The notes under the pieces: model-generated
What the model was told of the DNA's origin: nothing
The model's database searches: none
What the model saw: the letters and a program-made list of their open reading frames with translations, nothing else
Position numbers and translations under genes: made by a program
Source: Sordariomycetes sp. S80-01Y
Taxonomy: Eukaryota > Ascomycota > Sordariomycetes
Reading direction: 5' to 3'
DNA: 64,000 bases
Assembly (NCBI GenBank): GCA_037042185.1
Contig: JAXQJY010000030.1
Span: forward strand, 2,232,001-2,296,000
Shown here: positions 1 through 64,000 of the stretch, in pieces
Position numbering within the stretch: position 1 is the stretch's first letter
Layout of the letters: each line of letters opens with the position of its first letter

Positions 1-74
1 GGTAAGCTTTCCAAATTAACTACCCTCCTCTACCAGGCCTCGTTTCTATTTCAGTCGGACTTACACCACCATAG

Positions 75-980
75 ACCCGAGACTCGGCGCAGCACGCAGG
101 CATCTTGCCTCTCATTGAGAACATCAAGTTCTGCAAAATTGCCACCCAGATCCAGGACATGCTCGCCATCACTCCGCTCATCCGCACGGAAGACCGCTGC
201 AACATGGACGGTCAGCTGGTCAACTGGTACAGCAACCTGCCCTGGCTGCTGCGGACCACCGACCCTTGCGCCGAGCCACTCTACATTGCTCGCTGTATCA
301 TGAAGTGGCGCTACCAGAACCTACGCATGCTCCTTCATAGGCCTGTCCTCCTGACCATGGCAAGCAATGGCATGAACGCCACAGCGGCGGAGCAAGACAT
401 TGCCGCCGTCGAGACGTGCAGAGAGATGGCCAAGGCTACCATCGAGGATATCTCACGCGAATGGACACGCAACCAAATGTCCGGCTGGAATGCAGTATGG
501 TTCCTCTATCAAGCTGCCATGATCCCCCTCGTCAGCATCTTCTGGGAGTGGTCCAGCCCGCAAGTTCCCGAGTGGCAAAGGCAAATAGAGACCATCCTCG
601 AGCTGCTTGACGCCATGGAAGACTGGTCCCTCGCCGCTCGCCGCAGCAGAGAGGTTGTGTGGCGAATGTACGAGGCCTCGCGCCAGACTTCGGCCGTGCG
701 GGATACTGCTCCCGCGCTGCAGGTATCCACGGACGGTCTCGTCCTGAACGACAATGAGTTTCACCTCTCGCCCATCGGTCTCGAGAGCGACGACATGATG
801 GGCATGATGGACCAGCACGGCCTCTGGGACCTAGATGGGATGTGCTGGGCGCAGAACCAGGGGCCCATGAGCGCGGACGGGATGTGTGGCGTTGATGATG
901 GGATGATGGGCATGGACTACGCTGGAATGGGCAATCCTGGGCCGAACCTGATGGACCCTGCTTTCTTCGCAGTCCAATGA
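75..980 (+). CDS. Fungal-specific transcription factor, C-terminal part (Gal4/Lac9-like), 5' end outside window
   Basis: This is the last exon of a gene whose start lies before the window. An intron appears to run from the GTAAGC donor at position 2 to the CATAG acceptor ending at 74; the exon frame has a stop just upstream at 72-74, which supports an acceptor there. The roughly 300 residues match the C-terminal half of the fungal_trans (middle homology) region of Zn2Cys6 regulators, with the pattern YIARCIMKWRYQNLRMLLHR followed by helices rich in Trp and Leu. The last 60 residues are rich in Met, Asp and Gly and look like an acidic activation tail. The DNA-binding cluster is not in the window, so target genes cannot be inferred. 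Resemblance to Gal4/Lac9-type proteins is from memory of the family and is moderate. Confidence 0.75.
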   Translation, partial: TRDSAQHAGILPLIENIKFCKIATQIQDMLAITPLIRTEDRCNMDGQLVNWYSNLPWLLRTTDPCAEPLYIARCIMKWRYQNLRMLLHRPVLLTMASNGMNATAAEQDIAAVETCREMAKATIEDISREWTRNQMSGWNAVWFLYQAAMIPLVSIFWEWSSPQVPEWQRQIETILELLDAMEDWSLAARRSREVVWRMYEASRQTSAVRDTAPALQVSTDGLVLNDNEFHLSPIGLESDDMMGMMDQHGLWDLDGMCWAQNQGPMSADGMCGVDDGMMGMDYAGMGNPGPNLMDPAFFAVQ

Positions 981-3900
981 AGCCTCAGGGCAGAAAAATG
1001 TATTATCCAGGCGTTTACTAGGTTGAAGGTACTTCCTGATGAGCGGGCAGGTCTACACCCCCCGGGGGGGCGCAGGGCGTTGTTGAACTTGGGTTACGGA
1101 GTACTTGGATACGGCGAGACCAAAAAGGGTTGCTCTTCGCCACTATGGGTCACGGGTGGATGCAAGACATATGAACGATGAAAATATGAACAGCGAATAC
1201 AATACCCCAGATTTGATGATCACTTTGCACGCAGCGGGCAGACAATCCGGGGGATGTGACATGACGCAGATGCAGCGGGAGGAAAGACTGGGGAACTTTT
1301 AGTACGCGCACCAAGAACAGCCGCCGTAAGCACTCAAAGAAGCATACCAGGATGCTTAACGGCAATTGGAAAAAGAGAATCAGGTGTTTGCCGCTTTCGC
1401 TCTGCACAAATATGTGTGGGTGATGACGAGGCGTTGTCGTTTGCGTGGGAGCCGCCCAGCAGGGGTCCGGCTCTTAGGGTCGAGGTACCGGCGCCAGGAT
1501 CCGTAGGGTCGTACCCGGCATGGCCCTCCCCTTCGTCACCCTGGTCTCCTTCAGATATAATGTGCCTGCCGGCAAGGGGCATCAATCACCCAATTTCACC
1601 TTTTCTGCTCGGCTTGGCTGTCCCTGATCAGTAACCCAGCGCCGAGCTCGTCGTCAGCATGGTTGGTGGTTTGGGTTCTGTTCGGCGGAGGCATAAACTC
1701 GCCTTGACTCTGGTTGTTTCACGTGTAACCCGCCGCATTCGATGCCATCACGTCTGGGCGTTGTGATATGTGAGCGTCAGGGGGTTGCATTTTCTCCAAT
1801 TTGGAGAGCCGGGCCTCGACTCCGGGGAGGGGTGGACCCCTTGTTTTCGAGGCATCAAGCCGATGATGCGGGGGGCGCTGCCGGAAAGGGAGAGGCTTCC
1901 TTGAAGTGCCAGCCGGTGTTGCTTTGAGTGCCGGCAAGCGATGGCATTGAGGTTGGTGTGCGTGTTTGGATCGGGGTGGCCGTGGTCGTGCGGAGCGGCT
2001 TGAGGCCTGCGCGACGGGAGATGATGTAAGTCGATTCGTACCGAGGCGAACGGGCCCTGAAGCCGAGGGCAATGGACACGCCTCTCGTAAGATTGTTGTA
2101 ACTGGAAGCGGATGAGAGGCCAAAAACTATCTGGCGCTGGTTTCGATGATTGAAGCTCACGGTGTTGAGGCAGTCAGGGCTCAACCTAGGCCTTCCCTTA
2201 CAGCACGTCCTATTTCCCAGATCTAAGGTCTTGGCACGTGAATCGAAACGACGCTCGAGGCAATTGGCCGGCCCTCGGATTTTTCTATCAGGCTTCTTGG
2301 ACTTTCCTGGGCTCGGAACAATCGGTGCGAATCAACGTTCGCTGTCGCTGTGGTGGCAGCTGGCCCTGTTATAGGCAAACGTGGATGATTCAACATTTCT
2401 CTCATCATTGGACTCGTGTCTAAGAAATATTCACTTTCTAGACCCTAGTGTCTAGATTTCAGCTCTCATAGATTTCCCCAGCTATCTAATTGTTTGCTTT
2501 GGCCGGCGGCGATTGGTCACAGCGTCCCCGGATCCCATGGCCTCGACTGTCGGATCGGGGCCAAGACCTTCGACGATTGTCGGCGTTAAAACAGACGTTG
2601 GCTCGGTTTCTTGTTTCAAATGATTGCCTCACTGATATTTGTGTAGTACATACATAAATGAGCGATGTCCACGCGCTTATGACCTGACGTGTAGTCAAGA
2701 ACATCTATACGTTATTGAAAATAGGCGTACAAGTTCAGTCAGGTGGCGGTCCGTTCCAGTGTAGCAGGGAGATAGCATCGCTTCATTTTGGAAGAGCTAA
2801 ACAACTTTTTACTTCGGCAAAATTCGACCATGAATAGTTTTCGAGTGCGCAGTTGTGTTCCATCGTTAATGGAGTCACATGGACGTCACGGTCTGTGCAT
2901 CCATCGGCCAAAGACCAAAGACAAGAGAACACAGTTCCTCGCCCTACGGGCGGCTTTTATCTTTTGGACTCAAAGTGCTCCCCAGAATTGAACTGATCTT
3001 CTTCAAGGTTTGCTCGTGCTCGATGAATCGGGACCTACCAAGCAGATTGACAGGGTTACTGTCATGGACCTCTGCCTCCCCTGTCACCCTCTGCCACTAA
3101 GGGGTGAAGAGCCTTGGCGAGAATGCATCACTTTCCCATAGTTCATAGGTGAAATGTCCTTGGCAAATGTTTTGTTTGGAGGACGTACACCTGCAGATGA
3201 TGCTGGTAACGTGAGTGGGGATAAGATGCCCCTGGATCGAGTCTTTGAGGCTAGAGACGACGAAGAAAGCCTAGTAGCTGAGGATGGAAGCCTATGCCCA
3301 ATTCGCCATCGGTTCCACAGCTTGATTTCACATTTCCTTGTGTGACAATTTCAACCGAAAAGCCCTCCTGGCTCTGATGAAGCCCGTAGCAATCCGTGAA
3401 GATACGGCGCCCTTGTACTTGTTGTGTTTCCTGACGACATCCAGGTAAACTCGTTTTGTCGTGATATGGCGGTCTTTTGCGCTACGCTCGTCGCTGCACT
3501 AGTGACTCATTCCCTCAACGCGCTACCTTTTGCATCGATTGGTTTTCCTGTACCCCTCTAGCCCTATTATCAGGAAGCGACAGGCTCTGAAGTATCGAGT
3601 GGCCAACATGTAAGCGAACAACCGCACTTTCCAGCTAACCTAATCCAGACGTCAAGATCTCGTACTTGAAGATCAACTCTTTTTATGCCTCGGGCTTGCA
3701 GTGCCCCCTTTCATAATGCGATTCGTAAGAACTGTCTTGGCGATAACGTTGTCCCGACGTCCCCAGCATCTCCTTCTACAGTGACCCTCTTGTGCCTTGC
3801 TGAAACTCCTGGCAACATCCTGCGCCAAGTCCTCCAGGCTTCAAACACAGAGGTTTCTGGGTCTCTGCTTTTACAAAGGGTAGTTGCCAAGTCACAGTGT

Positions 3901-4519
3901 TGTATCATGGGGATCAATGTAGCGATGCCTTCCAGAGCTACTATATCGAGAGATGCACCCCAGATTTTCGTTGCTGCATCCCACCACTACTTACCAGATT
4001 CGTGGAAAGGGCGTTCCCGGGCAATCGAGCATAACTTTGTGCACCTCAATCCGTACCGAGTTCCTGGGTTCGTGAGTGCCCAGATAACACATGCATGTTG
4101 GTGGCGAAGACAGCTGCAGGTATCTTGCAGAGATATGCGCCATCCCAGCAAGCCTCCTCATTCCCTTGAAGGACAACAGTGACATCAGCAGTACTACTAT
4201 ATGTTACCATGTTTAGAAGCGTAGTCGAAAAGTGCAGGAGTAGCTTGAGTAAGAGGTCTCCGGAAGACATGAAGGACGGTTGGACAAGAAGCTGAGCAAC
4301 GCTTGGTAGTGACCAGGCTGCGTCACGTGGTCTCCCGTAGGTTCGCTTCCCCTTTAGCGAATTCCAGAGAGGCAGGAACGAATCAAGCTCATCTCAGGTA
4401 CCTACCTGAGAACCTCTGTCGTTTATTGCGCCTCAATTATTGCACCACCATCGACTTCGGATTGAAGCGGAATCATCCATCTGAACGACTCCGGCTCACA
4501 CGCCCATTACCAGCCAACC
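981..4519. other. Long intergenic region without a convincing gene
   Basis: About 3.5 kb separates the transcription factor stop from the next gene. Composition is similar to the rest of the gene-rich part, not AT-rich. Short ORFs occur on both strands but none shows recognisable domains. The longest ATG ORF is 3685-4182. CACGTG boxes are seen near 1720, 2234 and 4323. No tRNA, rRNA or repeat was recognised by eye. Confidence 0.6.
3685..4182 (+). CDS. Doubtful ORF, 165 aa, unknown
   Basis: An ATG-started ORF of 165 codons in the long gap. The protein has no signal peptide, membrane segment or motif I recognise, and its amino-acid make-up (many Ser, His, Cys) looks like random translation. 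It overlaps ORFs on the opposite strand of similar quality. It is listed only because it is the longest ATG ORF in the gap, and it may well be chance. Confidence 0.12.
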   Translation: MPRACSAPFHNAIRKNCLGDNVVPTSPASPSTVTLLCLAETPGNILRQVLQASNTEVSGSLLLQRVVAKSQCCIMGINVAMPSRATISRDAPQIFVAASHHYLPDSWKGRSRAIEHNFVHLNPYRVPGFVSAQITHACWWRRQLQVSCRDMRHPSKPPHSLEGQQ

Positions 4520-5698
4520 ATGGAGCACGCCTTGGCCTGCAACAACCTCAAGTGTCGCCAGGAGCTTTCAAAACAAGCTCTTGTTACGACATGCAGCCAT
4601 ATATTCTGCGTGCGGTGCGCCGACTCACTTGGCATCACTGCCCACAGTGCCGACAGACGCACCAGCTGTCCAGCTTGCAAGTCTCCGCTGGCCAACCCTG
4701 ATGATGCTGTCATCGCCCACCTCAATCCCAGTGAGGAGTACAAGACGAGCATTCTCAGCGGCCTGAGTCCTAAAACCATCATGGAGTGCGCTGGTCGAGC
4801 CCTCAGCTTCTGGGCATACCAGACAACTCAGGATATATGTTACCAACAATACCTGTACAAGAACGTACAGGCAAAGTTTTCTCGCTTAAACCTCCAGCTC
4901 CAAAAGACCGTCAACGATGCCAATTCTGAGATGGAAAATCTCCAGCAGAAGATCCAAGGTCGAAGACCTTTCTAGCTGACTTTGGACTCGCGCTAACCTA
5001 TCACAGGCTTGAACGCTGAGCACGATGCCATACGATGCAAGAATGACGAGCTCGCTGCCAAGTTGAACGACAAGAGCCGTAGATTGCTGCAGACACAGGA
5101 GTTGTATGACAGAGTTAAGAGACAGGCTGAAAGGGGTGACTTGCAACGTGCCGCCTCCGACCAGGTCGACTCTTCGCTTCAAGCTCCTCACTTTCTCGGC
5201 ACTGGTGTTGAAGAATCGTGGAACTGCCGTGACCCCAGTGAAAGAGATCAACCATCAGTTTTCAATCAGACGTCCGCACACTTCAACGCAGGAGCCATGA
5301 ACATAGGTGCTTCTCGCGCAAGTCCAAGCTACGGTGGCGCCGGCGCTGATGGCCGGTGGGTGCAGCCAGTGCCGATGCAGAGGAGTAAGCCCCAGCCCTA
5401 AATTGAAACCCCTTCAGTGCTGAAATTCATAGACGAATTCAACCAAACGCCATCGGGAGGCGTAATGCGTCAAAGACTTGGAGGCCCCGCGATGGAACCG
5501 CAACCTACCGGCGTCAACGCGTACCGCGGCACCCTTAGACCAGAGCACGATTGGCGCGATCGAGGAGCAGAAGCTATCGGCGGCCCCAGCTTTGCTCATA
5601 TACGGGGTGGACTCAACGGCGTAGGCTTGACTTCGGGCCTTAAGGTCAGCCAACCAGCCAGCATGCCCGCCTTAGAAACTGCGAGACGGCGCTACTGA
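4520..5698 (+). CDS. RING-finger protein of the HEI10/CCNB1IP1 (Zip3-like) family
   Basis: Three exons: 4520-4958, 5007-5384 and about 5418-5698, giving about 365 aa. Intron 1 (48 nt) has a GCTAAC branch site. The second intron starts at GTAAGC 5385 and ends at either 5417 (33 nt) or 5432 (48 nt); both keep the frame, and 48 nt is the more usual size. Residues 7-53 form a RING: C7, C12, C25, H27, C30, C33, C50 and C53. A coiled-coil-like stretch follows (about 100-190), then a Gly/Pro/Arg-rich disordered tail. This order is that of HEI10/CCNB1IP1, E3 ligases that mark crossover sites on meiotic chromosomes in Sordaria, plants and mammals. Meiotic crossover function is inferred from the family. 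Expression is expected to be meiosis-specific. Confidence 0.85.
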
Positions 5699-6096
5699 AA
5701 GTGCGCTGTCGCGCAGCCCACGCGGCGGGAACCGACAACGAGGGCGCATGACATACTTAGCGGGGGGGAGAGCGCCTCGAATTATGTTTTGTTTGTCTCG
5801 TCGGGTTTAGTTGTTTTAGGTGGCGTTCGTTGGTCAGACAAAGCTGCCAACAAAGGGGCTCGTCTGGTATGCAACGACATTTCGCACGGGTCTGGGCCGC
5901 GTTTGGCACGGGAAGAGATATTCCCAAACCTGCCACGGTATGCGGCTTTGTTTGTCAAATGAAAGCTTCAATCTCGTTCCTCTACATCCCCAGTCTTGTC
6001 GATGTTCCTCAGTCACCAGAATCGACCCAGGAAACCCCATTGCTGTCACCGGGTGCCTACCGACCGATATATGGATAACCACTCGGCTTTCGCGAG
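5699..6096. other. Intergenic, nothing recognised
   Basis: About 400 bp between the RING gene and the next ORF. It includes a short run of G (around 5761) and a T/G-rich stretch. ATG-lacking reading frames cross it without recognisable protein content. Confidence 0.5.
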
Positions 6097-6693
6097 ATGC
6101 CCTCCAAAACCCAGGACGATCGCCAAGCAGCCCAAACTATGCAGCAAAGACTACGGAAGCCATCGCAGACGACCAAGTCAGCACTCACGACGCAACGGAG
6201 CTTCGAGACCAACAAGTCAGGACGGCGCGTGAGTCCCAGCAGCAGCCTCCCGCCAGCAACCGCCGGCGAGCTCATAGCAGAGCAACAAAAGCTCCTGGAA
6301 TACGCGAAGCAGATACCCCGGCAGGCATCTTTACAGACCCTGGACAAGGAAAAGTTGGGACAGCTGCACGAAGCCTTGAGCTCGCATCCTTCGGACTATC
6401 TTGTCCCGGACGATATCCTCGTGGACGAGGAGAAGTTGCCATGCAGCAGCAACCTTAGCAGAGAGGTCACAGCGACATGGCTCGAGCAAACTAGCTCATC
6501 AGGATCCTCAACCGTCTCGTGGGATGCATCGACTGGCCTCAAAGAAGAGCAGTCTGCGCGCCAGCATGCGTCGCCTAGTCCGCCAGCACTACCGCCGGGT
6601 CTGCCAGCAGCAAAGTACAGTTTCTGGCGCAGGCTGCGGATAGCACATGCATTGGGAGCATGCTTCAGCGGCTCGGAAGCTGCCAAGACCTGA
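6097..6693 (+). CDS. Hypothetical protein, 198 aa
   Basis: An ATG-started ORF with credible protein composition: a basic Ser/Thr-rich N-terminus (1-55), a helical middle with the segment AGELIAEQQKLLEYAKQI (about 56-75), and a Ser/Pro-rich C-terminal part. No signal peptide or membrane segment is seen. I recognise no family. The reading frame just after it (6660-6872, another frame) also looks protein-like, so the gene could be spliced into that frame, although I found no clean intron that joins them. It lies between the HEI10-like gene and YND1, both on the same strand. Confidence 0.4.
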   Translation: MPSKTQDDRQAAQTMQQRLRKPSQTTKSALTTQRSFETNKSGRRVSPSSSLPPATAGELIAEQQKLLEYAKQIPRQASLQTLDKEKLGQLHEALSSHPSDYLVPDDILVDEEKLPCSSNLSREVTATWLEQTSSSGSSTVSWDASTGLKEEQSARQHASPSPPALPPGLPAAKYSFWRRLRIAHALGACFSGSEAAKT

Positions 6694-7893
6694 TTCGAGG
6701 ATTGAGAAAAGCCCGCGGCGAGATTTGCAGCGCTGGACGTTTGATGATCGTCGCGGTCAATGTACAGGTAGGCCGGAAGGAAGAGGAAGGAGGAGGCCGA
6801 ATTTGTTTCGCCTCCGTGATCAGCGCCGCTCAGGAGGCTGCATATCTGAAAGGAACATGCACTGGGCGATGATCACGACCCACGACAACGACGGGCAGTC
6901 AGCGATGTGGTGGACGGGCTTTGAGCGCGCGTGCCAGATAGCCGACTCTCACAGATAAATCGAACTTTGATGTCGTATCTGGTATGCAGAAGCGACTACG
7001 ATCAGCCTGAGTGACAGTGCTCATACTCCGTGTCGAGTATGGAACGGAATAGCCTGAGTGCAAACGGCGCACACTTGTACGGCAAAAGGGTGACAGAAAA
7101 GCGGCCAGATGTTGGGCGGCACATAGTGAGTCAGTTCTGGGTGGAGTTATTCAGTCCGGCCTTGAATGATTGTCATGTCATGCCGGTTCATCAACACGAG
7201 AACGGCGACAGGGGTGCGCTTCCGAAAGCGGCTAGCGCCAAGCACACGAGTTCAGCGCTGCAGGATGGCGTTATCGCGAATTCTCAGTGGTTGCACTAAC
7301 AGGTTTGACAGATTACGGTACTGCGACGCTGTTAGCGGTGGATTCCGCATCAGTCCAATCTGACGCGGACTCGGCCTCTCCAGCCAGTGCCACTGCGACT
7401 TGCAGTGCCTCCGGCCTCTCCCACATCACCCTGAAACTCTGTCTTTCCCGCATCATCATTTGTTTCCTCTCCATGCCATTGACACTCGTTTTCAACTGAC
7501 GCCAAAGAGGACTCGCTCGCTACTTCACCTATTCTCTCATTCTTCGACGGCACCACCGTATTGCATCGAAGGGGCCCTGCTCTTATCTAAAATTAGTTCC
7601 CGTCTTATCTTGCGCAGTCAGCCTCCAAGCCTGCAGGGTCTCTGGTCGTCCAGAATCTCCTGAGCCACCACCGAGACGACAACGGCCAAGAGTCCGCCGC
7701 CCTGCGCTTCGTCCCCATCTTTTCGATTCTTCAACGCGCCATTTCTACGCTATCATCCCCTCGGTGGATTGACCGTTAGGCCTTCCTCTATCGATAGACT
7801 CGATCACCCTTTTGCCACGTCGCGACCAACACGACAAAATACTAGAAGCGATATAAACGGTACGCGAGCGCTCCGCAAGGCGCGCATACGTCA
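6694..7893. promoter_or_regulatory. Upstream region of YND1
   Basis: About 1.2 kb before the YND1 start. The last 450 bp are pyrimidine-rich (many CT, TTC and TCC runs), as is usual for fungal promoters and 5' leaders. Short ORFs are present but none is convincing apart from the possible coding-like stretch at 6660-6872. Confidence 0.4.
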
Positions 7894-10039
7894 ATGGGCA
7901 AGCACTGTACGCATTTCACGTCCCCGCGACTCGACCCAAACGCGACTTCGCTGCATTGCGATGCTAACACGACTCCCAGCGCAATATGGTGTCATTCTCG
8001 ACGCGGGCTCCTCGGGAACCCGTATCTACGTCTACAAATGGAAGAACCCTGCGCGCGCAAGCGCAAAGGCTGAGGGCGAGGAGCAGCACAGCTTACCCAA
8101 GCTCAAGCTGAAGGAAAGTAAAAAGATCCATCCCGGCGTGTCGACATTTGCGGGGGACCCAGGCGCGGTCGGGCCTGCCCACCTCCAACAACTCATCGAC
8201 GTCGCCCTCGAAGAAATTCCCGAAGACAAGATCTCCGAAACGCCCATATTCCTTCTCGCCACCGCTGGCGTGCGATTTCTGCCTCCCCTTGAGCAGGGCG
8301 CCTTGCTGGGCTCGGTTTGCGATTATCTACAACGGACGACCAGCTTTGATCTACCCGATTGCAACACACACGTCCAAGTCATCTCTGGCGAAACGGAGGG
8401 TCTGTACGGATGGATTGCAGCAAACTACCTGCTTGGCGGGTTTGACCACCCGCAAGGTGAGGGCTCGGGACCGGAGCAAAGTCACCATCATACCTACGGC
8501 TTCCTTGATATGGGTGGCGCCTCTGCACAGATCGCCTTTGCGCCGAACTCTACAGAAGCCGAGAAGCACGCAGATGACCTGAAGCTAGTGCGAATGCGAC
8601 ACTTGGATGGCAGCCCAGCAGAATACAAGGTTTTCACGACGACTTGGTTAGGATTTGGCGCGAACAAGGCGCGCGAGCGCTACGTCGAGGCCATGCAGGA
8701 GCAGTACAGCGAGTTCGCTCTCGAGTTGCCAGACCCCTGCATGCCTAAGGGTCTGCGAACAGATTTGCACGGCAATCCCATCTCGGAGAGCCAAGCGTCG
8801 GACTCTGAGGAGCAGGTCATGGTCGGAACCGGTCAATTTGAGGAGTGCCTACGCCTTACGTACCCGCTGCTGGAGAAGGACGCGCCTTGCGAGGACGATC
8901 CATGTCTTTTGAACGGCCAGCACGTACCAGCCATCGACTTTAGCATCAATCACTTTGTCGGTGTTTCTGAGTATTGGCACACAACTCACGGCGTCTTCGG
9001 CGGGAAAGACCAGGCCTACGACCTGGAAACGTATCAACATAGCGTGATGGACTACTGCAGTCGGGAATGGTCAGATATTGAAGCCGACGTCCTGGACAAG
9101 AGGAAAAAGAGCCCCGAGCGGAAAGCTGAAGATGCGCGCGAGGCGTGCTTCAAGGCTTCGTGGCTCATCAACATGCTTTACGATGGAATAGGCATCCCAA
9201 GGGTTGGGCTCGAGGCGCCGCCTGTCAACACCACCAAGCTCGATGACCCCTTTTTACCCGTCAATAAGATTGATGATGTCGAACTGAGTTGGACATTGGG
9301 CAAGATGGTTCTCTACGCTGCGGGACAGGTCCCCACTGGGCCCGAGCCTTTACCTGTTGGGTTTGGTTCCAACGTCGCTTCTGGTGTGCCAGCAGACTTT
9401 GAGCATGCTGGGTCGTTGCCTCTGATGCCCTACACTGGGCACGTCGGCGACGATGATCCTGACTTCGACACCCTTGACGATGACGAGGTCATTCACAAGC
9501 ATGGCCGCAAAGGTAGTCCCTTGGGCGGCATTCTGCTCTTCGCCATTGTCCTTCTAGCCATCGGTTTCTTTTTCCGCCGCCCTGAGCGCAGGAGAAAGAT
9601 CTGGAACATCGCCCGCCGTCGCCTTTCCGGCGCGGGTCGCAAGCCAGGCCGCTTCGCTCTTCCGAACAACTTCCCGCTCGCCAACTCATTACAACACAAA
9701 TTCCCCATGACGAGCAAGCTCTTTGGTCGTAATCATCATTATGAACGGGTGATGGAGGAGGGCGGCGCCCCGGAGTTCGAGCTCGGCGCAGTGGAGAGCG
9801 ATGAGAATGAGCACTCGGACAGTAGCGAGGGTTCGAGGGCTGCACGAAGCGCGGGTATGAGCACGCCAAGACTCGACGCTGATCGTTTCAAGGAGGAGTT
9901 GCAGCCACCATCAAGCATGGACCGACACGGTCTTGCCGTCAGGACGGAGAGTCGAGAGCGTCTAGTTGGCGTTGGACGCAGGAGTAGAGCCGGCAGTCCG
10001 CAACGGAAGCATAGCTCACTTGGCAAGTCGGTGGAGTAG
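7894..10039 (+). CDS. YND1: Golgi apyrase / nucleoside diphosphatase (GDA1-CD39 family)
   Basis: Two exons, 7894-7906 (13 nt) and 7980-10039, give 690 aa. The 73-nt intron has GCTAAC near its 3' end. The join yields MGKHSQYGVILDAGSSGT, as in Ynd1-type proteins, which decides this start over a longer in-frame ORF from 7769. All apyrase conserved regions are visible: ACR1 DAGSSGTRIYVY (about 11-22), ACR2 ATAGVRFLP (about 97), ACR3 SGETEGLYGW (about 139) and ACR4 FLDMGGASAQIAF (about 178). One membrane span, GGILLFAIVLLAIGFFF, lies at about 518, after the catalytic domain, followed by a basic and then Ser/Glu-rich cytosolic tail. The enzyme hydrolyses nucleoside di- and triphosphates in the Golgi lumen, removing the GDP/UDP left by glycosyltransferases. 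It would act in the same compartment as the ANP1 product encoded in this window. Confidence 0.95.
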
Positions 10040-10324
10040 GTTTTATTCGATTCAGAGCGTGTACTGTCCCTTCAGTAGCATTATTCGGGTGGGTTTTTCA
10101 TCTTCACGGTCCTCACTGGACCACGGTGTTTTGGTGGCGTTTGAGCATTTGCTCGGCAGAAAAAGGGGTGGGTTCTGGTTCTTTTCATTCCATCGCGTTG
10201 CGTCCAGACCTGGGTCGGCATCGGAATCTCCAGGGGTTTTGTCATAAATATCATCAAAGGTGTACTGAATACAACACAGCATGTTCCTGAACCACCCTCG
10301 CTCTTCTGTGACCCCTAATGGTAC

Positions 10325-10918
10325 TCATTCCTGCGGCCTTTCGAGGAAACTTGGATCGGACCTGACTCTCCCCTCGAACTTCCTCCACCAGTTCTCGAAG
10401 GCCTTCAACGGTACAACCTCCACGCCCCCCTCGCCGACCTGTCCGCTGAAACTAGCAAGGAAATTGAAGGCATTCTGGATGATCCTCTGCGCCAACACCA
10501 CCGTCGGCGGCTGACCGTTCCCTCCCTGGCCTTGGCCTTGGCCAGTCTGCTCTTTGCTGGCTGCCAGCTCCTGCAGCCGCCTCCCCACCTCCTCCTCGGG
10601 CTCAACGTCCACGCCGATGACCAACTCGTCAGTCCCCGCGTTCCCAACCTTGAACATGGCGCTCTCCTTCCCGGGCCCAATGCCGCCCAGGAACCTGAAG
10701 TTGGGCGATCCGGATGCGACGGAGGAGGCGGTGGCCAAGTATATCGCCGCGGCGGTGTTGGGCGGCAGGGCGGCACCGGGCAGCAGGAGCAGCATGATAT
10801 GAGAGAAGGATTTGGTGGTGGGGAGGGCGAAGAGCAGTGAGGTCGGGGATGGGGTTGATGTTGGCTCGGTTATCAGGGGCTGGCCGGCGGGGATGAGCCC
10901 GAATAGCTGCTGCGACAT
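10325..10918 (-). CDS. Hikeshi/OPI10 family protein
   Basis: A single exon of 197 aa. The N-terminus MSQQLFGLIPAGQPLITEP, the central FLGGIGPGKESAMFKV and the ending DPSFLERP are hallmarks of the Hikeshi (Opi10) family, which is normally about 200 aa. Hikeshi carries Hsp70 through nuclear pores during heat stress in animals; the yeast member is Opi10. A Gln/Gly-rich insert (about 135-150) interrupts the two conserved parts. The gene is convergent with YND1 (285 bp between stops) and divergent from the Nudix gene. Confidence 0.93.
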   Translation of the reverse strand: MSQQLFGLIPAGQPLITEPTSTPSPTSLLFALPTTKSFSHIMLLLLPGAALPPNTAAAIYLATASSVASGSPNFRFLGGIGPGKESAMFKVGNAGTDELVIGVDVEPEEEVGRRLQELAASKEQTGQGQGQGGNGQPPTVVLAQRIIQNAFNFLASFSGQVGEGGVEVVPLKAFENWWRKFEGRVRSDPSFLERPQE

Positions 10919-11470
10919 TGCGGCGAGTCGGTGGGTGAGACCGAGGGTGAGGTTGTTGGCGATGCTGTTTTGGGTGGTGTTGAGCTGCGTGAGGCTGAGG
11001 AGGGGGCCTGTCGCATCCGTGTGCCCGCGCAGTGGAAGGATGCGAATGATTGGTATCTTGGACGTTGCTCCTCTGTGCGTATATAAGAGATATGCGTCTG
11101 TTGGCCGGGGTTATAACCGTCTTGAGCGTATGCGGATGAGCTTGAAGCGCGTGGAAGCGAGAAGAAGTAGCGAATCGCAGGGGTCGCCATGCGTGTGTGC
11201 CGGTGATGTAAGTGAGGGTGGGACCCCCGAATCGGGCACCCCATCTCCATCTCCGTCTCCAACGGCCATGTCCACTATCCAGTTTTGGCCTCACCGAGCT
11301 GCTACTGTACTTTGAAAACACCGTTTCAACCGCCACGAGGCTCTTTTGGCAACCTCAGCTTACGATCAGGCGATTTCTTCCAGTCCAACCCTTGATGGAA
11401 GTTGCTGGACGGCTGTGAAGCTCACGAACCTGCCCCTCCCCCGCCATCGATATCAAGAACGTGTTCCACA
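10919..11470. promoter_or_regulatory. Divergent promoter region, OPI10 (-) and Nudix gene (+)
   Basis: About 550 bp shared by two diverging genes. It contains a TATA-like stretch near 11080 (GTATATAAGAGATA) and no credible ORF of its own. Long ORFs on the minus strand here are extensions in other frames. Confidence 0.45.
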
Positions 11471-12502
11471 ATGTCGAGGACGAACCTTGATCTGATCGGA
11501 GACGTTGACATGTATGATTTCCCGAAGTGCCCTCAACTTTGACTGACAACTTGTAGCTTCCCTTACGATGAGAACGATGCCAGCCGCAGCAGCATCTGGA
11601 CCCTGGTATGGGAGGACGAAGATGGCGCATACCCCATAGGATACATCCTCGACCGAGTGGTCAATGAGCTCTCACAGGTCCCGGACGACATCAAGGGGAA
11701 AGTCACCCTGGACAATAACAAGCGAACCATATCACTCTTTTCAGAGCCGCAGACCGAACCAGAGAGGACCAGGCAGGTGGCCAAGCTCTCCGACTACTGG
11801 CGCCAGAGAGGAACGTTTCCCCTCCTCAAGGGCTGGCGCAACGAGCTCTGGCCCGTCTACTCCCGCCGGGGCGAGCTGCTCTTCAGCATGGAGCGCGCAG
11901 CGATGGGTTTGCTAGGCACGATGAGGTATGGCGTTCACATGATCGCCTACGTCAAAGATCCCTCCGCCCCCTACGGCATCAAGTTCTGGGTGCCCCGTCG
12001 CGCGGCCACAAAGTCCACCTTCCCCGGCATGCTCGACAATACCGTCGCCGGCGGGCTGGCCACAGGCGAGGACCCCTTTGAGTGTCTCATCCGCGAGGCC
12101 GATGAGGAGGCCTCCCTCCCCGAGCCCATCGTCCGCTCAAAAGCGAAGCTCGTCGACGTGGTCACGTACATTTACATCACCGAGAAGGAGCGCGTGGGCG
12201 AGGCAGGTTTTATTTACCCTGAGTGCCAATGGGTCTATGATCTAGAGCTACCGACAGAAGTGGTTCCGCAGCCCAAGGACGGCGAGGTGGATGAGTTCAA
12301 CCTCTGCGATGTGGACCAGGTGAGGGCGCAGCTGGCAGGGGGTGAGTATAAGCCCAACTGCGCGCTGGTAGTGATTGATTTCTTCATGAGGCATGGAATG
12401 TTGACGGAGGAGGGCGAGAAGGATTGGGCCACAATTGGAAAGAGGATACATCGCAAGATGCCGTTTCCAGGGCCGCATCAGGATAAGTCGTTCAAATGGT
12501 AG
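11471..12502 (+). CDS. Nudix hydrolase, DUF4743 plus Nudix (YJR142W/Tnr3-type)
   Basis: Two exons, 11471-11511 and 11557-12502, give 328 aa. The 45-nt intron has a GACTGAC branch site and the join reads DLIGDVDIFPYDE, as in the family. An N-terminal DUF4743-like region (to about 145) is followed by the Nudix fold. The Nudix box GGLATGEDPFECLIREADEE starts near residue 195 and keeps the metal-binding READEE. Yeast YJR142W and the plant homologues dephosphorylate damaged thiamine diphosphates such as oxy- and oxo-thiamine diphosphate, so a metabolite-repair role is likely; this is inference. The gene is convergent with RPB8, with 108 bp between stops. Confidence 0.9.
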
Positions 12503-12610
12503 TCGAACTTCTGGATATCATCAATTCACCGGGTCGTTGCGGTCCGCTGGGCCTGTACTTCAGGCAGACCCGCCGCGGCTGTGCGTCAGTGCAAAATTGC
12601 AACAGGTCGC

Positions 12611-13112
12611 TTATTTCTTGATCAGGAGGTAGACGTTGTCGACTCGCAGGGGCGTCAGCTTCTTGACCGGTCCTTCGAGGGACATCAGCAGGCCTCCGAA
12701 CGAGATGTAGGCGTTGCTGCGCACCATTAGCACCACCCCGCACCAGTCGAGCTCAGCAAACTCACATCGTCCGCCCATCGTATGTCTCTTCAAACTTGTA
12801 GATCTTGCCATGGCACACGTAGTCGTACAGGTCGGCAATCGTGCTGGGCGCATCGCCCGTCTTGCCCACGTCCCTCCAGCCCTTATCGTCGTCCTTGGAG
12901 CCGTCGAGCGACAGGGTCGTGGCCAGGACAACGTGCATGTTGTCGCCGACGCTGCAGGGGAACAGCTCAATGTTGATGTCGAGCGTCAGAGCGGTCTGAT
13001 CGTCCGTGGACTTGGCTTGGATGCGCGCGACACGGTCGTACTTGGACTGGTCGTAGTCGTTGACCGTGAAGGCATCCTCGAAGAGGGTTGCGTCGCCGCC
13101 TTGGGTAGCCAT
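12611..13112 (-). CDS. RPB8: RNA polymerases I, II and III subunit RPABC3 (Rpb8)
   Basis: Two exons on the minus strand, 13112-12766 and 12716-12611, encode 150 aa, close to yeast Rpb8 (146). The 49-nt intron runs from GTGAGT to GCGCAG and the join gives YDGRTINAYISFGGLLMSLE. The N-terminal LFEDAFTV, DRVARI, LTLDINIELFP and DYVCHGKIYKFE and the C-terminal SFGGLL and VYLLIKK are diagnostic of the OB-fold Rpb8 subunit shared by all three nuclear RNA polymerases. The gene diverges from ELP4, with about 360 bp between start codons. Confidence 0.96.
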
Positions 13113-13471
13113 TGTGTAGTGCTCCGGTTATTGCGCCAGGAGGAGGGAAGAGTGTCTTCGTTTACGAGTGTGGCATAAGCTAGACGGACTAGTCGTTGCC
13201 TGGATCTTGTTCGATGTTGGCGGCTGGGAAAAAAGTTGGAGGGGCATCGGCCTGACAATGGAGGTCTATGAACGAATCGGGGCGGCAGCGAAGATCCACC
13301 CTGCACCACACTGGCACTGGCACTGAAGACTTCGATCGAGTGGACTCGCTCAAATCCAATCTTCAACTCGCAAAATAAGCCTCGGTGAGAGACAGAGTCG
13401 TTCTCTTCCTCTTCTGTTCTTGGACTCGGTGTGTTTGTTGGGAGCACCCAAGATCGGGGTTGAGCGTCACA
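13113..13471. promoter_or_regulatory. Divergent promoter region, RPB8 (-) and ELP4 (+)
   Basis: A 359-bp spacer between two start codons. It holds no ORF on the plus strand of note; a minus-strand ORF that runs through it is an extension in the wrong frame. No clear TATA box was seen. Confidence 0.4.
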
Positions 13472-14638
13472 ATGTCTTTCCGTAAACGGAACGTGGTCAT
13501 TGGTAACCCAGCCTCGGCCAACACCAGTGCACAAACTTTGCCAGCAGCTCGACCAGAGAAGACACTTGCGAGCGGGGTCAGGCCGTCAGCGCTGGACGGT
13601 CGACTCACTACATCGACCGGCACATCATCTCTCGATCAACTCCTAGCAGGTCACGCTGGGCTCCCGCTGGGCACCTCCCTCCTCGTCCAGGAGTCAGGTA
13701 CAACTGATTTTGGGGGCACCTTGCTCCGCTACTACGCTGCTGAAGGCCTAGTCCAAGGCCACAATGTCCACCTGCTTGGGTACGGAGACGCGTGGAGGAG
13801 AGAGCTCCCTGGCCTGGATACGGGGGAGAAGAAGAGTTCGAGGAAGGGCAAGTCAGACGCTGCTGCGGACGACAAGATGAAAATTGCCTGGCGCTACGAG
13901 ACGTTTGAGAAGACAAGTACTCGAGGTGGTCCTGCGGCTTCCTCCGGTTCTGCTTCTGGGTCTCCAGACGAGAGCATATTTTGTCACTCTTTCGACCTCA
14001 CCAAACGCCTCGAGAGCAGCCACATCAAGGGCCAACTACACGCGACTACAGTCGGGGACACTGTTGCGAGGCCGCATCAAACGCCATTCAAGAAGTTTCT
14101 TGCCAAGATCACATCAGTCATCGAATCCTCTCCGCCGAACTCCATTCACCGCGTTGTGGTCCCAGGTTTGCTGTCGCCCACGCTCTACGCTTCCTCATCG
14201 TGCCGACCGCAAGAAGTCCTACAACTGCTACACGGACTTCGAGGGCTACTAAGAAGATATCCTACCCGGATCACGGCACTCGTGACCCTTCCAGTGACCC
14301 TGTTCCCCAGGTCAACTGGCCTTACTCGCTGGATGGAGCTCCTCTTCGACGGCGTGCTCGAGCTGATCCCGCTTCAGCATCAAAGCCAAATGGCTCTCGA
14401 GCCTGGGAAAGAGGACAAATCCCAAGGTCTTTTACGGGCACATAGTCTGCCGGTGTTTCATGAAAAGGGCGGCGGCCTCGAAGGCTCCTGGGTGCGGGAA
14501 GACCTGTCTTTCAAGCTTAGCGCATCTAGCGGTATGGTCATTACTCCATACAGCCTGCCCCCCGTCGGAGAGGAAGAGGAAGAATCAAAGAAGGCGGCAA
14601 AGAACGGAGAGGGCAAGAAGGAGGCTCTTGAGTTCTGA
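13472..14638 (+). CDS. ELP4: Elongator complex protein 4
   Basis: A single exon of 388 aa. ATG 13472 is chosen because the protein then begins MSFRKRNVVIG, as family members do; the frame stays open upstream to 13385 without another ATG. The N-terminal GTSSLDQLLAGHAGLPLGTS and LLVQESGTTDFGGTLLRYY form the start of the RecA-like fold of Elp4 (PAXNEB family). The middle has HSFDLTKRLE and the C-terminal part contains RYPTRITALVTLPVTLFPRS and KLSASSGMVITPYSLPPVGE. Elp4 forms a hexamer with Elp5 and Elp6 and is required for wobble-uridine modification of tRNAs by Elongator. An acidic Lys/Glu tail ends the protein. Confidence 0.95.
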   Translation: MSFRKRNVVIGNPASANTSAQTLPAARPEKTLASGVRPSALDGRLTTSTGTSSLDQLLAGHAGLPLGTSLLVQESGTTDFGGTLLRYYAAEGLVQGHNVHLLGYGDAWRRELPGLDTGEKKSSRKGKSDAAADDKMKIAWRYETFEKTSTRGGPAASSGSASGSPDESIFCHSFDLTKRLESSHIKGQLHATTVGDTVARPHQTPFKKFLAKITSVIESSPPNSIHRVVVPGLLSPTLYASSSCRPQEVLQLLHGLRGLLRRYPTRITALVTLPVTLFPRSTGLTRWMELLFDGVLELIPLQHQSQMALEPGKEDKSQGLLRAHSLPVFHEKGGGLEGSWVREDLSFKLSASSGMVITPYSLPPVGEEEEESKKAAKNGEGKKEALEF

Positions 14639-15042
14639 GTGCTAGTCTTCGCGCAGACAGGTCCAGAAGCTGGCTACCCTGCACCGTAGCTCCCGGGTGG
14701 AGCCCACCAAAGGTCGGGCAGCCTCCACTCCAATGTGGGCGTCAGCATAAAATCGTCCCGCAGCCTCAAATTTCTTCCTCCGTCAATCTCTCCCCTTCAC
14801 CAGCCCTGCGGGCTCCATTGCTACACCATTTACTAGCGTTCCAGGTAAGCACTTTTCCTATCTTCGGAAACCAAAGACAGCATGATTATGCTTTTGAATC
14901 TGTCAATCCCCTGAAAATTCATGACGACACAAATCAATCAATACGAAGACGACTTATGATCCTGTCACGTCTCCCAATTTTCCCCTGCTACAATTCCATC
15001 GGGAGCATTGGGCTAACAACCTTCAAGCATAGCTCTTTCATT
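14639..15042. promoter_or_regulatory. Upstream region of SEN34, possible 5' UTR intron
   Basis: About 400 bp after ELP4. A GTAAGC donor near 14844 and a CTAACAACCTTCAAG acceptor near 15026 could delimit an intron in the 5' leader of SEN34. The frame is open across this stretch, so an N-terminal extension is an alternative. Confidence 0.35.
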
Positions 15043-15933
15043 ATGGCTGTCTCAGAAGCCCCTTCCATCCGGATCGCCTTCATTGCCAACCGCTACCTAA
15101 TATTCGATCCTCAGGCCGCTTCCCTGCTGCGTCGTCAGCAAAACTCCTGCGGCAACCTCGTAGGAACTCTCCACCAACAGCCCACACAGAATGTCTTTCT
15201 CGGCATGCCCGTAGAGATACGGGCAGAAGAGGCACAAGCTCTCGTGGCAAGAGGCGCGGCGTACATCGTAGACGACGTGGCTGCGCACAGGGCTGCTTTG
15301 CGGGACGGCCAAGGTGAGAAGAAGAGGTACATTGCGGGCCTAAGACGGCAGAAGATGGAGACAGACAAGGCGCTCAGGGAGCTGCACGCTGAGAGGGAGG
15401 TGAAGCGAGCTGAAATGCTTGCTATGTCAAAGAAGCCGAAAGCTGACAAGCAAACACCTCCTGTCGCTAGTGACACCCAAGCCAACGAAGAAAGTGTCTT
15501 CGAGCAGCCAAAGTCCAAGGCAGCTACCCCAACATCTACACAAACATCACCGCTGGACCTTTGGGCCATCACCCCCACAACCAGCAATGACCTGCTTCCA
15601 CCAGCGTCGGACCGAGACTTCCGAAATGCGCAGCCACTCGAAAGTCCATTTGCTCGCTACCTGCAAGGCTCAGGGTACTTTACCACCCCCGGATTGCGGT
15701 TCGGCTGCAGATACAGCGTCTACCCTGGCGATCCCTTACGCTTCCACGCTCACTACATGGCAAATGACTATGACTGGGACGAGGCAATTCCCATACTTGA
15801 CATCGTCGAAGCAGGACGTTTAGCTACCGCTGTCAAGAAGTCATTCCTCATCGGCGGCGAGGACAAGGACCAAGCGTCACCAAGTGGTGACGGCGTCGTG
15901 AGGGCATATAGCTTGGAGTGGGCAGGAATGTAA
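15043..15933 (+). CDS. SEN34: tRNA-splicing endonuclease catalytic subunit Sen34
   Basis: One coding exon of 296 aa from ATG 15043 (MAVSEAP). The frame continues upstream to 14818, but that extension crosses a likely leader intron and has no family character. The N-terminal part (1-110) carries NRYLIFDPQ and VFLGMPVEIRAEEAQALV, typical of Sen34. A charged, disordered linker (about 120-200) precedes the nuclease domain. Catalytic residues are visible in RYSVYPGDPLRFHAHY (about 224-239: Tyr and His) and KKSFLIGG (about 264: Lys), the Tyr/His/Lys triad used for 3'-splice-site cleavage of pre-tRNA. The gene is convergent with the following RING gene. Confidence 0.95.
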   Translation: MAVSEAPSIRIAFIANRYLIFDPQAASLLRRQQNSCGNLVGTLHQQPTQNVFLGMPVEIRAEEAQALVARGAAYIVDDVAAHRAALRDGQGEKKRYIAGLRRQKMETDKALRELHAEREVKRAEMLAMSKKPKADKQTPPVASDTQANEESVFEQPKSKAATPTSTQTSPLDLWAITPTTSNDLLPPASDRDFRNAQPLESPFARYLQGSGYFTTPGLRFGCRYSVYPGDPLRFHAHYMANDYDWDEAIPILDIVEAGRLATAVKKSFLIGGEDKDQASPSGDGVVRAYSLEWAGM

Positions 15934-16110
15934 TTGATATAGTTACGCTCTTAAATATACCACCTCTGCAAATAAAGAAATGCTATCACCCCCAATGACA
16001 CTTTGCGAATTAGACCCTTAACTCCGAAAACGGGATGTTGATTCCCTGCTATCATTCAGAAAAGTACTCGTACAAGATGACGGTGCTTCCGGCTTCTTGC
16101 ACCTACCGCC

Positions 16111-18909
16111 TCAAGGTACGTAGATCCTACTGAAGCTCATAACCTCACGTCGGCAACAGACACACTTGTCAAAGTTGTTCATCGCCAACGAGACGCGGCA
16201 GTCGTCGCATAAACTGAGGCAGCGACACGGCCAAACAATCACAGATCGCGGCGCGCTGTGGCAGACCACGCATTGCGGCCCGTCCCCCGTGAAGCTGGCT
16301 GAGCCTTCTTCCTGAGCCTGCGTCTTGGACCGGGCAGAAGCGTGACGACGGCTGAGGAGAAGCTGCTCGAGGAGACACTCCTCCTCCTCAGGCGTGAGCT
16401 TCGTGTTGCGGGCAGGGACGCCGCCGATATTTCCGTGTATTGGGTGGGTGTTGGCGCCGGAGCTTGTGAGAACGCGGGTGCGTTGGAGGCTTTCAAGGCG
16501 CTTGAACTGGGAACGCGTGACAATGCGGTCGCTTTGGAAGTGAGCAGCCAGTGCGCGGGCGTTGCCCTGCTCTTCTGGGCTCTGCGGCTGGAGTAAGCGG
16601 CCAAGGTCCTTCATCGTGAAGGGGGTGTCGACCCCAGGACTACCTGCTCGAGAGCCGTTCGGGGAGCGCTGCGTCGGTGTCCTCTGGCCATCGTCGGATT
16701 CCCACCCGTCATCCGATGCATCTGTTGTAGTGATCACGCTGGTAACGTCCCAGTCATCCTCATGGTGAGTTGGCTCGTAGTCGCCGCTCGAATCATTGGA
16801 CCCCCACCACCCATTGCTAACCCAGTAGTTGTACAAGTCTGAGTCGAGACTTTCCTCAGACTGTGTCTTCCCAGTGCGTCGAATCTCAGCCTCGATGTCC
16901 AAGGCGTCCATTTCTGGCTGGATAGCGCTCCGCGAGGAACCTGTCGTCCTGGCCGTGGACGCAGAAGCCTCGCTCTTCGCGTTCGAATCCCCCTTTGACC
17001 CACGAGCTAGCCGCAAGAGCCATTCAGGTCGATACCTAATTCGAAGGAGGCCGAGTATCCAAATTAGACCGATGGCATGGATCCTGAGAAATAGCTTGTA
17101 GATGTTGACGAACAAGTCTATCGCTTGAATCCATCTTGCACTCCTCTCTGATGCCCCGGTGCCACCGACACCCCCTACTCTCAGGCCGCGCTCGCTTCTG
17201 GCGTTGGGCACCTTTTGTGCTGCTCGCTCCTTGGCGTACCCGCTACTCGAAGTTGCGGCGCCCTCCTTAAGGGGTACCAGTCCAATAGCGCCAAGCTGGT
17301 CGAAGCGGGTAGTGTTGCGCTGGATATCGCTCCATGTATTCTGTCGCTCTTCGTATTCCTGCAATCTGGCCTCCTCAAGCCACGTATGATTCTTGATGCC
17401 AACTGCACGGTCTTCGTTCAGATAAACAGCTTCGCTGGCCATGGTGACAGCGGTGAAGCCTGTTCGTAACAGAGCAGTGTAGATATCCATCTCACGAGTG
17501 ATGCGGATCTCGGACAGCGAGGCGTTAGCCTGCATGTTCTCATGTGCTCGCGCCAACCGCTGTCTGAAGGAAAGGTTCAAACGCTCCTCTTCCGGAGGGG
17601 GACACATGGCGGATAGTACAACGCCACATCCGTAGATGACCAGGCAAATGAGGATGCCGGATAGAACCAGAATATGCGGCACAAGACTTATGATACACAC
17701 AGTCGGGAATCTCAGCAACCCTTGCGATGCAGGGTCGCCGAGATCGAAAGTTATGGCGTTCCACAAGAGGGTTGTGATGAAGCAAAACAGCCAGAAGCCG
17801 GTGTTGTACAAGCGATACTTGGACTGAAGATCAAGGATTCCCAGCATGTGGCTTGTCATGTGTGTCATAGACGAGATGAGAGCCACAAACAACACCTCGG
17901 GGGAGGTATTGACTCGTCGCATAATCATGGACTTTGTTAAGGTGATGCCAGTACCAGCGATGGTGGGTTTGGTCGTGATGGGCTTGGATAGTTTTCCCCA
18001 CGCAAGCTGGTTGTTAACGGCGGCGTCAGCCTCTGCAAAGGCAAGCGACTGCTCGAAGAGGGTCATGGCGGTCTCGAAGGCATGTGGACGGCCTTGGACG
18101 GCACAGGACAATGTTTCGACGAAGTGGCTTAGGCAAACGCTGCCGAACAGAGGCCATAGTCTGGACAGTGAGCCTCGCATTTGGCTGGTGTCGCCATCGG
18201 AAGAAGGGATCATGCCCACAGCTTGACATGCCTGCTCATCGCTGAATCCCAGCAGGGTAGACCCTAACCCGTGGAAGAACCCATTGGGGTACGAGAACAT
18301 CAGCTCGGACCGAACACTGCTATCTCCCCATCGTAGCAATGCAAAGTTGGAAGATGTCTGGCACTGTAGCGAAAGCAACAGCTGCACAACTTGGAAAGCA
18401 AGCACCAATATTGGCAACGAGCGCAGCAACATCCTAGCACTCCATTTGAGCCGCAGTCTCCGCCGGGTCGCTGCGTAGATGATCGTTCGGTTCAGAACAA
18501 TGGACATTGCGACGAACGCCAGCGCCCACTTGCTCATGACATAGCTGAAGACACTTCCTAGACCTCTAATCCCTCCAGCGTCAACGGTCATGTTGGAGCT
18601 ACCATCGGTTGCATCGGCCATCGGCTCCATCGCGTTGTATAGATTCGGGCCGACGGCGATTCGTTGCATGTAATCGGCTCCGTTGCGAGCTGTGTCTTCG
18701 CCCATGATGAGGGACCCGAGCCTTGTAAGCATTCGAGGTCCAGCCCAGACAAGATCTTGAACGGAAGGGGCCATGTGGGAGACGTTGAGGCCCCATGCGC
18801 CCAAAGAGGTCCAGGATGTCGCATTTGGCAGGCCGAGGTTTGGTGCTTCGGTGGCACCACCATAGTCGTCCATCTCGGCGAGGCTCGCGCTGGCTGATGG
18901 AAAGCTCAA
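16111..18909 (-). CDS. Multispan RING E3 ligase, Asi1/Asi3-like
   Basis: A single exon of 932 aa. At least five hydrophobic spans are visible in the first half, for example LPILVLAFQVVQLLLSL, VALISSMTHMTSHMLGIL, FWLFCFITTLLWNAITF and a long one near SLVPHILVLSGILICLVIYG. A long hydrophilic region rich in Ser, Asp and Glu follows. The extreme C-terminus is an all-cysteine RING (about 880-925) with CVVCHSAP, WPCRCLSLCDDCR and CVCCR. A C-terminal RING with PCRCLSLCDDC on a multispan protein matches yeast Asi1/Asi3, inner-nuclear-membrane ubiquitin ligases that degrade mislocalised proteins and latent amino-acid-sensor factors. Inner nuclear membrane location here is inference. Confidence 0.85.
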   Translation of the reverse strand: MSFPSASASLAEMDDYGGATEAPNLGLPNATSWTSLGAWGLNVSHMAPSVQDLVWAGPRMLTRLGSLIMGEDTARNGADYMQRIAVGPNLYNAMEPMADATDGSSNMTVDAGGIRGLGSVFSYVMSKWALAFVAMSIVLNRTIIYAATRRRLRLKWSARMLLRSLPILVLAFQVVQLLLSLQCQTSSNFALLRWGDSSVRSELMFSYPNGFFHGLGSTLLGFSDEQACQAVGMIPSSDGDTSQMRGSLSRLWPLFGSVCLSHFVETLSCAVQGRPHAFETAMTLFEQSLAFAEADAAVNNQLAWGKLSKPITTKPTIAGTGITLTKSMIMRRVNTSPEVLFVALISSMTHMTSHMLGILDLQSKYRLYNTGFWLFCFITTLLWNAITFDLGDPASQGLLRFPTVCIISLVPHILVLSGILICLVIYGCGVVLSAMCPPPEEERLNLSFRQRLARAHENMQANASLSEIRITREMDIYTALLRTGFTAVTMASEAVYLNEDRAVGIKNHTWLEEARLQEYEERQNTWSDIQRNTTRFDQLGAIGLVPLKEGAATSSSGYAKERAAQKVPNARSERGLRVGGVGGTGASERSARWIQAIDLFVNIYKLFLRIHAIGLIWILGLLRIRYRPEWLLRLARGSKGDSNAKSEASASTARTTGSSRSAIQPEMDALDIEAEIRRTGKTQSEESLDSDLYNYWVSNGWWGSNDSSGDYEPTHHEDDWDVTSVITTTDASDDGWESDDGQRTPTQRSPNGSRAGSPGVDTPFTMKDLGRLLQPQSPEEQGNARALAAHFQSDRIVTRSQFKRLESLQRTRVLTSSGANTHPIHGNIGGVPARNTKLTPEEEECLLEQLLLSRRHASARSKTQAQEEGSASFTGDGPQCVVCHSAPRSVIVWPCRCLSLCDDCRVSLAMNNFDKCVCCRREVMSFSRIYVP

Positions 18910-19959
18910 GGCAGAGGGCAGAATAGCTTCGATCTGCCAGTGACGAGAGGACCTCGGTGAGGAAGTATTGTTCGATTGGGTCGGTTAGGCAAGAGGTCGG
19001 GATGCATCGGCTCGGGCGGTCGACATGGCTGTTTGCCGGATGTTGGAGTCGGAACTCTAGAGACAACGACAACGGCGTCGAAGGGAGTATTCTCGGACCA
19101 GCGCTTGCTTGTGGTCGAAGCGGCTCTGAGGATGGACGGAGACAAATGGAAGAGTTGCAGGATAAGCAGTGATGGGGGGTGTCGGTCTAGATGGCCTTGT
19201 CCGAATGTCCATGTGCCAATGTAGTGCAGTGACGTGCTGCAGCGCGTCCCAACTGTGCCAGGCAGCCCGGGGGAGGTGGGGCTCGGACGACAGGCCTGGA
19301 AGCTACCACAGAGGCGGGCGCTTCAGATACTCACTGTACTTTGGGTGAAGTATTACAAGTGGTAGCACTACCACTACTACTTAGTGACGTTGTATGTGGG
19401 GGACCTGGGCTGTTATGGACAAAACATACTCAAAATACTCAAAATATCACTTAATTGCTGATGAGTTTACGCTGTTGATGTTGTTCAATTGAACTCGACT
19501 AGTCGGCTGGCCTGAGAACTCGAGGCCCGGTATCAACCGAGTCGAACCAACCTGTGGGCGCGACGGCGATGTCGAAAGGTCTGAGCAACGATAGCCTGAC
19601 CCCGTGCCATGTTCGGGCGAGGAAGTCGCCTTGTTGGCCTTCCAGCCTTTTCCCTGCTTTTAATGCAAGTGTCAAGCCAAAAGACTTGAACAACCCCCCC
19701 GCCCCCGGAGAACATGTCGTGCTGGAACTCCAAGTAGCCTTTGAGAACGTATGGCACCTTTTCCATCATGCAGGGTCCTATTGCCTCTGATTATCGCAGT
19801 GTCAAGCAATTGAGCCGGTTGCTAGCATGGGAACTTCGGTATCCCGGCCGCAACGACACTTCAAGCCACATCTAGTGATGAACCCTTGGACGATGGCTTC
19901 TTAAAGCTCAGGCAGCGCCCGTCTCAAACAGATCTTGGGTTCTGAGGCAATGTATTCTC
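18910..19959. other. Intergenic between two minus-strand genes
   Basis: About 1.05 kb containing the promoter of the Asi-like gene and the 3' side of MTR3. A short AC/TACTAC-rich patch near 19360-19380 and A/T runs near 19425-19460 are seen. No ORF has recognisable content. Confidence 0.45.
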
Positions 19960-20860
19960 TCATACACCGTTGAGAGCCCCATTCAGGGACAAAGCAACTG
20001 CTTGGCTGGACCCCTTGCTGGCGTGCACGGCTCTCGCGACTAGAGTTCGGTAGAGACTGGGATCTGTGGACGGTACGTCGCCTTTGAGCCAAATGTTGGT
20101 GATCTCGTCGCGGCCGGGTAGGTATGCCACACTACACGCCGCCAGGATCTTTTCGTGTTCGAGAGGCGCCGGATCCAGTACAATTTCCGGCTTTTCCTCT
20201 CCCTTGCCAGCTACAAGGGCCGCAACTCCCCCCGAGACGGTGTCCACGCAATCAATGCCAGCGTCTGCTAATGCTGCCGCTGCAACTGTGACGCAGGATC
20301 CAAGAACGTTCATCATGTCCCATTCCTCGCTGCCCTTCTCCAATGCAGCTTGACGCGCCTCTTCTCCCTCCAGGATCGTAACAACCACGTCAACGCCAGA
20401 CTTGGGCCAGCGATCAGCGATGAGGGCTCCTCGTAGCGCAGTCTCTAAGTGTGTGCTCAGATCGCGTTCGCTGGAATCGCGCAGATACCCTCTTCGATGT
20501 CTTGTGGCGAAAGGCGCGTACTTTACGTGAGTCGTCAACACCATGTGTGGTGAGAATGGTGCTGAGCGAGGAAGAGACCTTGGGCCGTGTACAGTACACA
20601 CCACTTTCGTCCCGCTTCCTGATGAGCCATTTCGGGCCTCTACTTCGAGATATGCTGAGCCTGAAGCAGAAGGAGTGATCCCAGTCTGTAGATCTATGAA
20701 TGTTAGCCTCGGTTTAGGAGCCACAAGCCCTCCAGCGCTTACAAGATGCCCTGATGCCATCAACCATTCTTGACCTGGGCTGGTACGTTGCTGAGTCGTC
20801 CTCGTAGCATGGCGGGAGTGTTGCGCCTCCCGGACCGTTGACACGCCGACGGTCAGCCAT
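19960..20860 (-). CDS. MTR3: Exosome core subunit Mtr3 (RNase PH fold)
   Basis: Two exons on the minus strand, 20860-20743 and 20693-19960, give 283 aa. The 49-nt intron runs from GTAAGC to TCATAG with GGCTAAC inside. The splice produces RMVDGIRASYLQTGITPSAS, the usual N-terminal motif of Mtr3. The open frame in the genome continues through the intron and gives a false N-terminus, which I rejected. The RNase PH-like domain is recognisable in GSAYLEVEARNG, CTVHGPRSLPRS, RDLSTHLETALRGAL and DMMNVLGSCVTVAAAALADAGI. Mtr3 is one of six catalytically inactive ring subunits of the nuclear and cytoplasmic exosome, which performs 3'-to-5' RNA decay and processing. Confidence 0.92.
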
Positions 20861-21021
20861 CGTGTGAGTTTTTATGTAAGTTCAGAACAAATTTGTGTTT
20901 GCAAGCTTGTCGTCCATTTGAAATCTTGGACCGGCTTGGGCTGGCGAGCTTGGTGAGGTGAAGTGTTTTGCAGCTTAAGCTCATAGATGCAACAATCCGA
21001 GCGGCTCATCCTTCTAGCTGC

Positions 21022-21412
21022 ATGTCTCCACCAACACCTGCGACTTCATCCACCAAGCTTCAAAAATTCTCGACCTCCGACTTTTTCTACGTCCACTACT
21101 TCTTCTCGCATCGCAGCGCGCCCTTCCATTCAAGGCCTTTGACGGGTCTTGAGCAGCTCGGAACTTCGTCTGTGATGTCTTTCTGTTTGTTTTGAAAGAC
21201 CAGCCCTGCAAGCCAAGTGGCACAAATTTGGTACGTTTGACCGCAACAACGCGATCCTCGAATTTTTCTTCGACAGCCTCCGACCACAATATGATGAACT
21301 CTACACACACTGTTCCCGCGAAACCCTGAGCGATTTGAACAACATGCACTACCATCTGACCAGCACCAAAGACCAAACTTTTCGAGTCGCTGTTGCGCCG
21401 GACCAAGGCTAA
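21022..21412 (+). CDS. Probable small two-exon gene, unknown
   Basis: The stretch 21204-21412 reads as credible protein with no start of its own: KWHKFGTFDRNNAILEFFFD, then SLRPQYDELYTHC, then LNNMHYHLTSTKDQTFRVAV and a stop at 21410-21412. An upstream ATG at 21022 opens a frame (MSPPTPATSSTKLQKF...). A join of 21022-21145 to 21204-21412 keeps the frame and gives 110 aa, but the donor (GTCTTG) is poor, so the first exon is uncertain. The mix of aromatic and acidic residues is not typical of chance translation. I do not recognise a family. The following plus-strand frames (to about 21480) also look partly coding, so this could be a decayed larger gene. Confidence 0.33.
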
Positions 21413-22786
21413 CATTGCGAAAAGTAACCATACCATGATGGTCCTGCTGACGACGGCTCGGCAACTCTACAAATGAACTGATGTGATGTCTGGTAAGTCG
21501 CAGAATGTTGCTCCCGTTCCCCTCTACCCCCTTGTCGATGATGAGAAACCATTTCAGTTCTGCTTCCGAGTTATAATGACGACTCTTGATAATACCAAAC
21601 CAAGATCTCTGATACATCCAACACCAACTTCCGTTCTTTTTTCCATACTTTCGTCTGGAATCCAGCTAATGGGACAAGCTTGTAGGAACCAACCACTTTA
21701 CTCGGCTTTCGAACAATCTCTCCGTACCACCAAAGGTATGTCGACCTCTTCAAATTTGCGCGCAGCACATCCTCGCACATGATGAAACAAGTTATATCCA
21801 TTCAACGACTTCGTGTCGGCCGAGTCATTCTCTCGCACCTTAGTCGGTTTTATAACCGGCAAGGACGGGTTGTGGAGTTACCTTCGGGTGTCATTTGATT
21901 CCAGTGCTACGTCTTCGGTGTCGTCCGTCTTGGGTGACGCTGAGGATGCGGCCGGTCGAGATGACTGAGTAAACCGGCTTGTCTGACCGAGAATTATGTC
22001 GCATCTTTTCAAATTGCTAAGCTGGCACCCCAAGCTGACATGATGCACAGGTCGTTCTTTGGATTGCAGGTTTTGACCTCGGTGCTCACGACACCTCGAG
22101 CAGCGATTACCCAAATGTTCACCAAGTGGTGTGCGGTGGGCTCTAGTTTCTGGGCCAGACCGCGTGATACATATCGGGGGTTTGCGTTCGTCGCCTTCAG
22201 AATGCTTCCACACCGTGAGAGCTCGTGGTGGTCAAGGAGCGTAACATGCCGCTTTGGAGTCTCAGCGGCAGGCACGCAGTCAGATCCGCATCGCACGCAT
22301 CCTAACAACAAGACTTAGTAGCAATAATTATAGACCTACACTTTTGCGTACGCTACTGCAATAAATACGAGAAATTACTGAAGTCAATCCGTAACCGCTC
22401 CAGTTGAATAAATCATTTTACGAGCTTGGGGAGGGTGGACGGAGAGTGGGTGTCCGCTCGTCCCTGAATCTACAAGCGCGTAGCCAATCAAGGCCCTCGA
22501 TGTGTCCCTGGGACAGCAATCTGACCCAACAATCTGCGTGTCGAAAAGCGACAACACCTTAACCCTTCAACTCTCCCTCGCTGTCCTCACCTTTACTTTC
22601 TATTCCAACTTCACAATCATTTGACAATTGGCAGGCGATTAAACGCGATCAGACGTGATAGATCATTCCGGTTCTCGTTCGATCACTCCGACCAGACTCA
22701 CGACTTCGACACTACGGGCGCCGGCTGGCGCACCGAGCTAAGGGGGTCGGCACCACAGTTGCACTGAGGGGGATCAGGAGCCGTCT
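21413..22786. other. Intergenic and upstream region of ANP1
   Basis: About 1.4 kb without a gene I can support. ORFs are short on both strands. The last 250 bp before the ANP1 start are rich in C and T and carry the probable transcription start area and a short upstream ORF. Confidence 0.4.
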
Positions 22787-22813
22787 ATGTCGCCCCTTCA
22801 GCGATCAATATGA
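22787..22813 (+). promoter_or_regulatory. uORF overlapping the ANP1 start codon
   Basis: An 8-codon upstream ORF, ATG at 22787 and stop TGA at 22811-22813. Its stop overlaps the ANP1 ATG at 22810 in the form ATGA. Such an arrangement can permit termination-reinitiation. Whether the mRNA includes this ATG is not known from sequence. Confidence 0.45.
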
Positions 22814-24462
22814 TTCCAAGGCACCATAATCCAGGCGGCTTTGCCAACGGGCATCCGCGTGAGAAGACGCTTGACTTCTCACCACATCGGTACACCCAGA
22901 TGCATCCCCGTCGCGAAGCCACTCCGTCCCTAACAGGGTTTGCAGATTCCAGCCTCGCGCATCGACGCCGACACATCGCAGCCGCAGGAAGACACTCATT
23001 CGGGTCGGTGCCGTCTTGTTCGCTCTCATAATTGTCTCGATATGGCTCTGGCCAACGAGCTCCGTGGCGGGGCTGGTCTCATTTGGCCTTCTGACTGCTG
23101 GTAGCGACCTCGAGCTCGAGACCGTGCGATACTACGATCTTACAAACGTCCAGGGGACAGCAAGAGGCTGGGAACGAGAAGAGCGCATCCTACTCTGTGT
23201 GCCTCTCAGAGATGCCGAGGCGCATTTGAGCATGTTTTTCTCCCATTTGCACAACTTTACATACCCGCACAACCTCATCGACCTTGCTTTCCTCGTGTCC
23301 GACTCCAAAGATCGAACCCTCGAAGTTTTGGTTGAGAACCTCGAGGCGATTCAAGCGGACCCCGACCCGAAGCAGCCATACGGGGAGATATCCATCATCG
23401 AGAAGGATTTCGGCCAGCAGGTCAATCAGGATGTCGAGAGTCGCCATGGCTTTGCTGCCCAGGCTACACGGAGAAAGTTGATGGCGCAAGCTCGTAACTG
23501 GCTGTTGAGCGCCGCCCTCAGGCCGTATCATTCCTGGGTCTATTGGCGCGATGTTGATGTGGAAACCGCCCCATTCACGATCCTTGAAGATCTGATGCGC
23601 CATAATAAGGATGTAATTGTTCCGAGTATGTCGCGCTGTCTACCATGAAAAGTGCTGGAGCTGACGAGATGGCAGATGTGTGGAGGCCGCTGCCCGACTG
23701 GCTTGGTGGGGAGCAGCCCTACGATTTGAACTCTTGGCAGGAGTCTGAGACTGCTCTCGCCTTGGCCGATACCCTTGATGAAGACGCTGTCATTGTCGAA
23801 GGATACGCCGAGTACGCGACGTGGCGACCTCACTTGGCGTATCTGCGCGATCCTTACGGTGATCCCGATATGGAGATGGAGATTGATGGAGTTGGCGGCG
23901 TCAGCATCTTGGCCAAGGCCAAGGTCTTCCGTTCTGGTGTTCACTTTCCAGCTTTCAGCTTCCAGAAGCATGCTGAGACTGAGGGCTTCGGAAAGATGGC
24001 CCGTCGCATGCAGTACTCGGTTGTGGGTCTACCTCACTACACCATCTGGCACTTGTACGAGCCCAGTGTAGACGATATCAGGCATATGGAGGTAAGGACA
24101 GACCGAGACGCCTCAATCGTTGCCAGTGACTGACTTGTCTGTAGGAGATGGAGCAGGAGCGTGCCTTGCGCGAGTATGAGGAAGAAGAGAAGAAGAAGAA
24201 GGCCGCTAAAATTAAAGAAGAGTTCGGGGACGCCGATACGCAGTGGAAGAAGGATCAACAGGACATGCAGAACATGGAGGCTCAGAAGAACCCCAAGAAG
24301 CCCGCCGCGCCTGGAGCTGGAGTCAAAGCAGCTCAAGAAGCTCAGGGGGCTGCTGCGGCGGCGGCAGCGGCGGCCAAGGGAGCTGGGGCTGATGCAGGGG
24401 CTGGAGCTGGAGCCGGAGCTAACAAGGTGGGCGGCGCAAACGGGGATAGAGTTGCTGCATGA
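22810..24462 (+). CDS. ANP1: Mannan polymerase II complex subunit Anp1 (GT62 mannosyltransferase)
   Basis: Four exons, 22810-22889, 22946-23625, 23676-24091 and 24145-24462, encode 497 aa. The introns are 56, 50 and 53 nt. The first changes frame and brings the cytosolic N-terminus into frame with the membrane anchor VLFALIIVSIWLW (about 50-65), making a type II Golgi protein. The GT62 domain follows, with YYDLTNVQGTARGWEREERI, DLAFLVSDS, NWLLSAAL and the DVDVET motif, where the acidic residues are expected to bind the metal and nucleotide sugar. The domain continues in exon 3 with GEQPYDLNSWQES and GGVSILAKAKVFRSGV. The tail is a charged Lys/Glu helix and then an Ala/Gly low-complexity run. 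It should extend alpha-1,6-mannan on N-glycans in the cis-Golgi. Confidence 0.95.
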
Positions 24463-25024
24463 GGCGTCTGATTTGTATCATACTGTTATACATGGAGCTA
24501 TCGGGGAAACTTTGAATTGATTTGCACGAACATGCACGGGCTACCAGCAGTCGTCTGGGGCAAGGGGGGCTGTCAGTCCTGCAACTGCGCTGTCTGGTCT
24601 CAGGACACTTCTGTACCGATACCGACGCAGTACTTCACTGGTATCTCTTTCAGATACAGAATTACTTCTTCATCGCTCCAAAATAAATTCTTGATCAACT
24701 AAATCGAATCCGCCCCCTGAATGCCTCGGATCGATGGCCTTGAAGTGTGGACCAATCATGACGGAGCTCGGACGACACCGTTGAACGTCAAGCGGCAGGG
24801 CAGGGGTCAGGCTACTCGCAGCTCTGTCCTCCAGTCTCGAACCTCGACTTGTCGAAGCTCGAGAGCCACCCACCTCCGCTGCCCCAAGGACACGTTTGTT
24901 AGTAATGTTTGTTGTTGGTTGAGTTCTACTTCTTTCCTTTGTTCTAAAGGGTAGGCAGACCAATCTCTGTGCGTACACGCGCCGCGGCTGACCACACCCA
25001 GCGACTGCTAGAATCCCGAAAACC
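24463..25024. promoter_or_regulatory. ANP1 3' region and GEA promoter
   Basis: 560 bp between tandem plus-strand genes. The second half is T/C-rich before the GEA ATG. No credible ORF is present. Confidence 0.4.
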
Positions 25025-28000
25025 ATGAATCGCGATGCCCTCGCATCCAGTACCATGGACGCCTCTCTGTCCCTTGGCTCCGCGGCAATAGCCACCCGCG
25101 ACACCCCCCGCATGCAATACCGCAGCCGGCCTGTATCCGTTGCCGTCGATCCTGTCTCGCTCGTCATCTCTGAGTGCATCTCCATCACCTCGGCCATCCA
25201 AAAGCACGCGCGCTCCCAGCATTCCTCCGTTTCGGCCATTCTGGGCGGCAATCCGAATCCTATACAGCTCGGTCCACCGAATCCATCCTTGAGAGCAAAA
25301 TCGAAAGGCTCCTCGAGCAACTCGGCTGGCGATGGCGCTGATGATGGAGACCTGGGGAACAGATGGGGCCTCAGAGGTCAACGGGGGAAGAGCATGCAGG
25401 ACAACCCGATGATCGCTGGCTTTGGCAAGTTGCGTCATGAGATAGCTGGTCGAAAGGGTATGTCGATATGTGCTATGGCTACCGGCCGCAACGACGACTT
25501 TGCGCTGACCAATTTTGCAGACATACGCTCCTTCGACGCTCCATCACTGCTCGCCCCTTTCCTTCACGTTATCCAAGCCAAGGGTACCGCCGCACCAATC
25601 ACGATTCTCGCTCTCGGCGCTTTGCGCAAGTTTCTGGCTTACGGTTTCGTGTGTCCCGAGTCTCCACGATTTGCGCACGCCATGCAGTCCCTCTCCGCGG
25701 CCGTTACTCACTGCCAGTTCGATATCAGCGATTCGGGCCAGGTTGAGGTTGTGCTTCTCATGATATTGAATCTCATGGAGGATATGATGTCGGGACCGGG
25801 CGGCGATATCCTGAGCGATGAAAGCGTTTGCGACATGATGGGGCGGGGTCTGGCTATCTGCTCCCAGCCTAGGTTCTCTCCTGTGCTGAGACGAACGGCC
25901 GAAGCTGCCATGGTGCGGATGTGTCAGATCATATTTGAGGATGTCAAACATCTCGAGGTGGAAGCTGGGCCAGAAGCCGAGGCTTTGGATCAGAGGACAC
26001 AAGAGGATATGGGCAATGTCCGCATAAGCAACCACGCTGCAGAGCGAGCGTCTGCAACGCCAGCCATAGGGACACCGGCAGGCGGCACCCCCCAGATCGG
26101 GACTCCGGCTACGGAGAACCCTCCTACAAAGACCTTCGCAGAAGGCTCTGAGCGTGCCCAGAGCTCTGAAGAGGACTCGAAGGAGGAAGGGGCCGGTGAG
26201 AAGGATACGCATGCGGTGAAGGAGTCCAGCGTGTCTGAAGACTCAAGAGACGACGAAGATGCCGAGACCACTGATGAGACTGAGGACACAGAGTCAGTTG
26301 ATCTAAAACCTTACTCTCTGCCTTCGGTGAGGGAGCTCTTCAGGGTTCTAGTCAACTTCCTCGACCCTCACGACCGCCATCACACCGACACCATGAGGGT
26401 CATGGCTATGCGTATAATTCACGTTGCGCTGGAGGTAGCAGGTCCTTTCATTGCTCGACATCCCGCTTTAGCCACCATCGCCGAAGATCGCCTGTGTTGT
26501 TACCTCTTTCAGCTCGTCAGATCGGACAACATGGCTATCTTGCAAGAGTCCTTGATAGTGGCGGGGACCTTACTTGCGACGTGTCGACCGGTTCTCAAGC
26601 TTCAGCAAGAGCTCTTCTTGTCGTATCTGGTAGCATGCCTTCATCCTACCGTTGAGATACCTAGGGAGCCCGGAATTGACCCCTCTCTATACGCGGGCAT
26701 TCCCCAGACTCCTAAGCTGGTCAAACCACCAAGCACACCCACGCAACCCACCAGTGGGCGGAATACCCCTGTGCAAGTCAAAGATCGCCAGAAATTGGGG
26801 CTAGAGGGTGGTGCGCGGAAACCAGATGCCCGCCAAGCCATGGTGGAAGGCATAGGTGTTCTCTCCAGAATGCCCACATTCATCGTCGAATTGTTTGTCA
26901 ACTACGATTGCGATGCTGACCGCTCGGATCTGTGCGAGGACACCATAGGCCTATTATCGCGGAATGCGCTTCCTGACTCTGCTACTTGGAGTACGACAAG
27001 CGTGCCACCGCTGTGTCTCGATGCATTGTTACGCTTCATCCAATTCATTGCGGAGCGACTGGACGATGAGCCCGTCAGCGAAGGGTATCCAGACCCAGAT
27101 GTTTTGAGAGTGCAGCGGCAGAAGAAGAAGACGATCGTGCGAGGGACATCGAAGTTCAACGAGAAGCCCATGGCCGGTCTCGGTTACCTCGAGCAACAAG
27201 GCATCATCAAGGATGCTAGAGATCCCGTCGAGGTTGCCAAGTTCCTCAAGGGGACATCGCGGGTTTCCAAGTCGGTGCTGGGCGACTATCTGTCGAAACG
27301 CGGGAATGAAGCTATCCTGAAAGCCTTCTTGGATCAATTTGACTTTACGGGCAAGCGTGTTGATGAGGCCATGCGAGCACTTTTGGAAACTTTCCGTCTG
27401 CCAGGCGAGGCTCCTCTGATTGCGGCAATTGTCGAAGCCTTCTCGGCGAGGTATATGCAGAGCGCTAATCCTCCTGAAGTCGCTGACAACGACGCTGTCT
27501 TTGTTCTCACCTATGCTATCATCCTTCTTAACACCGACCAACACAACCCGAATATGAAGGCCAAGCGCATGACACCAGAGGACTTCGCCAAAAACCTCCG
27601 CGGAACCAACAACGGCAAGGACTTCCCACCTGAGTATGTACAGGAGATATACGAAGCCATAAAATCCGACGAAATCATCCTCCCAGATGAGCACGACAAT
27701 AAGCATGCCTTCGACTACGCGTGGCGCGAGTTGCTGCTGAAGACCGAATCCGCTGGGCCCCTTATTGTCTGCGATACGAACATATACGATGCCGACATGT
27801 TTGCTGCGACGTGGAGACCTATCGTGTCTACGCTGTCGTATGTATTCATGTCTGCGAGCGACGATGCAGTCTTCGCCCGGATTGTGACGGGCTTCGACGA
27901 GTGCGCGCGGATAGCGGCCAAGTATGAGAACAAGGAGGCGCTGGATCAGATCATCTACTGCCTAAGCCACATGACCACCCTTGCGGCTGACATGCGCTAC

Positions 28001-29992
28001 AACACCGCTCTCAACACCGAGGTGCAGGCGGGCGACGGCAGTGTCATGGTCAGCGAGTTGGCTGTCAAGCTTGGAAGAGACTTCCGCGCCCAGCTGGCTA
28101 CACTGGTGTTGTTCAGGGTGGTCACCGGTAACGAGGCTCTGATCAGCAAGAGCTGGAGACACGTCATTCGCATCCTGCTCAACCTCTTCGTCAACTCTCT
28201 AGCTCAACCCTTCTCCTCTCCCGACTTGCCAGAATTTCCGATTCCAGCCATTCCACTTCAGTCGCCATCGCAGGTCATTGATAGAGCCGCGAGATCTGCC
28301 GAGACTGGCTTCTTCTCCGCTTTCACCTCTTACATCTCCAGCTACGCGGCCGACGACCCTCCGGAGCCTTCCGATGAGGAACTAGAGAGCACTTTGTGCA
28401 CGGTCGACTGTGTGAAGTCCTGCAAGGTTGAGAATGTTTTCTCGAACATCGCAAGACTACCACCTTCGTCTACCAAGACACTTATTCAAGCGTTGCTCAG
28501 CCAACTCCCCGAGAGCAATCACGAGGCCGTCATCACTGTGAAGCAGGAGGGTCTGGCTACTCCTCCGCCCAACGGGCAGAACACAAGCGGACCTCTCAAG
28601 TATGACCCGACAGTTGCATTCCTGCTTGAGTTTGTGACAAGACTGGCTATCAAGGACGACGAAGCAATTGAGGCCATGGGCAAGGAGGTCTTCGACACAA
28701 TGCAGGGTATTCTACGCGATCCGGCTCAGTGGCACCCTATTACTGTGTCACGAGCGACCTTCTACGCCCTGAAATTACTGAAGGCTAGCTATGACCACGA
28801 CTACGCAAACGTTCCATACCTGCTGCACAGTATCGCCACACTTCCTCAAAACGTCCTCATCAAGGCCTCTGATCTGACCTTGGCCGGTCTGACAGTCTGC
28901 ATTGATCAGCCCGGTCCCTTGAGGAGCGAGATCATGACGTCTCCTGACTTCTGGAAACTTCTCCACACGTTGTCAAAGAGTCCCAAGTCTGCAGCTATGG
29001 TCTTCGGCATCCTTGAAAGGGGTACCTCAGGCAACCCCCCTGCCATCATGGCTGACAACTATGAGGCCGCTGTCGGTCTGCTGAACGAATTTGCAACAGC
29101 AGCGATATCACGAACTGCGCCTGAGTCAGAGTCGAGTCCAAGGAGACCAGAGCAGCAGGTTGAGAAGCCTAAGAAGAAGGATGAGAAGGCTGTTGCGAGA
29201 GGGTGCAAAGCCATCAACATCTTACAAAACATGACGGCGCGCATCCCGCAGCTCATCGAGCAGTCCCATCTCGAGAGCAGTGAGGCCTGGTCAGCATACT
29301 GGCTTCCCATCTTCCAAGCTTTGACAACGCAGTGTACCAGTCCTTGCCGCGAGGTACGACAGCTTGCCTTCTCTGCCCTGCAAAGAGCGCTGCTGTCGCC
29401 CGAGCTCACTTCGAACGACCCCAAGGAGTGGACTGCCATCTTCAGCAGCGTGCTGTTCCCGCTGATCCACCGACTCCTCAAGCCCGAGGTTTTCTCGAGT
29501 GACCGTGACGGGATGAGTGAAATGCGCGTACAGGCTGCTTCTCTACTTTGCAAGGTGTTTTTGCAGTACCTCGTCGTGCTATCTGAGTGGGAGGGTATGC
29601 TCGATCTCTGGATCAAGGTCATCGAAATTATGGACCGTCTTAAGAACAGCGGACAAGGAGACAGCTTGGTAAGTCCTCTATATAGTAACTTGTCCCATCG
29701 GATAAATACTAACGTGGAATAGGAGGAGGCAGTACGAGAGAACTTGAAAAACGTTCTGCTTTTCATGGCCAGCAGCGGATATTTAGTCTCGCCTAAGCAG
29801 GAACCCTCAAAAGAGCAGCTCTGGACAGAGACCTGGAAGCGCATCGACCGTTTCCTGCCAGATCTGAGGGGGGAGCTGGCGCTTGATGTAGAGGAGGAAC
29901 CGGAGAAGGCTGAGGAAGAAAAAGCAGCCGTTGCAACGGAGCCGGATGCTGAGGTCGCTGAGGAGAAAAAATCCAGCGAGGCTGAGGCATAG
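25025..29992 (+). CDS. GEA1: ARF guanine-nucleotide exchange factor, Gea1/Gea2 (GBF1-type Sec7 protein)
   Basis: Three exons, 25025-25457, 25521-29668 and 29723-29992, give 1616 aa. The first intron (63 nt; GTATGT, GCTGAC, TTTTGCAG) has a length divisible by three and no stop, so the genome reads straight through it; I treat it as an intron because family proteins lack these 21 residues. The last intron is 54 nt with ACTAAC. The order is that of GBF1/Gea proteins: DCB region, an acidic Ser/Thr linker (about 330-410), HUS region with VELFVNYDCDADRSDLCED, the Sec7 domain (about 720-910) with catalytic Glu in FRLPGEAPL and YAIILLNTDQHNPN, then HDS repeats. The tail is acidic (Glu/Ala). It activates ARF1 at the cis-Golgi for COPI vesicle formation and is the usual brefeldin A target. 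One gene stands for yeast's GEA1/GEA2 pair. Confidence 0.95.
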
Positions 29993-30743
29993 ATGTGATT
30001 TGGCAAGCGATGATAAGGCGCCTGGCCACCTTTGTATTCAAGATCGGGTGGTGTACAAGTCGGTGGATAACAGCGGTGTATATATTGACGGGGTTGGGAT
30101 ATGATGCTCTTACGTTTGAAGATAGTCCTAAACCCATATAGAAGTCAGCAACATAGAAGAGGCCCTTACCTTGGACTAAAGCGAGAATTGAAATGCAGGT
30201 GTTCTGACAACTGGGATCGTGAGCGTGATGCGTACGCCATGCGCATACAAGTCTTGAGCAACGGCTCTCTGGTTGAAAAATTTAATGCCATTCAGGAGCA
30301 ATTTGAAGATACACTGATGATTTCTAGCCGTGCGAATGGGGATACGAAGTCGAATGGGTAGTCAACCGTCTACCTACTCATTCGGTCGGTATTAGGGCGA
30401 GACTTCGGCTTGTGCTGGATACCTAAGTACATATGCTTAGTCACTACGTCATCGTTCCGACCTTAGCTTCGTGTATGGAGCTTAGAGCCCATCTGGAGAC
30501 CCTGATGCCCAAGCATTGGACAGGACTCGTGGACTTTGAGCTGCACGTCACACGACCTCAGAGCCTCAACCAGAAGTGTGATGGAGCGAGAGCTTCGCAC
30601 AGGTCTCTCGTATTCTTTTCTCAACCACACGATAAGCCGAGACGAAACGGTCGAGCCCCTTACAGCAGAGACCTCACACGAAGCCTCTCCATCATGATCA
30701 CGATAAAACTAGATCGATAGAACGCCATACCGCTCGAGTCGAG
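29993..30743. promoter_or_regulatory. GEA 3' region and FIG4 promoter
   Basis: 750 bp between tandem genes. Two ORFs of 86 and 95 codons lie here, with no recognisable motifs. An 8-codon upstream ORF sits at 30694-30720, 23 bases before the FIG4 ATG. Confidence 0.4.
30694..30720 (+). promoter_or_regulatory. Short uORF before FIG4
   Basis: ATG at 30694, eight codons, TAG at 30718-30720, ending 23 bases upstream of the FIG4 start. If included in the mRNA it could dampen translation. Transcript ends are unknown. Confidence 0.3.
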
Positions 30744-33702
30744 ATGGCCGATTCGGCAAGCCATGCTTCCCATGAGGAGGAACCTGTCAGGCTCGACACC
30801 AAGTCCGACGCCGAGACTGACGCGCCCGTCTTTCCATCGCTCGAGAACAACGCTGCGACCACCACGCCGCCATCTTCCGAGCCAGGCAATCCAGCAAGGA
30901 TTCGCACCGACATCGACAACGACCAAGATGAACCTGCCGTCGCCACGCCCTTTGTTCGCGCCACAAGCCCGGACTCGGCGGCCCCCCGCGGTCTGCCGCC
31001 CGCAACGGCCAATGCGCACGACAAGACGCCCGACCGCATGACTTACAAGATGCACAAGTTCAGCTTGTACGAGACTGCCAGTCGCTTCTACATTATCGGG
31101 GTTGACGTCAGCGAGAAGTGGTATCGGGTTCTCAAGATTGACCGTACCGCGGACGGCGCCGAGCTTAACATGACCGACGACAAGATTGTCTACAGTATCA
31201 AAGAGATGAATCAGCTACTGGACACGATTGACGATGGCAACAAGGCTAGCGGCGGCATCAAGCTGCGCTGTACGACGTGGGGCCTACTAGGCTTCATCAA
31301 GTTTACGGGACCGTACTACATGCTCCTCATCACCAAGAAGAGCACCGTTGCCATGATTGGAGGACATTACATCTACCAGATTGAGGCCACTGAGCTTGTC
31401 CCCCTGACCCCAGCCCGTCACAAGCCAGACTCGCGCAACACGGAGGAGCAGAGGTTCTTGGGCATCTTGAACAACCTTGACCTCACCAGGTCCTTCTACT
31501 ACAGCTACTCGTACGACGTTACCAGGACCTTGCAGCATAACATCACCCGCGAGAGGAATTGCATGGCACAAGGGCGCCCGATGCACGCAGATGACGATCT
31601 GAATGGCATGTTCGTTTGGAACGACTATCTCCTTCAACCAGCCGCGGCCTCCTGTAGAGACCCCTTCGACTGGTGTCGACCCATCATCCATGGATACATA
31701 GACCAGGCCGCTCTATCCATCTACGGTCGCACCGCGCACATCACGGTAATAGCGCGTCGATCTCGATACTTTGCTGGGGCTCGATTCCTCAAACGTGGTG
31801 CGAATGATTTGGTAGGTTTGAATAGGGAACCAAGATTACGCGACAGCATGGAGCTAACATCTCTAGGGCTACGTCGCAAACGACGTCGAGACGGAGCAAA
31901 TTGTAGCCGAGTCCCTCACCACGTCATTCCATCTACCCGGTCAACGTCTGTACTGCAGCCCTCAATACACATCCTATGTCCAGCATCGCGGCAGTATACC
32001 GTTATACTGGACTCAAGACAATACTGGAGTGACGCCGAAGCCACCGATCGAGTTGAATCTTGTCGACCCCTTCTACAGCGCAGCCGCATTACACTTCGAT
32101 AATCTATTTGAGCGCTATGGTGCCCCCATCTACGTCATCAATCTCATCAAATCCAAGGAGCGTCAGCCGCGTGAGTCGAAGCTCCTTAGTGAGTACACGA
32201 ATGCGATCAACTATCTCAACCAATTCCTGCCTGAAGGGAAGAAGATTCTCCACAAAGCTTGGGACATGAGTAGAGCCTCCAAAGTAAGGGGCGGCGATGT
32301 CATTGGGAATCTAGAGCTTATCGCTGAATCTGTGCTGGAGACCACCGGCTTCTTTCAGAATGGTGATGGGGTGACCAGCCCGGTAAGCGCCCAGAATGGT
32401 GTTGCCCGCACGAACTGCATCGACTGCCTCGACCGCACAAACGCCGCCCAGTTCGTCATTGGCAAGAGGGCGTTGGGGCATCAGCTTCACGCACTTGGCA
32501 TCTTGGAAGACACAACAGTCGACTATGACACCGACGCAGTCAATCTCTTCACCCACATGTGGCACGATCATGGAGACACTATTGCTGTACAATACGGCGG
32601 ATCGCAACTCGTCAACACCATGGAGACGTACCGCAAGATCAACCAGTGGACAAGCCATTCGCGGGACATGATCGAGAGTTTCAAGAGGTATTACAACAAC
32701 TCGTTCCTAGACAACCAACGTCAGGAAGCCTACAACCTCTTCCTAGGCAACTACATCTTTGCTCAGGGACAGCCCATGTTGTGGGATCTAGCGACTGATT
32801 ACTACCTTCATCACGCAGATCCCCGAGAGTGGTCCGCTGCAGCCAAGCATGACTACATCAACTGGTTCACGCCGGAGCATCTAGCTGAACGCAAAATCCC
32901 TCCGTTCGTGCCTTTTCGAGGAAGGAGAAGTCGTGCGCGCCCGGTTGAGTTTTTTGACGACTACTGGCTCGAGTACTACCGACCTGCGATTCTCTCATCC
33001 TTCCCCAAGATGTTTGCGTACAGGATGAACTCCACTATCAAATATATCCCCTTCAAATCCACGCAGGATGGCCGGTACGACCTCAGCCCCTTCCGTGTGC
33101 GCACAGAAGGTGACATGGACGAGAGAAGGCGAGTCCGCAAAGCTCCATCTCTGCTTGCGCCGCCGAATCAGGCAAACGCCACGCTTCCCACCGACCCGAA
33201 CAGAGCCAAGGGCGTTCCTTCATGGATGCAGGACCCAGGCCACCTGAAAACGGGCCCTAGAGCAGAATCCCCTGTGAAGGCAAGCGGCAAGAATGAGAAG
33301 CCGACAGCCTTGGAAAAGACCAAGGCAGCTCAGCTCAATTTCACTGCGTCTGTCAAAAGATCCCTCTCGCCAACGGTGCCAGAGCAAGAAATTACCGACT
33401 ATGGTCGCTATATCAGGCACCCTCAAGAGATTCCACTAGTGGTGTCTAGCCACACTCCTGCCGATGTTGACTCGTCCGAGTATCAGGAGTATGTTTATGG
33501 CGAGTGGAGGGAAGATGGGCTTATGGTAACTGGCGTGGAAGATGAGATCGATGTCTACACCGAGTTGATCACAGTCGGGGACAACCCGCTGACGGTGACT
33601 GAGGAGGACGCGCCGAAGAAACGATACAAGGCCTATCGCAAATGGCTCAGAGGCAAGTCCTTCTTCAAGCAGCAGATGGTTGACGCTACGGGGCCCGATT
33701 AG
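30744..33702 (+). CDS. FIG4: Polyphosphoinositide phosphatase Fig4 (Sac domain)
   Basis: Two exons, 30744-31811 and 31867-33702, give 967 aa. The 55-nt intron (GTAGGT to TCTCTAG with GAGCTAAC) sits between GARFLKRGANDL and GYVANDVETEQI, a continuous Sac-domain sequence. An acidic disordered N-terminus (1-95) is followed by the Sac domain: KFSLYETASRFYIIGVD, LRCTTWGLLGFIKFTGPYYM, DPFDWCRPIIHGYIDQ, and the catalytic loop RTNCIDCLDRTNAAQF (about 537, CX5R type). The C-terminal part carries PVEFFDDYWLEYYRP, typical of Fig4. Fig4 works with Fab1 and Vac14 on endolysosomal or vacuolar membranes to control PI(3,5)P2. The gene is convergent with TTI2, with only 60 bp between stop codons. Confidence 0.95.
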
Positions 33703-33762
33703 GACTCTGGTGCCGAGGAATTTCCCGGATTGCATCTGGTTGGATCTTGCGTCTCCACACGA

Positions 33763-35510
33763 TTAAGTTGCGAAGAATAGCTCTCTGAGCTTTGGCTCTT
33801 CCATCAGAGCTTGATTGACTCCAGGCGGCGGTGAGGGCCCGCCAACGGCGCGCAGCAGGGCGTGGGTCTGCCGCAGCTCATGCTTGAGCTCGTCCATACC
33901 AGTGCGAGAGGCTGGAACGCCGGCCATTCCATCCACGACATTTAGCCAACAAGTGGCTATAATGCGAATAGCTTCGCTATCGTATTCGCCCTGGACAATT
34001 CTCGGCCAGCAGTTCGTAATGATAGCCTCCAAGGTTCTTGTGGCCTGAAAGAGCACAGCTGGGTGCGATGCCATGAACGGGTCGGTCAGAACTGAAGAAA
34101 TCATAGAGAAGAGGCTCTATCCACGAATGTCAGCGACATCTCCGTCACTTTCGTCCCAGCTATGCTTACCGGCAAATGCTTGACTGAGTAGATCCCAAGC
34201 GTGTCAACTAAGGTGGTCGCTACGTTCATCAACGTCTCCACCACCTCAAGATAACCCGAAGCATGCTCATAAGCCGCGAACAGTCCCTCCCTCAGGATCT
34301 TGTCCAGCAGTGCCCGGCGCACGGGACTGCGACAATCTGCGTGCTTCTTTGCCAGCACAAGCAGAGCTTCGTAAGCCGGGCGCATGATCTTGACAGACTC
34401 TGCCTCGGGAGTCAAGCTAGGTAAATAGAGTAGAGAAGGGAGGATGGCATCTTCGAAGACCTTTCCAATGCCAGTAGACTCCAGCTTCTTGGCTTGGCAC
34501 TTTCTTAGAAAATTGACAACGATTTCTAGCCCACTGGTACGGATTTCCGTGTCGTTATCCTCGGATATCGTGAGCAAGACTGGCGTGAAGCCCGGCCAAT
34601 GATCGCGAATCAACTCTTCCTGGGCACCGAGTCAGTTCTTATTCCTCATCACAACCGTCCAAAGCTTACGCTTGAATTGTCTACCGCCCAACGTGCAACC
34701 GTAATTACCTGCAGGCCGTTCCGCTTCCAGGCTGGTTGGTCAAGGGCTTTAAAGTCTCGGGGCGCCGTTTCAGGAAAGTGAGAAGGTCTGCCTGATTGCG
34801 TGACCTTCGAAGTCGCTTTGTCAAATATTGGTCTCAAGTGTTTTGGCAGGAGCCATTGGACGATATATTCCTCTGTCAACTGCCCCGGTCGGCACTCCGC
34901 AAGCAAGGCGTTCGCTAATCTGGCGGCCCCGTCTGTAGTCCACGAGTCGGTTCGGTTAGTATAGGCCGTAGCATGGATGAGCGTATCATCTTCGAGTGGA
35001 CAGCGGAGATTTTCCACTAGAAAGGCCAAGCAGGCAAGACCGGCTTCCGCGGTGAGGGCGAGCTTCTCGTTATCAGCGTTTCCTATCAGCATTCAGTCAA
35101 AATTCAACCTCCGAAGGTCGCACTGCCGCTCACCTGTCTCAACTTTTTCGACGCGAAGAACAGATAAGAAGTCGTTTCCGATCACACGGGCTAATTTCCG
35201 AATATCGCCAACTTGCGCGTCAGCAACAGTGTCTAGCGACTTGAGCAACTGAAGCAGCGCGAGGGCTGTGAGAAGACATTTGCGAGCGCCCTGCGGGGGT
35301 TAGCCCACAGCCCAACATGCCAGTGAGGTTTGGTGCCGACATCTTCACTTGAGACTTCCTTCAACGTATCGAGTATGGCTCGCACGTCAGTCGGTGCAGA
35401 CAATCCTTGAGATGGTTAGCTTCCGTGGTCGTTGGAACCTGGGCTGACTCACCCGAGGATACATGCTGCAACAGTTGTGTGTTTTCCTCGCTTAAACAAA
35501 GAACTGCCAT
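33763..35510 (-). CDS. TTI2: Tel2-interacting protein 2 (Tti2 family)
   Basis: Six exons on the minus strand: 35510-35453, 35405-35341, 35290-35134, 35082-34670, 34619-34170 and 34116-33763, giving 498 aa. The five introns are 47-53 nt; one donor (at 35340, GTCGGC) is weak but needed for the frame. The helical-repeat segments WPGFTPVLLTISEDND, IRTSGLEIVVNFLRKC and GKVFEDAILPSLLYLPSLTP match the Tti2 domain. Tti2, with Tel2 and Tti1, is the TTT co-chaperone that matures the PIKK kinases (TOR, ATM, ATR, DNA-PK-like) with Hsp90. Identification rests on these central motifs; the N-terminal third is poorly conserved in the family. Confidence 0.82.
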
Positions 35511-35913
35511 CTTCAACTTCACTCAGATCGATACCAAGAGCACGCTTAAACGTTTTTGGAGGTTGCCGGTCGAATGTTGGAGATGAGATAGTTTAAGCAT
35601 AGAAATCAAGATAGGTCGTCTTGGGTTGATCACGTGATTGTTCGTGGTCTACCTACCTACCTTACCTACGTGCCGCGGGGGCCAGATGATCTGGGCTGCT
35701 GATTTGCCAAATGCATTAATAAATGCAGACACATATCGGTGAATTGAGCCGAACGTCCGATAGCTCATCTTTGTGGCTCAGTAGTAGAGGCTGTTTGGTG
35801 AAACAAGCTAACTCCAGCAGTATCGCCGATGGCCCAATGCACGATCCGGAGAAGTTGTGAGCACCTAAATACCCAAATTGATTGTATGATTTGGACTTAT
35901 TCTAAGATCTCAC
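35511..35913. promoter_or_regulatory. TTI2 upstream region
   Basis: About 400 bp between TTI2 and CCA1, both on the minus strand. It holds a short TACC repeat near 35647-35668. Nothing else is recognised. Confidence 0.35.
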
Positions 35914-37738
35914 CTACGACAAGTTCAGCCCGAGTGGAACTAGTTCACCAGCTCTGCGGCGAACATCTTCTACGGCTCCAGCAGGGTCCTCTGCCCCAGG
36001 GTTGCGCAGCAGCCACTCCATACACATGTCCAAAGCCGGCCCAGTCCATCGACCTGGCTTCGTGCCTAGTGCTGTAGCCAGCTCTTTTCCGGTCATAAGC
36101 CCTTTCAGTGAGGGAGCACTCCACACGTCCATCTCTAGAAGGTGGTCCAAAAACTGTTGCCAGCCTTGAAGAAAAGCCGTCTGGCGTTGGGTGGCATCTT
36201 CACTCTTTTTCTCGGATCTTTGCCAGTCCGGTAGTTCCTCCATGGCTTCAATCAATAGAGCATTCAATATCTGCAGCTTCCAAGGCCCCCGTGCATCCAC
36301 ACGTCGGATTTGCATACCTAGCACGTCCCGCTGGCGAGTTTCCGGGTCTTCAGCAATCACCGCCCGCTTGAGGTCCAGGATGACACCCAAGTTGTCCTGA
36401 CAAGCAGCAATAGCTTTCGATAGCCAATTCGGAGCTTTGTAGGCCTCCCTGGCTACCAGGGCAGATGTGGGCTGGTTTTTGGGTAAGGGTGGGCCTGGTA
36501 GTGTTTCGATGCGCATCCAGGGGCTAACTGCGGCCAGATTCCATGCCACATATCTGTCATCTTCATTGCGCACGAGGAGGTCGAATATGGAATTAGGTGT
36601 CTTGTTGTCCGAAAGTTCTTGGAGACAATCGCAGGCGACGGACCACCTTGGCAAAAGCGGCAGATCGGGAACCTCTCGATTGGGGTCTGAGAATATGGCG
36701 AGATAGAGCCTGAGCCGTTCAATGAGATGCAAAGCTGTTCGGGAGTGTCTGTCTGTGATCTTGTCAGCTTTTGCTCTACTGTGTGAGAATCCCGGAATCC
36801 CCGGGGCGGACTTGCCTACCTCTCAACATCTTCTCCAGCTCAATGCCCACCCTTTCTCGGCTAATCTTGACCCTCAAGGATGCAAGAACCTTTTCATCGG
36901 CCATGTATCGCTCTGTGCCCGGATGGATGGAGAAGTCCAACCTGCTCGCAAAGCGAATAAGGCGTAACACTCGAAGAGGGTCATCTGTGAATGTCTTGAG
37001 TGGCTCCATGGGGGTACGAATAACACGAGCTTCCAGATCCGGGACGCCGCCCGTGAAATCCTCAATTTGATCTGTGTTGAGATTGTAGAACAGAGCGTTG
37101 ATGGTCGCATCGCGTCGCGTCGCGTCCTCCTCAGCCGTACCGAACTCGAGCTTCTCGGGAGCGCGGCTGTCGTCTGTGTACACCTCCTTCCGTAGATTAA
37201 CAAAGTCGAGGTCCAGATTTCGGATTCTGAGAATGGCGGTTGCGAGGTGCTTTGACTTCTCTGGATTTGCGTCGACGTTGTGAACCTTACTTATGTCGCT
37301 ACGTTTGAAACCGTGTATTTGACTAGGTGACTCTCCCTCGAAGAGCTGGTGAACCCGCTCGGCAAAGGCCTTGCCCGTCATGTTGTTTATCGCAACATCA
37401 ATATCGTGGCTTTGCAAGCCGAGGAGCTTGTCGCGGACCCATCCCCCAGCCCAGCGCAGGATGACCGGACCGTCGATGTGCGGCTCGTGTTTTTGTGAGG
37501 GGCCGATGGATTTAGCAACATCGAGTAGGAGGAGTCGCAGGCTCGACTCCTCTTCGGTAAGGGTGATTGAGGGCATACTGGGCGTAGCGCGAGCAGTATG
37601 GCAACCCTGTGAGACTTGGTCGCGTTTCCTTTTCATGCCGCGTCCTGACTTGTTCTGTGGAGGGGCTGTCTGCCGGTGGGCATAAGATCTGGCAAGTCGT
37701 CGGAGTGGTCCTGAGGGAGGCAGTTGCCGAGGAATCAT
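35914..37738 (-). CDS. CCA1: CCA tRNA nucleotidyltransferase
   Basis: Two exons on the minus strand, 37738-36820 and 36752-35914, give 585 aa from the first ATG. The 67-nt intron ends at an internal ATCACAG; the next CAG four bases on would break the frame. The class II polymerase head shows WAGGWVRDKLLG (about 96-107), the metal-binding DID (112-114), RRDATINALFYNL (about 212) and DPLRVLRLIRFASRLDF (about 250). It adds CCA to tRNA 3' ends. The first 30 residues are basic and lack acidic residues (MIPRQLPPSGPLRRLARSYA), resembling a mitochondrial presequence. Further in-frame ATGs at residue 35 (MKRKRD, nuclear-like) and 55 could give nuclear and cytosolic forms, as known for yeast CCA1. Confidence 0.94.
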
Positions 37739-39472
37739 GTGTCATAAGCCTCGAGTTGTCCGCGTCGCAATCATGCTCGTGCTCATGCTTTCGTGGGAAG
37801 GCTTCGATGAGCAGCAGGCGTGAGCCGGCGAGTGAGTCAATCGATATCAAAATGCGTTGCCGAGGAGCGCGCCCCTCGCTCGATTGTCGGGAACTCAACG
37901 CGTTCCCAAGGTGTTAGGTCCTTGGAGAGGCGCTTTGGAGGCTTGGGACAGGCCAGGTCGTGAATGAGGGTCCCGGAGCTTGCGTTCGTGATTCACCGCC
38001 AGTGGAAGTCGAAATATGGGAGTTCTGCAATTCGACTCGAGCAGGTTCCCCACGCTCCTGGCGAGCTACCTACCCTGCACCACAGTGCCCGCGCATCTGG
38101 TAATCCGCTGTTTTGCTGCAATTCAAGGCAATGATTTCGTAAGTTCATGTCTGGATGTTCATGATATGAATCCAGCTGAACGGTCCTTCTTCCCATTTTC
38201 AAGGTCACCGTACGGTTGCGAATGCTGCTTCGTGCAATAAATCACCAAGCTCACACCTTCCGGGACATTGTTTAGCTGTAGAACGATTGTAAGTTCAATA
38301 AATAGGACGAAGAGGTGCTAACTAAGGAAATAAATCGGCCTACTTCTAATACCGGGCTCAACAATACGGAAACGGCCACGATGTCGTGCAGTCTCGCATT
38401 GGAGCAAAGACAAGATCCAATATAGATCCTACACCAGCCCAAAAGCGAGGTCTGTCGAGCTGCCGACCCTCGTAGAAGCAAGCTGATTCCCGCCAGGTCA
38501 AACATGTTAGTGCTTCAGCCCTGCAGAGCTAGCACAGATGCTTCGCATCGATCGATTGCACCCTGCGTCTGCTGGCATAACTGGTCGATCACCTTGCTTA
38601 GACCAATACACGCATCCCGCGAACACAGACCTGCTCATCGAGCAATGACGAACCGTTGATGTGAAGACGCATTTGATCTGCAGTGAATCTTGCCGACAAC
38701 ACCTCGAGTGACCCCTACAAACCTCACAGAATAGATTGCAATGCGAAAGGGGTGTGCCAGTGTGACCCAGCACCGACCAGTGACGTCAATGGCCACCGAT
38801 GATCCCAACCAGGTGCACGACGAGTACTTCACGAGTTAGAGTTTGCTAGTCCAGTCACATTCCACCATCACACTCCCCAGAAAGACCCCGAAAGGCACGC
38901 GGGGTAGTGCTGTCAAATGCACTGGAGCCGGAGGCCGGGGGGCGCAGTCTAGCCTCCCTCCTAGGGGCCTCCAACCGGCAGTCTGCTGACCATATCCCCC
39001 CTATCAACCACCGTGAGTAAACCAACCAGAGACATCGTCTAGCAACTCCGAGCGTTCGTCGTCAGCCACGGGCCAAGCACCGCCCAGTTAGACCAGGTAC
39101 CACCCCAGAGTCGCGACTTGCAAGCATTGTCCGCGTACCCTCCCACACATGAGGCTATCTTACCCTGCCTTCCGGGGTCCAAGCACATTCCTTACCTTGC
39201 CTTACGTAGTCGTAGCTTCCAAAGTAACACTGGACGCCAGACGTCCTTGCTGACGTTTCCTTTTAGGTACTGGTCACGACCCCGCTGTCCAAGCCGCCCT
39301 GACTCCTCATCTTGCCTCCATCTCCAGTATATTAACCTGGCTCACCTCCCGTTCTCTACGTTGTGAACCTTCATCCCGCTTCTATCTGAAAGTGCCCTAT
39401 AGTTTATCAATACAACTTTGCTACATCCCCTCAGAATATCACCATCGGGCTCCCAGGGCAATACGATCCTCG
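37739..39472. other. 1.7-kb intergenic region
   Basis: It separates CCA1 (-) from a small plus-strand gene and so contains two divergent promoters. Short ORFs on both strands show no family character. The stretch 39120-39470 is C/T-rich and probably the leader of the small gene. Confidence 0.4.
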
Positions 39473-39787
39473 ATGTCGTCTCCCACGCAAGAACCAACCA
39501 TGGACTCACCTCCCACCATCCTCAGCGAGTCTCCTGTCGACGGCGTTAACAAGGACCGCAGGATGAGCGACGAGTGGGGTACGTTGTCCCTGCCGCTTCT
39601 TCCCTCTTGACCTTTGAATAAGACTGACCTCCCAAAAGATGCCTCGAAGGTGCCACCTAGCCGCTTTCAGAAGCGCAAGGGCTCGATATACGCCACCCCA
39701 AGCTCACGCGATGGCCACATCGACCGAAATTACCAGGACAAGTACCACGCAAAGATCGCCGAGAAGTATGGCGGAAAAGCGAAATAG
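39473..39787 (+). CDS. Small conserved-looking fungal protein, 84 aa
   Basis: Two exons, 39473-39578 and 39639-39787. The 60-nt intron (GTACGT donor, AAGACTGAC branch) makes the frame continuous. The first exon encodes a Ser/Thr/Pro-rich N-terminus with DKRMSDEW-like residues (NKDRRMSDEW). The second encodes SRFQKRKGSIYATPSSRDGH followed by a basic helix ending EKYGGKAK. I have a recollection of similar small proteins with the RFQKRKGSIYATP motif in Sordariomycetes, but no function is known to me. It is convergent with SYF1. Without the intron neither half would be recognised. Confidence 0.72.
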
Positions 39788-39950
39788 AAGGGTCGTACGA
39801 GGAGCGGACGTAGAGTATGATGTACCTGTAAACAAAGGGACAACGTTATCTTGATTTGAATTTAATGGATGCTTTCCTGTCCGTTCCCTATTTCAGATTC
39901 CAAGGCCGCCCATGCCAAATCTGCCCGTGATCCCTACTGTACATACATCA

Positions 39951-42459
39951 TCAATCATCAAGCCCATCAATGTCAATCGCATCGGGGTTTGATGGAGCTG
40001 GTGCGTTGGCGTTGGCGTCGACCTTGGGTCCCGAGCTCGCGGGCACGAAACCTTCTGGTGCCCGCAGTTTCTCCAAGGTGGCCATAGCATCTGTGCTGTC
40101 TCCGCTGGTGACACCTGCTGGACGCTGACTGCGAGCAAGGGCCTGCGATGCGATGAAGTTGACATCGGTATTGTACTGTGCCTGTACGCTTCGTTTGATG
40201 CGCAGCATTTCCTTGTATGTGTCCTCGTTCCCGTGTTGCACCTCAAATTGCTCCCATCTCGTCCAGAACTCGGGGTTGGTACGCGGATCGCAGAACTGCG
40301 AAGCGTGGCCGTAGATGGCGCGAGCTCGGTCGATTTCTCCGAGGCGTTTCTCCATCTCCGCAAACTTGAGGCACATCTCCTTGGCCTCGACGTCAGGCAG
40401 GACAGTGATGGCCCTTTCGTAGATGGGTCGGGTCGAAGGAAGACCAAAGTTGGATGCAGACTTGGTGATGTAAAAGTTGAACATATCGGCGCGGTCTTCA
40501 TCTGCAACGGCTCGTGTTGCTCTCTCGTAGATCCGCATCGCGTGGCGTGCCAGTCCTCGCTCCTCTTCTAAGTTGCCGTACATGAGATATATGGTCTTAG
40601 CGAACTTGGGGGGGCAATCTTCAACTGCCTGTTCAAAAAGGTCTCGTAGGCGCTCGATGCCAATTTTGCGGTCCACCGCCTTGGTCAGGTACATATTCCA
40701 GAGTTCGAAGGCGACTGGATAACTGAACAAGTCCAACCCCCTTTCGTAGACCTTGAATGACTCCTCGAAGTACTGGTGCTCCTCCAGAAGGTTAGAGTAG
40801 TTGACGACAGTCTGGGGTGTCGCAATGCGCAATTCGAATATGCGCTCATACACCTTCTTTGTCTCCTCCAATGTCGACACACTTTCTACAAGATCCACGT
40901 AGAAACTCCAAAGCTTCCAACTCTTGTGAACCCTTTGCTGGGGCGACAGGCTCTCGTCAAAGTAATCAACGTTGGAGCGTTTGGGTGCCTGAACCGCCTT
41001 GGCCATGATGCGAACTGCGTCGTCGAAGTTCTCGTTACGCAGCTCCATCTCTGCCCACTCAATCCACATGTCTGCGAGCTCAGCAACAGACTTGAACGGA
41101 ACCTTGACCGCCTTCTCCATGATGACACGGGCGTTCCGCAGATCGCCGCCCTTTTCATAGAATTTAGCATAGTTGGCCCAAAGCTGGTGGAAAGCGCCCA
41201 CAGCTCGCTTCGGATGTATGGCAGCAATGGCATCAGTGTAGGTGTTGACTACCTCTGTCTTGTTGTCGCCCCACAGTGCGACACGCTTTTCCCAGTCTGC
41301 AACGTTGTCCGGATTTTGCCGCAGGTGAACATCGTTAAGTAAGAATGGTCGTCTGTCGAGCAAATTCTCGTAGCGCATCATGCGAATGTCCAGGAGGAAG
41401 TCGGCGTCCTCGTCCACAACGCCGGCATTTTGACGTGCGTCCGCTTCTTGCAACAGGATGTTCGTGCTCTCTTCCTCAAAAGCAGTGTATGTGTCGTAAA
41501 TGAGCATGAAGTCTCGGACAGTCATGGCGGTTGTCATGCCCTCCTCTAATGCGTCCCTGGCCTTCCCAAAATTGCGTTTCGCACTCCAATAGTTTGCCAG
41601 GCCAACCCAAAGCTTGCCTCTCTGATCCGAAAAGCGCGCGATGCCGCTACGAATAATGCGCTCGGCGTCAATACCTGTATCATGACCGGTCTCGACTTCG
41701 GAGGCGTGGGTGACAAGTAGATCGACCATGTGGCTCCAAAGCTCAAAGTGTCCTTCCGCCTTCTTGCTGTGAAATTTCCTGTCGTTGAGGATGTCGATGT
41801 ACTTCCGTACAGCTTCAGTATACCGTCCCGTTGTGACCAGAAGCTCTATAAAGTCCTCGGCATCCTCGGGGTGAACCTGCATGTATCGCCGCCAAATCTT
41901 GACCGCTGTGGTACCTCCCGCCGAATCCGCAAATGGGCGATATAATGCCCATATCCGATTGTGTTGCGTAATGGGGAGCGCTCGTAGGGCCCGATCGAAA
42001 GTGCGACGTGCGAGAGTAACAACTGGTTGCTTCATGAGAAATTTCAGATACATTTCCCAGATCCTCGGCATCTTATTCAGCAGAATCAACGCGCGCTCGA
42101 AGAGCGCATTGACCTTGCGATATTCGGCGGCGAACATGGCAGGGTTGAGGGATCCGACATGTTTCATCCGGAAGGTCAGGTAGGCTTTCCACAGCTTGTA
42201 CGACCGAGGAAGCTGGACGCAGGCGCGCTCCATGATGAAGGCTTGTTCAAGGAGAGACCCATGACGAGCCTTGAAGTCGATATATGAAAGCCATGGCTTG
42301 ATACTGGCCGTGTCGCGAATAAGATCTTGCTCGTACACGGAATCTTCGTTCGTCTAGGTTTGTGGTCAGCGAATCGCAGAAACGAGGAGGCTTCAAACGG
42401 GAACATACCACCAGACCAAGGTCCGGGCGGCGAACAAGCGCACCGTTGGTCGCGGCCAT
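39951..42459 (-). CDS. SYF1: Pre-mRNA-splicing factor Syf1 (HAT-repeat protein)
   Basis: Two exons on the minus strand, 42459-42409 and 42353-39951, give 817 aa. The 55-nt intron (GTATGT, GCTGAC, CCTAG) joins a short N-terminus ending RRPDLGLV to TNEDSVYEQDLIRDTAS. Nearly the whole protein is built of HAT (half-a-TPR) repeats, seen as recurring W..Y..FE and A..IYERA patterns (WLSYIDFK, LWKAYLTFR, IWEMYLKFL, LWSFYVDLVES, LWNMYLTKA, FWTRWEQFE). The tail is acidic (AIDIDGLDD). Syf1 is a scaffold of the Prp19/NineTeen complex in the active spliceosome. Its length fits the family. It diverges from VMA8. Confidence 0.96.
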
Positions 42460-43045
42460 CGCTACTGTGACTATGAGTCGATTCGAGGCTCTTGGTTGGT
42501 GGACGGTTGCGCGATTCTGCAACGCTCGCCGGAGGAGTGGCAGCACTTAACTGCGGCTACGGAGAACAGCGCATCGTCTTCGAATAGACCGCAATCTTGG
42601 CAAGGAACGTGCCTTTGACTTTGGCGAGGGTCGAGCCGGGAGTTTGACGGGTGTAGCGCCTCTCGAAGTCCACACGCGACGCCCTCACAAAAGCATGAAT
42701 TCACAGTCGGGCGCTTCAAGCCGAGTGGCTGCGATTGGCGTTGGGCCAGCTCGGAATATCCATTTCCCGTCACATCGTCGTCGAAACTGGTGCGCCTTAG
42801 TTGCATGGCAGCCCCGCCAGGTTTTGCGGGTCCCGGCTTTGGGCAGTCGGAGCTCCGTCATCCAGGCATTGGTAGCGGGCTGCTGGGAAACATCGAGGCA
42901 TGCTTGTCGGGTATCGTGCTACTTGCCCTTGAAGCTTCACGCCGCTCCTATCGATACCATCCGCCTGCGTAACGCTTGCAATAGCCGAAACGTCGTCGAC
43001 ATCCCGATCACATAAAGCTATCACCTCGACCAACAACTAGCCGTC
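42460..43045. promoter_or_regulatory. Divergent promoter region, SYF1 (-) and VMA8 (+)
   Basis: 586 bp between two start codons. ORFs on both strands cross it but none has recognisable content. No clear TATA box is seen. Confidence 0.4.
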
Positions 43046-44109
43046 ATGTCTGGCGCCGGGGTAATACAGCTCTACTGTCTATCAATGCTGGGGGATGCCA
43101 ACTGATTGCTTCGATGTAGGACCGGGAGCCCGTCTTCCCCACGCGACAGTCGCTGGGAATCATGAAGGCGAAGCTCAAGGGCGCCGAGACTGGCCACAGT
43201 TTGTTGAAGAGGAAGAGTGAAGCCCTCACAAAGTAAGCATCGGCCCCTTACAACTACAGGGCATCCCAGACTAACGCAGCTCGCGTCTAGGCGTTTCCGA
43301 GGTCAGAAAGCATTCCAATCCCAATGACTCGAGATGAGTACTGACGGTACATCGGGCAGAGATCACGAGACGAATCGACGAAGCCAAGCGGAAGATGGGC
43401 AGGGTCATGCAGATCGCTGCTTTCTCTCTGGCGGAAGTCACATACGCTGTGGGAGGAGACATCGGATACCAAGTGCAGGAGTCAGCCAAGTCTGCTCGGT
43501 TCCGTCTTCGCACAAAGCAGGACAACGTCTCTGGTGTCCTGCTGCCTGCATTTGAGAGTTATCAGACTGAGGGTAACAACGACTTCGGTCTGACAGGTCT
43601 AGGCAAGGGTGGTCAGCAGGTGCAGAGGTGCCGAGAAACATATGCTCGTGCTGTCGAAGCACTGGTGGAGCTGGCGAGTTTGCAGACAGCCTTCGTAATC
43701 CTGGACGAAGTGATCAAGGTCGTTAATCGACGAGGTATGTATCGCCCTTGGAGCCAATCTGCATGTCGATGCTGACAACCACAGTGAATGCCATCGAACA
43801 CGTTATCATCCCTCGAACGGAGAATACTATCAAGTACATCAACTCAGAGCTTGATGAACTTGATCGTGAGGAGTTTTACAGGTTGAAGAAGGTAGATTGA
43901 CCACACCCTCCTGTGTCACAACGTGCATTGACAATGAGAAGGTCGCAAACAAGAAACAGCGCGACACAGCAGCTGCCGATGCCGAAATGAAAGCCAAGAG
44001 GGCAGCCCAGGCTGAGAAGGATGGCAAAGGCGCAGATGCCGGGGACGAGGACAGCAAGGGCACCACGGATCTGCTTGCGGCGGACGAAGACGAAGACATT
44101 ATTTTCTAA
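43046..44109 (+). CDS. VMA8: V-type H+-ATPase subunit D
   Basis: Six exons: 43046-43060, 43120-43232, 43291-43301, 43360-43734, 43785-43891 and 43942-44109, giving 262 aa. The third exon is only 11 nt. All introns are 50-59 nt with normal ends. The spliced protein starts MSGAGDREPVFPTRQSLGIM and runs through GAETGHSLLKRKSEALTKRF, REITRRIDEAKRKMG and RVNAIEHVIIPRTENTIKYI, diagnostic for subunit D. The protein is a long antiparallel coiled coil that forms the central rotor axle of the V1 sector, coupling ATP hydrolysis to proton pumping into vacuoles and Golgi. The tail is acidic and ends EDEDIIF. The gene is convergent with the U1A-like gene. Confidence 0.96.
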
Positions 44110-44294
44110 GGAAGACTCCTAACACCCTACCACTTATATGCCTGGATTGCGGAGGATATGGATTCCTATGAACCTGTACTATGCCGACAACCCCCCGAAT
44201 TAGTGTTGCTTCAGCGCTAAATAATCTTGGAGGCTATGTGGCCCTAATGTTCGTGATGGCGTTTGGTATTTCCCGTGACTCATTGTCCAGAAGA

Positions 44295-45130
44295 TCATTG
44301 GCGTTGGTATGTGACCTTGATAGCCTTGTCACCGAGAGTCATGCCAGCAGTGTTCTCCTTGGCCACGATTGCGCCTTGCTCAGCGTCGTACTCGACGAAG
44401 GCAATCCCAGCACGACCAGGCACAGTTCTGACCTCGCGGAAACCCTCGAAACGGCCAAATATTGTTGATAAAGCCTCCACATCATACTCAGCAGGAACGT
44501 TCTGCAGAAATAGGATCTTGTTCGGCGGCAAGTATTCGTCAGGGACGACTGCTGCTTGCGCGACGCTTGTCGACTTGAGTCCGCTCGGCTTGGCTGCCTT
44601 GGTAGGCCTATCATTACTTGGGCCACCGGGTCCGCGCTTGAGACCTCGTTGCTCTTCAGCCGTCTCGAGTGCTTTTCGTTGGTCTGAGATTGTCAGCACT
44701 GGCGCCTCCATCAAGATGGGCACGGCAAACATACCTTTCTCCGCAAGTCGGTGGCGCTTGTGCTGATCAAGCTCGTCCGCTGTGCCTTTTGTCTCTATTG
44801 TCTTGTCGCTCCGGCTGCGCGCCATTGCCACATGCATGGGTTTGTCGAAGAGCTGAAAGCCTTGAATCTCCTCGACGGCATCTTGGGCGCTCTGCGGGTC
44901 GTCAAAGACGACGAATGCTTGACCCTTGGCCTTGAGATTCTTCTTGGCGACAATGTCGATAACTTGGCCAAATTCGGAGAAGAGAGCTCTCAGTGACTCG
45001 ACCAAAGTCTCAACCTTGACGCGCTCCTCAAGATTCGACACGTAAACCCTGTTTCGGTGGTCAGCTTGTTCTACTCACGTAGCGTGTCGGAGTGCAATGA
45101 CACGCACGTGGATATAGGTGCTGAAGCCAT
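44295..45130 (-). CDS. U1A/U2B''-type snRNP protein with two RRMs
   Basis: Three exons on the minus strand, 45130-45108, 45048-44735 and 44683-44295, give 241 aa. The first intron (59 nt) restores the RNP2 motif VYVSNLEERV. The second (51 nt; GTATGT, GTGCTGAC, CTCAG) is divisible by three and has no stop, so reading through it adds 17 residues to the linker. RRM1 (about 8-88) contains GQAFVVFDDPQSAQDAV and FDKPMHVAMARSRSD, very like U1A/U2B''. RRM2 (about 160-241) contains KILFLQNVPAEY and GIAFVEYDAEQG. These proteins bind stem-loops of U1 or U2 snRNA. Fungi usually have a single gene of this type, so which snRNA it binds cannot be decided here. Confidence 0.93.
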
Positions 45131-47172
45131 CTTCAGAGCGTGGACCTCAAGCTCAGATTGTCGATGTTCGAGGTGGCTTGAGGGGCAAAAACATTGAGTC
45201 GTCCGAGTACGTGTACAAGCGGAACCCAGGTAATGATCTGAGGTGTTGAGGCGGGATGTGCGATGAAGGTAAATTCTTTGCGTGACCTGCGGCCCGTTTG
45301 GCGTCAGAGCTTGCTGGAGACCGCGACAGGAACACCAGGCGATCTCTGCAGCCAAGGTAACTCCATGTACCTCGAAGCGAAGGCCGATAGTGCGCTATTC
45401 AAGTAGCGGGTGTATGCGGTTATCAGCTACTTCGGCTTACTCATCACCTTATCAGTTCCCATTCCTACTGTATCCGATTCCAAAGAACTCGACGTCCACC
45501 ACCGAGATCCACGCTCGCAGTGCGACTGAAAGCGCGCAAAAATCCATGGGAAGTTCGATTGCGGGATGCCATCGAAACTCTATCGGCTGCGCGTCGACTG
45601 CGCGAATTGTTGAGGATGACCGTCGTCATAACCTGGTTCCGGATCGAGCTTTTGCAGCCTCCAAAAGAATTTCTGTTTCAAGGTGAACCTCTGTTCCGCC
45701 ATCAGGTTATCAGCGAGGATCTGGCCAAACAGAGGTCTTTGGCGGATTGTTCTACCGGCGTTCTGGGACCTTCAGACCGACAAGGGCAGGGCATTTGCCC
45801 TTTGGTGACGTCGATTTGTCTGGTTGTGGCTAGAAATTGTGTTCGACAACCCACACCAAGGCACCACCGCGTTGCGAGGGCTGATACACTCCCGGACGCC
45901 TCTGATTGCATGGCGCACGGATCTTTCCACAAGCAAGAAGATTTCTGACAGCCACTATCTCGACCAAGTGGGCCACGAGCTGCTAGACCTCAACCTCCGT
46001 TGCCTGGATGGCATGGATCTGCGCCGGCACATCCCCTTTAGGGTGCGAGTAGCCCCTGGATTTCAAGCAGCGGCAGCTTAGCAAAGGCTTGTCTTGCCCT
46101 CCTTCCTGTCTCTCAGGGCTCCGGCTGTGCGGTTTTCGGCCGACCAGGCTAAGCTGTGCTCCGTACGGTCTTTCCGGAATGTGCTTCCATTCCTGACTCG
46201 GCGTGGGGCCGATAAGATCGACGGCAGTGCGGCACCAAGTGGATCGTTTCGTTCCGTGCCTGGAGCTTATGGCCGTCGAGATGCGTCTGTGCTCCGGCTC
46301 CCGAGAGACGTCGTAGACGGGTCTTATCAGCACAAACCAAGCATCGAAAATGTGATTATGGATTCTTCAACTCCATCATGAAGCCTATCTTATGGCGCAA
46401 ACCTGCTCAGCGCAGGTTTCTACGTATTTGTCTCCATAGGTCAAACTTCACGCCATCCGGCGGCTGTAGGCCATTCCGACGAAACCTCCCTTGGTCCATC
46501 GCTTCACCGTTTCGTCTCCCTCCCTTTCGAGTAGACGATCTTTACCAAAGGCCTTCGGTAGAGCAGTGGATCGAACGGCTGTGGTCACCCTGCTGCGACG
46601 TGAGATGACCCCAACCGCATGATGTCCCGCGGGTGCGGATGGACTCGTGCCTGGCTGCTCCGTCCCTCACCATGGATCTCAGACATGTCTCAAGCGCCAT
46701 AACTCGGCTTGGCGTCCTTCGTCGAAGTTTCTCAATTCCCCTTCGAAAATCGGCTTTTGCACAAGTTATCTTGCCGGTCATCGAGATCGACACTCCTGAA
46801 TGCCCCTTCGAACCATCAAATTGCGGACCCGGGAAGCTGTCTAAGCTACGGCCCATTCTTTCACATGGCGAAACTGCAGTTGAAACGCTGGGAAGAACTC
46901 GATTTACTTTCTCGTTGGTATGTAGCCCGCAGGCGCGTGCGATCATCGATTAAATATGACGCGCTGGGCGATGTGGAACGAAATGCTGAGGCCGTATATC
47001 AATCAAACCAATTCTCCTGAATCTACTCACACAGCTGGCCAGATACACATTGTGCTCTGCTATCTCGAATACTTTTACCCCTTTCCCCCCTTCATTGGTC
47101 AGTCTTGATCACTCTTCTCTATGCTGGAGTGCGGTGTACCCTCTGTACCATTTGCCGCTAAAAGTATTGAGG
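45131..47172. other. 2-kb gap with coding-like fragments
   Basis: No complete gene could be built. Two plus-strand stretches look protein-like: 45520-45690 (NPWEVRLRDAIETLSAARRL) and, in another frame, 45810-46081 (FVWLWLEIVFDNPHQGTTAL, then LDQVGHELLDLNLRCLDGMD). They may be exons or remains of one gene, but no intron I tried keeps the frame throughout. The part from 46100 to 47172 has only weak ORFs and includes the promoter of the synthetase gene. Confidence 0.4.
45520..46081 (+). other. Possible unrecognised or decayed gene
   Basis: Two neighbouring open stretches in different frames have amino-acid composition typical of real proteins (Leu/Arg-rich helix, then a Trp/Leu-rich segment and an acidic/Leu segment) and end in a stop at 46079-46081. 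Between them a candidate intron, GTGAAC near 45683 to CCAAACAG near 45731, leads into a third frame that soon closes. No ATG is obvious at the 5' side. I do not recognise a family. Confidence 0.25.
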
Positions 47173-50100
47173 ATGGGCTCACACTCGACTTCGCAAGAGC
47201 TTTCAGCTCTTTGCCGTGAGCTTTACGATGGCCCAGTCTCTGAAGTAAAGAAGTGCAGACAATTCCTAGACTCTGATCTCGACAAAGGGCTGTTCCTCCG
47301 CTCCATCCCGGCACCCGCGGAGCCCTCTCACCGTCCTCTACACCTACTCTACATCGCCTTGTCACAACTTCCCGGAAAATGGCCGGTTTTCGAACTCATC
47401 ACATGCCACACCCGAGTTCTCAAGTACCTTCCAGAGACTGCGAAAAACGGCTCAAACGACGAGCTCGACTGGTTGCTCGAAGCGACGCAAGAGTTGGTCA
47501 AGAAATCATATCATGCATTCTCCGACTTTCTGCATGATGACAACCGGCTAGCTTTGACAACGACGAACCCTGAGAGCTATATTACACATCACGGTCTTCG
47601 GAAGTTCGTCGAAAGCCTCAGACTACCCGTACGCGAACCTTCATCCAAGCCTACTGTTGCCATTGCGGTCCCCAATGGGCCCCTGCTGGCCGCGACCGCC
47701 ATTGCGGTCACAACGTACTACACATCCGCCCCGATCAACCCAGCCGCAGGCGCTGAGCAATTTCGAGCAGATGTTCAGCAGTCTGGCGCCTCGTTCATCC
47801 TGACCACGGCTGAGGAGTATGAGAAGCTTCAAATACAGGCATGGGCTCAACCAAACGGCATCGATGTTTTCTTCGTTGAGTGGGACGGTCTCGATGGAAT
47901 TTCACTCTGCGACACCCACCACAAGCCGCTCGTAAGCTCACATGGCGAACGAAGCCCCAACAAGGCGGAGGACATCGGCTTGATTCTATTCACCAGCGGT
48001 ACCTCAGGTACCAAAAAGGTGGTGCCTCTGACGGTCCACTCGATCGTCGCGGGTATCGTTTTCGTGATAGACTCATGGGGCCTCACTACCTCCGATGTCT
48101 GCTTGAACATGATGCCGCTTTATCATGTGTAAGTGACTCTCCCTCACCTGATCAAAGAAAGTTACTCATCTGTTTCTAGAGGGGGTTTGGTCAGGAACAT
48201 CTTTGCGCCCATGTTCTCGGGTGGAACTACCGTCTGTTGCACAGCGTTCGACCCAAACACTTTCTGGGATGTAGTGCAAGATCTGCATCCTACTTGGTAT
48301 TATGCTTCGCCATCGATGCACTCGGTCATCTTGGCTGAAGCTGCAGCTCGTCCCGAGGCTTTGACGAAGAGCAAAATCAGACTGGCCTGCAATGCAGCCG
48401 GAGGCTTGTTGCCCTCATTAGCATGCCAACTGCGCGACACCTTCAACTGCGTCGTGCTTCCAAGTTACGGAATGACTGAGTAAGTTGATTGGCACTGTTC
48501 GTCACGTTCATCAAATTAACACGTCCTAGGTGCATGCCCATCTCAACACCCCCTCTTGATTACAAGCTTGATCGCGAGGGAACATCTGGTATCAGCACTG
48601 GTCCCGAATTGACGATTCTAGACTGGTCAGAAGATCATGTTGCCTCTGGAACAGTTGGAAGAATATGCGTCCGAGGCGAGCCAGTGTTCCCTGGTTATCT
48701 GAGACCGGATGGCACTTACGACAAGTCGCCTTTCAACCCTGCCGGTTGGTTCGACACTGGCGATCTCGGGTATATGGACGACGACGGCTATCTTTATATC
48801 ACAGGCCGCAGCAAAGAAGTCATTAACCGTGGAGGAGAGTTAATCTCCCCTTTCGAGGTAGAGAACGCTATCTTGTCGGCTGCCATGTCCACAGACTCTC
48901 CTGTCAGTGGCCGCATCACCCAAGTCTTGGCCTTCTCAGCTGTCCATGATGTTCTGCAGGAAGTCGTTGCCGTTGTTTTGGTCACCCCCCAGGGGGTACC
49001 AAGGGTTGATCTTAAGACACTCCACTCTGCTTTGCGCTCCTCGCTCCAGCAGGTGAAGTGGCCGGTCATGATCACTTACATGGACGACTTGCCCAAGAAG
49101 AACAACAAGGTTCTCCGCATCAAACTTGGGCAACGTCTGTCCCTGCCCACCCTTAACGACGACATGACCGCCCTGGCTCGCCACTGGGAGGCCAAGTGTC
49201 CGCCACCAGATACAGCTTTGACTGTCAATATTCCTGCGTCTCCATGCAAGATCGACGTCAAAAAGATCAACGCCGCCCTGGACGAGATCACACCTGCACA
49301 CTTGCGTCATTGCTACCGATCAGAGTTCACCCCTGGAGTCAATGCGCTTTTCATTGCCCCTGGGCGTTCTGAAAACGCCGCCGGGACTTGGTTAACCGAG
49401 GACATCAAGAGCAGCTTGGGCCGTGCAGTAGACAACTACATGCTACCTGATCACATTCACCTTATGCCTCAGCCTTTCACGCTCGACAACGCTGGTACTA
49501 TTGATGATATCCAGCTTCGTAAAGATCTCAATGAGCTCCAGAGCGCGTCTTTGGAAAAATTGGAGGGCTCCACCGAGGGACGAGTCACTAGGGCTTTTGC
49601 TGAGATCCTGTCTTGCCACCCTGACGATATTCCTCCCAATGTCGACTTCTTCAGCCTTGGCGGCGATTCTCTGAGGGCCGGAAAGCTGGTGTCCTTGTTG
49701 AGGTCAACGTTCGACGCGCCTATCTCCATCAGCCTCGTTTTCAATTCCGGCACAGTCAAAGCCATGGCAGCCCATATCGAGAGCGTTATCGGGGCCAATA
49801 GTTCTCCCGTTCAGGATAACGTGGCTGGCTGCACAGAGACACGCAATTCGACCAACCCATTCCTCATGATGGCCCAACTGCTTCCACTGGTTGTTTTCTA
49901 CCCAATGCGTCGGGCCCTGCAATGGACTATTTTCATTGTCGCTCTGAGCTATACACAGCACTGGTACACCAACGAGACAGTGGTCGGGCGCCTCTTCAAC
50001 TTGACCATGTCCATCATGTTCGCTCGTGTCGTTATCCGCTGTGTTGCCCCCTTCATTGGCATCCTCGCTAAATGGGTCATCATCGGTCGCTACCGCGAAG

Positions 50101-52340
50101 GCTTGTATCCCATGTGGGGGATGTACCACACTCGATGGTGGATGGTCGAGAAGATTGTCAGCATCTGTGGCAAAGGCTTCTTCAGCGCAACCGACTTCAC
50201 ACAACACCTCTACTATCGCATGATGGGTGCCAAGATTGGCAAGGGGGTGAAGCTTTCGGGCGTAGCTTTGGGCGAGTGGGACTTGGTGGACATCCGTGAT
50301 GGCGCAGTGCTCACTCGCTGCATGTGTCGTCCCTTCGCCGCCGAGGGCAACACTTCGATGTATCTCGGACGCATCGTGGTTGGGGAGAAAGCATTCGTTG
50401 GTGCTTCTTCAATAATCTCAGCCGGCTCTGAGATTCCTCCAAACACCTGTATTGGACCGAACTCATCCAGCTGGGAACTTGACGACGCTGACGAAGCAAA
50501 CCGTGATCTGTCTCCAAATGCGGCGCCGAAGCCGCATTGGCTCCTGACCCTGCTATTCACTATGCCCTTGGGCTTGATCGCATGGTTTGCTTCGATTCTT
50601 CCTTGGCTGGGTGGTCTTGTCGGTATGGTGATCCACCGGCCCCTGGACAGCCGTTCGCCTCTGCGAGATATTCTGGATTGGTTCACTGATCCCGAGCGAG
50701 TTGGATATCACTACCTCGCCTTGGTCCTCCGCTGCCTATTTGCTCCCTTCATTATCTTCGGTTTCACAGTTCTCGTCAAGGTCATCCTGGATCTGTTCTT
50801 CGGCAAGTTGACTGCTGGTCCCGCTCAGGGTCGTGGTGCCATTGCGATTTGGCGCGCAGCCTTGATCAAGACCTTGCTACCTGTGCCTCGACTACACGCA
50901 ATGACGACCATGTTCGGACAGCATTATGAGGCTACTTCTGTTGCAATCCGCATGCTCGGTGGCAAGATTGGTAAGCGGGTGTACTGGCCAGGAACTGGTC
51001 CTGGCATTGGCGACTATCATCTTCTTGACATTGGTGACGATGTCGTTTTCGGCTCAAGATCTCACCTTGTCACTTCCGATGGCACTGGATCCGAGAAGAT
51101 CACCATCGGCGACCGGGCCATGATTGCAGATCGTGTGTGCCTTCTGCCAGGTGTTGAGATCGGCGAAAAGGCTACCATGGGCTCGGGCGCGTTGACACGT
51201 AGAGGCAAGAAATATGCCCCAGACAGTACCTACGTGGGGTCCAAGGGTGGTGACGCAGTCTGCCTCTCGACCGGGCGCGACACGAGTTCTGAGAAGCCCC
51301 TGTTGTCGAGCCGGACGCCACACAATGGCAGTGAGGTAACGCTCACAGAGGAATACACTCACCCTAGAAGGGAGAGGCAGGACTCGCGGATGCGTCACAT
51401 GAGCAGCGACGAGACTCTCGCTGGTTCACGCAAAGCATCCAGTGCTGGCAAGCATCCATACAAGATGGGTGAGGGATCTTCTACTTCCGACGACGACAGT
51501 GATTACCAAAACTCTGAATCCAGCAATGACGCTTCACCCTTTGGCCGGGCATTCTACATGAACCTCGCGCCGTACCGTGTCATGGGACAGTTTTCCATCT
51601 TCTGCTACTCGGCCTTCATGACCGTCTTCACTGCTTTCTACTGGAACGTTCCCAATATCTCGTCGATTCAAATCGTGGACGCTATCATCCAGCATTTTGT
51701 TCCTGCGGATATTAATATGTGGTGGGATGTTCTGGCAATGTACTTGCTGACAACAATTGTCATTGCTATCCTCACGACAATCCAGGCTATCCTAGCGTTG
51801 GCCATCATTGTTGCCGCCAAATGGATCTTGCTTGGACGTCGTATGCCTGGCAATTACGATTGGGACAAGTCCCCCTACTGTCAACGTTGGCAGTTGTTCC
51901 TTTGTATTGAGAAGCTCAGGCGCAACTGCTACCGAAGCCATGGAATCCTTGGTTTTCTGACAGGAACTCAGTGGATTGTTCTATACTTCAAAGCACTCGG
52001 TGCGGACATTGGAAAGAACTGCGCACTGTTTGCAAACGGCCGCCCAAGTCTCATGTTTACGGAGCCGGACCTCATCAAGCTTGGTGAACGCGTCACTGTC
52101 GACGACGCTAGTGTCGTTGCCCACATCAACACTCGCGGCAAGTTTGATCTGAATAGGTTGGAAATTGGAGACAGATGCGTCTTGCGCAGCGGCAGCAGGT
52201 TGCTGAGCGGAGCGACGATGAAGGACGACAGCTGTCTCTTGGAGCACACTCTGATCATGGGAGGAGATGTGGTTGAGGAACGTTGGACCATGCAAGGTTG
52301 GCCCGCTGAGAGATTTACAGGAGTTCGTGTTAAGGAGTAG
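47173..52340 (+). CDS. Pls-like synthetase: adenylation, thiolation, then three membrane-anchored beta-helix domains
   Basis: Three exons, 47173-48128, 48180-48479 and 48530-52340, encode 1688 aa; introns are 51 and 50 nt. ATG 47173 (MGSHSTSQ) is the first ATG in frame. The adenylation domain shows LILFTSGTSGTKKVVPL (about 270), GMTE (about 416) and YLYITGRSKEVINRGGELIS (about 506). The carrier motif FFSLGGDSLRAGK (about 790) holds the phosphopantetheine Ser. Then come membrane pairs near 865-945, 1089-1176 and 1441-1522, each followed by a hexapeptide left-handed beta-helix domain (about 983-1085, 1226-1335, 1573-1688) opening with GAKIGKGV, GGKIGKRV or GADIGKNC. No condensation or thioesterase domain is present. 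This is the layout of epsilon-poly-L-lysine synthetase from Streptomyces and of fungal counterparts such as Epichloe VibA. The three helix domains are thought to form the chain-elongating chamber. Product identity is inference. Confidence 0.88.
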
Positions 52341-53940
52341 ATAAGAAGGTAAAGATGAGAAAAGATACGGGCATAGATTGGCACGAGGAAGGATACCTAA
52401 AAGTGCTACAGGATCTGGAAATTCTACTTAGTATAGGCACGCATAGCTAAGCATCCATCATTACTTTTACTAGAAGTCTTCTCATGCGTATTTTATGTGA
52501 TTTCGTCATATTAGAATAATCTCAAGTATCCCAAGTTGATTAATAGGGTACAAGCACATTGCAGGCAGTGTGATACGCATCGCCCACTTTTGTAGTATAG
52601 CAATCGCCCTCCACCGGGCTCATAGGTAACATGTTCCACCACAAGGTACCCACAATTGTGCCCTTATGGCTTTACATCCACAGGACACTTTGCGAACTGA
52701 TGTAGAAAACGGCTTATGACCTGGAGGTCTATTTCTCCGAGACGGTGTAATTACTACGCTGCTTTCTGTAATTTGGGTCAATCAAGGGCGAAAGACAGGG
52801 AACGTTCTACATACATCAGCAGCGAAAATGGAAGAGCCGTCCGTGGTTAGCGTAGCAATGTCATTCTCTCCAGAACGAGACTTGCTTCTCAAAGTCGATT
52901 ATGATGATGATTCCACCGCCCTCTTCGCCCCAGTTGTCTGCCGTGTTCACAAAATTGCAATCGGTGAGCTCATAAGGTCGGCCGGACCAGAGATAGAGTC
53001 GGTTAGGTAGCCATCATCTGCATCAGGGCATGGAGCATCCCATAAAAGGATAGTCCTGCATGAATCACGTTTAGATACACAGAAGCAATTGGCTGGCAGA
53101 CTTTGGAGAATAGGAAGGCATACTATCCCTCCACTTGCACGTGCAGACGTAACGAACTTGGCTTTGGCAAGGAGAGTTCCAGCAAGACGCATTGTGTTGG
53201 GGTGTTGAGACGTTCTCTAACGCATGTACAGAGGAGAAAGACTGGGGAGCAAAGACTGTGTCTAAGGCCTCTGATGTACTTTGGTGGATTTATTCCCTCC
53301 TCTTCATAGGATAGCATGACTGATTTATAACTCGTAGAGCGAACAGCTCGTTGTCTCTGGTTTGCAAAGGGACGTCACTTGTGCCCTTCCTCCTGATATC
53401 CACCCGGCTACATCAACATTCATGACGCTGGGTGCCGAACTGTCTGCGCCTCAGGGGCGTCGGCCGACTGGTCATTCGTTAGTCCCCAAGCGGCACGACC
53501 ACGAACTTGCATGATAGAAGCGATGTTGAGACGCCCGTTGAGGTCCATGTTTGCTACTCATCAATCAGCTTCACAGGAGGGAGAAAGGAAGAGATGATGA
53601 AAAGTCGACATGAGCAGTGTCGATTGTGAAGCCAAGGACTAAACAGGACGTTGCCTCAAGGGACGTGAAGATGGTTGCCAGGTGAAGTCGAGGCGAACCT
53701 CATGGATCACACCTTTGAGACGGTCTGATCAGTCATGTTATTTGCATATCAGACAACTTACCGGAGATGGTGACTACATTCCGCGTTGGCGCTGCCAAGC
53801 AATGTAAAGTGCCGTTGGATGGCATTGGGCTACGGCCGATACGGTGGCATATTAGCTCGCCACCATAAGTTGGCTCAACGCCCCCGCCCGTGGATTTTCC
53901 GGAAGATACTCAGCACCTCGCATCACTTTATCTATAATTG
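52341..53940. other. Transition zone after the synthetase gene
   Basis: 1.6 kb with mixed composition and no supported gene. ORFs of about 60 codons (for example 52828-53010) show no family character. The AT content rises along this stretch. Confidence 0.4.
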
Positions 53941-54011
53941 TTTTAGAGAAAGAAATAAGCCGGCTGCTCTAATATAATTACTCTGCTACGGCTAATGTGG
54001 TATGATGATTA

Positions 54012-54137
54012 TGATCTAGCTGCTGTGATCTAGCTGCTGTAGTCTGGCTACTGTGGCCTAGCCGCTCTACTATGGCTACTATAGTCCAATTGCTGTGATC
54101 TAATTGCCTTGATCTGGCTACTATGGTCTGGCTACTT
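54012..54137 (+). repeat. 14-bp minisatellite, about nine units
   Basis: Nine consecutive 14-base units without gaps, consensus near TGATCTGGCTACTG. The first two units are identical (TGATCTAGCTGCTG); the others differ at several positions, mostly by transitions (A/G, C/T). Looser related units may extend a little on both sides. No coding role is apparent. Confidence 0.85.
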
Positions 54138-55312
54138 CAATGCGATGCGGCTACTCTAATCGTCTAGATTATTCTATATTTGTTGTTTTGTAGAAAGGTA
54201 TCTATTAGTATCTTTTACTAGATAATTCGAGCTATTTCGTGTAATATCCTCGGTGAGCCTTCGATTAAAACCCACGGCCGGGGGGGGGGGACGTCGAGCC
54301 AAACTGCGGCAGCGAGCTAATATGCTACTGAAGCCAATCACAATGCCAATTGTGACATCTTGCGAAGTTTGCAGCTCCTGATCGGGCATCTTCCTGCGGC
54401 CTGCCCTGGTCAATGATCATCGTTACGCGAGCACGTAACTCGTAGTACTTGGGGCCCACGCGCAACGGCTGGTAGTAGGCGCGCCGAACTACGGTATAGG
54501 GAGATCTATCGATTTGCTCCCCTTGTCACAACCCCATGTGAAAGCAAGCAATACTAACGAAGGAAGAAGGCAAACCTTTAGCCAGGCTCGAGTGTAAAAC
54601 CTGAATGAGGAAATGCTTCAAGACATTGAAGTTCACGTCGTGTCAGGGGTTGTTGGGCTCAAGAATGCGGAAGGTGTGAATGTGAGAAGCACCGTATGCG
54701 CGGGCCCAGAGAAATATATAAACAAATTGGAGGTATCATATAATACCTCGCACACGAGCTTACCTTCAATCACAATCTCGAAATCCACCCGCTTTACAAT
54801 TGCTTCCAGGCTCGATCGCGAACCTGTAGAGGGATGCCGATGCGGTGGCAACGGTGGCTGAAGATCATGTTGAGAAGCCAATTTCCTTCTGCGAAGATAA
54901 GGCTTGCGAGGACTGCAAGAGCTCTATCACGGGCAGCTAATGCTATCTTAAGTACGTTGTATACAACAGCGGGGATGTCTTCCCCTCGCTGGGCTTCGAC
55001 GAGGCCGGTGGTGGGTGAGATGCACTCCCCAACGATGGGTCCCAGTCGCCGCGATCTTTAATACGCACTTGCTTCTGGTGGCTACAAGCCCTATCTTGAA
55101 ATCAAAGAGCCCGAAGACGGCTGCACAGCCATTCATTGTCAAGTTTCCGGCAGACACATCCATAATTGACTGCGGCGTCAATGCTGGCGCTTATAACCCA
55201 CCATACCAGGTGCTCTGCCCTGTCATTCAAGGACATATCCATGATTCAGCACTGCTACGGCGATGAGTGCGTTGACGCTGGGGTTTTGCGTTTCGCCGTA
55301 GGAGCTCTAGGT

Positions 55313-55676
55313 TGTCAGGGCGTAGGTCGTGGTGGTCTGAATCTCGAAGATGCCGATGGCAATCCCATCAAGCCTGCACAAGTCGGACCTCCGCCGCAGC
55401 GACGTTACGACCCTCTGAAGGGTCGGAGTGGCGCGTTCCTCCAAGACTCTGAAGCTCGTTTGATTGCTCCGGCGCAGAGTAACAGACCTCCCGCATTGGT
55501 AAGCCTCAGCAAGCGTGATGGTGGCAAAAGCGACGGTGATTGGAAGGTGAATGAGGGTAAGGATAGGTGCAGGAAGCCCGCTGAGGAGACTCAGATCGGA
55601 CCATCCGGTGTAGGTCAACAGAAGACTCAGTTTATACTCGTGCCGCGCCCCACCTCCACTAAGGTGGTGCTTGACA
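55313..55676 (-). repeat. Solo-LTR-like fossil with TGTCA/TGACA ends
   Basis: A 364-bp block whose ends form the short inverted repeat TGTCA...TGACA, as expected for an LTR. It is less AT-rich than its surroundings. The end at 55633-55676, with 13 bases beyond it, recurs in opposite orientation at 56542-56598, so the block belongs to a repeat family; orientation is set by that copy. No target-site duplication is evident. LTR retrotransposon of unresolved superfamily; no coding part recognised. Old and degraded. Confidence 0.45.
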
Positions 55677-55978
55677 CCAAAACGGCCACTTTGGGAAAGA
55701 AATTGATTAATTAGCTCCTTCGAGTAAGCTGCTTGCCCGATCTATTGCTAATTATAGCGGGTATTAGTAACTTTAGTTATGCGCTATTTATACGCCTTTT
55801 TGGCAGCGGTAATAGCGTTCTTTTATATAAGTTATTGATCTTAATAATATTAAGGGAAAAAGACACTCTCACAAAGGCCCAATTATATTACTTATTTCTT
55901 TAATTAATAAGGTGCCATAACTGTAATGGTCTATTTTGATTACCTGGCGTTATTATTAGAGCTATTTTGCCTTTTGAG

Positions 55979-56092
55979 TTATCAGGACTTGGGTTGTTGA
56001 AGAGAGTGAGGAGGTGTAACTAGATGGGGCTCGCTGCTAGGTCCCAGCGTTGTAGCAGGATAATAGCTAGGGTGCGACTGGTGACTGTATTA
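55979..56092 (+). repeat. Dispersed repeat fragment, copy 1 (LTR-type fossil)
   Basis: About 115 bp related, at roughly 70 percent by eye, to 62510-62628 in the same orientation. Shared blocks include GCTGCT.GGTC.CAGCGT and ATAGTAGCTAGGG-like sequence. Copy 2 opens with TGTCAGGACC, a start often seen in fungal Ty3/Gypsy-type LTRs. Degraded fragment, no coding part recognised. Confidence 0.5.
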
Positions 56093-56541
56093 ATCTTTTA
56101 CTAAAAGATACTTATATAGCCATGGTGTTTATATATTAATAGTTAGAGACCTCTAAGCCACCCACTTTATTATAGATCTTTGTGGGCTAGTAATAGGTCA
56201 TTAATAATATCTATAATATGCTTAGCGTATATGATAAAATTAATATTATCAAGCCTATTAAGATATTAGTAAATTATAACTTCTTTTATATTTATAAGCT
56301 TTAAATTATAGCTAGGGCGGCCACCTTTAGATAAAATGCCACGAACCCACCGATAGAGGCGTTAATCGTGGTATATTGAATTTCTTTACGACCGTGGTAA
56401 CTAGAAACTTAGGATTTACTTTAAAGTATTTAATAATATTATCAATATATAGCTCGACCTTAGATATAGGCTTATTAGGCATAATGCGCGGTATATTGAT
56501 AATAATATTAATATTTATAGAAAACTGGCCGTTATATTGAT

Positions 56542-56598
56542 GTAGCCGTTATGGTGTTAAGCACCGCCTTAGTGGAGGTGGGGCGCGGCACGAGTATA
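56542..56598 (+). repeat. Inverted partial copy of the 55.3-55.7 kb LTR-like repeat
   Basis: 57 bases that match the reverse complement of 55633-55689 at 53 positions. After position 56598 the similarity stops, so this is a truncated copy. It lies in very AT-rich DNA. Confidence 0.7.
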
Positions 56599-59500
56599 GT
56601 CTTTAGCTCAGCTATACACCTTAATTATTTGTATTACCTTGAATTCGAGGTTTCGCTCCAACGAGATCATATGCACAAGAGCAGTCAGTTTTCTGCTGCG
56701 AAACGCAAATGCCGCCGGGGGTTTGAAAATTTGAATTGCACATATCCTAATGATGCTGTGGTAATAAGCAAGTTATCTTATATTTCTCACTTTCTGGTAT
56801 GGTATCGTAGAGAGAGAGGATCACGGGACTTGGGCAGTACCTCTCTAGTAAAAATGGCGAGGTCTCTGTAAGAACTGCCTGTCTGAACGTGTCTTAAATT
56901 CTTAGTATACTACTAACTGCACTTCTAACCCAATTGTCGCCACTACTACGCCATGAGCACAAGACTTCACAGACCTAGCCTAGATCATCCAGCAAGTGGT
57001 CTTAGTATTGCTTGCTCACCTTAGCAAGTGTATGCCGTAGTGATGAGGACAATGACAACGATTGTAATGTAATCGCAGTTTAATGTGCTTACAGGGAATC
57101 GCTACCATAAGGCCAGTTACTTCTCCCTTGGCAGACCTAGCCGGAGATTATTTGATAAATGAGGAAGTCGTATATCGCTTGAATAGGGCTGTTCAAGCTT
57201 CTTTATCATCACCAGAAACTTTGGTTTTCTTGAATGGGAGTTCAAGTACCCGTCCCTGTGGGGGATTTACTAGAAGTCCGAAGTTATGGGAACTCTTTTC
57301 CCTGTCTCTAACCTAAAGTATAGTGATACTAGGGAATAATAGAAAAAAGACATATTAATACAGAACGCCTATAGGAATTGTATTTCATACATACAGATTT
57401 AACCAGATCCAGAGTCTAGATATACCATGTGGATAACGATATTAAACCACGGTATAGCTACGTAGGTTTCCATTATAGGTGTAGAAAATGGGGAGTTAAA
57501 ATCGCACAGATGTGTATCTTCGCGCGACGTTCAACGAATAAGACATTCCGTAGCTATTTGTGCTCACCTAAATATGTTTAAGCTATGAGCAAAGATAAGT
57601 CCTCTATCCCTCCGCCCTAAAGGTACCAAGATATCCTGAATTTTTTTTCGTCATTGTCGTTTTTTGGCATATAAAATCAACACGTATATAATATTGAGTT
57701 CAGTACTTATGCGTTTCCATGGGCGGTTTACCGCACCATGCTACTAAGGGATTTATAATTTATTCATGCTATTCACAATAGGGAGTCTTGCTACAAATTA
57801 GGCACCGGGTCGGGGTATTAGTTATCTAAAGCTCTTTAGCTTTTCAACTGCTAGTGAATTAACCCTACTTTGACTTTTCTGATACTAAATAACTACTATA
57901 GCGACTACCATAGCGTGATGAGGATTTTCATTTTATGTATGTTTGTGCAATGAATAAAATACGAAAATAATGGCGAAATATACCCCGCAATAGTGGCGAA
58001 AAGTCTTCTAATCTCGTTGAATCGGGTATGTTCTGTGATTAGATCTATTTCAGCCCCTAAGGTACGTGCGCAAGCAAATTGACTTTTCCCCTTATCAAAA
58101 TATGTTAGCTAGCTTTTAGCGTTATAAGACTACACCAAAAAAAAAGTTTATTAATTATCCTGTAACTTAATAACTGGTGTGCGGCTCTCAATAGAATAGC
58201 GACTGGTTACTAGCGGTATAAGATTGTTACATTTATAGCAAAAGTTCTGGGATTTAGTACTAAGACTAAATACACAGAAAATAACCCGCATATGATGCGT
58301 AAATTCCAAATTCTGTGGATAAGATTACAGTAGATTTGTATATATCTTGAGATTGGTTCTTGTACTCTGAAGTGACTGCGTAGCCCAATGAGATCGATAT
58401 GAAATCTTGTCATTTCTTCTGGAACCCTCAAATGCACGATGTTCAAAATGAACGAAACTAGTAACATTAAATGGTAAGGCGGGAACTGCTAGAGTATTAT
58501 TAGTTGTTTTTCAATTCTAACCTTTAGCCTATGGAAATAGCTAAACTTCAAGTCGAATCACAATTTTCTTTCAATTAGACAGAAACCGTCGTGAGAAACG
58601 CCATGATCGAATTATCATGTTGTGGCTGGAAAATTGAGAGTATTCGGTCTTAGCAGGCTTTGGTCCTAAATGGTGAGGTAATTGACGGCATGAAGACTTA
58701 CGGCATTACAGTAATAATATGATCTGAACCTAGATCTAGTAGGGAAGTAAGAGCGGGAGTCAATCGTATAATATTCAACTAAGATATCTGCCTTTTGTCG
58801 TTCAAAGAAAACACCCACCCAAACTACATCGTATGCATTGTGCCGAGGAAAAGCGGGCCAGAGACTAGATCGCCGCTATACTCTATGCGTGGTAAATACA
58901 ATAACATGCTCAGTGCAACGCATATGGCGCTATAATTTAGGTATAGCCTTTAAGCAAACTACTTTGAGTGTGATATAGGCATTGGTCATCACGATCAGCT
59001 TATGCGCGTGGAAGCAACATATAACCATATTTGAACAGTTTATACAGACACAAAAAGATCCCAGCAATACGAATAGAATCATCTCTATACACCCGCAGTG
59101 ATACGAAGCATCTGATTGCTCGAGATCTATATCTTTGGGTCTAGATAATTGCTTTGCACTTGCCCACAACGACGGCAACGGACACATTTACAGGAACCTG
59201 GCGGAGCCCAGCCAATGGCACGAGACTGGCCCACATCTGAACTAGCACTATACTAGGATGCACGGAAACCTGCCACCGAAATGGTAGCGCTGAGGTTCTT
59301 CTATAGTTTCACCTAAAGTTGGTACAGCTAGAGGCTCTACAACGCGGTACGAAGTAGATAACAGCAGACTGTCAACATCGCATTCAACCGATGCAGTAGA
59401 GCTATATTTGGAAAGACGCTGCGAAATTCATCAACTGATATTCCTAATACGATATTCGCTCTATACCCTGGAAGCACGGGGGGGCCACCTTGTTGCCTCC

Positions 59501-60824
59501 CATTTATACAGCTATGGGCTTCCATCCATAACTGAGACCGAAATGGGAAAAGCATCTCCAGATACAAACTTTACACTTACCTCGACATTCCTATTTCAGA
59601 TATCGTGTACATTCTATCAGTAGATTCATAACGATCAGCTATTTCATTACTTGTACTGTCTCCGGAAAGACCTCGCTCTTGTAGATATCACCTGTGAACT
59701 CTTTTTAGTGAGAAATATTATTGTAAAGCCTGTTAGCATATATCTGCAGGTATGTTCAAGTCTACTTTTCGCCTCCTGTGTTATTGAAACGTGGAGTTAA
59801 TCGCAACTTCAACGGCAAAAATTCGTGTGAAGCTATTCAGGTCTTCAAAGTCCCCTACTACAGCGACTTTGTAGAGCTGGTCACTTAATCGAGCCACTGC
59901 TGGATGAATCTTGAATCATCTCTCTAAAGAAGCTGGTCTATTCAAACTTTGCTACGGATGGAAATGGTGTCATAATATCCAGGCATAACTGCACTGATCA
60001 GCCGACGAGACGTACGAATTGGCTTAATAGAATGCTCTGCTTTGTTCAGTATCCAATAAACATGCGTGGAGTGCTTCTTTCAGTAGCGTAAACGAGTGGT
60101 CTGTTCGGTCTTTTGCCCTCACTCCATCAGTCAATGGATCCCTGAAAATCATGATAAGCGGCAGTCTTTGAAACCAAGAATGTGATCTCTGAGGCCCAGA
60201 CGTGTATAGTAACCGTATTTTGTCTGTTTCAACGAGGTGCTGTTGTGTTTTGGGAGAGTATCAAGAAGCTTTTCATAGGCTTGCGTTCTCCTAGGTTATG
60301 CCGTAGATGATACTCATTTTTATACTTGTCTGCTCACCCACTGTATATATTGGTGCCAAACTTAGGATCAACGACTACAAAAGAGCGAGGACTTTATAAC
60401 ACAGCTGTGCCAAAATTCATTCCTCAGCTTCTTTCGATTTTGAGGCTCAAAAGGTGTATCTGTTATCCGGCTGGACATGGGAGCTTAACATTGAGAAAAC
60501 CAATGCATAATGACATGTTTAATAGGGACTAAGTCGTACAGCCATGACTACATTCACCTTAGGCTGCCATTTTCTGATGAAATTTATATCCTTTGAGTCA
60601 TTGAGAACCGCCCCATATTGACGTGTACGCTTACCCATACACAGCCATGAAGCTACTGTACACGAAATTAGTTAATTGCGAGCCCAAAGCCGTGAAAAGA
60701 TCGACCCCAAAATCTAGTAGGCGAGATTTACTTTCAGCACCTAGAGTATCACCATTTATACGATGCTCGGCTCCCTCTTATAATGCGAGCTCTGACCAGG
60801 ACTGCACATATCTGAGCCACGGCT

Positions 60825-60923
60825 TGAAACCACTGAAGACGGTGATGCAGGCCTAATAATCTCATAACTATGCTGACTCCATATGAGATTATTAGGCTTG
60901 CATCACCGCCTTCAGTGATTTCA
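60825..60923. repeat. Large near-perfect hairpin, 42-bp arms
   Basis: Arms 60825-60866 and 60882-60923 are inverted copies matching at 39 of 42 positions, separated by 15 bases. All three differences are transitions. As RNA it would fold into a long stem. No coding ORF is associated; the element may be a foldback or MITE remnant. Confidence 0.85.
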
Positions 60924-62509
60924 GGGCGGAAGTGTGTGTTTTACTACTGATGTCTGTTCTATGTGCAAATCTCGCTTCCTCGCCGTGAAGACCTTGTATT
61001 ATGGATGCTTCGAATAACTGTCGATAATTGAGAGAAAAGCTTCAAACCATACTATATCGGGTATACCGGTTAAAGGCGAGTTTGCTGTCTATGTGTGACT
61101 GTAGATGGTAGGCCAGCTATTACCTTTTCTAGGCTTGGTAGCTTGTACACAAAGTACTGGACAAGCTTCAAAATATCCATTGACAAAGTGAAATTAATGA
61201 CTCCCTGTGCTGATCATTTGCGTAGCAAAATGCGATGCCGTTACTATTTTTCTCCGTCTCTTAGAGCCAGTATGTGTTTGCTGGGTCGGTGGAATGTATA
61301 TCTTTTGGTGTATTGTGAGAAAGATGTTCCCTAACCTTGAGGCTTGATAGCGAGCTTTCCGACCGACACAGTAAGTAGCGTTTAATTTTATTTTCTCGTC
61401 AACTGTCTAACTGAGCGTCTTTATGCTGTGTATCCGTACTTGTGATTAAATTGACGTGTAGTGATTAATCGGATTATAGAACTACCTACGTGTCTCTTAT
61501 TACATAATACCACGATCGTGTGTGGAAGGCCAAAATGGCCCCTCCGTGCGTCGTAGATATCGGACGAGAGATACCTCTTATAACTGCGGGTTTCTTGTTT
61601 TTTACCAGCAATCTTGCGTGTACTGACCACAAATGTTATACAAGTATAAGCTCACGGTGTGAGTTTTAGTAGCACACATAAGATAGAAATAGCATGACTT
61701 GAACAGCTAAGTAGACAAAGCAAGTTATACTTTATTGAGGTGGAATTTATAAGTGGCGGCGGTTACAGCCCCTAAAACTTGATTTAGCATTGTTGCATGT
61801 TAGACACACTTCAGATTTGACTGGAATAATGAATAAGTAGGATATAAATGTGCTTAATATAGTACTCTTGAGGTAGCTAGTATTCTATGTCACATTTAAT
61901 ATCCGACACTCTGTGACCCAACGTAATATTTGACACTATGGGTAGAAATATGCTGGCTCGAGGCTGTGACACTTTGCCTATGGATATTTCGCCATATAAA
62001 GCTAAGCGCCGCGCCGCTCTCAACAAGAAACCGTGTTAACAATGCTATATCTAGATTTAATAAATTTATAATTTCTAGTATGATTGCGACACTATGAGCC
62101 CATATTCCACCCAGTTCTGATAGCAGACCTACGTGCAAATTCGGAGTGACCGTCTTTACTAATATATAAGGAAGACCAGTATATGAATTACCTAGCACTC
62201 GTTACTATAAAAGCTCGTCTGTAGTTGGAGCTAGTTCCCCATATGTTTAGTGCGAAAAGATTGTGTGATATCATAGGAGTCATATCTTCTTAATTAAAGT
62301 CTTGTTCGATTTGGAATATTGTTTTAATTACTGATTTATATTATACTTCTTAGATTATATCAGATATCAATAGCCGTAACGAAGTCTATGTTCCGTCATT
62401 AGCTGTAGTATGTCTAGTCGTTAAAGTGCCCAAATCTCAGTTTCACTTGTATGATCCAGCCCATGATACTTATTATCTATATTTATTATCTTTGTTCTAC
62501 CGTATTATA

Positions 62510-62628
62510 TTGTCAGGACCCGACTTGCTGGAAAATGTGAAGAGTTATAACTAAATATAGACCCGCTGCTGGGTCGCAGCGTAGTAGAGGGATAGTAGCT
62601 AGGGGGCAACTGGTCACTCAGTCGATAG
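62510..62628 (+). repeat. Dispersed repeat fragment, copy 2 (LTR-type fossil)
   Basis: Direct-orientation partner of 55979-56092, about 6.5 kb away. It begins TTGTCAGGACCCGAC. The distance would fit the two LTRs of one element, but no capsid or polymerase remains were recognised between them, so two independent fragments are equally possible. Old. Confidence 0.5.
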
Positions 62629-64000
62629 AGGCTTTCTATTCCCGCGTTCGCCCGCTCGAGAGACACGCCTAAATTTGTTAGTGACTAGATCATGTTCTTC
62701 CTTCTCATAGTAATTTATACCAGATGTATATATATATATTGGGTACGTAAATCGCTACTATTCATTTTTCAGTCTCGTGAGATCAAAAATGTCAAGGGGA
62801 GGTTCAGGGAGATCACATTGACCAAACCATAGCAACTTGATACCACAAGGGATTACGATCATTTCACGCCAATGGCAAACGAAACAATCTTTCCCCCTTG
62901 ACCGATCGATAATCAACGCAAAAACAATATTAATCCAGGAATCAGCACGAAAAAAATGCTGAACTGTGGGTGAAGTTGAAATAACAGGGATGTTCAAGAC
63001 GCCACAACTAGAAAGCCTCAAGCGGGGTTATATTCAGCATATTCCTATACAGATTTTGTTTAAGTGAAAGTGACTTGTGTCGATTCGAAAGCCCCTCAAA
63101 TAGGCTCTTCCGCGATATCACATATTCCATAGATTAAAGGCTCTAAGTGATAGCGCATGATCAAGCGTAATAGAGCATATAGAAGTAGTTCAGATCTAGG
63201 GCAAAGTAATGGCTTTCGTACATTTACTTTATAGTTTCGAGGCTTTATCAGAGAAACACTCACACCCAACACTCGTATAGCTCAAATACGAACCCGTTGT
63301 ACAGCCCCAAGGAATGAAAATGAAAAATGGCTCGCTTGTACCCTAAAGCTTACTGGAACTGTTTGCACCTGGCCAAAAAGTTATACTATGCGAGTCCCCG
63401 TTTACTCATTATTGTCTATGTGTCAACAAGTATGACTTGCCATTCTTTAGGTGTAACCCAAATGCCGCGCCCAGAACAGCAATCCATAGACCTAGTAGAT
63501 ACTTAGCAGAGGCTCGTAACCCTCTCTCTCTCATTGTTTGCAGTAAGCCGCGAGTACCAACTGTTCCTCACATAATTCCATCCCTGTGAGTGAATAATAC
63601 AGGAAAATTTAGATCATGATATTCTAGTAGAGATCGTACATTATAGTGCCTTGTCCATGTACAGGCCTGCTCTGCTCTTAGAGATGGTAGAAATTACCCT
63701 GCAACAAGTCATCAAATCTATACTATGCAGACCCTTCTGGAATAAAACGTTGCCTCAAAGAAGAGAATAGTCAGACCAAAAGTAAATGCCGGGGCGGTGT
63801 AGAGCCCACATAAAATCTGAAAATATATACATTCTGGTTGTGAGCTTCTCTTGAACGAAAACGATATTTGCCTAGAAGTGTTAACTAACCTAGATTCGTC
63901 TTGATACGCGCAATCAGTTTTCCAGTTCAGAAGATAGGGTGAAGCAGTACTGCATACCCGTTCCTACAAATCTGCCCGGTAGCGTTTTATGTTGCTGGCG

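Follow-up and report, generated by a model that had tools for sequence, protein, structure and literature searches.

A fungal Pls/PosA-related membrane synthetase with an acyl-CoA-ligase-type adenylation domain, a candidate polymalate-type polyester synthetase

The window, a 64,000-nucleotide stretch of the Sordariomycetes sp. S80-01Y genome (contig JAXQJY010000030.1), carries a large forward-strand gene at positions 47173–52340. Its ATG at 47173 and the TAG stop codon ending at 52340 agree with the span given in an earlier note on this DNA. The coding sequence comprises 5067 bp in three exons and encodes a protein of 1688 residues (Table 1). The frame is interrupted by two introns, both GTAAGT...CTAG; splicing restores the motifs PLYHVGGLVRN and YGMTECMPI, which bacterial relatives encode without interruption. 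Both introns are absent from the earlier description of the gene. To look for a biosynthetic cluster, 19 of the 43 window frames that reach 170 aa were searched against Pfam. Matches were obtained for 14 of these 19 neighbors, all of housekeeping type, and the scanned frames yielded no gene for cluster tailoring, transport or regulation.

Table 1. Features of the synthetase gene, in window coordinates
Feature	Position	Strand	Basis
Exon 1	47173..48128	+	aa 1–318 and two bases of codon 319; ORF, GTAAGT donor
Acyl-CoA-ligase-type A domain including its C-terminal subdomain, aa 127–620	47551..49133 (including both introns)	+	HMMs, PDB, tree
Intron 1, 51 nt	48129..48179	+	GTAAGT...CTAG; PLYHVGGLVRN regained on splicing
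Exon 2	48180..48479	+	
Arg324	48193..48195	+	Aligned with PosA Glu221, which binds the side-chain amine; 3 alignment modes
Intron 2, 50 nt	48480..48529	+	GTAAGT...CCTAG; YGMTECMPI regained on splicing
Exon 3, to stop codon	48530..52340	+	
Linker with degenerate second NRPS-type A subdomain, aa 640–768	49191..49577	+	Pls A-subdomain HMM
Carrier (thiolation) domain	49581..49778	+	PP-binding 3.6e-13; GGDS serine is Ser799, 49668–49670
Membrane polymerase half, Pls/PosA type, aa 855–1688	49836..52337	+	TIGR02353 1.7e-59; AlphaFold2 pTM 0.79
Transmembrane helix pair 1	49857..50084	+	AlphaFold2
Beta-helix 1, limits approximate	50223..50483	+	AlphaFold2
Transmembrane helix pair 2	50538..50801	+	AlphaFold2
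Beta-helix 2, limits approximate	50961..51215	+	AlphaFold2; contains Ser1261, Asp1286
Low-confidence insertion	51246..51584	+	AlphaFold2 residues 471–583; mostly a gap in bacterial relatives
Transmembrane helix pair 3	51588..51830	+	AlphaFold2
Beta-helix 3, limits approximate	51999..52280	+	AlphaFold2; contains Glu1597, His1617, Thr1620

Searching the protein against Pfam returned seven families at E ≤ 1: one AMP-binding domain (3e-49, residues 160–476), one PP-binding domain, Hexapep (9.6e-13) and four weak matches. The seven include neither a condensation nor a thioesterase family, in keeping with the earlier note. A PHROGs search gave two weak families of unknown function. The Pls/PosA model TIGR02353 matches the synthetase in four stretches with 201.9 bits, a score that does not reach the curated cut-off of 423.1; two classical full-length Pls/PosA members score 626–773 bits. 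AlphaFold2 prediction of the membrane half from a 35-row alignment has a mean pLDDT of 73.1. The model contains three helix pairs (8–43/49–83, 235–266/286–322 and 585–621/629–665, numbered within this half), each followed by short helices and the strands of a left-handed beta-helix; residues 471–583 are almost entirely of low confidence. In a Foldseek search of the PDB, all six matches at E ≤ 0.001 are hexapeptide acetyltransferases or designs built on one, the best with an E-value of 9.3e-5 and a target TM-score of about 0.5. For classical Pls (L003), none of the best 60 of 70 PDB matches at E ≤ 10 spans the C-terminal half. The layout read by the earlier note, one A domain and one carrier domain followed by three units of a transmembrane pair and a beta-helix, is confirmed by Pfam, the predicted structure and Foldseek, and is far beyond chance.

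Three Novosphingobium genomes and one Myxococcota genome were found to contain full-length relatives. The window protein is about 33–34% identical to these four bacterial members of its clade, and its whole-protein identity to 72 classical Pls members is 17.9–21.4%. In all three Novosphingobium loci the homologue is followed by a phosphopantetheinyl-transferase gene. On plasmids, none of 18 records (E ≤ 1e-40) holds a relative of L006 with 80% coverage, and three neighborhoods inspected around free-standing A-domain relatives are of mixed content. One of these relatives sits beside a tripartite tricarboxylate transporter, an observation too weak to use. In viral contigs a pattern search hit 48 stretches; a relative is encoded in two of them and in each case matches solely across the A domain.

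The A domain is of acyl-CoA-ligase type, not amino-acid type. It scores 226.6 bits with the FadD7 acyl-CoA-ligase model, which covers residues 127–609, versus 106 bits with the amino-acid adenylation model; two classical Pls/PosA proteins show the opposite pattern (130–156 and 419–432 bits, respectively). The closest solved relatives are the oxalyl-CoA synthetases AAE3/Pcs60 (PDB 6qjz, 5ie0 and 8aff; top match 6qjz, 6e-59). They share a PLFH-type motif with the window protein, but the matched chains are single-domain ligases of 514–543 aa. Oxalate was considered as the substrate and dropped: the residues after PLxH and MTE, taken to matter for this choice, differ from those of AAE3/Pcs60 in the alignments, making oxalate an unsafe guess. 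In the A-domain tree the new clade (100/100) stands apart from Pls (100/100) and groups with acyl-CoA synthetases, one of whose 24 members falls with Pls; the program flags long branches in this tree. The clade is separate from Pls in both trees. A structure model of the A domain (L006, three-row alignment) is of low confidence, with a mean pLDDT of 34 and a pTM of 0.25.

In PosA, Asp217 and Glu221 are described as holding the alpha-amine and the side-chain amine, respectively (in passages of PMC10522769). The Asp217 column contains Val or Ser in all five members of the new clade (Val in the window protein) versus Asp in 71 of 72 classical rows; the Glu221 column contains Arg in 5/5 versus Glu in 71/72. 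These columns are identical in three alignment modes. Arginine at the Glu221 column also occurs in 1 of 24 ordinary acyl-CoA synthetases. Judged from the alignments, both amine-binding residues of Pls/PosA are lost in the clade, and the A domain most likely fits an organic acid, with malic acid favored. With such a front end, the enzyme would probably make an acidic polyester and not a polymer of amino acids. The earlier note had proposed comparing the pocket with those of Pls and VibA, and the Val/Arg replacement speaks against its claim of amino-acid activation. VibA is not a synthetase but a transcription factor, and the characterized fungal polylysine synthetase is Epls, according to a passage of PMC7179176. 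The note had also held that grouping with acyl-CoA synthetase fusions lacking polymerase relatives would count against it. The A domain does group with acyl-CoA synthetases and the C-terminal half has polymerase kin, so this objection holds for one half of the protein only.

Between the A domain and the carrier lies a remnant of a second A subdomain. The Pls A-subdomain HMM scores this linker at 10.1 bits in the window protein, barely above the top score of 1000 shuffles (8.0 bits), and at 20–29 bits in the four relatives. The degenerate subdomain is thus present in all five members, weakest in the window protein, and its motif-A10 Lys is lost in all five. Its presence throughout the clade suggests that an acyl-CoA ligase took the place of the amino-acid A domain in a Pls-type machine.

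On the evidence of the tree and the predicted fold, the membrane half is clearly homologous to the Pls/PosA polymerases (Pls, PosA and fungal Epls), which likewise have an A-T module followed by three transmembrane-pair/beta-helix units. The carrier Ser799 is invariant in the new clade and the classical group, and Glu1597 and His1617 are common to both. The window protein differs from the classical enzymes in its acyl-CoA-ligase-type A domain, in the extra subdomain and in its C-terminal sites: Ser1261, Asp1286 and Thr1620 (5/5) stand where the classical rows have Asp, Asn and Glu (72/72).

We think it fairly probable that the gene encodes a polymalate-type polyester synthetase, given its likeness in size and described layout to the Aureobasidium enzyme. 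The gene setting of that enzyme is not reproduced here. With regard to its Crz1/calcium control, GNGGCKCA, taken as a Crz1-type motif, has no match in 38946–53445 and 17 matches in the window versus 23.1 expected, a chance level. Passages of PMC9210645 and PMC11905612 describe the A. melanogenum polymalate synthetase gene as 5049 bp long and NRPS-like, with A-like, T and C-like domains, and its product as having six transmembrane segments and no thioesterase and as making malyl-AMP; deletion of the gene reportedly has no effect on growth. A PMA-free A. pullulans deletion strain is also described (in part of PMC9909216). Both the A. melanogenum/A. pullulans synthetase (QHD40385.1; Wang et al. 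2020, as covered in these passages) and the one encoded here by 5067 bp are fungal, and the two agree in size (about 1680 and 1688 residues), domain content, six transmembrane segments and absence of a thioesterase when compared by description only. The review passage places the six segments N-terminally (PMC9210645), whereas the C-terminal half carries all of them here. That placing may be loose wording. For A. pullulans the same review also gives a route by way of malyl-CoA in which the polymerase is unknown, and this counts against the proposal. With 1688 residues, the window protein exceeds the <1500 residues that a passage of PMC10522769 reports for fungal cationic homopolymer synthetases. 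TmpL, an AMP-binding/transmembrane protein of filamentous fungi (described in part of PMC2766074), was considered and rejected as a different protein.

In the scheme that we infer for substrate, ester bond, product and site of release, the A domain would adenylate a carboxylic acid that lacks an alpha-amine. L-malate is the likeliest substrate, and Arg324 would lie, judging by the alignment, near its second carboxylate. The acyl group would then move to the phosphopantetheine arm on Ser799, for which the carrier motif is present. The pseudo-trimeric membrane beta-helix domain, predicted to have an acyltransferase fold, may condense carrier-bound acyl units, the acceptor being a hydroxyl group either on another unit or on the growing chain. 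No thioesterase would be needed to release the resulting polyester, which would probably be beta-poly-L-malate.

The same mechanism could act on another non-alpha-amino acid and yield an unreported polyester or polyamide. The A-domain and C-terminal evidence is also compatible with this; identity of only about 33–34% within the clade means that substrates may differ inside it, and the TonB-dependent receptors near the homologue in 3/3 Novosphingobium loci would suit a metal-binding secreted product. We nevertheless regard it as unlikely: polymalate is the sole product that we found reported, in the passages cited, for an enzyme of such size and layout. Hydroxy acids besides malate, dicarboxylic acids, and beta- or omega-amino acids would be candidate monomers. 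It is more doubtful still that the protein is a single-turnover membrane acyltransferase, handing on the carrier-bound acid a single time, with a lipid, a glycan or some other molecule as acceptor, and building no polymer. The closest Foldseek folds are O-acetyltransferases, which transfer one acyl group, and five sites conserved in classical polymerases are altered here, two of them within beta-helix 3; however, Glu1597 and His1617 are retained, and the closest relatives of known function of the membrane half are polymerases (as described in passages of PMC10522769). Least credible is the earlier note's reading of the gene as an epsilon-polylysine-type (Pls/CHPA) synthetase, with one amino acid as its activated substrate and an isopeptide-linked homopolymer as its product: the common architecture and the membrane-half homology fit it, but the acyl-CoA-ligase-type A domain without either amine-binding residue, the separate clade in both trees and the TIGR02353 score under the cut-off leave it unsupported.

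If the gene is indeed of polymalate type, the fungal polymalate synthetase would belong to the Pls family, its front end having been exchanged. A fold prediction and a set of candidate residues for the active site would come with this, neither of which was found in the literature passages. We propose more tentatively, at somewhat less than even confidence, that the five proteins form a cross-kingdom clade of chimeric synthetases, in which a Pls-type machine exchanged its amino-acid A domain for an acyl-CoA ligase and was thereby converted from an isopeptide polymerase making polycations to a polyester polymerase making polyanions. A search of the literature accessible without subscription found no Pls-family member described as acyl-CoA-ligase-type. 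The chimeric clade would make the Novosphingobium and Myxococcota members bacterial makers of polymalate or another polyester, whose product might be exported through the outer membrane or serve in metal binding. The small-genome bacterial homologues with an adjoining phosphopantetheinyl transferase offer candidates for expression. A testable rule would follow, in which the amine-binding Asp/Glu pair marks synthetases of polycations and Val/Arg those of acidic polyesters. Attempts at identifying the Physarum polymalate synthetase were unsuccessful, according to a passage of the review (PMC9210645), and the clade motifs PLxHxGGxxRN, YGMTECMPI and AHxNTRG would give a handle for searching for it.

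The layout described for this gene in the earlier note, an adenylation (A) domain and a carrier followed by three membrane-pair/beta-helix units, is observed in the predicted protein (1688 residues; CDS of 5067 bp, stop included). Both introns interrupt motifs that are left unbroken in the aligned bacterial homologues, and the splice sites are therefore supported. Pfam identifies one AMP-binding domain, one PP-binding domain and hexapeptide repeats. In the AlphaFold2 model of the last 834 residues (35-row alignment, pTM 0.79), which has one insertion of low confidence, we observe three units, each made of a pair of long helices, then short helices, then a beta-helix. An equal arrangement is predicted for PosA in the available part of the source (PMC10522769). 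Foldseek matches of the model are left-handed beta-helix acetyltransferases. The TIGR02353 model, which describes the Pls/PosA synthetases, matches the protein at 1.7e-59 (201.9 bits, below its cut-off of 423.1), and a plasmid search matched 48 records, with hits annotated as Pls/PosA, the best reaching up to 28% identity over 53% of the query. Judged by TIGR02353, the plasmid matches and the alignment, the membrane half (residues 855–1688) is homologous to Pls/PosA. Separately, a gene on a Streptomyces sp. CdTB01 plasmid (L003) combines a carrier-type region with a membrane half of Pls/PosA type that is complete (823 bits). An adenylation model is absent among its matches listed (25 of 30 families); a separate loading enzyme would be needed.

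The A domain does not support the accompanying proposal that the enzyme activates and polymerizes an amino acid. Its best NCBIfam model is the FadD7 fatty acid-CoA ligase, at 226.6 bits against a cut-off of 650 that is not reached, and the amino-acid adenylation model scores 106 bits. Two classical members rank the two models the other way round (419 and 432 bits for amino-acid adenylation, 130 and 156 for FadD7). Oxalyl-CoA synthetases lead the PDB matches (6qjz, 6e-59), and a profile of the bacterial members of the clade described below finds an oxalyl-CoA synthetase at 3e-85. We built an A-domain tree from five clade members, 24 acyl-CoA synthetases encoded by the four bacterial genomes, and a random draw of 22 of the 72 classical domains. 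Both the clade and the group of Pls domains receive 100/100 support; 23 of the 24 acyl-CoA synthetases, a sample picked by similarity to the window A domain and thus not neutral, join the clade (95/94). The remaining one (L104) sits on the Pls side, and the tree carries a warning about long branches. Two further sequences were observed: a Gemmobacter plasmid (L123) encodes an AMP-binding protein of about 873 residues, longer than a plain ligase, with 37% identity to the clade A domain, and a 356-kb IMG/VR viral contig (L122) carries an acyl-CoA-ligase-like stretch (24% identity, 1e-13).

In PosA, according to the portion of PMC10522769 consulted, Asp217 holds the alpha-amine and Glu221 the side-chain amine, both conserved in cationic homopolymer synthetases. 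Each acid is kept in 71 of 72 classical A domains, with identical counts in three MAFFT modes; an earlier whole-protein alignment had both in 70/72. The clade has V (four) or S (one) at the first column and R in 5/5 at the second, where Arg occurs in 1/24 acyl-CoA synthetases. Because the alignment holds a one-residue gap here, we infer the exact register; no MAFFT mode puts an acid at either amine site in the clade. An HMM built on the classical Pls A subdomain detects a second copy, which lies after the first A domain and ahead of the carrier. The four bacterial proteins score 29.1, 25.1, 23.9 and 20.2 bits here, and the window protein 10.1 (maximum of 1000 shuffled pieces, 8.0). A full-length HMM search gave no separate match for the window copy, which is picked up only when the model also spans the carrier (43.9 bits, residues 706–833). 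All five second copies have T, A or E in place of the motif-A10 lysine, and the four aligned members retain Lys612 in the first copy. Read most simply, this points to a Pls ancestor whose A core was displaced by an acyl-CoA ligase.

The membrane half served as query against the GTDB species collection. Among the best 80 of 302 relatives, three stand out: a Myxococcales MAG (L005, 1e-61) and two Novosphingobium sequences (L006, 1e-55; L007, 1e-54), the next match being 2e-24. All three are co-linear with the entire window protein at 34% identity, and their A domains are 41–42% identical to its own; other A domains reach at most 28% among 45 of 86 rows listed. A genus search added a third Novosphingobium member (L089/L120). 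Whole-length identity is 32.5–34.0% to these four and 17.9–21.4% to the 72 classical proteins. L006 and L007 are 99% identical across A-T, so the five rows amount to about four independent sequences. In a membrane-half tree of the five clade members and 33 classical proteins the clade is supported at 100/100, and one long-branch row (L083) joins alongside. Full-length relatives are rare in bacteria: at E ≤ 1e-150, in draws that overlap and are centred on carriers, we found 1/396 (order), 1/377 (phylum Myxococcota), 3/195 (genus), 1/71 (class), 1/398 (phylum of G002) and 1/298 (family).

Comparing 72 classical with five clade proteins at the polymerase site, we observe full switches at S1261 (from D), D1286 (from N) and T1620 (from E), and near-full switches at D1610 (N in 69/72), R1621 (D in 58/72) and D1665 (E in 69/72). 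Both groups retain Glu1597 and His1617. The reaction centre therefore seems to be retained but retuned, which would fit a hydroxyl acceptor instead of an amine.

Judged by the 19 frames scanned, the surroundings of the fungal gene are not a biosynthetic cluster. Pfam matches 14 of these frames, with apyrase, Nudix, Elp4-type, tRNA endonuclease, RING, RNase PH, Anp1, Sec7, Sac-domain, Tti2, CCA-type polymerase, Syf1 and RRM families. The top PDB match of the Syf1 protein, 9l5r, is a Chaetomium structure, and the window therefore probably stems from a filamentous ascomycete. The sequence is gene-poor 3' of 52.4 kb and AT-rich from about 56 kb, where it may be a decayed repeat or chromosome-end region. 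All three Novosphingobium loci have a phosphopantetheinyl transferase gene 3' of the homologue and a TonB-dependent receptor nearby; L120 additionally has a PepSY_TM protein and a two-component pair. The frames 5'-adjacent to these homologues have no Pfam match; by eye, they resemble outer-membrane receptors. The Myxococcales contig stops soon 3' of the homologue, where the one frame scanned had no Pfam match; its upstream genes are SnoaL-like and LysR-type.

Coordinates of the synthetase gene and other features (window positions unless a sequence is named)
Feature	Position	Strand	Remarks
Predicted synthetase gene	47173-52340	+	three exons, two introns (51 and 50 nt)
Syf1, spliceosome protein gene	39954-42353	-	PDB 9l5r, 1429 bits; next chain 818
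Short imperfect tandem repeats	54012-54080		14 and 28 bases; poly-G run nearby, ~54280
Gene-poor, AT-rich stretch	56000-64000		GC 0.38-0.42 vs 0.49-0.58 elsewhere; lies immediately 3' of the gene's flank
Two near-complementary ~40-base copies	60816-60930		core GCCTAATAATCTCATA / ATGAGATTATTAGGC; possible hairpin (by eye)
Frame 5' of homologue, L006	1-2445		815 aa
Frame 5' of homologue, L007	1-2454		818 aa
Frame 5' of homologue, L120	12337-15030		898 aa
Carrier/membrane-half gene, L003	3458-5995		
AMP-binding protein gene, L123	5809-8430		

What might such an enzyme polymerize? Malate carries two carboxylates and lacks an amine, which fits the window A domain. The polymalate synthetase of A. 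melanogenum was reportedly first described by Wang et al. 2020. The consulted part of PMC9210645 describes its gene as close in length to the window CDS (5049 vs 5067 bp) and gives it adenylation (malyl-AMP), thiolation and condensation domains and six transmembrane segments, without a thioesterase; an excerpt of PMC11905612 names the domains A-like, T and C-like, and a deletion strain is reported as PMA-free in the text available from PMC9909216. Three points count against this assignment: the same part of PMC9210645 places the transmembrane segments N-terminally and mentions a malyl-CoA route for A. pullulans, and a Crz1-type motif sought near the fungal gene was not found. Weighing both sides, we consider a polymalate-type polyester synthetase the best explanation of the fungal protein, and a moderately probable one.
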